A stretch of DNA of 64,000 bases from NCBI RefSeq assembly GCF_949628265.1, contig NC_088789.1, positions 22,747,883 through 22,811,882 on the forward strand. The letters run 5' to 3'. This stretch comes from Cloeon dipterum. Its lineage: Eukaryota > Arthropoda > Insecta > Ephemeroptera > Baetidae. Under the pieces are notes generated by a model that searched no databases, was not told the DNA's origin, and saw nothing but the letters and a program-made list of their open reading frames with translations. The position numbers were made by a program, and so were the translations under genes. This document shows, piece after piece, positions 1 through 64,000 of this stretch; the stretch's first letter is position 1, and each line of letters starts with the position of its first letter.

Positions 1-128
1 TGGAGGGGCTTAACTGGAATTTCTCAACTTCATTACAGAAGAATCATAGACTTAAAGCCAATAAAAAAGTTATATACTGCGCAGCACATATCATAATATA
101 ACGTGCCAAGGTAGCCGAGGCGGAGGCG

Positions 129-130
<2 letters not shown>

Positions 131-175
<45 letters not shown>
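131..175. repeat. (CTG)15 trinucleotide microsatellite
   Basis: Fifteen uninterrupted CTG units (CAG on the other strand). The minus strand reads as poly-alanine within a short open frame, but nothing around it looks like a coding exon, so it is treated as a simple repeat. Confidence 0.95.
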
Positions 176-177
<2 letters not shown>

Positions 178-1864
178 TTACTTATCTGCTCCATTAGAGA
201 GAGTGAGAGAGAGAGAAGGGGGTTATTACACACCGGAGTGTGCGCTATATTTTAGCCTGTCTTAAGACTTCGCGCAGCTAAAGGGGGTTTAACGCGTTAT
301 GATGATATACAGCTTTTTGTTACTAAATCACGCAGCCGGCACCACGTCCCGGCATTATCCCGCCTTAATTATTCATTTTTGGAAAATTTTCTGCCAATTC
401 AGATCGGGGGAATCGCGAATAGAGTGATTCTGCGCCGCAATGAAATTAAGGCGCTTGATTAATATGCGTGTCGCTGCCGGCGAAAATTTGTCTGCGAGAG
501 ATAATATTCATGTTTGCGATGCGAGATCGCTCTTTGAGGGCTGGAAATTAGTTAAAAGAGAGCATGAATCAATTGAACTACAACTAATTTTTCCAGGCAC
601 AAAATGAAAGCATTTTTTTAAGTTTAAAGATCAAACCAACAGGCGTAAAACCAAAATGCCAGTAAATTTTGCATTTTTAATTTTTATATGAACGTTTTTG
701 CATGGACAAATATTTTTAGTGATGATTTTTTTTCAATTTATTTGAGCGCTTAAATTTTATTCCGAGGTAAAGGAATTTAATTTTAATTTTTTTTGTACGT
801 CTTGGTTACGGTTAGAAACAAATTGAGCGCGGATCACGTAATTAAGAGAGTTTCAACGTGGCTTGTGTATGGATTGAAAAGTTAAATCTGGCTAAAATAA
901 GTATGTAATTGATCAAATTGATAGTTATAACCATTTTACTGCATTGTTTAATAATCAAGAGAGGACGTTGCAACAGTTGAAATTAAAAATTGAGCAATTA
1001 TCATGACAAATTTCATTTATTTCTCATCAATATCTATACAACGGTGTATGACACCTTATGGGGAAATATTTTGTTGTAACATAAAATAAGATTAAGATTT
1101 CAAGTAGAGAACCACGCCTCACAATTTGAAACACATTACAGCCACTTTTCTGAAAAAAATACAGTGCTTCTATTGGCTGTAAATTAATCCTTAGGGAATA
1201 TTTCATGCATTGACAACAAAGATATTTCGAGGTGTCACTGCATTAATCCCCTTTGAGCAATAATAAAACTCATCAACTACGTTAAAAACCCTTAACAACC
1301 ATCTAAATCGCTTGTCTTTAGTATAAAAAACACTATTTAATTGACAAATTTGTTGGTAAATTTTAAAACCTTTTAAGAAATACAATTCTTTTCACATAAA
1401 AGCAGCAACAAAAAAATAGGTTAAAAAATTATTTACAGAAATAAAAAATAGTGGGATTTAACCATGTCCTAGTTTTCTAAATTAGATCTTAAAGCTCTTT
1501 TTAAAACTGAAACTATGAGAAAGAATTGCAACTCCCTGAAAATTTGATAGCACTGGCAAAATAATTGTTAGGAAAAATGAGTAAAAACAGTTTATATTCA
1601 TCGAAAACACAGTCTAAATCCCCAAACTTTTTATTCAAGGTGCATTGCCAAGAAACAAATTGCAATTAATGTGTACTGGAGCCAGTTACGTAACGAAAGA
1701 CACTAAATCTGCGATATCAAAGTGATGAGAGAACACGCACGCGGACGCAATTCGAGCAAACACCGGCGTCGTGAGTCGCGAGAAGCAGCGATTATAAAAA
1801 TGTTGACTCTTCGCGCTGCGTTTGTAAATCAGCGAGAGAGCTACTTTGATTCCCATCGCATCAT

Positions 1865-1872
1865 TGACGTCA
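1865..1872. promoter_or_regulatory. CRE-type palindrome TGACGTCA
   Basis: A perfect 8-bp CRE/ATF palindrome lies in a GC-richer island of the dve intron, about 20 bp before a CACCTG E-box. An 8-mer can arise by chance, so a regulatory role is only a possibility. Confidence 0.3.
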
Positions 1873-2658
1873 CTTAATTGCACAGCGTCACCTGCTGCGC
1901 TGCTACTGTTTAGGCCAAGACGCGCGGGTGTAAATTTTATTATCGCGCGAGCACAGCCATAAAATGCTCATCCCTTATCACCGCGCCGCGCCACCAACGT
2001 GAATGCGTGTTTGTGTGCAATCGCCGAGTAAGAGGAAAGCACACAGTGCAGAGCCACTTTGGCCGTGTCAAAACTGCATTATAAATTGCTAAGTTGGAGC
2101 AAACAGCCTGATAAAGTTTGATCTAATTTCGAAACAATGCACTACGTAGATTTTTTGATCAACAATGATGTGACTTGTAAGCAGTGTGTTCATCCTTATA
2201 TGACACGCAGAGTGTTTGACTAATTTTTTTTAATCAGACATGTCTTGCTGGTTTTTTCCGTGGATTTTAGCTGTAAACTCCCGGAATATTTTTTTTCTAA
2301 TTCATTTAGTTAAAGAGTAGAGGTCTCAGCCGTGTGATTTAAGGTGGCGGCTGGCAGGACCAGCCAAGCTGAATTATTTTCCCGCTGGCGGTGGCTGAAA
2401 ATATTTTAAACGTGAAGTCTGATAGTGATTGAAGGGCCGCTAGACATTTTTTCTCCTGCAATTTTTAATTTTTGACCCCTTTTCATCGGCGGCTGGCAGC
2501 TGCCCACTTCACCAAAAATTTGCCGGTTGGCTGAGACCTCAATTACAAATTATCGATTTAAAAAAGCAGATCTTAAAATAATTTAATCATTTTGTGTATT
2601 TATTGCAACAATGTCTATAATTAAAATTAACAACCATCGATGTATTTTTTCGTTTCAG

Positions 2659-5600
2659 GGATTCCTGACGCAAATTTGCCGGGGCCAGAATCCCACTTCG
2701 GAGCCGAACGACGAGACGAAACGGCGTTTCGAGCAGTGGCTCGCCGTGCACCAGCAGCCCACTGGGGTGCACCAGATGATTGGGGCTGCAGCAGTCCCTC
2801 CGCCCCCGCACCCCTCGCCGTCGATGATGGGCCACCACCCGTCGATGGCCTCCCTGCCGCGGCCGACGCCGCACTTCGGCGACCACCGCCGGCTGCCCAT
2901 CTCGCCGACCAAACTAGAATCGCTCGCCCAGCACCCTGGCATGCCCGACCACATGCACCCCGCTTTGCAGGTGATGCTCGCTTCTTTAAAAAATGTAAAA
3001 TGAAATATGATTTTCTGGTGTGCTATAGATATGAGACTAAATTGACCGGAAAATAAGAAAAAATGTTTCAGTACTGATAAAATAGGTGTGCTATTTTTTT
3101 AATTATGCACAGCTTCAAAAGATAAGTTTCTATCAAATTTTAATTAAAGAGAATTCGTGTCATGATTTTTTTAATTATTAGCCAAAATTAACAATGATTT
3201 AATCTGACAATAATTTAGGGCTGTAATTTCTTTTAAAAATGTAAACGAATTTTTCAGATTAATTTTGGACTAACATTTTTGCTTAGAATTCCAAAGTTTA
3301 GAAATGTTTTTAATGCTCCGTGCAAAATTTGACATTTGCACGGATTTTTAAGCATTTTTAGCATATTTTAAACGTTTTCAGCCGGTTTAAAAAGCAGTAA
3401 ATTCGAGCTTTTGTGATGGTCCCATCAGCAAAACAAAAAAACATTCATTCGATAAATAATTTAGCAAGCATGTTACGAAAGCATCTTTTCGCAGCGATTA
3501 GAGTCGACAGAATAGGCAATACGCCGATCACAGCGACTAATCCGGTTGCCTAATGCTCGTGTTGCAGACTGTGCAGAGCCAGTATCCGACGCAGAAGACG
3601 CGGATGCGTACCAGCTTCGACCCTGAGCTCGAGCTGCCAAAGCTGCAGAGGTGGTTCGCCGAGAACCAGCACCCAAGCCGACACCAGGTGAGCTTAACGC
3701 ACGACCCGCATCCTCTGCCAGATTAGGATAACACGAACGCTCATCTGGGCTGGCCTAACACACACGCACGCCGTGAAAATTTTAATGCGCGGGTGGGAAA
3801 ATGGCGTGAACAGCTGCAGCCAAAACTGATTCGCTTATCTCGGGCTATTAATGTTACAACTTTGGCCGTTGATATTTTTCTGATATTTTTCCTGAAAGTG
3901 AGTTAAATAATATTGGAATAGTTTTAAATTAATATTTTCTAATGGACATGTTGGTTTATTTATTTATTTAGAAACTACATTTAAGATCTTTTAAATTTAT
4001 TTATTTAAAACCTTGTTTCACTTTGCGTATATTATTAATATCGATTGCAAGCCAACATATTTAAATTTTATTTCTCATCTGATGTTGAAAAGAGGCTAAA
4101 GTATGTAATAATTTATTATAAACAAATTCTGCTTAACTGCTTTCAATATTGTCTAGTGGCTCATTTAAAAATACAAAATAATTATTATTACAGATAAATT
4201 TTAAAACATATTAAAAAATTAACTAATGAAAAATAACTTTAAAAGAAAATGCACTTTAAACAACATGTTTAATTTAACATTCAACAATATTTTATTGTTT
4301 AAAAATTTGTAATTAATAGTACAGTTTTAATAAGCTCTGTTACCGGACAAGGAAGCTCATATATGATGTCCTATTTTAGCTGCTGAATGTTTTAAACAAT
4401 GTAGTTTGAATCAATTTCATTTAAAGAAATGGTTTGATTTAAAAGCTATTACAATATAATTGGTTTTGAAAAATTAGGTCAAATTTTTGTCTACAAAAAT
4501 TAAAAAAACTGCTTGCACGTTATCGTGCCATAACGATTGAATTCTGGAAATAAAAATATTTCTCTTTGAGATTTTTACTGGGGTCCTGTAAATTGTAAAA
4601 AAAATATTCATACATGAAAAACAACAAGCATCTAAATGCCAATTTTAAGTTCCTATTTCATCAAATTAATTAAAAATCAGCAGTTTTTTGGCAGCTAGGA
4701 ATATAATTATAAATATTGGAATTTACTGAAATATATTTTCCAGGATAAAACAGAAAAATAGGGGCTTTTCTACAAATTAAAAACGACAAATATACCATTT
4801 GGCTCATCGAATAGCATGTCTACCTTTAATATTTAACATCACAGAAGAAATTTGGATTCGATTCACTAAACTATTCCAACGCTAAACATTTTGTTTTATT
4901 TAGAGCTGCATATTTCGTCAAATTATAATAACATTTTCTCCAGTTGTAAAAAATTTAATTTGAAAAACACTATAATTCTTAAAACTGGAAATTTTGTGTG
5001 TGAGTTCTTTTCCGACTTTACATAATATTTTTTATTTTTAACTATAGCGGACTAGATAATGTGAATTGGTCCGTGATGAGCATGAATTATTCTGTACTAA
5101 AAAAGACTATGATTTAAAAATATTAAATTTAATTTATAAATTTAAAAAAGCGTCTTCCGCCATCAGATTTTATTTAGAATTTTTTTGTGGCCGTTTGCGG
5201 AAAACAAAAAAAAAATCATTTTTTGACACGCACCCTTTAAAAACTGAGTTTTGAGTGAACTGAAATAAACGGCATTTGTGGTAATGTTTCAGATCCAGCA
5301 GTACGTAAAGGAGCTGAACGCGCTGGACTCGCGGCGCGGGCGGAAGCCGTTGGACGTCAACAACGTGGTTTACTGGTTCAAAAACGCGCGGGCGGCGCAG
5401 AAGCGGGCCGAACTGCGTCTACACATGAACGGCTACAGCAACGGGCCTTTGGGCCTGGGCGGCGGGCTGGGCGGGCCGAACCACCACATGCACCTGGGTG
5501 GCGGCATGCCGGTGCTCAAGTCGCCGCCGATGAGCCACAACGAGGGCTCGCTGTCCGACGGCGAGGAGGCCGACCTGCGGCGGATGCACCAAATTCAGAC

Positions 5601-6441
5601 GTCGCCCTACTCGCTGGTCACCAACAGCCGCAACTCGCTGCTCAGCCACCTGGCCCGCAGCGGCCGAGACGAGGAGGAAAGCGACGACGACCTGGAGGAA
5701 GAGGAGGACTCTTCGAATCCGACGCCGTCGCGCAACTCGTCCAGTCCGCACGCCAACCAGCTGGAGACAATGTCCAATGAGCAGCCCCTGCAGCTCACCT
5801 GCAATAAGGACGACGACCAGGACAAACGCAGCGAGCCGGACGTGAAGAAGGAGGCGTCGTCGCCCAAGGAGGAGGCGTCCGAGAACGAAGAAGATCAGCG
5901 GCCCAACACGGCGCCGAGCAGCCTCCACGCCGGTTCCCCGGACGACGGGCCGGAAGAGGAGGAAATCCACCGTCCGCCGTCCCGAAACTCGGACTTTGGA
6001 CCCGGAGCCCTGGTGCCCCGCACGCCCGGAGCTCCACTGTCCGACCGCGGCTTTCCGCTGGTGCCCAACAACAATTTGTTCAGCCACAGCATCATGTACA
6101 TGAGCCACTACATCCCCAGTTTGCAGCAGCAGGTGTCAGCGGCCGCGGGGCTCAACCTGGCGGCGGCTGCGGCCGCCGCCCACCTGGCGGTGGCGAACGC
6201 GGACGACCGCCGCAAGCGGAACCGCACCTTCATCGACCCGGTGACCGAGGTGCCGCGGCTCGAGCAGTGGTTCGGCATGAACACGCACCCGTCCCACAAC
6301 CTCATCCTCAAGTACACCGAAGAGCTCAACCGGATGGCCTACAGGCAGAAGTTCCCCAAGCTCGAGCCCAAGAACGTGCAGTTCTGGTTCAAGAACCGAC
6401 GCGCCAAGTGCAAGCGGCTCAAGATGACCCTGCCCCTCTAA
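2659..6441 (+). CDS. dve: Defective proventriculus homeodomain protein, 3' exons (5' end outside window)
   Basis: Three coding exons join in phase 0: 2659-2970, 3568-3687 and 5293-6441 (stop TAA 6439-6441), giving 526 C-terminal residues. Exon one encodes GFLTQICRGQ...ETKRRFEQWL, the region before the homeodomains that is shared with SATB-type proteins, followed by a His/Pro-rich linker. Homeodomain 1 (KTRMRTSFDPELELPKLQRW through WFKNARAAQKR) is split by the second intron and has extra residues (SRRGRK) before helix 3. Homeodomain 2 (RRKRNRTF through WFKNRRAKCKRLK) ends only four residues before the stop. Both have Lys at homeodomain position 50 (WFKN), the class known to prefer TAATCC. Between them are Gly/His-rich and acidic (DDDLEEEEDSS) stretches and an Ala run. 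Known Dve proteins are nuclear regulators of gut, head and appendage patterning. Identity is firm from both homeodomains. Confidence 0.95.
2971..3567 (+). other. dve intron, 597 bp
   Basis: The donor GTGATG at 2971 and the acceptor TTGCAG ending at 3567 keep the frame. The content is AT-rich and I see nothing else in it. Confidence 0.8.
3688..5292 (+). other. dve intron inside homeodomain 1, 1605 bp
   Basis: The donor GTGAGC follows the codons for HPSRHQ and the acceptor TTTCAG precedes IQQYVK, so the intron cuts homeodomain 1 between helix 1 and helix 2. The content is strongly AT-rich with no exon-like segment seen. Confidence 0.85.
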
Positions 6442-6768
6442 GCTCACAACCCCCACTCCGCTCCCATCGTAAATGATATTTCTTCGTGATTTGTTCGAAA
6501 TTGGAATGCCCGAACAGAAAAATAGTGATATGACCGAAAAGACGGCCTAGTGTTCCAAAAATTGATCAGCTGGATTAAAACTAGACTTTTTTACTTGTGA
6601 TTTTTTTTTATCAAAAATGTGATACGATGAGACCACTCAAATTTGAAATATTTTAGTGAGAAATTACTTTTCAATGTCACTTTAGACTTGGTCATAAAGA
6701 GAGTTTTGCTTTTTTGCTCATAAGTCTTTTACTTTAGCAAAAAGTGATTCGGCTTCACGGGACGAATG

Positions 6769-6888
6769 TCTAGCGTTTCAATGCAGTCCTCGGTGCGGAG
6801 GCAAGTGGCCCTTGAGTGGGCTGGGTCCCTGTGCGGCCTGGTGCGCCCATGTTATCCGTTCGCGGTGTTATTGGGACCCGGGTTTCAG
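6769..6888. repeat. Dispersed repeat, copy A
   Basis: This segment shares with 26778-26888 the motif TCTAGCGTTTCAAT and, about 70 bp later, GTGCGCCCATGTTAT followed by CGTTCG and TTATTGGG. The order and spacing match (72 against 67 bp), so the two are diverged copies of one element. No protein or tRNA similarity is evident. In the dve copy it lies within the predicted 3' UTR. Confidence 0.6.
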
Positions 6889-7635
6889 CATTCGTGCTAG
6901 TGCAGTGCGCGCCCTTCCCGGTCCGAGAGAACAGGGATAAAAATAGCAAAAAAACGCCCAGAAACATGCCCGAAATTTTAAGATACACTAAATTATTTTA
7001 CTTTTGTGTTTTTAACTTAAACTGTTCATCAATTCTAACAGTTTTCATCGTGCTCAACAGGCACAGATTATAGCTGCAATTAACTTTTAATGATTTCGAA
7101 AACAGAACAATTTTGCTTCGAAATTAAAAGACTGCGCACTCTTGTTAATGTGTCACCGCTAGATTAAAAAATCTTCGTCACCTCATGAGATCAAAGCTAA
7201 CAACCGATCTCAAGGTGAGAGGAAAAATTCAGTCTGAACAGATATCCGATTTTTTTATCGTGAGAATCTATTCATTAATTCCCTCCGCTTCCAGCACCAT
7301 TATTTCTCCTTCTAATGAAATGTTTTTCCGTCATACATGATTAAGGACGAGTCGAACTTGACACCCAGAATTCTCTTAAGCTGGAGAAAAAATTTCGGGC
7401 ATTTCACAAACTACGTTTTTGGGAATTCCAATTTCGGCCGAAACACGGGACACCCATCGTGCATGTATAGGTTGTGAAGATCGTCGTCTGTGTATGGTTG
7501 TAGGCCGCACGGGCCACCGCAAATTCATGTTGTGAAACTCAAACACTAAAATGTATAAATATCGCGAAAAGAATCTAGATCTCTGTCGAACCATTCCACG
7601 TAAAAAGAAAAATCAAATAAGACGACTATAGCTGT

Positions 7636-7665
7636 AATAAAGATTTAAATTACGACCACAATAAA
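7636..7665 (+). terminator. Candidate dve poly(A) signals
   Basis: Two AATAAA hexamers (7636-7641 and 7660-7665) are the first closely spaced pair downstream of the dve stop. They are the best guess for the 3' end but are unproven. Confidence 0.35.
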
Positions 7666-9598
7666 GCTTTTACATACTCACCCCGGGCGATTCAAAAGAC
7701 ACTAAAGCACATTTTTATTGATTGATATTCTAGCTTATTTCGCGACGCAGTTGTTTAGTTTTGATACGGAGATTGTTGGATTCCTGCTCGGTTGTTTTGA
7801 TTAAGTTTAGAACCAAGGTTATTGGATGAGATGAGTGTTCGAAATGTAGTCACTTTGCCGTTGCTTAATTTATAATTGTGATACTATGTATAGTAAGTTT
7901 TAGACCGCAAAAGACAAGATTCACAATTGGTTGCCAAGCGTTTTTATGATCACCCTTGTTACACACTTTGAGTATTACACTTAATTTTTTTCCTAACGAA
8001 TAAATAAGTGTGTGCACATAAGTTAACTGTAATAAACATTAGTATTTAAACAGAATGTATATGGTCAACAATAATAAAAAAAAACTGAATACACAGAATT
8101 TGCACTGAAGTTTTCCTTCCCTGCTGATCAACCACAGCGGCAGCGGGTCAACTAATGAGAGAATTTATTGCCGGGCTGGCAGCGGGCGTAAAACGCCTGA
8201 GCAAAGATATAAATCAATGTTTGCAGTAATTAAAAGAGCTGCTGTTGGGGAAGACGAGACGTGACCACCCATCATATCTAAGCTGGCAAATCCCGCGCAG
8301 CAAATTTTTATTAGATGGGCGGGCGCGTAATTAATGGACGCGGATTTAACGTTTGTTTGAGCAACGGGTGCGCGTCTTTGTTTAATCTCGAAGAAAGAGA
8401 GTTAGCGGGCGCGCGTGCCTTTGTGCCATTGTTCGTCTCATCTTGTTATTCACGGCGCAAATATTATCCTAGCTCTCGCGCCGGATGGATTTGCCGCCTC
8501 TGACATCATTATCAAAGGATCAGACGCCGGCTCCGCGCGCCACGAGTCAGAAAATCTTCCGATGGAATTACTGCGAGTGTGCTGCGTGCGATACTGATTT
8601 TAAAGAGGAAGCAGCCACGCCACCTGCGTAGCTCCGCAGATGTGCCGGTTGCATACCAAGTTTTGGGTATTGCTGCTTTTGAAAAAGAATCTTCTAACAA
8701 AGTAAATTGTATTAGACCGTGTTTAATCAATTTGTACCTCCGAAGAGAATAAAATTTGTAAAATAATCTCATAGCAGCTACGAAATGCTCAATTTTAATT
8801 TTATTTCTAAAGTTCGGAAAATAAGACTAACTATCAACTGTCTTCTCTGTGCATTTGATTCTCTTTTAGAAACCTTCTAGCACGGCTGCCGTAATAATTT
8901 ACTCATTTTGAACCACGATAAAAATCATCTTAAACTATCTGAAAGACCTTTTTAGACCATCTAAATTACCAATTTTTCTTTTTTGATATTTTTTAAATGG
9001 ATTGAGATATAATTAATAAGTCAGTTTCCAAAGAATTAAAAAAAATAAAACCACGTTGTTTATAGCACCAGCGAATGTCAAATTTGAGAAAGTAAATTAC
9101 ACTGATTTTAATCCTCAGGTTATAAATAATATTTTATTGAATTAAATTCTTTAATAAAGAAAATCAGGCATAATTTTCCTTAACAATTGCGCCTCGTCCT
9201 TCTAAAAATCATTATTAGAAAATTGTTCAATACTATTAAATTTAAAATTAGTTAAAATGTTACAAAAACAGAATTTATGAGAAGATTATTTTCTAAAATT
9301 CTAAATTGTACAGAAATTATAATTGTCCTTACCAAAAATCTGTGGTTTTCATTGTTGGCATACGCAATGAAGAGTATTTTTTCCACTTTCCAGAGAAACA
9401 TTATTTGTTTAAAAATCTTGTAAGTTTAAAATTAATATTCGGCTGAAATTTATGATGTTCTGGTTATACGCGGGAATTTTTGAAATGATTCCTGGACCGA
9501 TTTTGTGTATCTTTAATAAAAATGGTGAAAAGTCCATAAATTGATTAAGGCATTTTCCATTTTCCTTGTTTAGTCGGGAAGCTACATTTCCTTATATA

Positions 9599-9640
9599 CA
9601 CTGAAAAAAATTTTGTGTTCTATTACGAAACGTAGTTGTG
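9599..9640 (+). repeat. Left terminal inverted repeat
   Basis: This 42-bp repeat is paired with 10931-10972 in inverted orientation. The four mismatches are mostly transitions, which suggests modest age. Confidence 0.9.
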
Positions 9641-9867
9641 TAAATCTCGGTGCCACAACCAATAGCGTAATTTTACACAACCATCAGTGTTTATGGTGCA
9701 TAACTGCATTTTGTAGACTAACACATTTTGGTTGTGTAAAATAACACGCATTCATTGTGTAAAATCACACTATAGGGTGTTTCTAATAACACGCGTTTGT
9801 TGTGTAAAATTACAATTCAGGGTGATGTTTAAAATTACACAGCCAAATTAAATTGTAGAATATTTTA

Positions 9868-10544
9868 TTAATAATTTACAAGTGAAGAGGCAGATAAGCA
9901 GCACACATACCTCCCGCTCGATTTCTGACGATGGTGAGAGGCAAGCAGCAAACAGTTATTAGCATCTCCTTTTCGCAGTTTGATGTTCTGTCCTCCCACA
10001 ACAAACTAGTACATATAAGGAAAAATATCTTTTAGATAATTTGGATTAAAATATTGAGAGCGACTTACAGAGGCTTTTTCGTCGTTTTGACCATCCCCTT
10101 TTTCCCTTTCTGCGATTTTATTTAGCTTGGAGAGTTGATCTTCATTCTATAATTCAGAAAATGTATTAAAATATGACGTATGTTTTGGAATTTTATTTTT
10201 TATTTACCTTTATGAGGAAATTTAAACTGGAATATTTTTTACAAATCTTTAAGCAAAGACTCGCAATCCACATCTTCCTCAGTAGAGTATTTCTGGTGCT
10301 TGGCTGACTTCATAATATGAGCTTCCGTTCTCTGGGTGAACCAATTTCAGCTGTACTTCTCAAACGTTCATCCATGGCAGTTTTAGGGCAAATTTTGCTG
10401 TGATCCGTTTTATTTCCTTCAGAATCCTAATTAATGAGTTATCAATCTTTAATTTCACACTGTCCACTCTATTCATATTTTAGATATTCCTACCTCAATT
10501 CCCAAAGCAACATCCTTTATTCGTGCCGAGAAGAGGGTTTCCAT
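9868..10544 (-). pseudogene. Four-exon small gene inside the TIR element, one in-frame TGA
   Basis: On the minus strand four segments join in phase 0 through introns of 67, 61 and 63 bp with GT-AG borders: 10544-10494 (METLFSARIKDVALGIE), 10426-10208, 10146-10069 (NEDQLSKLNKIAEREK...) and 10005-9868 (FVVGGQNIKLRK..., ending SLVNY then TAA). An in-frame TAG sits directly before the ATG, and AATAAA (9869-9864) overlaps the stop. A likely 5' UTR exon ends at the GTGAGT donor at 10656. The only defect is a TGA at 10312-10310 within exon two; the frame stays open on both sides for 38 and 34 codons. Total is 160 residues plus the internal stop. The product is basic and Ser/Lys-rich with no domain I recognise. 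It may be a recently disabled element gene, or the true splicing may avoid the TGA. A further donor-like GTATGT lies inside exon four. Confidence 0.6.
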
Positions 10545-10930
10545 CTAACAGCAAGCATACCGCGCATTAACTGACCTTAAAGAGGAAAACTAAATAGATC
10601 ATTCGGAATTTTCATTAACCACTGCACTATTAATAGTCAATGAAACAAATACTCACATTATTTCGCCTTATGAGACAATGATGCGATCGATAAACGAGGA
10701 TTTAAGGACGTAAATATTTCACAGTTCATGGGGATGATGCCATGATGTGGGCTGTGGGGGCGGAAACGCTAGACGCCTCGATGCGGTGGTGAAGAAAAAG
10801 TAGTCAAGCAGGGCGGGAGAATTAAAAAACGCTCTTAAGTCCTATTCGTTGTGTAAAATCACACAATAAAATTCATCCCAAATAAAAAACACAACAAGAT
10901 TGTGTTTAAGCTCGTCAGGCGCCCAAAAAA

Positions 10931-10972
10931 CACAACCGCGTTTTGTAATAGAACATAAAATTTTTTTCAGTG
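10931..10972 (-). repeat. Right terminal inverted repeat
   Basis: Inverted partner of 9599-9640. It is followed directly by TA, matching the TA before the left repeat. Confidence 0.9.
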
Positions 10973-13900
10973 TAGGGTTTTTTATCTTTTTAGTATCGTT
11001 TTTATTAATCCTTATATATATTTTGTTATAATTTTTAAGCCGGAAGTAGTTAATATCCTGCAGCTTATAAAGTAAACAAATTTTTAATTTTTAAACCATG
11101 CAATTTTTTAAATGTCACTTCAACAATCTCAAAAGTGTAAAATTTCACATAAGTGGTTTAATGTAAAAACTGAACGATCGATAGTTGCTCTATTTTATTT
11201 CAAGAAAAAAATCTACTGACAGTTTGAGTGTAACAAATTAAAATCCCAGGGAGTGAGATTTAAACGTGAGCCGCGCACAGTTCTGCAATTTAATTTTATT
11301 GCCGCCATTAAGGTCAGGCTTGAATTATTATTACACCGGCTTGCTCGGGCGGGCAGGCTTTTCAAAAAGAGGGTGGGTTGGCGAGGATTTGCCGTAAAAA
11401 TGCGAAAGACAGAGCTGCGCCAAGGACGAGAGAGAGAGAGAGAAACAGCTCGGCATTATTGTTTATAAGTATTTTGGAGTAGGCTTTGGCGACTTCTGAT
11501 GGATGAGAGGAGCTATGAGTGAAAAGAGAGGCAGCAGCCAAGATCGCGAGAGCGCTTTCCTCCTTGAGCCATAAAGCAGCAGCAGCAAGAAGCGAGCGGC
11601 GCAGACTGACTGCGAGATGTCCGCCGCCGCCGGAGGGAGTAGTACATAAAGCTCTTTGCAAATAATCCCTAACAATAGATCGCCAAGGCCAAAAGGAATT
11701 ATGATAGGGCTTATGCAGTACAAACACAAGATACCCATTTTTCAGAGGTCTTACTCGCTCCGCGGCAATCGAGTATTAAATAAATAGAGCACCACTTGCC
11801 TCGCTGCTTTTTGTTTCTTTCCCGAGACACACACTGACGGATTATTGCGTTCCTGCCAACATCCAACTCCCTGTAAAAATTGCGATTCGAGATTCGATCC
11901 CACAAACCCACACCAGGGAGAAAAAAAGTACATTCCTTAGTTTCTAATCATCCTTTCATTCATTGGAAATTGACTCGCATTTTCAGATAAAATTCCAACA
12001 TTGCTTCTTGGAATTGCTAAATGGACGCTTTAGTATCGAGATAATAAATTTAAAACAAAAAAGTAGAAATTTTTCGAGGAAAGGTTTTTCAAATTTGAAA
12101 ATTTAAAACAAAGCTTTTGAATCAAAATTTTCAAACAATAGAAATTTGTTAATATAGTTTATTTCCTATTTTTTATCCCTTAATTTCTTGTTAATATTTT
12201 AGCAGGGAAATGAATGCAATTGTTATTGTTCGCAATTGAATTGTTAGTTTAAAAAAAATACTTGAAACCAACCCTAAGAAATAAAAGCCAAAAAATATTT
12301 TTAAAAAGTATATGCTTAAACATCTCATTTTATCCAGATAGATTTGATATCATCTGAAATTGTTCAACTTTTTGTTGAGCACTTAGAGGCTTATTTGAAT
12401 GATTAAGCAATTTTAAATTTAAACAAATTTTTTTAATTTTCAAACATGAGAGTAATTTTTATTAGTTTTTATTTTTAAATATCTCAAAAATAGCGGCATC
12501 TTCAATTTTGTTCTGAAAATGGGATGAAATGTTGCTCCAAGTTTGTAACAGGTCTAGAAATTTTCAAGATGGTGGACGATTAGTTTTCGAGGTCAAAGGT
12601 TCAAATAAAGGTGATTTTTAGATTAGAGGGTGAGTCGTGAGAAAATCTAAATTGCACGATTGGTCGATTTTTACCCTCGGAAAGGTGCTTCTGGTCATCC
12701 TTGAGTTCAGACAAGATCATTGGAACCAGTAATAATTCAAACCCTGGCGTCAGGGTAGGTCTTGAGGATCGATATAATTAATTTTCCATTGTATTAACGA
12801 CACCTGACGGGCTCTGTATTGGTTCGATTTGCAAGATTAGTTCACCGTTGGAATGGCCAAGTCGAAAGATTTCAGAATATGTGCAATTTAACCCTTTGAA
12901 GCTATCAGGGTGCTCAGGAAATGTGCCCGTAATCCCGTTCCTGAATATAGTTTAATTTATCTTTATTACATAAATCTCCTCGCGGGTATAATTGAAATTT
13001 CAGCTTTATATCTATAGCATAACATATTTCTTTTTTAGACTAAATTTTTGATTCGCTTAAAAAAAATGGGTGCTTGACTATTCATGACGCGCCCACAATT
13101 GATTAAACTGCATCTTGGGGGGTGGCTGTGGCGAGGCAAGCGAAATCGCGTACATCCTGTGGTAAGAGCTGGCCTATTTCCTCCCTAACAACCGACTTAA
13201 CTAAACTGCTGCACCCTCGGCAGCGGTGGCACGTCTTGGGGCTGCTGCTGCTGCTGCTTTTCCTGTGCGCGCAAGACCATTTAATACTGATTAGCTTTTT
13301 AAGGTCGTTTTTATTTCCACGCGGCAGCAGCTCCTTTTTCCACCCCCTGGCACCCCCGCCCGCTTCATCTTATTTTAATAGCTCCTTTTCACTTAATCTG
13401 GCTTAACTTTTTATTTTGCTCGTTTCCCTGCCGCACGCTTAATATGAAATATCAAAAGAGCACTGCTGCTGCTGCTCTCGCGCCACCGTCATAATAATCA
13501 TCTCGCTCAAGAGCTCCCACTCTCGTCATACTCACTCTCAGCACCGACAATAATTTCGCGTCACTCCTTTTACGCTCTTCCTCAGCAAATCCTTTTTCCC
13601 GACTCGTTACGCTTGCCCAGATGAGACGGTTCAATTTCGGAGCCGGGGTTTCGATTCGTTTTTGTATTTGTAGCACAGCTGACAATAAGAAGCTACTTCT
13701 GCTTAAGCGTTTTAAATATGTTTTTTTATATATATTTTTTGTACGTGTGTTATGTATCAAATATTATTTCACATATTTTGTACCTGCTCATTCCCGTTCT
13801 TCGAGATTATCATTGTGATGTCAAATTTTGTTCCTAACACAATTATTATAATTTATAAGGCCAACAACTATGATGAATTTTAAAAAAAAATTAACTTTAT

Positions 13901-15034
13901 CCTGTTCAATCCATTTTTATTTATTGACAAAAAATAATAATAAAAAAACACTAAATTTATAAGTAACAATAATAACATACTAAAGAAATATTAATTGTAA
14001 AAAGTTGAAATTTCCTAATTGTAAGCACAGAGTTAAAAGTGTTTCGATTTAATAAATATTAAGTCTAATCAAACTTCAATAAAGTTAATTAAAAATAGCT
14101 CAGGGGAAAAGAAATGGGGGTAATTAAAATTTAATATAATCCTGGTGGCTTGTTAAACGATAAATTCCCCATTTGATAAAAAACTGGCATGTGAAAACCT
14201 AGGCATTTGATTAATTTTTTTGTTCTAGGCTAATACCCTTTTTAAGGTGAATTCAGGTGTCAGCCAATCAGAGGCATCCGCAAATTCCAACTGGCTGAGG
14301 TAGAGAGAAAAGCGGAGAATGTGTGCTGTTTGCCTCTGTCGCTGCGAGTGGAGGGGCGACGAAAGCGTGTTCTTCTTGCTGGCTCTCCCTCCACTGCCCG
14401 CTCCGCTCGATTTCCAATTTTTCCGAGAAAAATAATGACCTCCATCCGCCGCCATGTCTAAGCGAAAACTTCTTGTGCTCTTGCCTTGATGACTGATGAG
14501 AATTAACTTAAATAAAATATCCAGCTTTTGAGGTCGATGTGATAAATACCTTTTAATAAAAAATTCGTGGTAGCGTTTTGTTCTTGATGGAAGAATCAAG
14601 ACCAAGGTGCGGTATTCCAATTTGGCGAAACAAAAGCCTTCGACATTTTTGGACGCTAGGCTCTTGTCGGCTTTTCGCGGAAGAAAGCAGAGTAAAAGTT
14701 GTGTGTATATATTTTGGCAAAAGAGAGCGTGGCAGCAGCGGCAGCTCTTCTTCTCCGAGACGACGGGGATTAGAGCAAAATGCTGAGGAGGCTTAGAAAA
14801 TTAAAAGTGGCCGAGAGCAGAGCGAGCGAGTGGGCTGTGTGCAGAAAAGTCATCTCATAGCCGCCAATCTTAATTACGTCATCTCGAGCACGCCGGGGAT
14901 TAGAGAAATGAAGAAAAAGATTGAGCTAGATTGTTATAAGAATAAGCGGCGCTGCAGGAAAAAATGGGGGCTAAAAGCGGCCGAGGGTGTTTAAGGGTCG
15001 CAATCTGATGGAATTACGCGGCGCCGCTCTAATG

Positions 15035-15040
<6 letters not shown>

Positions 15041-15122
<82 letters not shown>
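15041..15122. repeat. (CT)41 dinucleotide microsatellite
   Basis: An uninterrupted 82-bp CT run (GA on the minus strand). Shorter GA tracts recur nearby and elsewhere in the spacer. GAGA tracts can bind GAGA factor in insects. Confidence 0.95.
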
Positions 15123-15125
<3 letters not shown>

Positions 15126-17286
15126 AGCTGCTCGACTTACGAATACAGCGCACCAGCGTTTCCTCTCGTTGCATTTCGCACGCGCGCCCAGATATCTCAT
15201 TCCTTGAATTTCCTGTTTGCCGCGCGCGTACAAAAATATCATAAATAACTCGCTAAACGCGCCAGGGAAAAGTAATCAGACCGAATTATCTGCGGCTTGA
15301 TGTGATGCACCGGCAAACCTAAATGATTTTTATCTCCCTTTAAAATTTTTGCGTTTATTATTTATTTTTACTTCTCAGCCTGGAATGGAATTAAAATCCT
15401 CAATGTGAGGTTGTAAACTATTGTGTGATCCTCATCAGAATTTAAAACTTCTTTCTTAAAATATTGTATTCACTTATCATGATTTTGAATTTAATTTAAA
15501 TTAAGTTTTAATTGAAATTAATTAAATTGAAATAAATAAAAATTTAATGCAACTTATTTATTTTCAGAGTTCTTGCCTGCTAACACTAACATTAGACCAT
15601 CTGTGTTTCTGTTATTTTTTACTTTCTTCTTTCTTTAAAATAAAAATAATAGAGCAGTGCCATTATCTGCACTGCTAAAGGGCACGGACCGACAATTATT
15701 AAGCACCTTGGTGCGACAAAACATTTTGGCCAAACGTTATTTCAAGTTTAGTATAGAATCGACAATTTTTTACAATTTTGTTTTCCATCCAAATCTAACA
15801 AGAAAATTCAATTTTTAATATTCGAATTACTCTAACTTGAGGATAGTAGAGTTACAATGCTAGAGTCTTAGTAATTAATCGGCTGTAAACCGTTTTCCAA
15901 CAAAATATCTTACCTTAAAACATAATTTTATCATATTCTGCTTTGTTTTCTTTTAATTATCTTATTTTTATCTTCTAAAAACATAAAATCAACAGAATAA
16001 TCTTAATCAAATTGTCTCGATAAAGAGACAAGGACAAGGAGAGTCGATACCAATTAAGAGGCCATTAACACCGCAAATTAACCAGATATAGAAAAATTTC
16101 GCTCGCAGTTTTCCTTCAATCCTGATGAATAAATCTTATAATTAAATAGGGAAAAGGTATCTCTTGTGAAATCGACTTAAATCCACTCGTTTTAAGGTTC
16201 AAAATTAACAATTTTATGTTGTTGATTTAAATGGTGAAAGATGTTCATTATATTATACGGAAGCAACTGAGCGCGTCTGACAAGCAAGTTTGCCAATTTG
16301 CGGGGATTTGCGGAGGTCGTCGAGTTATGAAAAGAATATCGGTCTGGCAGGCAGAATGCATGCCGACGAGGGATGATATTATTCTAGCTCGCGAGACGTA
16401 AAATCCGAGACGCGAGCTGCTTGTTAAGGTGCTTTGAAAGATGAAGGTCCCTTTGATATCTGGCCTAACGTATTATACGAGAGCGCAGCACGAGTTTCTT
16501 AAACGCACACGCGGGGCCAACAACAAAGCGGAGGCGCCCGCGCCCGCGCCCGCCCCCGCGCCGTGAATATACATATAGCTCGCTTGCTTTCTCAACCGCG
16601 CGCGCCGGCACCCCTTTCAATAAGCCGCATTACGTAATATTGCCCCTTCAACTTTCCTTAGGATAATGAGTGTAATCCGATTTTTCCAATTAAAAAGAAA
16701 CTTTTTGTCATTTTTTGCGCTCCAAGTCCAAATGAGAGCGTTTCTCCGCATATCTGGCTGGCTGGCAAGCAGCCGCCGCAGAAAAATCGTCGTAAAATCC
16801 GCTCTCCATACCTTCCTTCCTCCCATTTTCCAGCAGACTTTTCCGCCCTCCGTGTTTATTATGCAATCCTCCGCCTTTTTCCTCTTTCTACCTGAGAGAG
16901 AGACGCGAGCAGAAAAATGCTCCGGAGATATATGAAACGCAGAGATGAAAGAGCAAAGAAACTTTTGGCCGGGCGGATTTTTTATTTTGCTAATTATTTT
17001 CCGTGCAGAAAGCAGCTTTGGCGTTTCCGTCGTCGGCCAGGCCAACCGGCAACTTTCGCAGCAAAACCGCCGCTTTTCCTCCCTTAATACCCACCCCTCG
17101 TTTTGTTTTATTCGCTTGCTTTCTATTATTTGAAATCGGCCAGCGTGAATTTCTATTTCCTCGGCTAGTTTAGGACAATTATTATTCGGCAAACTATAGA
17201 AATAGCAACACAAATGATGGGTGATGTATTTGATAGCCTGATGGACAATGTTCCGACGTGTTTTCTTGTCACACCTCTTCCTAAAC

Positions 17287-17293
17287 TATATAA
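17287..17293 (+). promoter_or_regulatory. TATATAA box without an evident coding gene
   Basis: TATATAA is followed 39 bp later by GGCAGTTA, an initiator-like sequence, then by CCAGAAG|GTGAAG at 17351-17363, which resembles a splice donor. No ATG-initiated frame follows. The TATA-to-initiator distance is longer than the usual 30 bp, so the match is weak. Confidence 0.25.
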
Positions 17294-18011
17294 ACGAGAA
17301 TAGTCGTGCCGAGAGAGGACACGGCAGTTAATCCCATCAAAATCAACCGTCCAGAAGGTGAAGCTGAATAAGCAGTATCAGACACCTGAAGCTCTGCGGT
17401 TTTTTGCTGTGGAATTGAGGCACGTGGCACTTCTCTCACAATTGCGTGCTAAAATATATAATGCTGAGAATTGCGCGTTTAATGTGAGCTATGGAATTGT
17501 AGATGAAAATAATTTTGTCTGTGTGCGAAAACAATCGATTTTTCCTAAAATAAGTTGATTTTTTCTGTTGGTGTCTAGCACAAAATTATTTCTTTCATAA
17601 AAGGGATTTGAAAGGAGAAATCGGTTTCTAAACATTTTATTTATTTTTTCAACTACCACAAAGGTATTTATTTTTCGCTTCAAGTGATTTCATTGAGATA
17701 AATTAAAATAATGTTGTAGTTTTTCTATCAAAAAATAGTCTAACGGATTCTCTGTGAATAGCGACGATTAGTAGAGAGCATAACTCGTAGTAGAAATTCT
17801 GAACTGGAGGAGTGGTTCCCTGAAAATGTTTAAAAGATGGGTGATTCTCGCAAAGAGCGGGAAAATCATTAAATTTGAAGATTTCACTGAGATATTTCAG
17901 CTTTAATCCTGATTAAATTATTTATTTTCTAGTTTAGCAGAAATTTTCAAGAATAATCAAATTTCAAACTGTGTCAAAATGCTTAAACAATAGGGCATTT
18001 ATTTGTGTTTT

Positions 18012-18175
18012 TATATAACCTTGGTTTGATTGTTGGCGACAGTGCAACAATCACCAACAATGAATGTGGCATTGATTACATAATGATATTAACCCAACAA
18101 TTCCTTACAAAACAATGAAAATTACTATGCAATTAAGAGGCATTGTTTGCATTTTTTAAATTAAAAATTCTTTGA
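18012..18175. repeat. Direct repeat, copy downstream of the repeat-protein gene
   Basis: From TATATAACCTTGGTTTGATT to the AT-rich end this copy matches 19954-20120 at roughly nine bases in ten, in the same orientation, 1942 bp away. The other copy is the promoter region of the gene at 18318-19874. On the minus strand this one also retains TTATATAAA but has no gene body after it, so it looks like a promoter stranded by unequal exchange or deletion of a second gene copy. Confidence 0.8.
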
Positions 18176-18312
18176 TCCGAGAGATGAACACAAATTATTT
18201 TTTCTAATCAGTGTTTATAATGTTATTGCCAAACCGAAATGTTTTTATTTTATTTTTTTCTTTTTCTGGGGAATGGAATGAATGAAAAGTTTATTTATTT
18301 CAAGAAAGAGTG

Positions 18313-18318
18313 TTTATT
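18313..18318 (-). terminator. Poly(A) signal overlapping the stop codon of the repeat-protein gene
   Basis: AATAAA on the minus strand shares one base with the TAA stop. A second AATAAATAAA lies about 20 bp further on. The 3' UTR is therefore predicted to be very short. Confidence 0.65.
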
Positions 18319-19874
18319 TAAAGTTCAGTGTGGATAATGGTGGCCTGGTTGTGGAGGCGAAGCTTATTCCTCAGGGTTTGAAGGCGTTCGAGGATTGTGG
18401 GGGGTGCTTGTTGTTGGGTTTGGGGAGGCTCGGTGGTGGGTTGGGGCGGGAGTTTCGTTTTGGTTTCAGGATTTTTGGTGAGGGGCTGTGGCTGTGGGGG
18501 CTTGGTCGTCCCCAGAGGTTGGTGGCGACCTCTGGGCTTCCAGGTCTTTGGGCGCGTGATTCGTTTTTGAGAGAGTTGTTTTCGTTGCCAGCCTTTTTGG
18601 GGCTCAGTCTGTTGCCGCTGGTGGCGGCGGTAGTGTGTTGGGGGCAGGGGGCGTTTGCCGACTTTTCGAGGCTGTCGGGGATTGTTCCAGGTCTTTGGGC
18701 GAGTAATTGTCATCGACTGTCGCCTGCGGGGGCGTTGGGGATTGTTTAGGGGCCGTGGGGGTTGGTCTCTTTCCCTGCGAGGGAGGCGGAGTGGGAGTTT
18801 GGGCTGTGTCTCGGTTCGGGGGCGTCGCTGCAGGCCTCGTTGTGTCTGAGCCCGTCGCCAAGTTCTTAGCTGGTTTGTCGGGGGCAGAGGGAGTTCGTCA
18901 TTTTGGTAGAGCTTTCGGGGGTTGTTCCAAGGGTGGGATTTGTAGCTATTTGCTGGTGGGGAGGTGCGCCAGGTGCGGCGTTGGGTGTTTGTCTGTGGCA
19001 GGGGGCGTCTGCCGACTTTTCGGGGCTGTCGGTTATCGGTCTGGGTGTTTGGGCGAGTGATTGTCAGCATTGTCTGTCGCCTGTGGGGGCGTTGGGGATT
19101 GTTTAGGGGCCGTGGGGGTTGGTCTCTTTCCCTGCGAGGGAGGCGGCGTGGGAGTTTGGGCTTTGCCTCGGTTCGCGACCGTCGCTGCAGGCCTCGTTGG
19201 GTCTGAGCCCGTCGCCGAGTTCTTAGCTGGTTTGTCGGGGGCAGAGGGAGTTCGTCATTTTGGTAGAGTTTTCGGGGGTTGTTCCAAGGGTGGGATTTGT
19301 AGCTATTTGCTGGTGGGGAGGTGCGCCAGGTGCGGCGTTGGGTGTTTGTCTGTGGCAGGGGGCGTCTGCCGACTTTTCGGGGCTGTCTGTTGTCGTTCCG
19401 CGTGTTTGGGCGAGTGATTGTCAACATTGTCTGTCGCCTGTGGGGGCGTTGGGGATTGTTTAGGGGCCGTGGGAGTTGGTCTCTTTCCCTGCGAGGGAGG
19501 CGGCGTGGGTGTTTTGGCTGTGTCTCGGTTCGGGGCCGTCGCTGCAGGCCTCTTTGGGTCTGAGCCCGCCGCCGAGTTCTTAGTTGGTTTGTCGGGGGTA
19601 GAGGGAGTTCGTCATTTTGGTAGAGTTTTCGGGGGTTATTCCAGGGGTGGGAGTTGTAGCTATTTGCTGGTGGGGAGCTGCGCCAAGTGCGTCGTCGGGG
19701 GTTTGTCAGGGTTCGGTCGTGTCTAGTGTCTGAGGTCAAATACTCATCGTTTCCTTGGTCTTCTGGGGTCCATTGGGGGTCTATCCTTGTGTCCTGGTCT
19801 TCCGGGGGCCATCGGGCGTCGATCTCGTAGAGGGTGCAGAGCAGCATCATCGTCAGGGCGATCGTGGTTCTCAT
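18318..19874 (-). CDS. Secreted Arg/Pro/Thr-rich repetitive protein (unrecognised)
   Basis: Intronless frame of 518 residues. The start at 19874 is chosen over the in-frame ATG at 20030 because it lies about 80 bp after a TATA box and opens with a signal peptide: MRTTIALTMMLLCTLYEIDA, probable cut before RWPPEDQ. The short N-terminal part repeats the motif W(P/T)PEDQ. Residues 61 to about 416 are three 119-residue repeats beginning RRTWR(S/T)SPPANSY and containing HPWNNPRKLYQNDELPLPP, RRERDQ and PRKVG. The C-terminal tail is Pro/Gln/Thr/Lys-rich and ends IIHTEL. Multibasic sites (RTRRRA, LPRRERD, KVGRRP) could be cut by furin-like proteases, so it may be a multi-peptide precursor. A structural silk-, glue- or cuticle-like protein is an equal possibility. 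I recognise no family. The mRNA strand is strongly C/A-rich, which also leaves long spurious frames on the other strand. Confidence 0.7.
   Translation of the reverse strand: MRTTIALTMMLLCTLYEIDARWPPEDQDTRIDPQWTPEDQGNDEYLTSDTRHDRTLTNPRRRTWRSSPPANSYNSHPWNNPRKLYQNDELPLPPTNQLRTRRRAQTQRGLQRRPRTETQPKHPRRLPRRERDQLPRPLNNPQRPHRRQTMLTITRPNTRNDNRQPRKVGRRPLPQTNTQRRTWRTSPPANSYKSHPWNNPRKLYQNDELPLPPTNQLRTRRRAQTQRGLQRRSRTEAKPKLPRRLPRRERDQPPRPLNNPQRPHRRQTMLTITRPNTQTDNRQPRKVGRRPLPQTNTQRRTWRTSPPANSYKSHPWNNPRKLYQNDELPLPPTNQLRTWRRAQTQRGLQRRPRTETQPKLPLRLPRRERDQPPRPLNNPQRPRRRQSMTITRPKTWNNPRQPRKVGKRPLPPTHYRRHQRQQTEPQKGWQRKQLSQKRITRPKTWKPRGRHQPLGTTKPPQPQPLTKNPETKTKLPPQPTTEPPQTQQQAPPTILERLQTLRNKLRLHNQATIIHTEL
18627..19694 (-). 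repeat. Three tandem 357-bp coding repeats
   Basis: Units run approximately 19694-19338, 19337-18981 and 18980-18627. Landmark CGCCTG sits at 19435, 19078 and 18721, exactly 357 bp apart each time, which is 119 codons. The third unit diverges toward its end and appears one codon shorter. High identity implies recent expansion or gene conversion. Confidence 0.9.
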
Positions 19875-19951
19875 TGTGGCGTTCTGAGCAGGAGAGTAGT
19901 GCACTGTTCCAGGAGTTGGCAGTGTTTGAATTGTTTCCCGATTGTAACCTC

Positions 19952-19960
19952 TATATATAA
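19952..19960 (-). promoter_or_regulatory. TATA box of the repeat-protein gene
   Basis: TTATATATA on the minus strand lies about 78 bp before the ATG at 19874, leaving room for a start site about 30 bp downstream and a 5' UTR of some 50 bp. A strong TATA and no intron suggest a highly expressed, tissue-restricted or inducible gene. Confidence 0.6.
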
Positions 19961-20120
19961 CCTTGGTTTGATTGTTGACGACAGTGCAACAATACCAACA
20001 ATGAATGTGGCATTGATTACATAATGACATTAACCCAATAATACCTTACAAAACAATGAAAATTACTATGCACATGAGTGGCATTGTTTTGTATTTTTTT
20101 AAATTAAAATAATTATTTGA
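19954..20120. repeat. Direct repeat, promoter-side copy
   Basis: Partner of 18012-18175. It includes the TATA region and about 150 bp upstream of the gene, sharing GTGCAACAAT, CAACAATGAATGTGGCATTG and AAAACAATGAAAATTACTATG-like stretches. The two copies bracket the gene in direct orientation. Confidence 0.8.
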
Positions 20121-22973
20121 ACATCACAGCGACTATGTACATAATAATAATCTTTTTTGCACCCTATCAATTTCACTAGTTTTGCATGGGTTTTGGATCC
20201 TGTAAGACCGGTTTTGATAAATTTCACACTAGCTATAATAAATCACATTTTAGAAAAAAGGGGGATTAACAATTCACATTTTATATAGATATTTAGAAAA
20301 ATTTGGATTGCCCTTGGAGCTCATATTACAACTACTTTTAGACGCAAATTATTTTTTGTTTTAGCACTGTTTAATTTAATAATTAATTAAGATTTCAACA
20401 GATTCATGAAAATTTGGCAAAATTGCCAGATTCGCGTACCCTCAAAATCAACTCTAGCTTAAGTTTTCACCGATAAAACCACATTTCCACCGTAATTAAG
20501 AATTCGTGAGAAAAACTAAATACTGATTTTGAAATAAAAATTAAATCAACTTATATTATGCAGTCTTCACTCAACCATTAAACCAAATTTTTGTTATGTA
20601 TAAAATTTTATAGACTAAAAACATAAGCGTGTGCTATTTTAAGCGTTTTAAAGATAATTAGAGAAGTGACTTTAGACCTTTTTGTGTTCAAATGAATTTT
20701 GACTGATTGGAGATGGCTCAAAAGCATTAAAAGTGCGCTTGATGAGAGCCAAGCAATTCGATATGGTTTAAATTCAAGATATTGTTTAAATCAACTCCAT
20801 AATATGTAATTCAAATATATATTGAACGTGCAAATTATTTTTAGATTGCAACTTTTAGCTTCAACAAGGCCCATGAAATTTTTAAAAAATAATATGTTCG
20901 CCAGATTAAATTAAATTGTATGACTTGATAACTGAAGACGGGCCATTGAAAGGAATACGATTCGGTTTCCAATGTAAGCGATTTGCTTATCAGAAAATCT
21001 ATTCCATGAGTCAAAATCAATACCATCTTATCTGCGCTCTCCTCTCCGAAAAACTCCCCGGCGGCAGAACGAGAAATGCAAATAATAACAAGCAGGCGAG
21101 TTTTTCCGTTTGTGCTCTCTGTGCTGTTTGGTGCGGCGCAGTGGTATTTACAGAAGTCATCAGCGCAGAGCGAATGTTAAGTTATCTCTGGCCCTAATGC
21201 AGTGCACGGCGCGGAGTCGTTTGGCATCAGGAAAAAGGTAACAAATCTGCGCACTCGTGATGAACACTCTCAGATTACGCCAGCTAACATCATCGGCCTG
21301 TACATTTTCTCCGACTGCCACGCATTTTATTCACATTTGATGTTCCGCCGCCCGGCCTGACCCGCTAAATCATAGCTTTCTGCATGCAAATACGTCGTTT
21401 CTTGCGGTGGTAGATAACCAACGCCAGATTTCTTTAGTATCGTTTAAATTTATGGCGGTTTGACGCGTGAAGAGCATGTTTAAATCTATATTGGAATTGA
21501 ATTATTCCACTGAACCTTCTTTAATTATTGTGAGTGGATTGAAACTAAGTCTCTATGCAATCCTCTATTGATAGAGTTAATTAATTTTAAATGTTAAATT
21601 AAATTAACAGTAGTTAATCCGATGCATGAAAATTAATTTTCAAGGAAGCAATTCTCGCCCCCTTGAACATTTAGACAAGCTTTAGAGCCTTTTTTGGAAA
21701 GTCTTAGCAGCCTTGGTAAGTTTGATCTCTAGCCCAATCATTGAAGAATTTTTTTAGAACAACGGAAATCTCAATCTTCTTACTTTCAAACTTTGGGACA
21801 ACATTTAGATAGAGACAAAATAGCGGGGATACTAATGATTATTGCCTAGTTTTTGGCTAGTGCAAGAACTATTTAAAATTTACTTTAAAACCTAGATCAC
21901 AGCCATTGCTGCGCAGCCGAACGTAATGCTTGATGCGTGGAAAATCTGAGCACAATAAAATTTTTTAACTTTGTGCAGCAAGCGCAGGAATTAACTGGAA
22001 AAAAATGATGGATAAACTCAAATTTATTTTGATTAGAATAAAATAGAAGTGATGATATCCTAAACTATCGTTAAGAATGGCGAAAATATTTTCCTCGAAT
22101 TTTCAGGATCATTTATAATCTTCAATTCAATTTTACACCGTGAAAACTTTTTACTGAATCCCATTTTTCAGAAAGTCTTTGCTTTATTTCCATTTTGAAC
22201 TCGCCTCATAACTATTAACATCCTGCAGAAGCGAAACTTGTGTTATTATAAATAAGAAAGCACATAAATTGCCTAACGCACACGTTAAGAACCGAGAATA
22301 TTGAGCTGCAGAGCAAACTCTCTCACTCTCTTCTCTCTCGCTCGCTCTCTGTGCTAGGCGGCTCACTCATAATTTCCAGCAATATATTACTTGCGGCAAC
22401 GAGTGTGTGAGTGTGTATGTTGCTCGCAAGTTAATGCTGCGCGCCGCTTTGATAATCCCGATAACACATAAATATCACCTGCCCCCGCGCCCGCCGCACG
22501 TATGCAGCCGAGCAAAGCGTCTCGGGCTTAAAGGTGGTTGCGGCGGTATATAGAGTAGCAAACTTCAGCCCCTTGTTGCGCTGCTGCCCGTCTTTTTCTT
22601 CGCGGATCTTTCTAAATTCCGCCCCTGCACACACCAAGCTAGCGTAAGAATCAATTTGTTATTGGCACAAGTTTAAGGCCGACTTAAAAGTGCGTGCGTA
22701 ACTCAGTCAGCCGTGCGTTTCTTGGGCGAAACAACACCTGCTTGGGACTCGAGCAAAAGAGGAATTACGAGATGCACTCTGCATAAGGAGAGCAATAAAT
22801 TCTCCAGCATGCAGAATATATGCAAAGAGTCTGTTTGTGGGACAGTAACATTCTAAAAAATTAAAAAAGCAAAATATGACAGCTCAAATAGTTTGGCGGG
22901 AATGACAACATTTCAATGTCAACGCTTTGAACCAAATAATTTTCCATTAGGGAAAGTTTTGTGATCAGAACCG

Positions 22974-23230
22974 CCAACAGATGGCACCACCGACCAATTA
23001 CAACTTTCTGCCATTTCATATTTAATCCTTCCTGGCTATGTTGAAGATAAAAATCGATTGGGCCTATCGTGGTAGAAATGACAGCAATGTTAGTTGTCTC
23101 GAAATATGATTTTTAGGTTTTTAAACGTTTGGCTGAATCAGTTTTGGTTTTCAGCACGACAAATTAAATCTTTTACTTCAAGAATGCACAACAGCAGGAT
23201 CTAAAAGTACGGTGGAGCCATCTGTTATGG
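22974..23230. promoter_or_regulatory. Two inverted CTCF-like motifs
   Basis: On the + strand CCAACAGATGGCACCA (22974-22989) fits 15 of 16 positions of the published CTCF consensus CCASYAGRKGGCRSYV. On the minus strand TAACAGATGGCTCCACC, within 23230-23211, shares the same AACAGATGGC core with one extra mismatch. They face each other 220 bp apart. The same arrangement could be the ends of a small inverted-repeat element. Confidence 0.35.
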
Positions 23231-25207
23231 TGACTCCAGACAATAAGTATCACTCTCCCAGTTAGCGATTCAATTCAAATAGACCGACTTCCAGTCCTAA
23301 AAGGGGGGTATTTAGAGGTTTTCACCACTAATACTAGCGTCATCAGGTGGAAATGACCAAACTGTCATCTCCAGTCCAACAACACCATTTTTATTTAATA
23401 TTTTAGCCATAATTTATATCTAGACCATACATAAAAAAATGATCTTTTGTACCCTGTGTAAAAATATGGACCAGAATGACGGAATGACGGCCTATAGAAG
23501 TCGATCTTGTAGTTTTTTTTTTGAATTAATATTCTCAATTTTGGGAGTAAATTGTAAATCGAATCAGCATTTAATTGAAAAGAGGGAAACAACACTGCAT
23601 CTTCTGTTTTTCAGCAGGCTGCGAGATAAAAATGCCTTGACGGCGACGGGTGAGTGCGAATTGAATGGAACGCAGCGTCCTATGAAAAGCCAATTCGACG
23701 ACTTTTCATGTTTTATCTTTTGAGCGAAATTTCCTGCGGCTGCATTATGTACTTTTGCCGATGATTTCTTGCCGGGCTGCGTGTTTGTCTTTGAATAGAG
23801 ACACTCGAGGAGAAGAGAAGAAGAAACCTAATCAATTTCGCCGACGGCACACAGGCGGCTGGCTGACGCGAGAGAGCGAGCGAGAGAGTAAAAAGAAATC
23901 TGCGCCTGCTTTCAAAAAGAAGCAGACGCGAAAGACAGCTCGCTTCTCTTTTTCTCTCCGCCGGTTTCCTCCCCGATATCAATGCTTTATTATTATTTCT
24001 CTCTCTTTCGCGGTGGCATCTTTCGTGTCCGATCAGCCCTCTCTTTTCTAGATTTGATACTCTTTATTGTGCTTATTTGTGAAGAGAGCGAGAGAGAGTG
24101 CTAGCAGGAAATTAAGTTTCAAAAATGAACACGCGCCACATTTCAACCACTGAAGGTCTTCGGCGATAAAATTCGAGAGCAAGAAAACACTACCGCAGCT
24201 GAATTTATTTCTTGTCCGATCTCTTGAGCAAATGAAGAGGGTCCTATTAAAAACCATAGTTACAGTATCATTTTTATACTTTCTAGTTATTCAAACAATT
24301 TAGACCGACGCCTTATAGGTTGATTGATTCCCCACCAACAATCAATCCTTCCGAAAACTGACTAAAATTTGTAAATTTTATGTTTTCGCCAGGTTTTTGG
24401 CAATATCATCGGTTTAAATTTTTTTGTTTCGAAACTTGAAGTCTCAAACTTGATTTTATTTTTCGGAAAATATAAACAATGCAATAAGGTTTCCGGTTAA
24501 CATTTAAAAATTTATCTAAATAAACAGTTTTTGATGTTTACACTTACACATTTCCCTTATAGTAGTGCGATTGATTACAGGTTTTGCGAATTAAAATAAG
24601 TCTTTTCGTTCATTTAATATTTTTTGCAGATTTTTAATAGTATCATTCTTCATTGTGCTCTATTAAAGAACCCCTTCGAATTTGTGGACAAAATATTGCA
24701 CCTATACTTTCTCCTACAAATCAGATTATAAAAAAGGATTAATAAAACATGTATTCATGTGGTTGAATGACGGAATTTCCGTTGACTCGACAATCGCGCC
24801 TGATTGTGATCAAAATTGAATTCCATGCATCCCCTGCTCGATGGGTAACGTGTTTCGCGAGCGAAAGGAATTCGAAGCAGCCGCTACATTGTTATATAAG
24901 AAGAAGGCGCAGCGCAGATTTACCCCTTTAAATTCGGCGGGGCGCGTCTCTCTCGCGGTGCGGTAAACTTTTTCGCTTTATTATGTGTGTGTTATGAAAT
25001 ATTGTTGCAAGGATTATACACCTTCTTTCTCTTTATATTGCGGCGCTCGCTCCGAGCAGCCGCCTGCGGGATATCTTAATAGCATTCATGAAAGCACCTC
25101 ATATTTTATCCGGCCGTTATTCTTGAACATTTTAAGATAAGCCCGGCGGGTTGCTCTCGGTATAAGAAGATGCAGCGCGCGGTATTATTTCTTTTGAATG
25201 AAAGTGT

Positions 25208-25228
25208 AGCAAGCAAGCAAGCAAGCAA
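25208..25228. repeat. (AGCA)5 tetranucleotide repeat
   Basis: Five perfect AGCA units in a GC-richer island, with no coding frame around them. Confidence 0.85.
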
Positions 25229-26777
25229 CACGCCCGCCAGCCCGCCTGCTTGCCGCAATACACCGTGATTGTGCGCTGCCTGCTTTTTAGATATATCATC
25301 ATAATAATTTTCCGCACAGCCACTGTAACAATAATTCTCGCAGGCAGCAGTAAATCTTGAACGCCGCCGCCGACGAGAAGAAAATGCGCGCGAGCGGCCT
25401 CAATTTTCCGCGCTCTGCAGCCGAACGGGGGAACGCGCGCGCGGGGGATTAAAGATCAGTAATCTCGCCTGCACGCATTCTACGTACGCTTTGCGCGCGA
25501 TAATAAATAAGAGAGATGGATGAAATATTTATAAGAGGGGCGTCTGTATAGGCGCAGGGATGCACTTCTTCGCCTGCGCCACGCCAAGATAGCAGCCAGC
25601 ACCACGCAGAAAAGGAAAAATGTATTTTGCCAATATTATGTCGAACGTTGTTATTGCGCCGAAATTAATATTTAACCAGTGAGAATTTATTTGTAAAGTA
25701 GATTTGTGCTAAAAATTGTGAAAAATCATTCCTCTCTTTGCTCTCTGCTCCAAATTTTGCATTCTTATCGAGCGGTGAGCACTATCTCCTTATTGAAAAT
25801 CTTGATTTAATTCCTCAAAAGGGAAATTTAGCTCGAAATTCGCATATTGTTGGATAGATCGCTACGAGAGGATTAAAATAAAGCGAAAAAATCATTTACA
25901 AACTTCTTTATACTTGAAAACTGGCGTTTTTTGAAATTTATTTGTTATTCGGTCCTGATTCAATTGCAGCACATTATAGAGATGTTTTTTGACAAATTTC
26001 ACAAACAGACAACTTGCCAGCATATAAAACCTTTGTTTAAAAGGAGGAGTTTTCAAAAGAAACTGTTCAAAATTTATTCATTAAGTTGATTTTATTTTAT
26101 TGCTTTAAAAGGATGAAATTATTTGTTTGGAAATAAAAAATGCATGGCTTTCGATGGCTTTAAATAATATTTTCGTCATTTCTTCTCGTCATTTTGTGTG
26201 GCTTATTGTGAGGAAAAAAAGTAGAGAAAACATTATCGACGCTCATAGAGCATTCAAACTTTTATTTAGAGGGGCATTCACCCTCATTTTCAAGAAAATC
26301 CACCTTGAATCCAATAAAGTATTTTTTTTTTGTTTTTGAAAAATATTGTAATCATCAAATCTCGGGTTCAAAACTTCAGATTTGCCAATTCAGCAAACCG
26401 TTAGACTCGTTTTGACTTCCCCTAATCAGCTGAAGATACTAAGGGTGCTCACCCTTGACCCCAAAACTACTATATTACGGTGAAGGTAAAAATTTGGACG
26501 CGCATGAGTATGAAAAGGAACAGAGCAGGGGATTCAATAAGATTTGATTCAGGCATCTCCAAAAATATTTTTTCTGCGTCTTAAACAATAAAATTGCTTT
26601 CTCGCATGCTCTGCGTGCACTCTTTATGTGAGGATCTGAGCGACGTTTGGGGATCGAGTGCGGTCTGATTTGAACCTTCCATTGAATTCTCTTGTATTGC
26701 AATGACGATTTCATTTGGATCTGAAAGGATCGTGAAAGTTTGCTACTTTGCACCTTTCCAGCACGAGTGCATTAATT

Positions 26778-26888
26778 TCTAGCGTTTCAATAAAAAGACC
26801 CCTGGCTGACCTATTTGTGGACTGGGCTTCTTCCCATGAGTCCCGTGCGCCCATGTTATTCGTTCGTTATTGGGGCGCGGGATTTTCG
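26778..26888. repeat. Dispersed repeat, copy B
   Basis: Same orientation and layout as copy A at 6769-6888: TCTAGCGTTTCAAT, then GTGCGCCCATGTTATTCGTT and TTATTGGGGCGCGG. The middle part is diverged. Confidence 0.6.
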
Positions 26889-29800
26889 CTTTCAGGGGGT
26901 CACCCATCTCAAAAGAGGTGAACTGATCAAAAAAATAAAATAGACTAGAAAATATTTCATTTTTGTTTCATAATTTTAGTCCCATGAACCTTGAATATTT
27001 TCTCTTGTTATAGTTTGAAGCGACTGAGGTTGGAGTGAAGGGGGGAGGTATGCAGCAATTTACTCGAAGGAGTCGCGCAGGCTGCATACTTTCGTCCTCC
27101 TCGGCGTTGAGAGCGAAACTAAAGCAGTGGGTCAGCATTGCCATCACAAAATTTGATTACGCCACAACCTCAGCGCTTAAATAATTTGTCAGAGAAAAGA
27201 ATGCGTCTATTGCTGTGGTCCGCGTGTGAATGCGGCTGTGCAGAGGCAATTTCACGCACTCGAGAGATAAGCCGGGCCGACAGCAAACACCTCTAAATCA
27301 GTTCTAATAGCCTCTTTGCTCGGCAGGGAGGAAAGGAAAATCAACGCTTGTTTGGCAGCCAAGGAAGGAGTCTGCGTCCAGATTAAAAGTGGCAAGGGGC
27401 GATAGTAAATAATACCCGTGGCGAGAAGAGGGAAGAAAGTAAGAAGGAAAGAAAGGAAGTGAGGACAAATCCCCAAATTTGTGGCTAATTTGGCCGAGAG
27501 AAAGGAGATTTGCATACATATGTCGGCGACAACTGTTTGGGCTAATCGCGCCCATCTTTTTAATGGGCAATTTATTAGGTGTACGCGCGTGTGCTCTCGC
27601 GGCGCGGTCTTATTGGTGCGGCGTGTAAGCGGCTTTCGGCGTGAGATATCTTGCTCCGCAGCCTCGTAATGACCGTGTTTAAGCCAGACACATGGTTGCA
27701 TAGGTAGAGCACTTACATACACACTCTCACGTGCATTCCGCCGGATATCAGGATCTGCCCGCCGTATCTCGCAAATACAGCCCTGCCGGCCGCAAAACCA
27801 CGCCTTCCCACGCCAGACACGCCCGCCGATTTAACTCTTCTTCCGCGTCCGCGCCACAACAGCCGCGGCAAACACTTTTATCTGTCCCAACGTCAAACGG
27901 TGGAAACTTTTCCTGCAGAAAAAAAGCCTTGCTCTTTTCTATTGGGGAAGAAAATAGCCTTGCAGAGGCGTTGTGCGGGTGTTCTGCCCTGCCTACGTTC
28001 TCCCAGATAAAATTTTAATTATTTTAAACTGAAAAGCAGAGGAGCTGAATTTATTTTAAAATATATTTTTTATTCGTTGGTAGAAGCCAATAAAGGCAGG
28101 TGATGTCATGATGTAACAATTTAGCTGTTTATTTTTCCATTTTCCTCAACCCTTATAAATTATGGGTGCAATTAACAGCTGAAACTAGTCGAGCAGAAAA
28201 TTGAAAAATAAACAGCCGATGAGCTGCATAAAACTTAATATTTTTAAATTAGAGGAGAGCTCAAAAAATTATTTGTCGTCTCGTAATTATTTGTCTTCAA
28301 ATTTCTTCTTTCCAGAGGGGAATGCAATTTATCACTTTTACTCCACAAACACGTAATCTGAGAAAGCTGAATATCGATTTCCGCACCAGCCTTTTGTTGT
28401 ACTAGAGAATAGATTGTGCCTACGTGAGCGTTGTAACTGTAAGAAATTTATTTCATCCGGATGGAATAAAAAGTAGGTTGCATATTGCAATAAAAGGCTT
28501 TGCACTTTGTTAATTGGCACAATTTTTCTTTGTTTTATTGTAAATCCCCCGCAAAGGGAAAAAAGAATAAAATTTTTAGTTAAATAATTGCATTTTAAAT
28601 AGAGTAGGACATGTAAAGGCTCTTTATCTGACACGAAATTATTTCAATGGATAGCACTTCTTTTAATTTATTTCAAATATTACGCAAGGAAAAATATACT
28701 GTAGTATTAAAATTGTAAAGCCTAAAGAAATTAAGAAAAACTAATCTTTTGAATGTTTATAGTGAGTATACAATCTGCAAAATTCTGAAAAAAATAAAAA
28801 CTTCAACTTAAAACTATTAGAAAATTTGAAAAGAGCTACAGTTTAAATTTCTGAAAAAATTTCATGCGAATCAATCAGCGAGTACTATCTGCTTATTGAA
28901 AACCACGATTTATATCGCCGCAGTGACGAGTAGAATCGAAATCAATCGAAAAATCACTGACAAGTAAAAATTTCTTCTGAAATTTTAACTGTCACTCATT
29001 TCTAAATAATTGCACATCACAGAGATTAGTATTTGATTTTTCTGCTAGTTGTAAACCATTACTATTTTGTTTCTTTCTTAGATTTCGAAGATTTCAACCG
29101 TATGTTACATCCAGAGTTCAGTCATTTGGTCCATTTTTTCCTTGGTGAAGTTTTGGTACGTGCCTCGGCGGAAAAAGAGTCGGCCAATAATGGCTGGGGC
29201 GATATCATCAAAAAGCAATAGCCGGCGCTGTCTAGTTTGATACTCGAAGCTAGCGGAGGAAATAAATATAATCCTCTCATCTCTGCAGCAGGCCGGAGCA
29301 AGATGAAATCCTCTTGCGCGCCGTCATCAGACAGATAACCTTTCTTCTCTCCGCTTTTCGCTGAGCCGGCACTAAATTATGTTTGTGGTCAGTCGATAGC
29401 ACACACTCGATTTCAATTTATAGCCAATCACACACATCACTTCACTATCGTATTACCGGCCAGCTAAACCACTTTTCCCTGCCAATATATGCAAACGCGG
29501 CTGCCCGCAAATTCCCGACCTCTGACCGTCTTACGCCCCGCTATTCCATCTTCATCAACTGCTGCAAATCGATTTCCTCTGCACGAAAATAATGTTTCTG
29601 CACTGCTTTCAAGCATATTTATTTCGAGTGTGCAAGATTTAAGTATGATACCCGTACTGCTCCAGACCTTTGAAAACACAATAATAAATTTTGAACATAA
29701 AACGAATTTATTTGCACTTGGTAAGCAAGGCATTCGCTTGCAACACAAACCAGCTGAAAATTATAAATAATAGAATGGACCGAAAAAATAAAAGAAGGGT

Positions 29801-31853
29801 AATGCAATTAAAATAAATATTGGAAAAATCATGATTTTTTTTCTGTTCATTTCAGTGCTTTTTGGATATGCGTTCAGATTTTTTTTTAATTTCAAATTTC
29901 CCACATTGGTTCATGTTTAGGGCTGTCAAATTTAGACAGTCGAATATTTTTTCTGAGCTTCAAATCATTGTGGGACCATCAAATGAGCACGAATAGTGCC
30001 AAGCCGTGTAAACTAAACTTAAATCTGTGTAAAACCATCTAAAACTCGTCCATTTTAAGTTTGAAATCAAATATTTTCCTTGATAATATTGTATCGAAAG
30101 CGTGAATACATGAAAAGTTAAAAACCGTCCAAAAGTGACTAAATTAATAATAAAAACCGACTCAAAAAGACGACTAACTATTTCCTGAACAGGCCGTGTT
30201 TGTTCAAGATCGCTATTCATGTTGGATGTGTGAATTAAAGAGGTGCAAATCAATCCAAATTTATTTTGATTTCATAGTTTATTTTTGATAGAAAAAAGGG
30301 AAGTGCTAATTCACTTTCATTAATATTCTTGATTATTCTTGCAATGGTCAATACAGTAAGTACATTGAATAGACAATTTTAATAGCAAGAAATGACAAAC
30401 AATACTAGCAAAATAAACATCGAATCTTGAAATTGCTTGAAATTAAATTTTAAAAAGTAATGGCTATTCAGCGTGTTAAATTTTAGCGAAATAATTTTCG
30501 AAATGAACATTGTGGATTTTTTGGGCTTACAGACCTCAAAAAATATGTTCAGAATTGGCCATTAATTTTTAATTTCACAAAATTTCTTGCGCATTAATTG
30601 TTTCTTTTAATTTTTGTTTCCTAGCTTTTTGAGAAATTAAGTGAAGTTGATCACTTTTGAAACCATTGCAGTTACCTTGCCTTCGATTGCTGCCGAGACG
30701 GAGAAGAAAGATTTTTCGTTTCGAGCCCCTGCTGCTTGTGTTTGTAAGCAACTTGCATGCCCGCCGCGATGTGCGGATCGCCTAACCTGACAATGTTGCA
30801 GGGGTTAGAAGCGTTTGCATGACCTTTCGAACGGCTTTCAATTCATTAATTGGAAAAAGCGAATTGGAAGCAGATGGGAATGGTCTGAAATTAATCCGCT
30901 AAAATCACGATTTTGCAGATGGGAGGAAAAAACCATTTTTGTTTGTGAAATTATTGTGCACTAGAATTTATTTTAAATATTTTCAATAGGAAAATCAAAT
31001 CCAAAGATGAAATCAGACATTTTCCAAGATTTCACTGCCAGAAAATTGAAATGTCATTCCGAAAATCGAAGGAAATGAGAGAAATAAATGAATATTGGAT
31101 CAATTTTGTTATTAGACGAGTTTGAGAGTCGAACAGTTAGCATTTACAGGGTTTTTGCCCTGTCCCAACACACTTAAAGGATTCGTAAAAAAGTTGCGAG
31201 ATGGAAAACAGAAGATTCGATTTCATTGGTTTTTCAATTTGCTCGAGAGAAGGCTGACTCTGTTCTGGACACAACATGAAATGTTGCTGTTTTGTAACAC
31301 AAACATAATATCAGATCTGAAGAGACGCAAATAGGCAAGCATGAGTGGCCTCTTCAATGCAGTGCAGGTGATGTGTATAGGTTGTCTAAGGAGCTTTTGT
31401 CCACTCACATTAATACCGAGAAGGCACAGTTGTGTGAGCCAATCAGCACTATCTAGGAAGACGCTAACGATCATTAAGACGACCCCGCGCGCTTTGATGT
31501 CCGTGCTCGCGGAAAGGGAAAAATGGCGTAAGACGCTGGTCAGAAGGAAGGGTTGTGAGTTGCAAGCGATCGTAATTGGCCTGGCAAAGGAGCGAAATTG
31601 GAAAGCACCTGTCCGGCGAACTCGGCTTCTTGATGAATGCGGTGGCTGGAAGACGCCCCTGCGCTCCGTCTTAATAGGATTACTCGGGACCATTAGATAC
31701 ATTAATAAGGGTAGCAGTGTATGATACAAATGCGTGCATTCGAGCGTCTTTCATGCCAAAAGCAGCAGCGGCCAACGTTGTTAACCAACTTCCTACTCAT
31801 CTTAAGGAGCAGCAATTTCGCAAACCACTAAATTATTGAGAACCCACCGCCAC

Positions 31854-31889
31854 TACCTACGCCGCCTACGCCACCTACGCCGCCTACGT
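31854..31889. repeat. Nine-bp tandem repeat (CTACGCCRC)4
   Basis: About four copies of a CTACGCCGC/CTACGCCAC unit in tandem. It is short and non-coding as far as I can see. Confidence 0.8.
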
Positions 31890-34800
31890 GCCGTGTGTAA
31901 GCGTCCAGGCTGAGATGGCATTATTTGCATTGGATTCAGAATTTTCCTGGTTCGCGGCGACAACAAAGCCGCCTGGATATCATTCCGCTGAATGCCCGTG
32001 CAACAGCGGTGACCGACAGGAAGCCTACAGCATTTTTATAAGACGCGTGAGAATGAAGCAGACCTTTTTTCCTTTAATTTGTTTTAAGCTCCGAAAATTT
32101 ATTTACCTTTCATCAAAATAAATAGTATTCTCCTAAATTAAATTTTTCCTGTCCGTCAAGGAAATATCTGAGAAAATCTGCTCCAAAATCAGATTATTCT
32201 TAAAGAAAAAATATTTATATTTAGGAAAACTACAGAAGTACATCCAATTCCGGAGAACTATCGGTTGGTGCATCTTCTGTTGAACAAGTATTATAAGCAT
32301 GGACGTAAATTAAAGTACAGTCATGTGCAAATTATATACAGTCAAAAATTTAATGCAGTGCAGTCGTCGAGAGTCTATTAAATTGATATTTCGCTTCATA
32401 ATTTATTAGTCAAATAATTTAGTTCACTTGGTAACATATTTCAAAGTCTTGGCTAAAAACATTCAGACGTTCGATTGAAATATTTGTTGATAAATATTTG
32501 TTCCACAACTGGAGCAGAAAGCATCGTGCATGTATTACACTGGTGTGTCCTCTGAATACCAAAATCACCATAAATATATTTGACACTCACCAAATTCAGA
32601 TGATAAATTTTGTCTTCTTCTCTGCAAAATGACTGGTGTTGAAAGTTTAATACAATCGACTTGTTTTTTTTCTTTTAGGCACTAAAATGACACGAATCAC
32701 GCAGTTTGAAACCTTTTGAGCCTTACTTAAAATCGTCTGAAACTGCCAAAGCAGTGGGAGATATATGAGAAGTTCGGGGATCTAATGCTGGCTGCCCAGC
32801 AGTTTCAGAGATGCCAAATATGGTTTGTTAAGTTACTCGAAATGCTCGAAAATAGCTCAACGGGCTGGTAGGAGGCGCCACTTGCTGGCTATCGAATCTT
32901 TCCAGCGGCTTTAGGAAAAGGCGTTTAATTAAAGACCTCGGCGCGGGGAGCCGAATGGATGGCCACATCGGGCCCAAGATCCTCTGCGGCCACTCGGGCC
33001 CCAAGTTATGAAGTTATCCACTTGTTGGTGGTATTGGGACCAGGTGACCTTGGTGTGAATTGAAATAAAATTACAATTCTAGATTTTAATGTCACTGCAC
33101 AATATTTCCTCCTGAACTATTTTCATACCGGCGATAAGCAGAAATAACATTACATGACATTACGAAACTGTTTTTACTATTTCCCCTCTATTTATTCTCG
33201 TGAACTAAATAGAATAGAAGATAAACATTGAGTTCGACCACCTGTCCAGCAAGCGCGCGCGGGAGAACAATATGCTCAGTCAGTGCCGTGCGGCCACGTG
33301 AGTGCTCCAGTTTAAACTAAATTAATATTGACTGTGGATATCAGATGGGAAATCACGTGTGCAGTTGGAAGAAAGATGCGCTTTGAGTGGCGGCAGATGT
33401 GTGCTTTGGCATTAGACAGGCAAATAAAACACACACACCACCGCCTGCAAAGATTTTCCCTGCACGCAATAATTCAATCAACCTATGCAAGCAGCAGCGC
33501 AAGAAAATTTTCCACTGTAAGTGCTGGATAAGAATTTATTATTGTCTCATTTCGAATATTCATTGCGTTTGACTTTTTTAGAAATTGGAAAAAATCTTAT
33601 ATGTTAAAAAATAATGATTTACATAATGGTCACGAAGTAGATATGTTTGGTTTATGCAAAATGAACAAAATAGAAGGATCAGATCAATCAATTCTTTTTC
33701 GTTTTTAAATTTTCGCAGTGTTTGAAACCTATTTCTAAAAGAAAATAAATGTTGTTCTCATCACACTAAAAATATTTTAATTTTTATTAAAAATTAAATA
33801 AAATATTTTTAAGTAACAATTAAACGAACGGCAGACGTACGATAATTATTGGAATAGAAACACAAGCTTCTAAAAGAGCTACTTTCTTGCATAAGACCAA
33901 AATTGCAATAGAAACATTCTTTGCTAGGCAGCTCCTAAAATTTACCCAGAGTTTTCAGCTCCCCAATATTGGAACAAAGCCTTTTCTGCTGACTCATGTT
34001 TCCGAGAAATTAATTTAATTAATTCCACTAAATATTCAGGGTTCGCAAATTTCTCTGCCTGTTTTTTCAATGGCTGATTTTTCTTGGAGGAAAACAATAA
34101 GATTATTTCTAAACGATAGAAATGAAGCCCTAAAAAATATGATGCAATAATAGTTAAAACTTGCAAAACGGAAGCTCAGACGCAAAATATTATTTAGACA
34201 CAAGATGAGATTGTTTCTGAATATGGTGAACACGCAAAAACAAACCTTTTATAGGGTCGATTGCAATATTTTTGCACGGGAAATTGTTACATAAATGTTT
34301 GAAAATTTGAATTCCATAATTCCAAATTGAAAATCTGATTATTTGCAGCTAGATTGGATAGAAAAATTAAAAAGCTATGTAGAAACATGACTGATTCATT
34401 AATAAATAACATCACATTGCAATTTGCACCGCACAAATTACTGTATCCTTAGTACAGAAACAAAACAAACACCATAATAATAAGTATATTCTATTTTTTT
34501 CAATTAAATTAATTTTTTTAGCCTTTCAAACTGAGGATTTTCTGCAAAAAACACGTTCCTATTTTTCCTATTATTGTTCTTGGGGACAATTACCCCTATA
34601 CTATATGGAAAAACTCTTCGACTTTCATTCAACAATTAAAAAGACTGCGTTTTCCGGTATTTCCGTAAATAATCACTGATTTTGTCAGGATAGGATTTGT
34701 CCTCCCTTTTTCACGGTAACAAATGACCTATTTCTCTAGTGTGAGATCGTACATGCGTTTAAAATACTTAAAAACTGAATAGAATTTTCGGTCATTAACT

Positions 34801-35243
34801 GTCTCTGGCCTCAAAAATTAAACTCATAGAACCAGCTCAGAAGAGTATATTAATTTAGTAAAAACCCATCAATGCAACTTATATAATTTAAAAATTTCGC
34901 AATCGCAGCTTGCACAAAGAATAGAGTCTGCATCAATGCAAACGAGATAAATGACGGACTTTGACAGGCGCGAGGGGGGCGCAACACACATGCATAATTA
35001 GCGCGGATCGAACGACAAACTGGCGTACAAAGAGCCTCACAATGCGTCTAACACCCGTGCGCAGTGCGATACATATTGGTGAATGTGCATGACACATCTA
35101 GAGCGAATTATCAGCGGCTGGATGAATTACGATAGGGTCCTTCTGCTGTTAACAAGAGAAGAGGGGTCTCGCGGGTCGCCGACGTAATTGACTTTGCATC
35201 TAGTCCGCCCGCGGCCAGCCTCCTAGCCGCTCCTTCGGCCGCG

Positions 35244-35255
35244 ATGCACACCTAG
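35244..35255 (+). other. Three-codon upstream ORF before Oatp copy 1
   Basis: ATG CAC ACC TAG lies 11 bp ahead of the chosen Oatp start at 35267, in another frame. If it is inside the mRNA it could lower translation of the main frame. The transcription start is unknown. Confidence 0.4.
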
Positions 35256-35266
35256 ATACCTCTCCC

Positions 35267-38200
35267 ATGGCTGCCCCAGATTCCCAAAGGGGCCACGCGG
35301 ACCCCGTCCCAGAGCAGGACGAGCCAGCCACCGTCCAAGACTTCCTGCTTGACCCTGAAAGCCCTGAAGCAGGTATGAAAAGCTGAGTTCGCCAATATTT
35401 CAATGCGCGGTTTTGTGTTTTTCACATTTTTTCCTAATTTTACATACAGATTGAAAGATTATATCTTGCCCCAAACAGAACCAAGGCAGTTACAATGAAA
35501 AATTCTAAATTTTTATAAATATATTTTGAAATTAGTCGCAATGGATTTGATTTTTTCTAATTAATTCTTGACAATGAGAAATCCAACATTTTTTTAATAT
35601 TTTGTATCTGTTGTGTCTCGAAAATTTACGAAAAATAATCCGCAAAAACCAGTTGGTTTTACCTAAAAATGGGAAAAATTATAGCCTTTGTTCATTTTTA
35701 CGAGAAGTTTTGCAAAATCTTTAAAAGAAATGCCACAAAAATGCATAAGTTAGTCAAATTTTGCGCTCCAAAAATCATAAACATCGCCGTTTTTGTCTGT
35801 TAAAACGATAATTTCAACTAGAAAAACTAAATATTTTGATTCTCCGCAAAAATCATTTTCGCTTTTGAAAAATGAACCACCTGTTGCAAAATGAACCAAG
35901 ATTAGAATTTTAAAAAGAACTGCAATTTTTTTAGAGTGACGATGAAGAGTTGTTTGAATTAATTATCTGACACATTCAGAATAAAATCCTCTTTGCCGAA
36001 AGTATTTCGGATCGAGCAGCAAGCAGCACTATTTCGCTTGTCGTTTATCCCGGATGATTTGCAGCCTCGGCGGTGAACAACGACGAGGCGCTGGAAAAAG
36101 AGACGCGATGCGGCTACGGATTCGTGCGCTTCCCCTGGCTGCAGAGATTTGCCAGCAAAAAGGCGTACGTCGTGATTTACGGCATGATCGGCTGCTTTCA
36201 GTTCGCCCTGGCCTCCTATTTTGTCGGCACCATCAGTACAATGGAGAAACGCTTCCAGATCCCCAGCACCTTCTCAGGTAACCCTTTCTCCGCCTCAAAC
36301 TGAAGAGGAATTTCTTACAATTAGGATGCTGTATTTTTAAGAGTAAGGAAATTTATTCATTGGATTAAAACTGAACGGTTTAATAAATATGCCCGTTTGA
36401 AATAATGCTTTAAAAAGCGAATTTAAAAGCCAATGTGTTTGTTTAATTACTAAATTTGTTGACTCTATTTGACAGGCAAGACAAATTAATTGATGTGCAA
36501 TGTCTTACTTTCCGCAGATTTTCCTATTTTTTGGGTGGAAATTTTTTTAATAGCTTTCTTTCAATAATTGTTACAAATGCTAATAATTGTCTAAGTTGAT
36601 TAGCACCTATCTTAATTTATTTTTTTAAATTTAAATGAATTCTATATTTATTTATTCCATTTTCAAATATTTTAATTTTTGTTAAAATACCATAAATTAC
36701 CAGAAAATTTTTATCTGCATAGTAAAGATAGGAAGTTTGATCAGCTTTCAGATTATATGGACTTTTTGCACTATTGATTTTATAAAAGTTATTGAGCCCA
36801 AGACAAAGCTGTATTAAGTAAAACAATGATTAATTCTCTTCCATTTCGACTAAAAATGGCTCAAAGATCGGTTTTCTCATTAAGTATGTTGAACAAACAA
36901 AACATCAAAAATAATTAACTAAACCTGTATTTCTAAATTTATTTTGAAATTGATTTTCACATTTTTAAACCTCCGTAAATTCATAAAAATACATCACATT
37001 GAAAAATGTCAAGTTGGTTCACTTCAGATCAAATGTAACATGCAATTAATTTGTTGTTTCTCTTTTAATCAAGGGGTGATCAACTCGGCCTGGGACTTTG
37101 GGGCCATGTTCACCAACCTGTCGGCTGCCTACCTGGGCAGGTCGAGTCACAAACCTCGCTGGGTCGCGTGGGGCACCGTGCTTGTCGGAGTTTCGTGTTA
37201 CATGCGTCTCATTCCCCACTGGCTGTACGGGCCCGGCGAAAACGCTCTCATGCTCACCAAGGAGTTTGGCACGGAGTTCAAGCCGCTAAACGAGTCGGAT
37301 AAAACAGGTGCCAAAATTTGAGTCCGAGCTTTCAATTTAATTGAGGAATTATCAAAAGTCTTTTTAAATGAATTTGCCATTTAGGCATATTTTAATTACG
37401 ACTATTTGGTAGCTTTAATTAGCACTGTTTTTCAAAAATAAAAAAGTGTTTGAGGATGCAAGCCTAAAAATATATTTTTCAAGAAGGAAAATCTCATCTG
37501 TTGTGTCGGCTATGATAGGCTGAACCGATTTTGGCTTATAGTAAATTAAATTAATACTCTTTTTAAGTATTTATTGGCAGTAAATTAAGGATTAAATCTA
37601 AGAGGATACATAGCGGAAATATAATTCTAAATACTGTAGTCTCATCTTTGGAAGCTTCGAACAATAAGGATTTCCTCAAATGGCAACTTCTGAGTAACAA
37701 AAACTAAATAAAATAATATTTAAATCCTCAAATCATTTCCTTCGGAATAAGGAATAACCCTTTTTTTAATACTTTGTCTCTTTTTTCTAAAATTTTTTGC
37801 ATTTTATTAAATTAAAATCCCTCATCAGGTCCAAAGCTGACCCTTTGTGGCAACAATCACCTTGAGTTTGAGGACTGCGATAACGCCAGCTCGGGCAACA
37901 TTTCCGCGTTCATATTCCTGGCCGCTCATATCGTCCTGGGGATCGGCTCCTCTGTCTACTACACGCTCGGAATTTCCTATCTGGACGACAACGCCAAGAA
38001 AAACAAGGCCCCCGTCCTCTTAGGCGAGTTGTGATGTGAACATTCCCTGAGTTCGGTGTGCGAATAATTTGATTTCAGCCATCACCATGTGTTTGAGGAT
38101 GGTCGGCCCCACCATGGGCTACATGCTGGCCTCGTACGCCCTCGAAATGTACGTGGACCCCCTCCTGACCCCCGTCATCACGCCTAAAGATCCCCGCTGG

Positions 38201-41142
38201 GTCGGTGCTTGGTGGTTTGGTATTGTAAATTTTCTTTTTTTGCAGGCCCAAAAGTAAGAATTATATCAAAAGAAGTTTCAATTTACTCGCAATTTAATTA
38301 GATACTGCAAAAAAATTTAATAGCGAGTGAATTCATATTTATTTTGATATATTTTACTTTAGAATGACAGGGAAGTGATAATTTCCTCAAATTATCGTGT
38401 AAATATTTATGTTGAAGGTTGGTTCCCGTTCGGCACGATAACGCTGGTCCTGGCTCTGTTTGTGGCCATGTTTCCACGGAGTCTGCCCCGGGCGGCCCAG
38501 CGCAGTGCGGCTGCCGCCTCGGCCGCAGGACGTACTTACAACCCTCAGGGAAAAACTAAAAAGTCAATAGCAGGTAAATGAACATAAATTATTAAAAATA
38601 ATCAAATGATTATGAAAAACAGCCTCCAGCATTATAAAAAAGCTTTAATATTTATTTAAAATGTCTCTTGAGTGGATTGATACAGGGCATAAATTGAAAA
38701 TTATTACAATTTTAAAAAGTTAACAAAGCTCAAAAGAGGTCCTTTGAATAGATAAAATTCAAAATTTGTAAATTTTCTCCATAATTTACAGCGTTTGACC
38801 ATATTTTTCTCGGCAGATTACAACTTCTCCCGTCGAGATCTATTAAATGGCGTATGATACTTTTTTGGGGAAACTCTTTGATGTGAAATAAAATCAGATC
38901 TCAAGTAGAGAAACAGTTAGTTTGAAAAAAAGCTAACTTTTTTGTTACCTTTCTCAAAATTTTACGACGCTCGTAGGTACATTTTGGCATTACTGAATCC
39001 TAAGAGATAATTTCATACATTTCGGCAACAAGGATTTTCAAGGGTTTTGCTTTTGCAATTTCAATCATCTTTAATATTTGAGGTCGATTCTGGAAAAAAA
39101 TTATTTCTGTCAAATTCTATTTTTAAATTAAATAATTATGCTCAAACATCCTATATTTCCCAAATTAATATAATTTCATTTTAGATTTCAAGGCGACAAT
39201 ATCCCGCCTGTTGAAGAACCGCGTGCTGGTGTGCAACAACCTGAGCACGATTTGCTTCGTCTTCGGGCTGATTGGCCAGTGGACATTCATGCCGAAATAC
39301 ATGGAGACGCAGTTCCACCAATCCGCCTCGACGGCCAGTCTAATTAGCGGTGATTATTTCACATTTCTCCCTTGCTCTTGAGCAGAGTTTACAATTAAGA
39401 GGCTTTGCACTTTTTAATTACCATGAGTCTGAGCTCTCATTAGCAGAGTTTTCGATGACTCTCGATCGGCTGGAATTTAAATATTCAATTTCAGGCTCGG
39501 TCGGCTTGCTCTGCACGGCGGCGGGACTCATGGTGTCGGCACTGCTCATTTCCAAATTTAAACCCAACGCCCGCGTGCTTGCCGGCTGGAACGTGATCGC
39601 CGAGTCACTTGACTGCTGCGGATTCCTCCTCCTCACTTTCATCGGCTGTGAGACGTTCAACTTGCAGGGCACTCCCCAGTCCGATGGAACGTAAGCACAC
39701 GCTCCTTTGATTTTTTTTCAATTTCTTCTTAATAAAAAAATAACCTTGCTACAATGAGAATTCAAGTTTTGCCAATTTTCTACAAAATTTAAACCAGGGT
39801 CCATTTTTGCTTTAAATTAAATTCTTAGGAATTGGGGTTTAAGCATTTGCAACAAGAAATTTCTGATGATTTGCTGTATCAATACTATTAAAAAAAATGT
39901 TTGGTTCCATATTGTATGATAATTTAAAACTGGATTTTTGTTAATAGCGATTAAATACAAAATTATTTTATTATCTAAAAATATTAACAGTTTATAATAT
40001 GTTTGTTAATCTAAAGACTTGGACTGGAGGTAGACTGCAACTCAAATTGCTCCTGCCCTGACTCGCTGCGGTATTCGCCGGTGTGCCACACACCTTCGAG
40101 AACTACCTTTTTCTCGCCCTGCCACGCCGGTTGTACAGATGCTGAGTGGGGGGAGGGTAACTCATCTTTAAAGGTTTGTTGAGTATTTTTTTTAATTAAA
40201 TTTACATTTCGTGTCAAAAGTAAGCTGATTTTTATAGCATCCAGTAACAGGGATTTTTCAAATTTACAATAAGATAATGGAGTACGTGCGTAATGTTTAT
40301 TAGAAAAATTTATCGCTATAATGGTAATAGAATACTTTGAGAAGTGTTAAATTTTTGTTAAGATTATACAATAATTTAAAAAAAGCAGTTAATTTAAAAT
40401 TGATATAATAAATATTTATTAATCATTCACTAATTCATCACTTATTTTTAGATCTTCTCTAACTGCTCATGCGTCCCGGACGGTGGTCCGATTCTGGACG
40501 GTCCATGTGCAGTGGACTGCAGCCAGGCATTCATGCTTTTCGTCATAATCCAGTGCGTGCAGCGCTTCCTGGGCGCCACCGGAAAGGCTGGCAACACCCT
40601 GATCCACTTCAGGTGTGTCGACCCTGAAGACAAGCCGGTAGCGATCGGTCTGTCCGAGTTCCTCCTCTGCATCTGCTCGTTCATCCCCGGACCCATCCTC
40701 TTTGGCTATCTAATCGGTAAAATATAATTATTTTCTAATTCAATTCTTCCAAATTTAATTTAATTTTAGACTTGTCCTGTCTGGTTTGGGGCCAGACGTG
40801 TGGAAAGCCTGGAAATTGCTGGCTGTACGACGTGCAAAAATTGCGATACCTCGTCAATCTGCCCATCGTGGGTGAGTGCGAAAAATTAAAATATAAATAA
40901 TATTTCGTTTTAATTGAAATAAAGGTTGTTTATTTTTTGGCACGCTCTGGGACGTCGGAGTGTGGCATTACGTCAAAGGGGTCCAGTTGTACGATGAGGC
41001 TGACGAGAAGGCAAGCAAAAAAAGGTCCAAAGGTGACGTGCCCGAGGACAGGAAAGTTTCGTATAACACGATGGCTCTCATGACCGGCAGTGATCCCAAT
41101 ATTTCAGCGAATGAGTTTAGAAGAAAAAGCTACAGCTCGTGA
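35267..41142 (+). CDS. Organic anion transporting polypeptide (Oatp/SLCO), copy 1
   Basis: Twelve exons: 35267-35372, 36065-36277, 37074-37307, 37829-38023, 38079-38219, 38418-38573, 39185-39349, 39495-39690, 40017-40173, 40452-40716, 40770-40871, 40925-41142. They give 715 residues. The family transports amphipathic organic anions (hormone conjugates, eicosanoids, drugs; ecdysteroids for one insect member) across the plasma membrane with 12 membrane segments. Evidence is the family signature DPRW(V)GAWWFG at about residues 287-297. A Kazal-like loop rich in Cys (CNSNCSC, YSPVC, FFSPCHAGC) lies at about 475-510. Also present are NNLSTICFVFGLIGQWTFMP and FIPGPILFGYLI. The start follows an upstream region without a longer frame (MAAPDSQRGHADPVPEQDEP). 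Intron 4 has a GC donor (TTAG|GCGAGT). It is more diverged than copies 2 and 3. Substrate cannot be told from sequence. Confidence 0.93.
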
Positions 41143-41164
41143 TACACCACGTCCATTAAATTAT

Positions 41165-41170
41165 AATAAA
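41165..41170 (+). terminator. Poly(A) signal of Oatp copy 1
   Basis: AATAAA lies 23 bp after the stop codon; a second AATAAA follows at about 41177. Confidence 0.6.
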
Positions 41171-41464
41171 ACAAAAATAAATTTATTTTCTTACTGGAGA
41201 ACAGGTTTTGTTTTATTGGTGTTCCCATGCGGCTATTATTTACAAATTAAAATAAGACCTCCGTGAGTCTTCAAAAATGACAGGAAGTTTGTAAGTAAAT
41301 CTTCACAATTGCAATTGTGCCATTGTAATTGCAGGACCATAATTTTCTCACTCTCATCGCAATCATGTTCAAATGTGCTGCGCGTTTGTTCAGCCTCAGC
41401 GATTCAAGGTTGCTAAAAAACATGCAGCAGGTCGTGGTGGGGAGCTCGCGAAGCGCGGTGATTT

Positions 41465-41703
41465 TTATTTGCTCGGTGGTACCGCGGTGCTCGTGATTAT
41501 TTCCATCGGTCTTTTCACGAATGCAGACCAAGCGGTAAAAAAGTCGGTATTCCCGAGGGATTCTAAATTAATCGAAGTATTAGTGAGCAGACGTGGACAG
41601 GCGGCGCCTGAACACACACTTCGGATCAGACACATATCTTTGCGAGAGGCTAGATAACAAGCAAGAGAGTAGTGCCTTTTTTGCGCAACTCTTTCGAAGA
41701 TAA
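41465..41703 (+). promoter_or_regulatory. 5' region of Oatp copy 2, duplicated before copy 3
   Basis: This stretch before the copy 2 start matches 46045-46266 before copy 3 (shared GGTGGTACCG, TTAGTGAGCAGACG, GGCGGCGCCTGAACACACA and TTGCGAGAGGC). It should contain the promoter and 5' UTR. No TATA box is obvious. Confidence 0.5.
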
Positions 41704-44700
41704 ATGGATACAGAAACTGAAACTGACGAATCTCCAACGAATGCCATCACCAGACGAGGTGATGCTGAGGCTGAATCTCTGTCAGGAAAAGATGCAGGTG
41801 AGAGAGATATGCAATAATTAAAATTTTGTCCTAGAAATAATTCATTTTGCCTCTGGGTGTGAACGCAAAAGTTTAAAGGCGCGTCTCGGCTGACACGGGC
41901 ACCATGGGCCAAAAATAGCATCTCAGCAGTTGGGGGCGTCTGATCAGGCGATCTGCACGTGTATACACAATAGCTCAAATAAATTTATTAGACAATCATC
42001 GCAAGACTATTTTTAACCAGCAGTATTTTCAATTATAAAATATAAAAAAACGTAATAGGTCTACTCTAAGATGGACTAAGGATGATTTTTTTAATTCGGT
42101 AGTAAAAAATTATTAAATACCGTAATTTTGTACTGTACAGCAGCTTTTTTCGCCTTTCAGCCTACAAATCAGTAATACGTTTCCTTAATAAAAATTAATA
42201 AATCTAATTATTACCTGCAGAGAATTCTGGAAATTAAAAATTAATTCATATTTGTGTGAATTTTCTCCAGATTGACCATCTATACAGGTCATTTTCTCAT
42301 AGCTTGAACAAAAAGATTCACGCCTTTGGTTCGATTTAATTGGAAAATGACTTGTGTATGGACATCCAATAGAAATAATCAAGTTTTATCTTTTTCTCCA
42401 GATTACCAAGAAGAGACGAGATGTGGTCTCGGGCCGTGCAATTTCGACTGGTTGCAGCGATTCGCCAGTAAGAAGGCGTACGTGGTGATGTACGGCCTCG
42501 TAGGGATGTCTCATCTGGCCATTACCTCGTATTTCCGAGGAACAATCAGCACTCTGGAGAAGGAGTTCCAGATCCCCAGCTCCTTTATAGGTGCTTATTA
42601 TGCAACGCGCAAAACTGTAGTGTTCGACTGGTTGCATATATTTCTCATTTCTCAAATATCGCTTTTTTTAAGGGTTTGCACATTATACCACTATAGTTTT
42701 TTCGGGGAAATTTTATTTTTCCAGACGGTGGATATCTTTAGAAATTTTTGCTAAGCTATAGTCAAACCCTGATTATTCTTCAAGGTCTGATTGGCTCTGC
42801 CGGCGACATCGGTTTGATTTTAACCACCCTAAGCGTGACCTACCTTGGAAAAAGAAGCCACAAGACCCGTTGGGTCGCGTACGGAACCTACTTAGTTGTG
42901 CTGTCTTGTTTTATCCGTCTCATCCCGTATTGGTTGTACGGCGGGGGACAGTCAACGATAGATTACTCCAAATCAGAGTTAACAACTCAAAAAAATAATA
43001 TCACGCGTAAGTAGACCTCTCAGCAAAGTTTTTACTGTATTGATTTGGGTTATAAAAATTTGCAGATCTTTGTGGAAAGAGCTTTAAGGAGCCTGAAAAC
43101 TGCGAAGATGCCAGCTCTGGGAGCGTGTCCGCCTACATCTTTCTGATTGCTAATTTCGTCCAAGGATTTGGTTGCTCCATTTATTACACACTAGGAATGG
43201 CATATCTGGACGACAACGCTAAAAAGAGCAAAGGAGCCGTGATGATTGGTACTTTATTTAAGACTCATGACTTGAGATGGGAATTTGGATATTCGAATAA
43301 ATTTACACTTCAAGTCCTTAGTTTGGTGCTCACTATGTTTGGATCCACAATCGGATTTCTTCTGGCCTCATTTTCATTGAAGTTCTACATCGATCCGGGA
43401 GTCACGCCAGACTTTGGAACCACCGACCCACGATGGATTGGCGCCTGGTGGCTTGGTAAAAGGTTTTTTTTAAATATCTTGTAAAACTAATTTAGTTTAA
43501 TAGGTTGGGGACCGTTGGGCGTGATGACTTTGGTTTTTGCAATCATGATGAGCATGTTTCCTCGAACCCTTCCACGCGCCTTGCAGCGCAAAATGAAGGC
43601 AGCCGTTGCAGCTGGTCGCTCGTACGTTCCAGAGGAAATTCCAAAACCATCGTTAGAAGGTATTATTAAATCATCCGCATTTAATTTTTAAAAATTGCAA
43701 CTTTATTTGCAGATTTTTGGAAGACCATGAAGCGATTGTTTAAAAACAAGATTCTGATGTGCAATAACTTAAGCACGACTTTTATCATATTTGGCTACGA
43801 TGGACAAATGCTTTTCTTACCAAAATACATGGAAACTCAATTCAATATTTCTGCCACCGCTTCAAACCTCGCAACAGGTGCGTATCTTTAATTTAACACG
43901 TTTAATAAAAAATTGACGATATCGGTATAGGCTCGATCGGTCTCCTTTGCACCGCTGCGGGCCTTTTAGTCTCTGCCTTCTTTATTTTCAAGTTCAAGCC
44001 TCGTGCCAGGTACCTGGCGGCGTGGAATGTTTTTACTGAAATGATGGATGTGGTCGGGTTTCTCTCCATATTGATGATTTCGTGCGAAAGTTTGAATTTC
44101 CAGTGGTCTACCTTGCCTGATGGAGGGTATTTTATTTAAAATTGATAAATATTTATTAAAACTAATTTAAATCTCTAGTAAGACCATCGACATGCCTTGC
44201 AATTCAAATTGTGCTTGTGACAGTTCGATTAAGTACTCTCCCGTCTGCCACGTTTCCTCCAGAGAAACGTTCTTTTCGCCCTGCCACGCGGGTTGCCAGG
44301 ATTCTTTCTTCAGCCAAAACGGAACCAAGGTACCGTACTCAAAATTTAAAACTGGGAACTGTCCCACCGCCAGTGCTCGTCAATTCTGGAATTCTCAATA
44401 AAAGTTTAATTTATGAGAGGATAAACAATTTTTTTATTGTTTTTCGTTAAGAATGCGGCCTTTTGTGAACTCACCAGTGACTTTGTGGGCATTTCAGGTC
44501 TTTTCGGACTGCAGCTGCACGGCTGACAACGGGCCAGTCTTGGACGGACCGTGTCCCCTGGACTGCCGGTCGGCATTTATAATCTTCATCGTTGTCCAAT
44601 GCGTGCAGCGTTTTTTGGGAGCCACCGGAAGGGCGGGAAATTGTCTTATTCAGTTCCGATGCGTCGACGTAGCAGACAAAGCTGTGGCATTTGCGCTTCT

Positions 44701-45139
44701 CGAGGTTTTGCTCTGCATTTTCGTCTTCATCCCAGGCCCCATCTTATACGGTCACCTCATTGGTATTGAGAAACAGATTTAATAAATACAGTTAATTCAA
44801 AAATTATATTTTGAAGACATGACGTGCACTCTCTGGGGAATGACGTGCGGCAAAACAGGAAATTGCTGGATCTATGATGCGGACAAACTCCGATACTACG
44901 TGTACATGCCGATCTTTGGTTTGATTTGAAATTTTAATTTGGGATAAGAGTTTGAAATGCTGTGCTCAGGTTGTCTGTTTATCGGCACGTTGTGGGACAT
45001 TGGAGTCTGGTACTATGTGAAAGATTTGCAAATGTATGATGATGACGAACCTACCAAAGACTTTGAGCTGAAAGATTCGAAAGCAAGGGATAAAAAGAGT
45101 CGCTTCAAGGCGTTAGCAATTGCATTTGGAGGCAACTAA
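41704..45139 (+). CDS. Organic anion transporting polypeptide (Oatp/SLCO), copy 2
   Basis: Twelve exons: 41704-41797, 42402-42590, 42785-43006, 43066-43248, 43315-43455, 43504-43659, 43713-43877, 43931-44126, 44179-44329, 44498-44762, 44817-44918, 44970-45139. They give 677 residues starting MDTETETDESPTNAITRRGD. All introns are GT-AG; several are tiny (48 to 66 bp). The signature TDPRWIGAWWLGWGPLG is at about residues 264-280. The Kazal-like Cys-rich loop (CNSNCACDSS, YSPVCH, FFSPCHAGCQ) is at about 455-490, with the later Cys-rich part DCSCTADNG and CPLDCRS. The exon structure and phases are the same as copy 1. The nearest relative is copy 3, to which most exons are nearly identical. A probable intron follows the stop within the 3' UTR. 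Function is inferred as sodium-independent organic anion uptake, substrate unknown. Confidence 0.94.
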
Positions 45140-45160
45140 ATGTTCGTTTCACAATTTCAG

Positions 45161-45247
45161 GTGAGAAATTAATCATTAATCTTAATTCGAGTATTCTAAT
45201 GATTCTGCACAATTTTAATAAAAAAAAAAATTATTTTCTTGTTGCAG
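45161..45247 (+). other. 3' UTR intron of Oatp copy 2
   Basis: TTTCAG|GTGAGA lies 21 bp after the stop and TTGCAG ends at 45247. Copy 3 has the same donor and acceptor. A stop only 21 bp before the junction should not trigger nonsense-mediated decay. AATAAA at 45337-45342 would end the transcript. Confidence 0.55.
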
Positions 45248-45926
45248 ATTTTTGAGTACGCATTTGTGACACAGAAGATGGGAAACGCAACTCATTTCAA
45301 AATTAAGATTTTCAAAATAATGAGTAAAACTATTTAAATAAACAAACAGAAAGAATTTATTTACACCAAGTTAAAACAAGCGATGTTGGCAAGTGTGGGG
45401 CAAAGTTATATCCTGCTGGCCCATAACAATAAACAAAGCTGAACTTAAAAATATCTAGTTTTTGTTTAATATACCCTCAGTGTATTTTCGCAGAAGAGAT
45501 TTCCTTATTATCTGCGTTTTTCTTTTATTATTAAATAATAGGTTTTAACTCAATATTCTGACCTTCGAAGGTCATTCAATATTTTCGCAAAAAATCATTA
45601 CATTTAAGTTAAATAGCAGAAATAGCCAATCTTGAATATACAAATTGTTTATCTCGAAAGAAAGATAGATAGAGACCAAGTATTTACTGCCCGTAGTTAA
45701 AAGTACATAATATCATTGTGTGGCAAACAAATAAGCAAAAGTGTTCTCAGCGCATTGGTTATTTATATAATAAAAAAAGACGCAGAAGAATGTTTAACAA
45801 AGATCATCTTTCATTGTCAAGCAGAACGTAATGAGGTCAGAATCGCACTGTCTCAATAATTTTCTGTTGGGAAATGTTTTGCAAAATTATTACAAATTGC
45901 ATTTCAAATTCTTATTGACAAAATAA

Positions 45927-46044
45927 GCTTTGGGACGTCGGAATGTGGCATTACGTAAATGGGGTCCAGTTGTACGTACGACGAGGATGACAAGAGAGCG
46001 AGCAAAAAACGGTCCATAGGTGATGTGCCTGAGCCTGAGGACAG
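45927..46044 (+). pseudogene. Fragment of the last exon of Oatp copy 1
   Basis: GGGACGTCGGAATGTGGCAT, then GGGGTCCAGTTGTACG and GAGCAAAAAACGGTCCA, match the end of exon 12 of copy 1 (about 40943-41052). A GTAC insertion shifts the frame and the segment stops abruptly at GAGGACAG, where it joins sequence equivalent to 41465. About 410 bp that separate these parts before copy 2 are missing. It is a non-functional relic that dates and delimits the duplication. Confidence 0.9.
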
Positions 46045-46266
46045 TTTTCTCAGTGGTACCGTGGTGTCCGTGATTATTTTTCCGCCGGTCTTTTCACGCA
46101 GACCAAACCGGTAAATACCAAGGAGGTCTAAATTAATCGAGACATTAGTGAGCAGACGACGTGCAGACGTGGACAGGCGGCGCCTGAACACACATAGGAG
46201 CAGACACATAATATCTTGCGAGAGGCGAGATAACAAGCGAGAGTTTTTCGCATCTTTCGAAGAAAA

Positions 46267-49200
46267 ATGGATACAGAAACTGAAACTGACGAATCTCCAA
46301 CGAATGCCATCACCAGACAAGGTGAAGCTGAGGCTGAATCTCTATCAGGGAAAGATGCAGGTGAGAGAGCTATGCAATAATTAAAATTTCGTCCAAGAAA
46401 TAATTCATTTTGCCTCTGGGTGTGAACGCGAAAGTTTAAAGGCGCGTCTCGGCTGACACGGGCACCATGGGCCAAAAATAGCATCTCAGCAGTTGGGCAG
46501 AGGCGAACGGCACGTGTATACACAACTGTGGGGATGTTGAGCCGAAGAGAGACATGATGCATCTAAATTCCTTTTGTTTTTCGTTTATTGATGTGCGTAT
46601 CAATTGGACTGTAAAAATTAAATACAATATAATTTATTAAAGAAAGGGACAAGTTTTATAAACAGTTTTAAATATTCGCAATAGAATAGCGAGTTAACTA
46701 TTGTATCACAAAAGAGAAGCTTAGCCGTGTGGTCGGGTCTATCATTATTACAACGCACATGAGCTTAGCTTCTAGAATAGGCACGACTTATAATCTCCCA
46801 GACGAAGAGTGACAGAGCGAGTAACTGATGACTATTACGTTGCGAGGTGGATTGGTTAGTGAGAGATTGAAGGTTGAGAAGCAGTAGAATTAATTAAATC
46901 ATAGAGTAAAAGCGACATCTACATAGGATCGAGATCAATAAATTTAGCCAGCAAATTAAAATGCTACTATTTTGTACTGAAAAAGCGGCTTTTTTCGCCC
47001 TTCAGCCCCCGAATCAGCAATACGTTTCCTTCAAAACAAAATTAAATCACATTATTAGCTGCAGAGAACTCTGCAAATAAAAAATTAATTCATTTTTGTG
47101 TGAATTTTCTCCAGATTGACTATCAATAAGTGTTTTCCAACATACTTTGGTTTGATTTAATTGGAAAACGAACTGTGGATATAGACATCCACCAGAAGTA
47201 ATTGAGTTTGAGGTGTCTCCAGATTACCAAGAAGAGACGAGATGTGGTCTTGGGCCGTGCAATTTCAACTGGTTGCAGCGGTTAGCCAGTAAGAAGGCGT
47301 ACGTGGTGATTTACGGCCTCGTTGGGATGTCACATCTGGCCATTGTTTCGTATTTCCGAGGGACAGTCAGCACGCTGGAGAAGGAGTTCCAGATCCCCAG
47401 CTCCTTTATAGGTGCTTTTATTATTATATGACTCGCAAAACTGTGGTGTTCGTCCGTTTGCATATTATTTATTTTTTTCTCAGTATCGCTTTTCATTACG
47501 GGTTTGCACATATTGAACCACTTATCGGTTTTTCCGGAAAAAAATCTTTTTCTAAACGATATAATTGTTTCTTTTGATATTTTTGGTATAAATTCCGTGA
47601 CATGTTACCTATAAAGTATTATAGCTCAGAATCTTTGTTGTTTAATCTCACTATAAAATAATTTTTCACCACTTATGAATTTTAATGGCACATCTCAGGT
47701 CATTAAAAAAATTATTAAAGTTATATAGAAATTCAATTTAGTTTCATACAATGGGTAACAAATTTTTTAGCTGGAATTCATGTGTTTAAAAATACAAAAA
47801 TTTGAAAACATTGAGATTGATTTAAAAAATAGAATAACCTTCTGCAAAAAAAATAAAAACAAAAGTAGGATTAAATTATTTTGCTGTTTTTCATATTATT
47901 ATTATTTGGCCGTGTTTGTTATGTTTTTAAACTTCTCACATAAGACACATCATGCAAATTTTCAGCCCTTTTTTCAAACTCTGATTATTCTTCAAGGTCT
48001 GATGGGCTCTATGGTGGACGTCGGTGTGATTTTAACCACCCTGAGTATGACTTACTTGGGGAAAAGAAGCCACAAGACCCGTTGGGTCGCGTACGGAACC
48101 TACTTGGTTGCGCTGGGTTGTTTCATCCGTCTCATCCCGTATTGGTTGTACGGCGGAGGACTGTCGACGATAGATTACACCCGCGATTACACTAAAGCAG
48201 AAATATCAACTCAGAAAAATAATATGACGCGTAAGTCCTCAGCAAAAGTTTTACTATATCGAGTTGGGTGTAAAAAAAATTGCAGATCTTTGTGGAAAGA
48301 GCTTTAAGGAGCCCGAAAACTGCAAAGATGCCAGCTCTGGGAGCGTGTCCGCATACATCTTTCTAATTGCTAGTTTCGTCCATGGACTTGGCTGCTCAAT
48401 TTATTACACATTAGGAATGGCCTATCTGGACGACAACACTAAAAAGAGCAAAGGAGCCGTGATGATTGGTACTTTATTTAAGATTCCTGACTAGAGTTGG
48501 TGATTTTCGACGGGTTTTTATAGTAAAAAAACATTTTTCAGGGTTTTTGAACAATTGAAGACAATTTTTCAACTTAAATATTTTTCCGTGAAATCATCGA
48601 AACAGAACAAAATTTGGACAGTTACAGCCTAACCTTTTGTTTCCACACTGTCAAACGAATTAAATTGAAAAAGACGATCAAACAACCGAGTAAATTGAGC
48701 TATAAAGAAATATGTCAGAGATCGAAAGTAAAAAATAAAAAATTCCGTGATTCTTGGTGCTCAAATGCTAAGAAAAATTGTCAACCGTCTTGAATCCCTA
48801 ATTCTACTCCAGGAAATTTGGATTTTCGAATAAAGTTACACTTCAAGTCCTTAGTTTGGTGCTGACTATGTTTGGATCCACAATCGGATTTCTTTTGGCC
48901 TCATTTTCATTGAAGTTCTACATCGATCCGGGAGTCACGCCAGACTTTGGAACCACCGACCCACGATGGATTGGCGCCTGGTGGCTTGGTAAAAGGTTTT
49001 TTTAAATCTTGCAAAACTAAATCAGTTTAATAGGTTGGGGACCGTTGGGCGTGATGACTTTGTCTTTTGCAATCATGATGAGCATGTTCCCTCGAACCCT
49101 TCCACGCGCCCTGCAGCGCAAAGTGAAGGCAGCCGTCGCAGCTGGCCGCTCGTATGTTCCAGAGGAAATTCCAAAACCATCATTACAAGGCAATTTTTTT

Positions 49201-50853
49201 AGTCACCTGTTGTAATTTTTATAAAAACTAATATGCCTTTATTTGCAGATTTTTGGAAGACCATGAAACGACTATTTAACAATAAGATTCTGATGTGCAA
49301 TAATTTAAGCATGACTTTCATCGTCTTTGGCTACGAGGGGCAATCGCTTTTCTTACCAAAATACATGGAAACTCAATTCAATATTTCTGCCACCGCTTCA
49401 AACCTCGCAACAGGTGCGTATCTTTAATTTAACACGTTTAATAAAAAATTGACGATATCGGTATAGGCTCGATCGGTCTTCTTTGCACCGCTGCTGGCCT
49501 TTTAGTCTCTGCCTTCTTTATTTTCAAGTTCAAGCCCCGTGCCAGGTATCTGGCAGCGTGGAATGTTTTAACTGAGTTGATGGACGTGGTTGGATTTCTC
49601 TCCATTCTAATGATTTCGTGCGAAAGTTTGAATTTCCAGTGGTCCGCTTTGCCTGATGGAGGGTATTTTAATTAAAATCGAAAGTAATATGTATTGAAAA
49701 CCAATTTGAATCTCTAGTAAGACCATCGACATGCCTTGCAATTCAAATTGTGCTTGTGACAGTTCGATTAAGTACTCTCCTGTCTGCCACCTTTCCTCCA
49801 GGGAAACGTTCTTTTCGCCCTGCCACGCGGGTTGCCAGGATTCTTTCTTCAGCCAAAACGGAACCAAGGTACCGCACTCAAAATTTAAATCTGGGAACTG
49901 CCCCACCGCCAGTGCTCGCCAATTCTGCAATTCTCGAAATTAAACCACAGGTTTTTTCAGCCCAAGCAGATAAAAAAATACGCTGAATATTTTAATAAAT
50001 GAAAAATAATATTTTGTTAAGATGTGGTGTGTGGCACTAAACTTGATTTTAATTTTCATATTTAAGTCGACCAACATGAATAATTATTTATCATCAAAGA
50101 AGCAAAAAATTGCAAAACTCCAAGTAAAAATGTATTTTTTATTGTTTTCTTGTAAAAAGCGTCCTTTGGTGAAGCCACCAGTGACTTTGTGGGCATTTCA
50201 GGTCTTTTCGGACTGCAGCTGCACGGCTGACAACGGGCCGGTTTTGGACGGGCCGTGTCCCCTGGACTGCCGGTCGGCATTTATAATCTTCATCGTTGTC
50301 CAATGCGTGCAGCGTTTTTTGGGAGCCACTGGAACGGCTGGAAACTGTCTTATTCAGTTCCGATGCGTCGACGTAGCAGACAAAGCAGTGGCATTTGCGC
50401 TTCTCGAGGTTTTGCTCTGCGTTTTCGTCTTCATCCCAGGCCCCATCCTATACGGCTACCTCATAGGTATATTGAGAAATACATTTATTAAATACTTTTA
50501 ATTTAAAAATTCTATTTTGAAGACATGACGTGCACTCTCTGGGGAATGACATGCGGCAAAACAGGAAATTGCTGGATCTATGATGCGGAAAAACTCCGAT
50601 ACTACGTGTACATGCCTATCTTTGGTTCGATGAACTTTTTATTTTGGGATGATAAAAATGAAAGTTTGAAATGCTGTTTCCAGGTTGTCTGTTCATCGCC
50701 ACGTTATGGGACATTGGAGTCTGGTACTTTGTGAAGGATTTGCAAATGTATGATGATGACGAACCTAACAAAGACTTTGAGCTGAAAGATTCGAAAACCA
50801 GGGATAAAAAGAGTCCATTCAAGGCGTTAGAAATTGCATTTGGAGGCAACTAA
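46267..50853 (+). CDS. Organic anion transporting polypeptide (Oatp/SLCO), copy 3
   Basis: Twelve exons: 46267-46360, 47223-47411, 47997-48230, 48286-48468, 48848-48988, 49034-49189, 49249-49413, 49467-49662, 49718-49868, 50202-50466, 50523-50624, 50684-50853. They give 681 residues starting MDTETETDESPTNAITRQGE. Eleven of the twelve exons have exactly the length of those in copy 2; exon 3 is four codons longer (TRDYTKAEIS region). The signature TDPRWIGAWWLGWGPLG and the Kazal-like Cys-rich loop are intact. Intron 6 has a GC donor (CAAG|GCAATT) where copy 2 has GT. Introns 1, 2 and 4 are expanded relative to copy 2. It has the same transporter role and unknown substrate. No stop or frameshift is seen, so I take it as functional unless the GC donor fails. 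Confidence 0.92.
46526..46935. mobile_element. Insertion of about 410 bp in intron 1 of Oatp copy 3
   Basis: Intron 1 of copies 2 and 3 align up to TACACAA and resume at CAATAAATTTA, with about 410 bp found only in copy 3. It begins CTGTGGGGATGTTGAGCCG. A TGTGGGG start is reminiscent of an LTR, but I find no clear matching end or target duplication. Confidence 0.35.
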
Positions 50854-51527
50854 ATACTCGTTTCACAATGTCAGGTGAGAAATTAATTATTAATCTAAAT
50901 TCGAGTATTCTAAATACTCCTGCAAAATTTTAATATATACAAAATGTATTTGCCTGTTGCAGATTTTTGGGTACGCTTTTGCGACAGAGAAGATGAGATA
51001 TACAAAATGACTATGATATTATACAATTCAAATAACCAATTTTGTTAATAACATCTCTTATGAAATAAAAACATGATGTATCATTAATTTCATTTGAAAA
51101 CTACGAAATATTTTTAAAAGAAAATATGACTTTTAAACTGAAAATTATACAAAGAGATCAGGGAAGAATCTGATAATCAGAGCAAAATGCACACGCTCAA
51201 ATTCGGTTAACATACAAGGTTGCACTTCTTGCTTGATAAAAAATTTGAACTTTTATTATCAGAGGCATGGATCTATAACGGGAACTATTCCTTGGGAAAT
51301 TGTCATCTTCTACCTAACACTTTTCAATTATAGCGATAAACAGCATAATTCACAGATTTTAAGTTAAATTTCCATACTCCTTTTCAATGTAATCCTAATC
51401 AAGGATTTTTCAGCAAATCAAATGATAATACTCTGATCAATTTTACAAACATGATGTTTATTATACGCTTACATAGATTACAAGTCACGGGAAAAGCAGT
51501 AAAAAAAGAAAAGAAAAAGGGGATCAG
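50854..51527. other. Convergent 3' ends of Oatp copy 3 and Gcn1
   Basis: A 3' UTR intron like that of copy 2 is predicted at 50875-50962 (TCAG|GTGAGA to TTGCAG). AATAAA at 51064-51069 fits the copy 3 end. On the other strand AATAAA at 51462-51457 fits the Gcn1 end, 66 bp after its stop. The two transcripts should not overlap. Confidence 0.55.
51457..51462 (-). terminator. Poly(A) signal of Gcn1
   Basis: AATAAA on the minus strand, 66 bp beyond the Gcn1 stop codon. Confidence 0.55.
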
Positions 51528-54500
51528 TCAGACAAGAAGGGTGTCGTCGAGCTCCTCGTCCTTGCCCTCGGGCTGGTTGGCGATCTTGCGCAGCACCTTG
51601 CTGATGACGTCTGCGAGACTCTCCCTGGCGCCGATGTCGAGCATCTCGAGGCAGCGTTGCTGGTACTGAGGGTCGGTGCGGAGGCGGAGCACGGCCACCA
51701 GGGCGAGCTCGCTGTTGGCCTTGACGACTGAGTTCTTCTCTTTGGTGCCGTTGACCAGCGTCGGGATGAGCATCCTGAGCAGCTCGGGCTGCATCTGCTC
51801 GTCCGTGACCGACCTGGCCACGAAGGCGGTCACTCTGGCCAGCAACTGCTTCACCTCGTTGCTCGCGTGGTTCATGGTGCGAGCCAGCGGCTGCACCAGG
51901 CCCACCGGCACCGGCGTCCCACTTGTCAGCATGTGCACCAGCAGGTATCCGCAGCCGCGCACGCCGTTCATCACGATGGGAACGCGGTCCGCCGCCAGGT
52001 AGCTGCCCAGCACGCGCTCCACCTTGGCCCGGTGCTCCTCCGTGTAAATGCTCTCCGGCGACTCCTTCAGGCACACAAACACGGCTGCGCTGCGCCCGTG
52101 ACGCACCGTCCAGTCCGTCGATGCGTCGTCTACAAGCAGCCGCTCAGTCAGCAGCTCGTTCAACTTCTCCCTACGAAGAAAACAGAAATTCACGCTTGTA
52201 GAAGAATGCAAAGAAATTGTAGCTAGGTTCCTCAAAAGGACCGAAAACTGGATTCAGCCAAGGATAGTGTTAAAATTAAATATATGAGTAATAAAAATTA
52301 ATAAAGTAGAGATAAATAATTAATATAATGCAACCCTGCATTCGCTGTATAGAAATAACCTTCTTTTAAACATTGAAAAGTAAACATCGCACCTCTCAAT
52401 TTTCTCTTTTGCATAAATTTAAATAAAATATTATAAAAACTCATAATTAGAACTTACTTGGAAAGCCATCGGCAGAGCGCGCCAAGACAGCCAGCGGCGG
52501 CCGACCTGGTGGTGTCCTCTGGGTGCGACAGCATGGTCGTCAGGGTCTGGAAGACGGCCTTCTTGAGCGGATCGGTCATCTTCTCTCCGGCGGGCGAGAT
52601 GACGCCCCTGAGCGCATGCAGGGTGGTCTCCCTGATGCCAGGGTCGTCGGCGTTCTTGACGCCATTGTGCAGCTCAAGGAAAAGCGGGTCAGCTCTTGTG
52701 TGGATCACGATCAGGTGGCTGAGCGCGCAGGCCGCCTTCAGTCGCACCTGACGGTTGCTGTCGTTGAGCGCCTTCAGGAAGGTGGTCTGCAGCTGCGGCA
52801 GGAACTGCTTCAGCATCAAGCCCACCTTGGCCAGCAGCAGCGCCAGCGTCTCCAGCACGGCCGCCTTCACGTTCCAGTTGAAGCGGTCGCCCAGGATGCG
52901 GATCAGCGGGCCCGTGATGTGCACAACCGACGGCTGTAGCGCCTCTGCGCTCGTCAGCTTGATCACCTCGCCCAAGCCCTGCGCCGCTTGCTCTTTCAGC
53001 TCCGGCGGGCCGTTCAGGATCGCCTCGCGGAAGATCGGTAAAATTGGAGTGATTCCTGCAAAACACGAGAAAAAATGGGTTCAATGATTCAATTCCACAA
53101 GTAAATTAAAAACACGTTATTTTGAAAGGTCAACGGTGTAGACTGTTGGTTTTATGACACCGCGAAATTTGCACAAAAATTGCCCAATATCCAAAAACCT
53201 CGATTTTCATGGTTTAAAAAGAGAAAAAACCGAGTTAGAAATTATTGCTATTATTATTATTGTATGGGTCACATTTAGAATATTTTTAAACTTAAGAAAT
53301 TTATGTACTACGGTAAGCTATAATTTTTTGAAAAATTCAACCTGATTTTGTGACCACGGGAAAGTTATTTGGCGTCAAAAATAGAACATTTGACACACTC
53401 ATTTTTTAATCATCTATTATTAGGACTATTATTAATTAAGATCAATATTTATATATAAAAACTCCATCTCCACATTTAAAATACAGTATTTTTTGTAAAT
53501 TCATGCAAAGCTCACCTTTAGGTAAGCAGAATCCAGGCAGAAGCTGTTGTCCCTTGAGGTCACTGAGGGTGAAGCGGACCGCCTGTCTGATGTCACCAAC
53601 ATGCTCAAGCTGCTGGGCAGGGTCGAGCGTCTTGGTGACAGCGTTGAGCGCCTCCCAGCTCATCTGCAGCACGTCCTTGTCCTGGTCGGTGAACAGGTGG
53701 ATGAGGCCGCGCAGCAGCTGCGGCACGTACTGCGAGTAGTCGGCGCGCGAGTTGCTGCAGAAGGCGCAGAGCAGCGTGGCCGCTGAGCGCCGCACCTCGG
53801 CCTTGTCCGATTTGGTCGCCTCCATCAGCTGGTCCATGACGGTACGCACACCCGCCTCGTCCGTCACGGACAGAATCACAGCCTGGCAGTACTCAAGCTC
53901 CTGTGCTTCGTTCGGTGTTCCCTGCGCGTCGGCCAACGCGGTCAGCAGGGCTGGCAGGATGCGGTGCAGGTACTTGGTCAGCGCCTCGCCCGCCACCGAC
54001 GCCAGGATGGACAACGCCTTCGTGTTGGCCTTTGGTGGCGCAGTCAGCTGCGGCACCAGGTATGGTAGCACTACACGCGACTTGATGGCCATCACCTGCA
54101 ATCAAAGAGGAAAAATAGTTGTCGTTTAAAATAATTTCCGATGTAATAAACAATCGGAGTCAAATATAAAGTTATGATTTAATAGAAAATTGCAATAGGA
54201 CATAATTGTTTTAATTTTCATATCAAAGGAGGCCTGTTAAATTTTTGAAAGTGGATATCTTTTGAAAACGATATTTTTTCATTTTATATAATTTTGATAA
54301 ACAGAAACATAATTCTTGCTTGAGATAATATCAAAATCCTCAGGAAGCCAAAAACAAATAAATCGATCATTTGTATAAAATTTTCATATAAAATTTAAGA
54401 AAGGTCAAAGCAGAATACAAACCTGTCTCAATCCATCCAAAGTGTACTCTGCCAATTCAGGGTCGCTGAGCTGGTGCAGCATGGCAGGCAGAATGTCGTC

Positions 54501-57500
54501 GAGCGCCCTGGCACCCACTGTCGAGTGCAGGCTGTCAAAGGTCTTAGCGGCCGCCTGTCGCACCTCGGGCAGCGGGTCGCACAGGGCCTTCCTCACCGTC
54601 GGCACGAGGCTGTTGACAAAGGTGAGCACCATGTCTCGGCTGGTGGACGCCATGATTTCGGACAGACCGATGCAGACGCCCTGCCGCTGGTCAGGCTGGT
54701 CCGACTCGAGGCCTCGCTCCAGGATGGGAATGATCTCAGGCAGCACTCGCTCGCCAAGCTTGCGAACAAGGTCGCCGAGGGTGCGAGCGGCCACCTGCCG
54801 CTTGTCGTAGCTCGTGCTCGCCAAGCAGCCGAGCAGAAGTCCAAAGAGGGTCGGCAAGATTTCTCGGAGGGTGCGCGGTGTGTTTGTCACTACCACCTTC
54901 CAAACGTGCAACGCCGCCTGACGCACCATCAGCGCCACATCAGATCTGAAGCAAAAATGGGTTTACGTGTTTTAAACAATTCTATGCAAAATTATCAGTT
55001 TTGAATTTAAATTACAAATTTATTTGTGAAAAAAAGAAGGTAATATGAAAAACATTATTTAGACACATTAACTCATTTATATAAACAAAAATTGTTTGGA
55101 AAACTATTGGCAAAAAATTAAAAAAAAATGGAAAATCAATTGTCTTGGTCCTAAATCAGATAAAAGAGATTTTTATCTCCAAAAGTAATAACTTTTCCTG
55201 AATTTTTAATTTCCTTGCAGCATCACTTTTACTTTTTATCTATTTACACAAAAATCAAGTGAAATTCAAGTAAAACTTTGAACTATCATTACTAATAATC
55301 GATAAAACTGAAATAATTTTCGGCTTTTACCTGCCCATGTAGAGACCAGCCAAGACTCTGTTTCTCCTTTCCCCGCCAAGAGCGTCGATGATAGCAGAGT
55401 GGCTCTGCTCCGTGCCGAAGTTGTCGTCTTCATCAGCGGTCTCAGTACTCATCTTTCCAGACACGCCGGATATCTTGTAGAGCAGGTCACCAAGCAGCTG
55501 CACGGAGCTGTACCTGATGCGCCAGTTGTCGTCGAAGAGACCCTGCTCGAGCTGCGGCAGCAGCAGCATGATTGCCGTGTCTGCGTACAGGTTGACGATG
55601 CGCTGGCCCGCCTTAAGTGCCGTGTCCCGCACGTACTCGTTCTCGTCGGCCAGCGCCTTCAGGATGGGGTTGATGATCTCACCGATGTACGGCGTGAACT
55701 CCTTGGGGAACGCCACCGGCATGTAGATGAACATCATGATGTAGCCGTCCTTGACGTGCGGAGCGATGTCGTTCCGCTCGGCCGTCGCGATGATCTCGGG
55801 CATCAGCTTGTGCAGTTTGTCCACACCCAGCCCGCCGACTACCTCGCTCAGGCCTTGCGCGGCGCCTGAACGGTCCACCGAGCTGCTCTCTGAGGTAAGC
55901 GTCTCCATCAACCACGGCAGCAGCTCCTCGAAGCTCGACTCGCCCATGCCGCGCACCATGGCGCCCAGCGCCCTGGCCGACACGCTGCGCACCTCCGGGA
56001 CAGGATCCAGCAGAGACATTTTCAAGCCTGGAAAATGAGAAAGTTGGGACCATTTTGAAGAAATAATTTGATTTCTATTAACTAATTAAAGATATATTTC
56101 CGACGAGTGAAATAATTATTTAAATAAAAGGTTCCATGGGGATAAAACATACAACCAGGCTCAGATTTAGATAAATAGGGCTAGTAAAATGCCAGATTTT
56201 TTTGGAAAAAATTGCAAAAGGAGACAAGCTCTCACCTGGAATGATCGTGGGTAAGTACGGCATCAAGTCCTTCTGCGCAGTAAGCGAATACATGTTTCCA
56301 ATGATCTGTGCGGCCATCTTCCTGGTCTCGGTGGAGCGGTCCTGGAAGGCTCTCTGAACGACCGGCATGATGAGGGCGAGTGACGGCGCGTCAATAAAGT
56401 GCACGAACTGTGTCTCAAGTAGAGTCTGCAGAGAGGTGGCGGTCTTCTTAGCCGGGTCCTGCAGCGCCTCCAGCAGCACCGGCACGATGGCTTGGATTTC
56501 AGGGTTGCGGATGACCGAGCCGATTTGTCCTAAGGCCTGGGCGCCGGCCTTCTGTACCTTGACGTGCGAGTCACTGAGCACCTCAATCAGCTTGGGCACG
56601 ATGTTGGGCAGGCAGGAGGAGAGCTGCTTGGGCGCGCAGAAGGCCATGGCGCCGAGCAGCTCAACGGAGCCGGTCTTGGTGCGCCACGAGTCCTCTTCGA
56701 GCGCGGCCAGCAGCGAAGGCAGCACCAGCTTGACGCCGTGCGCCGAAAGCCGGCTCATGACCACTTTGGCTGTCTCGTCGGTCGCCTCGCGTACGTACTG
56801 GTTTGGGTCGCCAAAGCAGAGCAGCAAATGCGGTAGCACGTGCACGATGTATGGCTCAAACAACCTACCGAGCATGCTGCACAGCATCTCGAAGGCGAAC
56901 AGCGCACCCTCGCGGTGCTGGTAGCTCTTCTTGTCCTGGATCGCCTCGGTCAGGGTCGCCATGATCTCCAACTGCTTCAGCGCAAGGATGCCCAGGCCTT
57001 TGACCACGCCGGCCAGGCCGTAGGCGGCGCCCTTACGTTCGCCGTACTTGTCGGATTCTAGCAGCTGACGCAGAAGCCCTTTCACGATGTCCGCTGCGTC
57101 GTCGCTGACGGCCTGCATCAGCGGCGGCAGACAGTTGGCCACTGCCTCTTGCACCTACCAGACAATATAAATAAGATAGTTGAATTTATCAGATCTCTCA
57201 TCAAGTGACGGACAATATAATTTTTTTTTAAGTTTTCTATCCAGCCCGTTGTAGGCTCTGAGATAAATCACTCACGAAAGCACCTCAGCGAAGTTAAAAT
57301 CAGAGACAGGGAAATCTAGTTCAGTGATGAAGTTGACTTTAAAAAGGTTCAGTTCGAGTTGAGCGATAAAGTAAAAAATCTAGGCGTTGATGTGTTCAAC
57401 AAAACTATTTGCTTTCGCGTATATTTGAAAAGTTTACGGTTCGTTAAAAAATTAGCTCAAATTCAGACCAGACCAAGAGAGTTATAATTAATTTTAAAAA

Positions 57501-60500
57501 ACATCAACTGCCAAAAACCTGTTTTAGGCGCTGCTTGCATAATAAAATCACTAAGAAAAAATATGAAACACAGTCCATACCTGCTGCGAAGGTGTGGTGA
57601 GTGCGTTGAGCAGCCTGTGCACGATTGGCTTGATCCGCGGGTCGGTGAGCTCGAGATGCCTGGCCAGTGAGCCCATGAGAATGACCACTGACTGGCGGAC
57701 GGCGTCATAAGTACTTGAATTTGGGGCCTTATCCAGGAATTCCTCAAAAGTTGGAAGAAGACTGCCAACCGTCTCCTTGCCATGCAGGTCGACCGCTGCC
57801 AGGGCAGACGCGAGCATGGCCTTGCGGACCGCCTCATTCCTGTCCATCAGTCCAGTTGAGACGTAGAACTCGGCCAGCTCTGACACAGACACCGGTGTGA
57901 GCAGCGGCGCCAGTTGCTGCAGCGCTTGCGCCACACCCTTGCGCGGCTCCCAGTGGTCGATCGAGTCAACGACCACGCGGCCGAAGTCGTCCAGCTGCGG
58001 AGGCGTCATGGTCAGCTTGTCCTCGTACGTGACCAGCAGCTCCTGCAACACGCCGTCCAGCAGGCACGTGCGTTGCTTCAGAAGCTCGGCCAGAGCTTCA
58101 GCGGCCGCCATTTGGACGTCTTCTACTGGGTGGGTCACGTCTTTCAATAGTTCTGGGCAGAGTTTTTCGTGGTCTAGTTGGATTTTTGCTGCCTTCCACA
58201 GCTGTTCTGCGGGCTCCCTGTATTTTTGTACAAAAATTAATTTAAATAACACGAAAATTCAACCAAGGAATGAGAGGAGCGATAATTCAAAGCGTTATAT
58301 GGGGTTCCGAAAATTTTTTCTAACAAAGTGTCAAGTGCAAGAGTGGTCCCCATATCTTGAAGAATAAACTGTATAGATTTAAATTAAAACACTGGCGTGT
58401 TCTCACCTATTCTCTTTGCAGATGTCGTACAAAGCAATGAACAAGCGTCTCTGCAGATCCAAAGCCAAAGGGTCATTTGATCCAGGAAGAGCCTTCTCCA
58501 TGGTGAGCAATGCCCTGATGGCAGAGTCCCGAATCACAGCCTGGGGACTCTGCAGCGCGGACATCAACGCCCTGATTTCGTCCTCTCGCGCCCGAGCGCA
58601 GCCGACGTTTCCTGAATAGAATTTAAATCAAATTTAGACCACCGCGATGTTTTAATTAGTTTTTAAATTAAAAAGACGCTAAATTCAACTCAATCTACAC
58701 AGTAAATTCCGCTTTACCTGATCCTGATGTGGCCACATCAATGAGCGTGTTGCAGGCGAGCAGCTGGAGGCGGCCGCTTGTCTCGCCAATGATGTCGATC
58801 AGCAGGTCGAATGTGTTTTTGCGCGGAAGCAATGTAGGATCGCGCAGAATGTCAGCCCCGTCAGCTGCCTTGCGCATTTTAGCGTGCTCTGAAATGAAGT
58901 GCAGCCCAGTGACGATCAGGTTTTCGTTGGGACTCTTGCTCCTGATGCCGAGGCTGGCGGACAGCAGTGCCGCCCTGATCAGCGGGAAGCTGTAACAGAA
59001 GGCAGGCGCAGAGAGGCACTTCTTTCCACCAGACACGAGTTTGTCCAGCAGGCTGATTGTTCGCTGCACGGCCGACGACAGCTCCTCCTGCTGCCACGCT
59101 TCGTCCAAAGCGCACTTGGGCGAGTGCAGACGCAGCAGGGTGTAAGCCACCAGTAGGTTCAAAGTGCGTTGTTGAACTCCAAATACACACCTGACAACGA
59201 CACAAATTGTAGATTAAAATTTCATTGACATGAAAGAAAAATCTAAAAAAATAACGTTATCTACAACCATTATAACATAAACACTGAAGAGGAACGCATT
59301 TAATACAAAATTAGCAGAATAAGAAGGGGATCACGTACCTGCCAAGCCGGAGGAAGAGCAGATGCGTGGATTCGGACGCGAGGTGAGACTGTAGCGTTTG
59401 TAACAAAGCGGGAATCAAGTCCTTAAAGTAAAACGAGAAGGCATCTGGCTGGCCCTCGACGGCCGCGTCGACCATAGCAATGGTCGCCTGAAGGGACGCG
59501 TTCATTGCGAACAGCCTGCTTCGCACAGCGCTCTCCTTCTCCAGCTGCAAGCGGATCGCCTCTTTCTGCTTCTGGCTCAGCTCAGGTTCCACCTAAATAT
59601 AAACATTGTTGTGAAATGAATGATTTTGTTATTTCTATTTTCTGAGATTTTTAAAAATTTTCTCAAATTATCCTATTTGTACATAACCAAAGACCCAGAA
59701 GCCGTCTAAAAATAGTAACATATTTCCGGAAAAAAACCGTCTTAAATTCACAGCCCCATTTTTCAGTTTTTCCCTCACCTTGAGGCCTTGTTTCTTCCTC
59801 TTTTCGGCCAGTTCCTTGCGCAGCTGCATCTCCTCCACCTGCTCCTTGTACGAGTAAGCTTTGGACTCTCGCTTCATGTTCTTGGCGTTCATAAGACCAT
59901 CATTGGAATCGGCGCTCGCGACGCTCTTGTCGAACAACTCGCCTTCAGGAGTAAGGTACGTCTGGTAGTCGACCTGGCTGACGGTCAGCAGGGCAGAGTC
60001 CTCTAGTTGCCTGAGACACTTATCAACCAAGCCTGGCAGGATGAACGTCCAGCCAACCGAGATGACCGTCTTGAGGGCGTTGAAGTGGCTGGGCTTATTT
60101 TCAAAATTGTCCACGAGCAGGGTTTTCAGTCTCTCTTGATTCGCCTCAACAAACTTTTCTGGGTCCACGTTGGCGTGCCTGAGCAGTTTGAGCCAGAGGC
60201 GCGGGTCGGCGGTGACTACCAGCTGATTGTGGCAGCACAACAGCGCGCTGAGCGCCAGTTCGGCGGCGTCTTCAGCCGCCGCGGAGCCGGAGCAGATGGC
60301 CAGGATGCAGTCGACGTGCACCTTGGCGCTAATCTCGCCACCGACTCCCTTGCCATCGACCCCGCCACCCCCAGTGTCGACCGAGTTGACCTCACCGTCC
60401 GACTGAAGGCTCTCAAGGAAGGCGGCGAAACGCTCGAGCAGCCGGCACGCCAGCTTAACGCCACCGAGCGATTGCACGAGGCGCCGCACCATCACCCGAC

Positions 60501-63241
60501 TCTTGTGACGCACACCCGCGTCTTGATGTGTCATGCAGTAGAGCAGTGCGTGCTGCACGGGTCGCAGTTCGTCGTCCTCGCCAGCGCGGTGAGCGCTCAG
60601 CAGCCGCTCGCACAGCTGCGCAACCAGCACAAGCGTGGCGGCTGAGCTCTGCGCTAGGAATTTCTCTGAAAGGAACACCTGCCTCTCCATGTCGTAGACA
60701 AGCGGCCAGAACGAGTTCAGTTTTGAGTCGAGGCACGCGTCGGCAGCGGCCAGCTTGAGCACAAGGCACGCTGCCGCCAGACCCTCCGTCACCACGGCTG
60801 GCTGCGTTGGCTGCGCTGCCGCCTTCTCCACGCGCTTCAGCAGGGACCCGATCAGCTCCTCAGCCTGGCCCAGCGTGTTGCCGTGGAAGCACACCAGCAT
60901 GCACTCGATGTAGGCCGTTCGCACAGCCGACGTGCTTGTCTTCAGCTCTGGTCCTTTCTGTTTAAAACAAACAGTCATATCTAAGATTTAGATTCCATTA
61001 TTGAGTTAGAATGAGCTTGATATTGACAAACTTTTCATTATTTAAAACAAATCGGTTTCGTGGAAACCAAGGAATTTTAAATGGCTACAAGTTGAAATTG
61101 AAGTGGAAAATTTAATGTATAATTTGTAATGTAAACAAACATAAATTTGCTTAATTCAGGCAAAAATGTCTCTGAAATCCTGCTAAACACTGCTTTAAGA
61201 TATTATTACTCACCACAAACCACTCAACGACGTCCTTGGGCACAGTGTTTGCAAATTTCCCACACCACAAAGAATACATCTCTAACACTTTGATCAGCGT
61301 TCCCTCATGAACTGCAAAAAATAAAATAAAATAAATTTATTATTTATCAACACAAATAATAAGAGTTTATTTAGAATAAAAATCATCACAACTTACTTTC
61401 ACTGTCCAAAACTTTAATAAAATTATCTGCTGCTTTGCACGAGAGCTGGTGCACACTGCTCCCAGTCACCGCGTTTGTGCATAAATTTCCAATACCCTGT
61501 AAGAAGGAAAAAGAAAATAGGCTTGAATGCATATTAAGCTTGGAATTTCAAACCTGCAGCACATTCATCTTGAGGTCTGTGGTTGACAGCTTGCCTTCAG
61601 AGCCCTGGAGAATTCCAAACAAGTGGAGCAGCAGCTTTTCGACAGCGGTGGCGTTGCTGCACTGCTGGGACACGCTTTTGATGGCTCCGGCAGCAGCGGT
61701 CCTCAAATCCTCTTGCTTGGAGTACAGAAGGCCTAGAAATGATAAAGATATTTAAAAAACTGAATCTTCCCTCAAGTAAAAAAGATATAGAAATTAACAG
61801 TTGTTATATAGAATAATCAAGAATTTTTAAATTGTTAGCAAACAATAAGAAAACATGAAACTAGTGCCTCTATATTCTTATTGGTAAATCAGAAGAAATA
61901 AGCATTACGTAATCAGAGGGCTTTATTGCCTCTAGATTTTTTGTAAGTTTCAAACGGCATTCGGTTTCGAATTTCCTTCTGTTAGTTGCGAATGATTAAA
62001 ATATTAGGCTAACTAATATTCCTAACAAACAAAGCGAACACTCAAAAACTCACTGGAAAGGCTTTTTGTAATGTTGGAAGAGTCCGAGGGCTCAACATAC
62101 TGACTGAGGTCGAGCGACACGGCGCCCAAAATGCAAGCAATGCTGGTCAGAACGGTCTCCGGAGATCGGAGCAGCGACCTTTGCAGTGCGGGGAGCAGAG
62201 TTCCGCTCAGGTCTTCATGAGTTAAATGCCTCAAAAACGGAGCGCAGGCCGTCACAAGGTCGAGTCGGGCGACTTGCTTGCACGTCACTGAACTTTTCAC
62301 GAATGTGTCAAGCAGAGGAGTCTGCAATAATTCAAATGGTTAAATTTTTCAGTTTAAATCAAATCAGAACAAACCTTGAAACTGGCGACTTTAGCATTTT
62401 GAGAGACATCTGAGAAGTGTTTTGACAAGAATGATGCATAGACCACATACGCAATGTTGGCGTCGTCAGACTTGGATATTTCGATTAGCTGCTCAACACA
62501 CAAATCATCTGCAAGATATAAAATTAAAAACATGATTTGCTAATCATAAAAAATATGCAACCTTTATTTAACCGCTTCCAAGAGACCGAAAGCAAGTGCT
62601 GAGCTTTGCGGGGGGCTGCCTCGCTGCCACCTCCAACGATGCAACAAAGGAATAGTGCCTGGCTCTTGATCAGTGCTGCAAAATCTGGTCCAAGGGATAA
62701 GGTCGGCGCACTCAACAGGATGCATGTCCAGTCCAAGGCGTATAAGGACGTCTGTGATATGTTTTTCCTAGGAGACTCATTACTAAAACACTGATCCTAA
62801 AAAAGAAACTGGTGCCTTACGATGGCGAAATGGAATTCAGATTGTTCGCCACTTCCAGCAGAACTGGTGCCAGGCCTTTGACGGCCGCATCTGCATGAGT
62901 CTTCACAAGTTCAGCCAGGAATTGTTTGACGTAGGCCTGTGACTTGCTGTCTTCGTAACGGAACAACACGGAAGGCATCAGTTTGCACAGTTTCTTGACC
63001 ACATTCTCGAATCCTGTACAGCAAACCACATGAGGAAATCAATTAAAAAGCGGACAGTAGTGCTACACAAACCAGGGTGTTTCAGGACATCGACTAGAGC
63101 TTGGAAGGTCGCTTTCCGCACTTTACGGCTGGCGCTTTGCATCCGACTGGGCAGATCTTTCAGAGCCGACGCGAGCTGAAAGCGACAAATAAAGTGACTA
63201 CTCCGTGTTGGTTCTCGAAATCATACCTCTGCCTCCGCCAT
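51528..63241 (-). CDS. Gcn1: eIF-2-alpha kinase activator GCN1 (complete, 20 exons)
   Basis: Exons on the minus strand: 63241-63227, 63175-63073, 63013-62821, 62767-62562, 62508-62375, 62321-62054, 61732-61554, 61496-61397, 61311-61214, 60957-59779, 59592-59339, 59190-58718, 58611-58407, 58217-57581, 57154-56236, 56027-55331, 54945-54423, 54095-53516, 53055-52458, 52170-51528. They join without a frame break into 2667 residues, close to the human length of about 2670. The protein is HEAT repeats almost throughout. Residues near 800-850 are a charged helix ([19 protein letters not shown]). About 1349-1655 is the eEF3-like core ([40 protein letters not shown]). About 2050-2400 corresponds to the Gcn2 RWD-binding part. 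GCN1 sits on colliding ribosomes and passes uncharged-tRNA or stall signals to the kinase Gcn2. The first coding exon has only five codons (MAEAE). The acceptor of exon 4 (CTCCTAG) was chosen because the other two nearby AGs break the frame. Confidence 0.96.
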
Positions 63242-63979
63242 GATTGATATCGTTCAAAATTTAAGAAAATTCGTGGAAAGTTTCGGGCCGGTGCTGTCAA
63301 CGGCGTGGAGAACAGCACGAGAAAGGACCACGGGGATGGACACACACACGGGATCAGCCCACTCGGTGTTTAGTTGAAACCCGGCAAAGAGGGCAGCACC
63401 ATCGCGCAATAGAATGGGTAATGTGAACTGCGATTTATTGTAGCCTGAGCAAGTCGGCCATCTTTTTTAAAATTTAATCAGTTTTTTGTGTTACCGAGTA
63501 TATTTGATTGTTGGTTAAATGTCGGGAAAGGGTATTTTACAAGTTTTAAGTTTCAATTACATCCCTACTGTTTTGATTGTGATATCACTCTATTACTGAA
63601 AAGTTTTGGAATTGTTTTTGTTTTCTATTGGATGTTTCCGTTAAATTATACTGCTGAAATTTAGTTTTCTGGTAGGTTACGTTCTAATGTTAAGATAAAT
63701 AACAACATAATTTAATATAGGTCTTTCCAGGGTCTTTCCCTCATTAAATAGCATCAACAAAATATCTTCCGAAAGGCGCAAAAAGTTGAAATATTTATCT
63801 TGGCCTCATTTTAATTGCACTGAATTCTTTTTTATTCCCATTTCATTATTTGTTTACTTACTAAAATGGAAATTAATTATATATTATTTTCATATTACAT
63901 AATATTTGACGTGACTGCTATGGTAAAGTACTATACATTTTTAACTGCAGGTTGCTAGATATACAGAATTACAACAACC
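63242..63979. other. Divergent promoter region between Gcn1 and the right-edge gene
   Basis: No long frame. On the minus strand AAGATGGCCG (about 63465-63456) resembles the YY1/Pho site often found near starts of housekeeping genes. On the + strand an acceptor-like TTTTTAACTGCAG ends at 63950, suggesting that the right-hand gene has a 5' UTR intron. Confidence 0.45.
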
Positions 63980-64000
63980 ATGGAGGAACCGAAAGACGAG
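63980..64000 (+). CDS. Possible first codons of a gene cut by the window edge
   Basis: ATG in a good context (CAACCATGG) opens a frame MEEPKDE that runs off the window. It lies 30 bp after a splice-acceptor-like site and is oriented away from Gcn1. Seven codons do not identify a family, and the call depends on context alone. Confidence 0.4.

Follow-up and report, generated by a model that had tools for sequence, protein, structure and literature searches.

An apparent four-exon gene within a terminal-inverted-repeat transposon of the mayfly Cloeon dipterum is interrupted in every full-length copy examined

The locus and its surroundings

The window analysed here is a whole stretch of 64,000 nucleotides of the Cloeon dipterum genome, and several genes can be placed along it. 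A homeodomain gene was identified at 5269-6438 (+), the stretch that was tested, and a GCN1/EF3-type HEAT-repeat gene occupies about 51500-61000 (-), where 56123-57154 was tested and the wider extent was judged from open frames. Segments of an OATP transporter are recognised by Pfam at 43056-43481 and 50010-50498 (+), within a region of about 36900-50500 (+) in which similar open frames recur, suggesting tandem duplication. At 18318-20045 (-) there is an open frame of 575 amino acids with many Arg, Pro and Gln residues; it has no Pfam match, contains a 357-bp tandem repeat of 3.0 copies (18643-19707) and lies in a patch of 53% GC, with a strong GC skew of 0.35, amid an otherwise AT-rich region. 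Rfam gives no match in the window at the gathering score.

The subject of this work is a DNA transposon with TA at either end, inside which a spliced gene of four minus-strand segments had been proposed. The features of the element and of the proposed gene are the following:

9597..10974, minus strand: non-autonomous element with terminal inverted repeats (TIRs), 1,378 bp, TACACTGAAAAAA...TTTTTTCAGTGTA, recognised from its inverted repeats and from four further full-length copies and partial sites in the genome
9597..9641, plus strand: TIR arm, 45 nt, 91% complementary to the arm at 10930..10974
10930..10974, minus strand: opposite TIR arm, 45 nt, from the inverted-repeat comparison with 9597..9641
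9665-9681, minus strand: subterminal motif resembling GTTGTGTAAAATNACAC (motif scan, at most two mismatches)
9731-9747, 9754-9770, 9799-9815 and 9824-9840, plus strand: further subterminal motifs resembling GTTGTGTAAAATNACAC (motif scan, at most two mismatches)
10848..10864, plus strand: subterminal motif at the opposite end of the element (motif scan)
10494..10544, minus strand: proposed exon 1 (METLFSARIKDVALGIE), with real borders and unsupported coding status
10208..10426, minus strand: proposed exon 2, containing the TGA (10312-10310), the bases of which recur in the other copies covering the place
10069..10146, minus strand: proposed exon 3, with GT...AG borders
9868..10005, minus strand: proposed exon 4, whose last part lies beyond a deletion (about 51 bp, with its junction near 9913)

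The ends TACACTG...CAGTGTA are found in all five full-length copies, with flanks that differ from copy to copy, and the two TIR arms are identical at 41 of 45 positions in four of the five; in the copy called C2a below, one A has been lost from a run within the TIR, which lowers the ungapped identity of its arms to 22/45. TA is present at both ends of all five copies, but a TA target duplication is not proven, because the same TA also belongs to the palindromic TIR; one full-length copy has TTCTA on both flanks. Five of the six subterminal motifs in the element are near one end, and elsewhere in the window the motif occurs once, with three mismatches. These motifs may perhaps be bound by a transposase.

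Copies in the genome

The search covered 190 Mb in 10 contigs, and the copy counts are lower bounds. At least five full-length copies of 1,378-1,442 bp were found, namely the window copy, C1:40769377 (C1), C2:1959691 (C2a), C3:4453572 (C3) and C2:36233021 (C2b), whose identities to the window copy over aligned columns are 99.5% (C1), 98.2% (C2a), 93.2% (C3) and 93.6% (C2b). The C1 copy lies on another contig and is nearly identical to that of the window, and therefore movement has been recent. At least 14 further sites are partial or of lower identity, including C5:5.70 Mb (C5b), C3:2.80 Mb (C3b), C3:2.79 Mb (C3c), C1:33.98 Mb (C1b) and C5:4.78 Mb (C5); the two on C3, at 2.789 and 2.798 Mb, represent old copies without the other end. 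Ten of the 19 sites entered the alignment, and the nine omitted are end fragments, far relatives or the insertion-interrupted site at C1:36.59 Mb. Taken together, the inverted repeats and the homologous copies establish that the TIR element is real, as the original prediction had stated: several copies share a uniform architecture, the family has spread recently, and none of the copies examined holds an intact version of the proposed gene.

Divergence is distributed unevenly along the element. C3:4453572 and C2:36233021 differ from the window copy by 2-3% over the last 274 bp and by about 8% in the interior; for C2b the counts are 5/274 against 79/965 (Fisher p 6e-5), with a weaker contrast for the first 130 bp (3/130; p 0.012, or p 0.08 when C2a replaces the window copy). 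Low divergence of the ends between subfamilies would be explained either by their conservation through transposase selection or by exchange between copies, that is, a mosaic origin.

Older relatives are also present. Three stretches (L063:835-1238, L064:969-1314 and L064:8447-8293) are 70-75% identical to the end region on the ATG side of the element, which is joined there to other repeated sequence. A relative with the same ends, 1.33 kb long, is located at L065 (C1:36593353-36594684), and its interior holds insertions that on inspection resemble foldback sequence rather than additional exons; one of these falls in the stretch separating proposed exons 1 and 2.

The four-segment chain

The chain is present as it had been described. 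A minus-strand ATG at 10544 follows an in-frame TAG, the four segments have GT...AG borders, the intervals between them measure 67, 61 and 63 bp, every join is in phase 0, a terminal TAA overlaps AATAAA, and a single TGA interrupts segment two. The claim that such a chain is unlikely by chance is not sustained. A loose rule allows a chain up to three GT-AG introns, each in phase 0 and 55-80 bp long, and no more than one stop. The longest such chain on the minus strand of the element has 162 codons, and 160 codons or more are reached by 29 of 300 dinucleotide shuffles and by 40 of 104 overlapping stretches elsewhere in the window, both strands counted. Under a strict rule, chosen after the sites had been seen (donors no weaker than the weakest observed, YAG acceptors), the observed 161 codons are attained in 2 of 500 shuffles of one strand, in 7 of 300 when either strand is allowed, and in 3 of 26 other non-overlapping window stretches, some of which may hold real exons. 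The chain is therefore mildly unusual and not compelling, and it needs support from the other copies.

The open frame is kept in none of the five full-length copies, in which the longest frame from stop to stop is 89 amino acids. The original prediction had named the lack of any other copy preserving the frame as part of what would count against it, and essentially this was found: the C1 copy keeps the segment lengths, but besides the TGA it contains an additional TAG. In C2a the TGA is likewise present, and the fourth segment differs in length and ends in a stop, so that the frame is lost in exon 4. Segments two and three carry indels in C3 and C2b, which also have several stops and shifted frames. 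The whole model, without stops or frameshifts, is absent from all 10 aligned copies and fragments, five shorter fragments included.

The TGA had been taken as a sign that a single copy is decaying. This is not borne out, given that TATGAAG is found in all seven of the aligned copies with sequence at this point; it lies in the proposed frame in three, namely the window copy, C1 and C2a, and is out of that frame in the others, where the frame is shifted upstream. In the window copy, segment four owes its end to the deletion of about 51 bp, which among the aligned copies is common only to C1, so that the protein as drawn is that of two near-identical copies and is interrupted in both. Since these two copies have moved recently with stops in the frame, their recent movement did not need the protein.

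Divergence between copies points in the same direction. In none of 12 copy pairs is there a difference between exons and introns (Fisher p 0.13 to 1.0; window against C2b, 39/434 in exons and 17/191 in introns), although the relatedness of the copies makes the pairs non-independent, with shared history and repeated counts. Indels in the four full-length pairs that show any number 20 in exons against 0 in introns, the exons being 2.3 times longer, and over all 12 pairs they number 87 and 29, respectively. When variants are counted per column over the ten aligned rows, introns exceed exons (83/191 against 131/440, p 0.001); this contrast arises because three fragments are counted, two of them with unrelated flank in the intron columns, and it is lost without the three (48/191 against 100/440, p 0.54), as well as when counting is restricted to the five full copies (21/191 as opposed to 51/440, p 0.89). 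Five blocks were tested for codon structure following the most protein-like frame of each segment, a choice that favours finding a signal, and changes at the three codon positions amount to 26, 26 and 25; 23 are synonymous and 53 nonsynonymous, that is, 30% synonymous against the 21-28% expected without selection. These comparisons show no coding constraint during the divergence of the present copies, the earlier existence of a gene being outside the reach of the test.

Origin of the interior

With a limit of E 1, a protein search of the genome placed 26 of 26 rows inside copies or relatives of the element, and with a limit of E 10 it placed 32 of 32 there; scoring is confined to the best candidates of a first look, and a distant parent might therefore escape it. 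No Pfam family matches the proposed translation or its pieces above the cut-off (one, PSP1, lies far below it, E 0.14), a PDB search returned two matches at E 0.9 and 2.3, neither of them credible, and a scan of viral_contigs with segments three and four produced 10 stretches by pattern, none of which was confirmed. The description of the element as non-autonomous and without a recognisable transposase is supported, and a transposase relic, if the interior holds one, is not recognisable from its sequence. The genome search with translation and element that had been proposed as a check did recover copies of the element, but none with an intact frame.

The reading that we consider very probable is that of a small MITE-like but long (about 1.4 kb) orphan family of non-autonomous transposons, moved in trans and with no functioning gene inside. 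The four-segment reading would then be a product of chance in AT-rich DNA or else a gene fossil, dead before the present copies spread. The latter deserves consideration, since the strict chain appears in so few one-strand shuffles; in a specific form, the fossil would be the own gene (transposase or accessory) of an autonomous parent, and the family an internally deleted, decayed derivative that keeps old exons and introns. Besides the rarity of the splice chain, this proposal can draw on segment four, which is open for at least 45 codons in seven of the nine aligned copies that have it, and on other segment-two frames of older copies, which by eye look protein-like and are broken by single stops. 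The lack of a credible match in Pfam and PDB, of any longer relative with the same ends and of a codon-level signal speaks against it, and we regard it as possible but rather unlikely. It seems improbable that what survives in the interior is the remnant of a gene with introns, uncharacterised and without a match in Pfam or PDB, which encoded a transposase or accessory protein in an otherwise lost lineage of autonomous transposons. If the fossil reading were true, an autonomous element encoding a protein not yet described could exist in related species.

Pack-type elements, such as Pack-MULEs, are TIR elements that capture gene fragments, and the mayfly element resembles them in being a TIR element whose interior has been proposed as gene exons. 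Capture of a host gene or gene fragment would fit intron-like gaps within a transposon that lacks a transposase; however, among the best candidates scored no parental gene was seen outside the element family, and capture was therefore rejected and is given a very low probability. A further difference from Pack-type elements is that the flanks have no long target duplication. A functional small gene carried by the element under selection, to which the phase-0 joins, the start and the poly(A) signal might point, is hardly credible, as stops or frameshifts are found in all five full-length copies, exons evolve like introns, and divergence matches the expectation without selection, with no bias among codon positions. 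Neither of the two gene-based interpretations of the original prediction, a multi-exon gene that still works or a gene taken from the host, is supported.

For the genome itself, the non-autonomous family adds one small TIR family to the repeat annotation and has little further import. More generally, where multi-exon genes seem to appear in AT-rich transposons, sister copies should be compared before capture is called.

Related elements and mobilisation

The element begins with CACTG after TA and has subterminal repeats, two features that recall CMC (CACTA/Mirage/Chapaev) elements, whose ends begin with CACTG and which have subterminal repeats; the length of the target duplication is not proven here.

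The non-autonomous family would be moved by a transposase made elsewhere, which would bind the TIRs, and perhaps the subterminal motifs too, and would move the element in cut-and-paste fashion to TA sites, with duplication of the TA target. A mobilising partner would have ends that begin with CACTGAAAAAA. The genome searches for an autonomous element that shares the ends of this family recovered none. A 36-base end pattern occurs at 11 places, all of them ends of the five copies or of two fragments (0 in the control). An 18-base end pattern, with two mismatches allowed, occurs at 151 places and its reversed control at 181, and among the matches listed of these 151 no new inverted pair at an element-like distance was seen; in the regions around the older relatives, the end search likewise found no longer element bearing both ends. 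On these searches a longer autonomous element in this genome was rejected. The subterminal motif occurs at 23 places in the genome against 9 in the control, and 13 of the 23 are in known copies or fragments.

Aphids are known to have low-copy orphan MITE lineages about 1 kb long, for example the Tc1/mariner sublineage MITE1.1 sub2 (PMC5490172), so that the mayfly element is of an ordinary kind. The two are alike in their length of about 1 kb, in having two ends and few copies of similar size, and in lacking both a transposase and a full-length partner in the genome; they differ in TIR sequence and in the array of subterminal motifs of the mayfly element, whose superfamily is not established.

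Tc1/mariner elements insert at TA (PMC5490172). The mayfly genome has 49 DDE_3 matches, which from the Pfam family and their length would be of the Tc1/mariner type; 11 of them are in frames of 343-344 amino acids, two of these 11 being below the Pfam cut-off, and one example of such a copy is located at C5:13339900-13341700.
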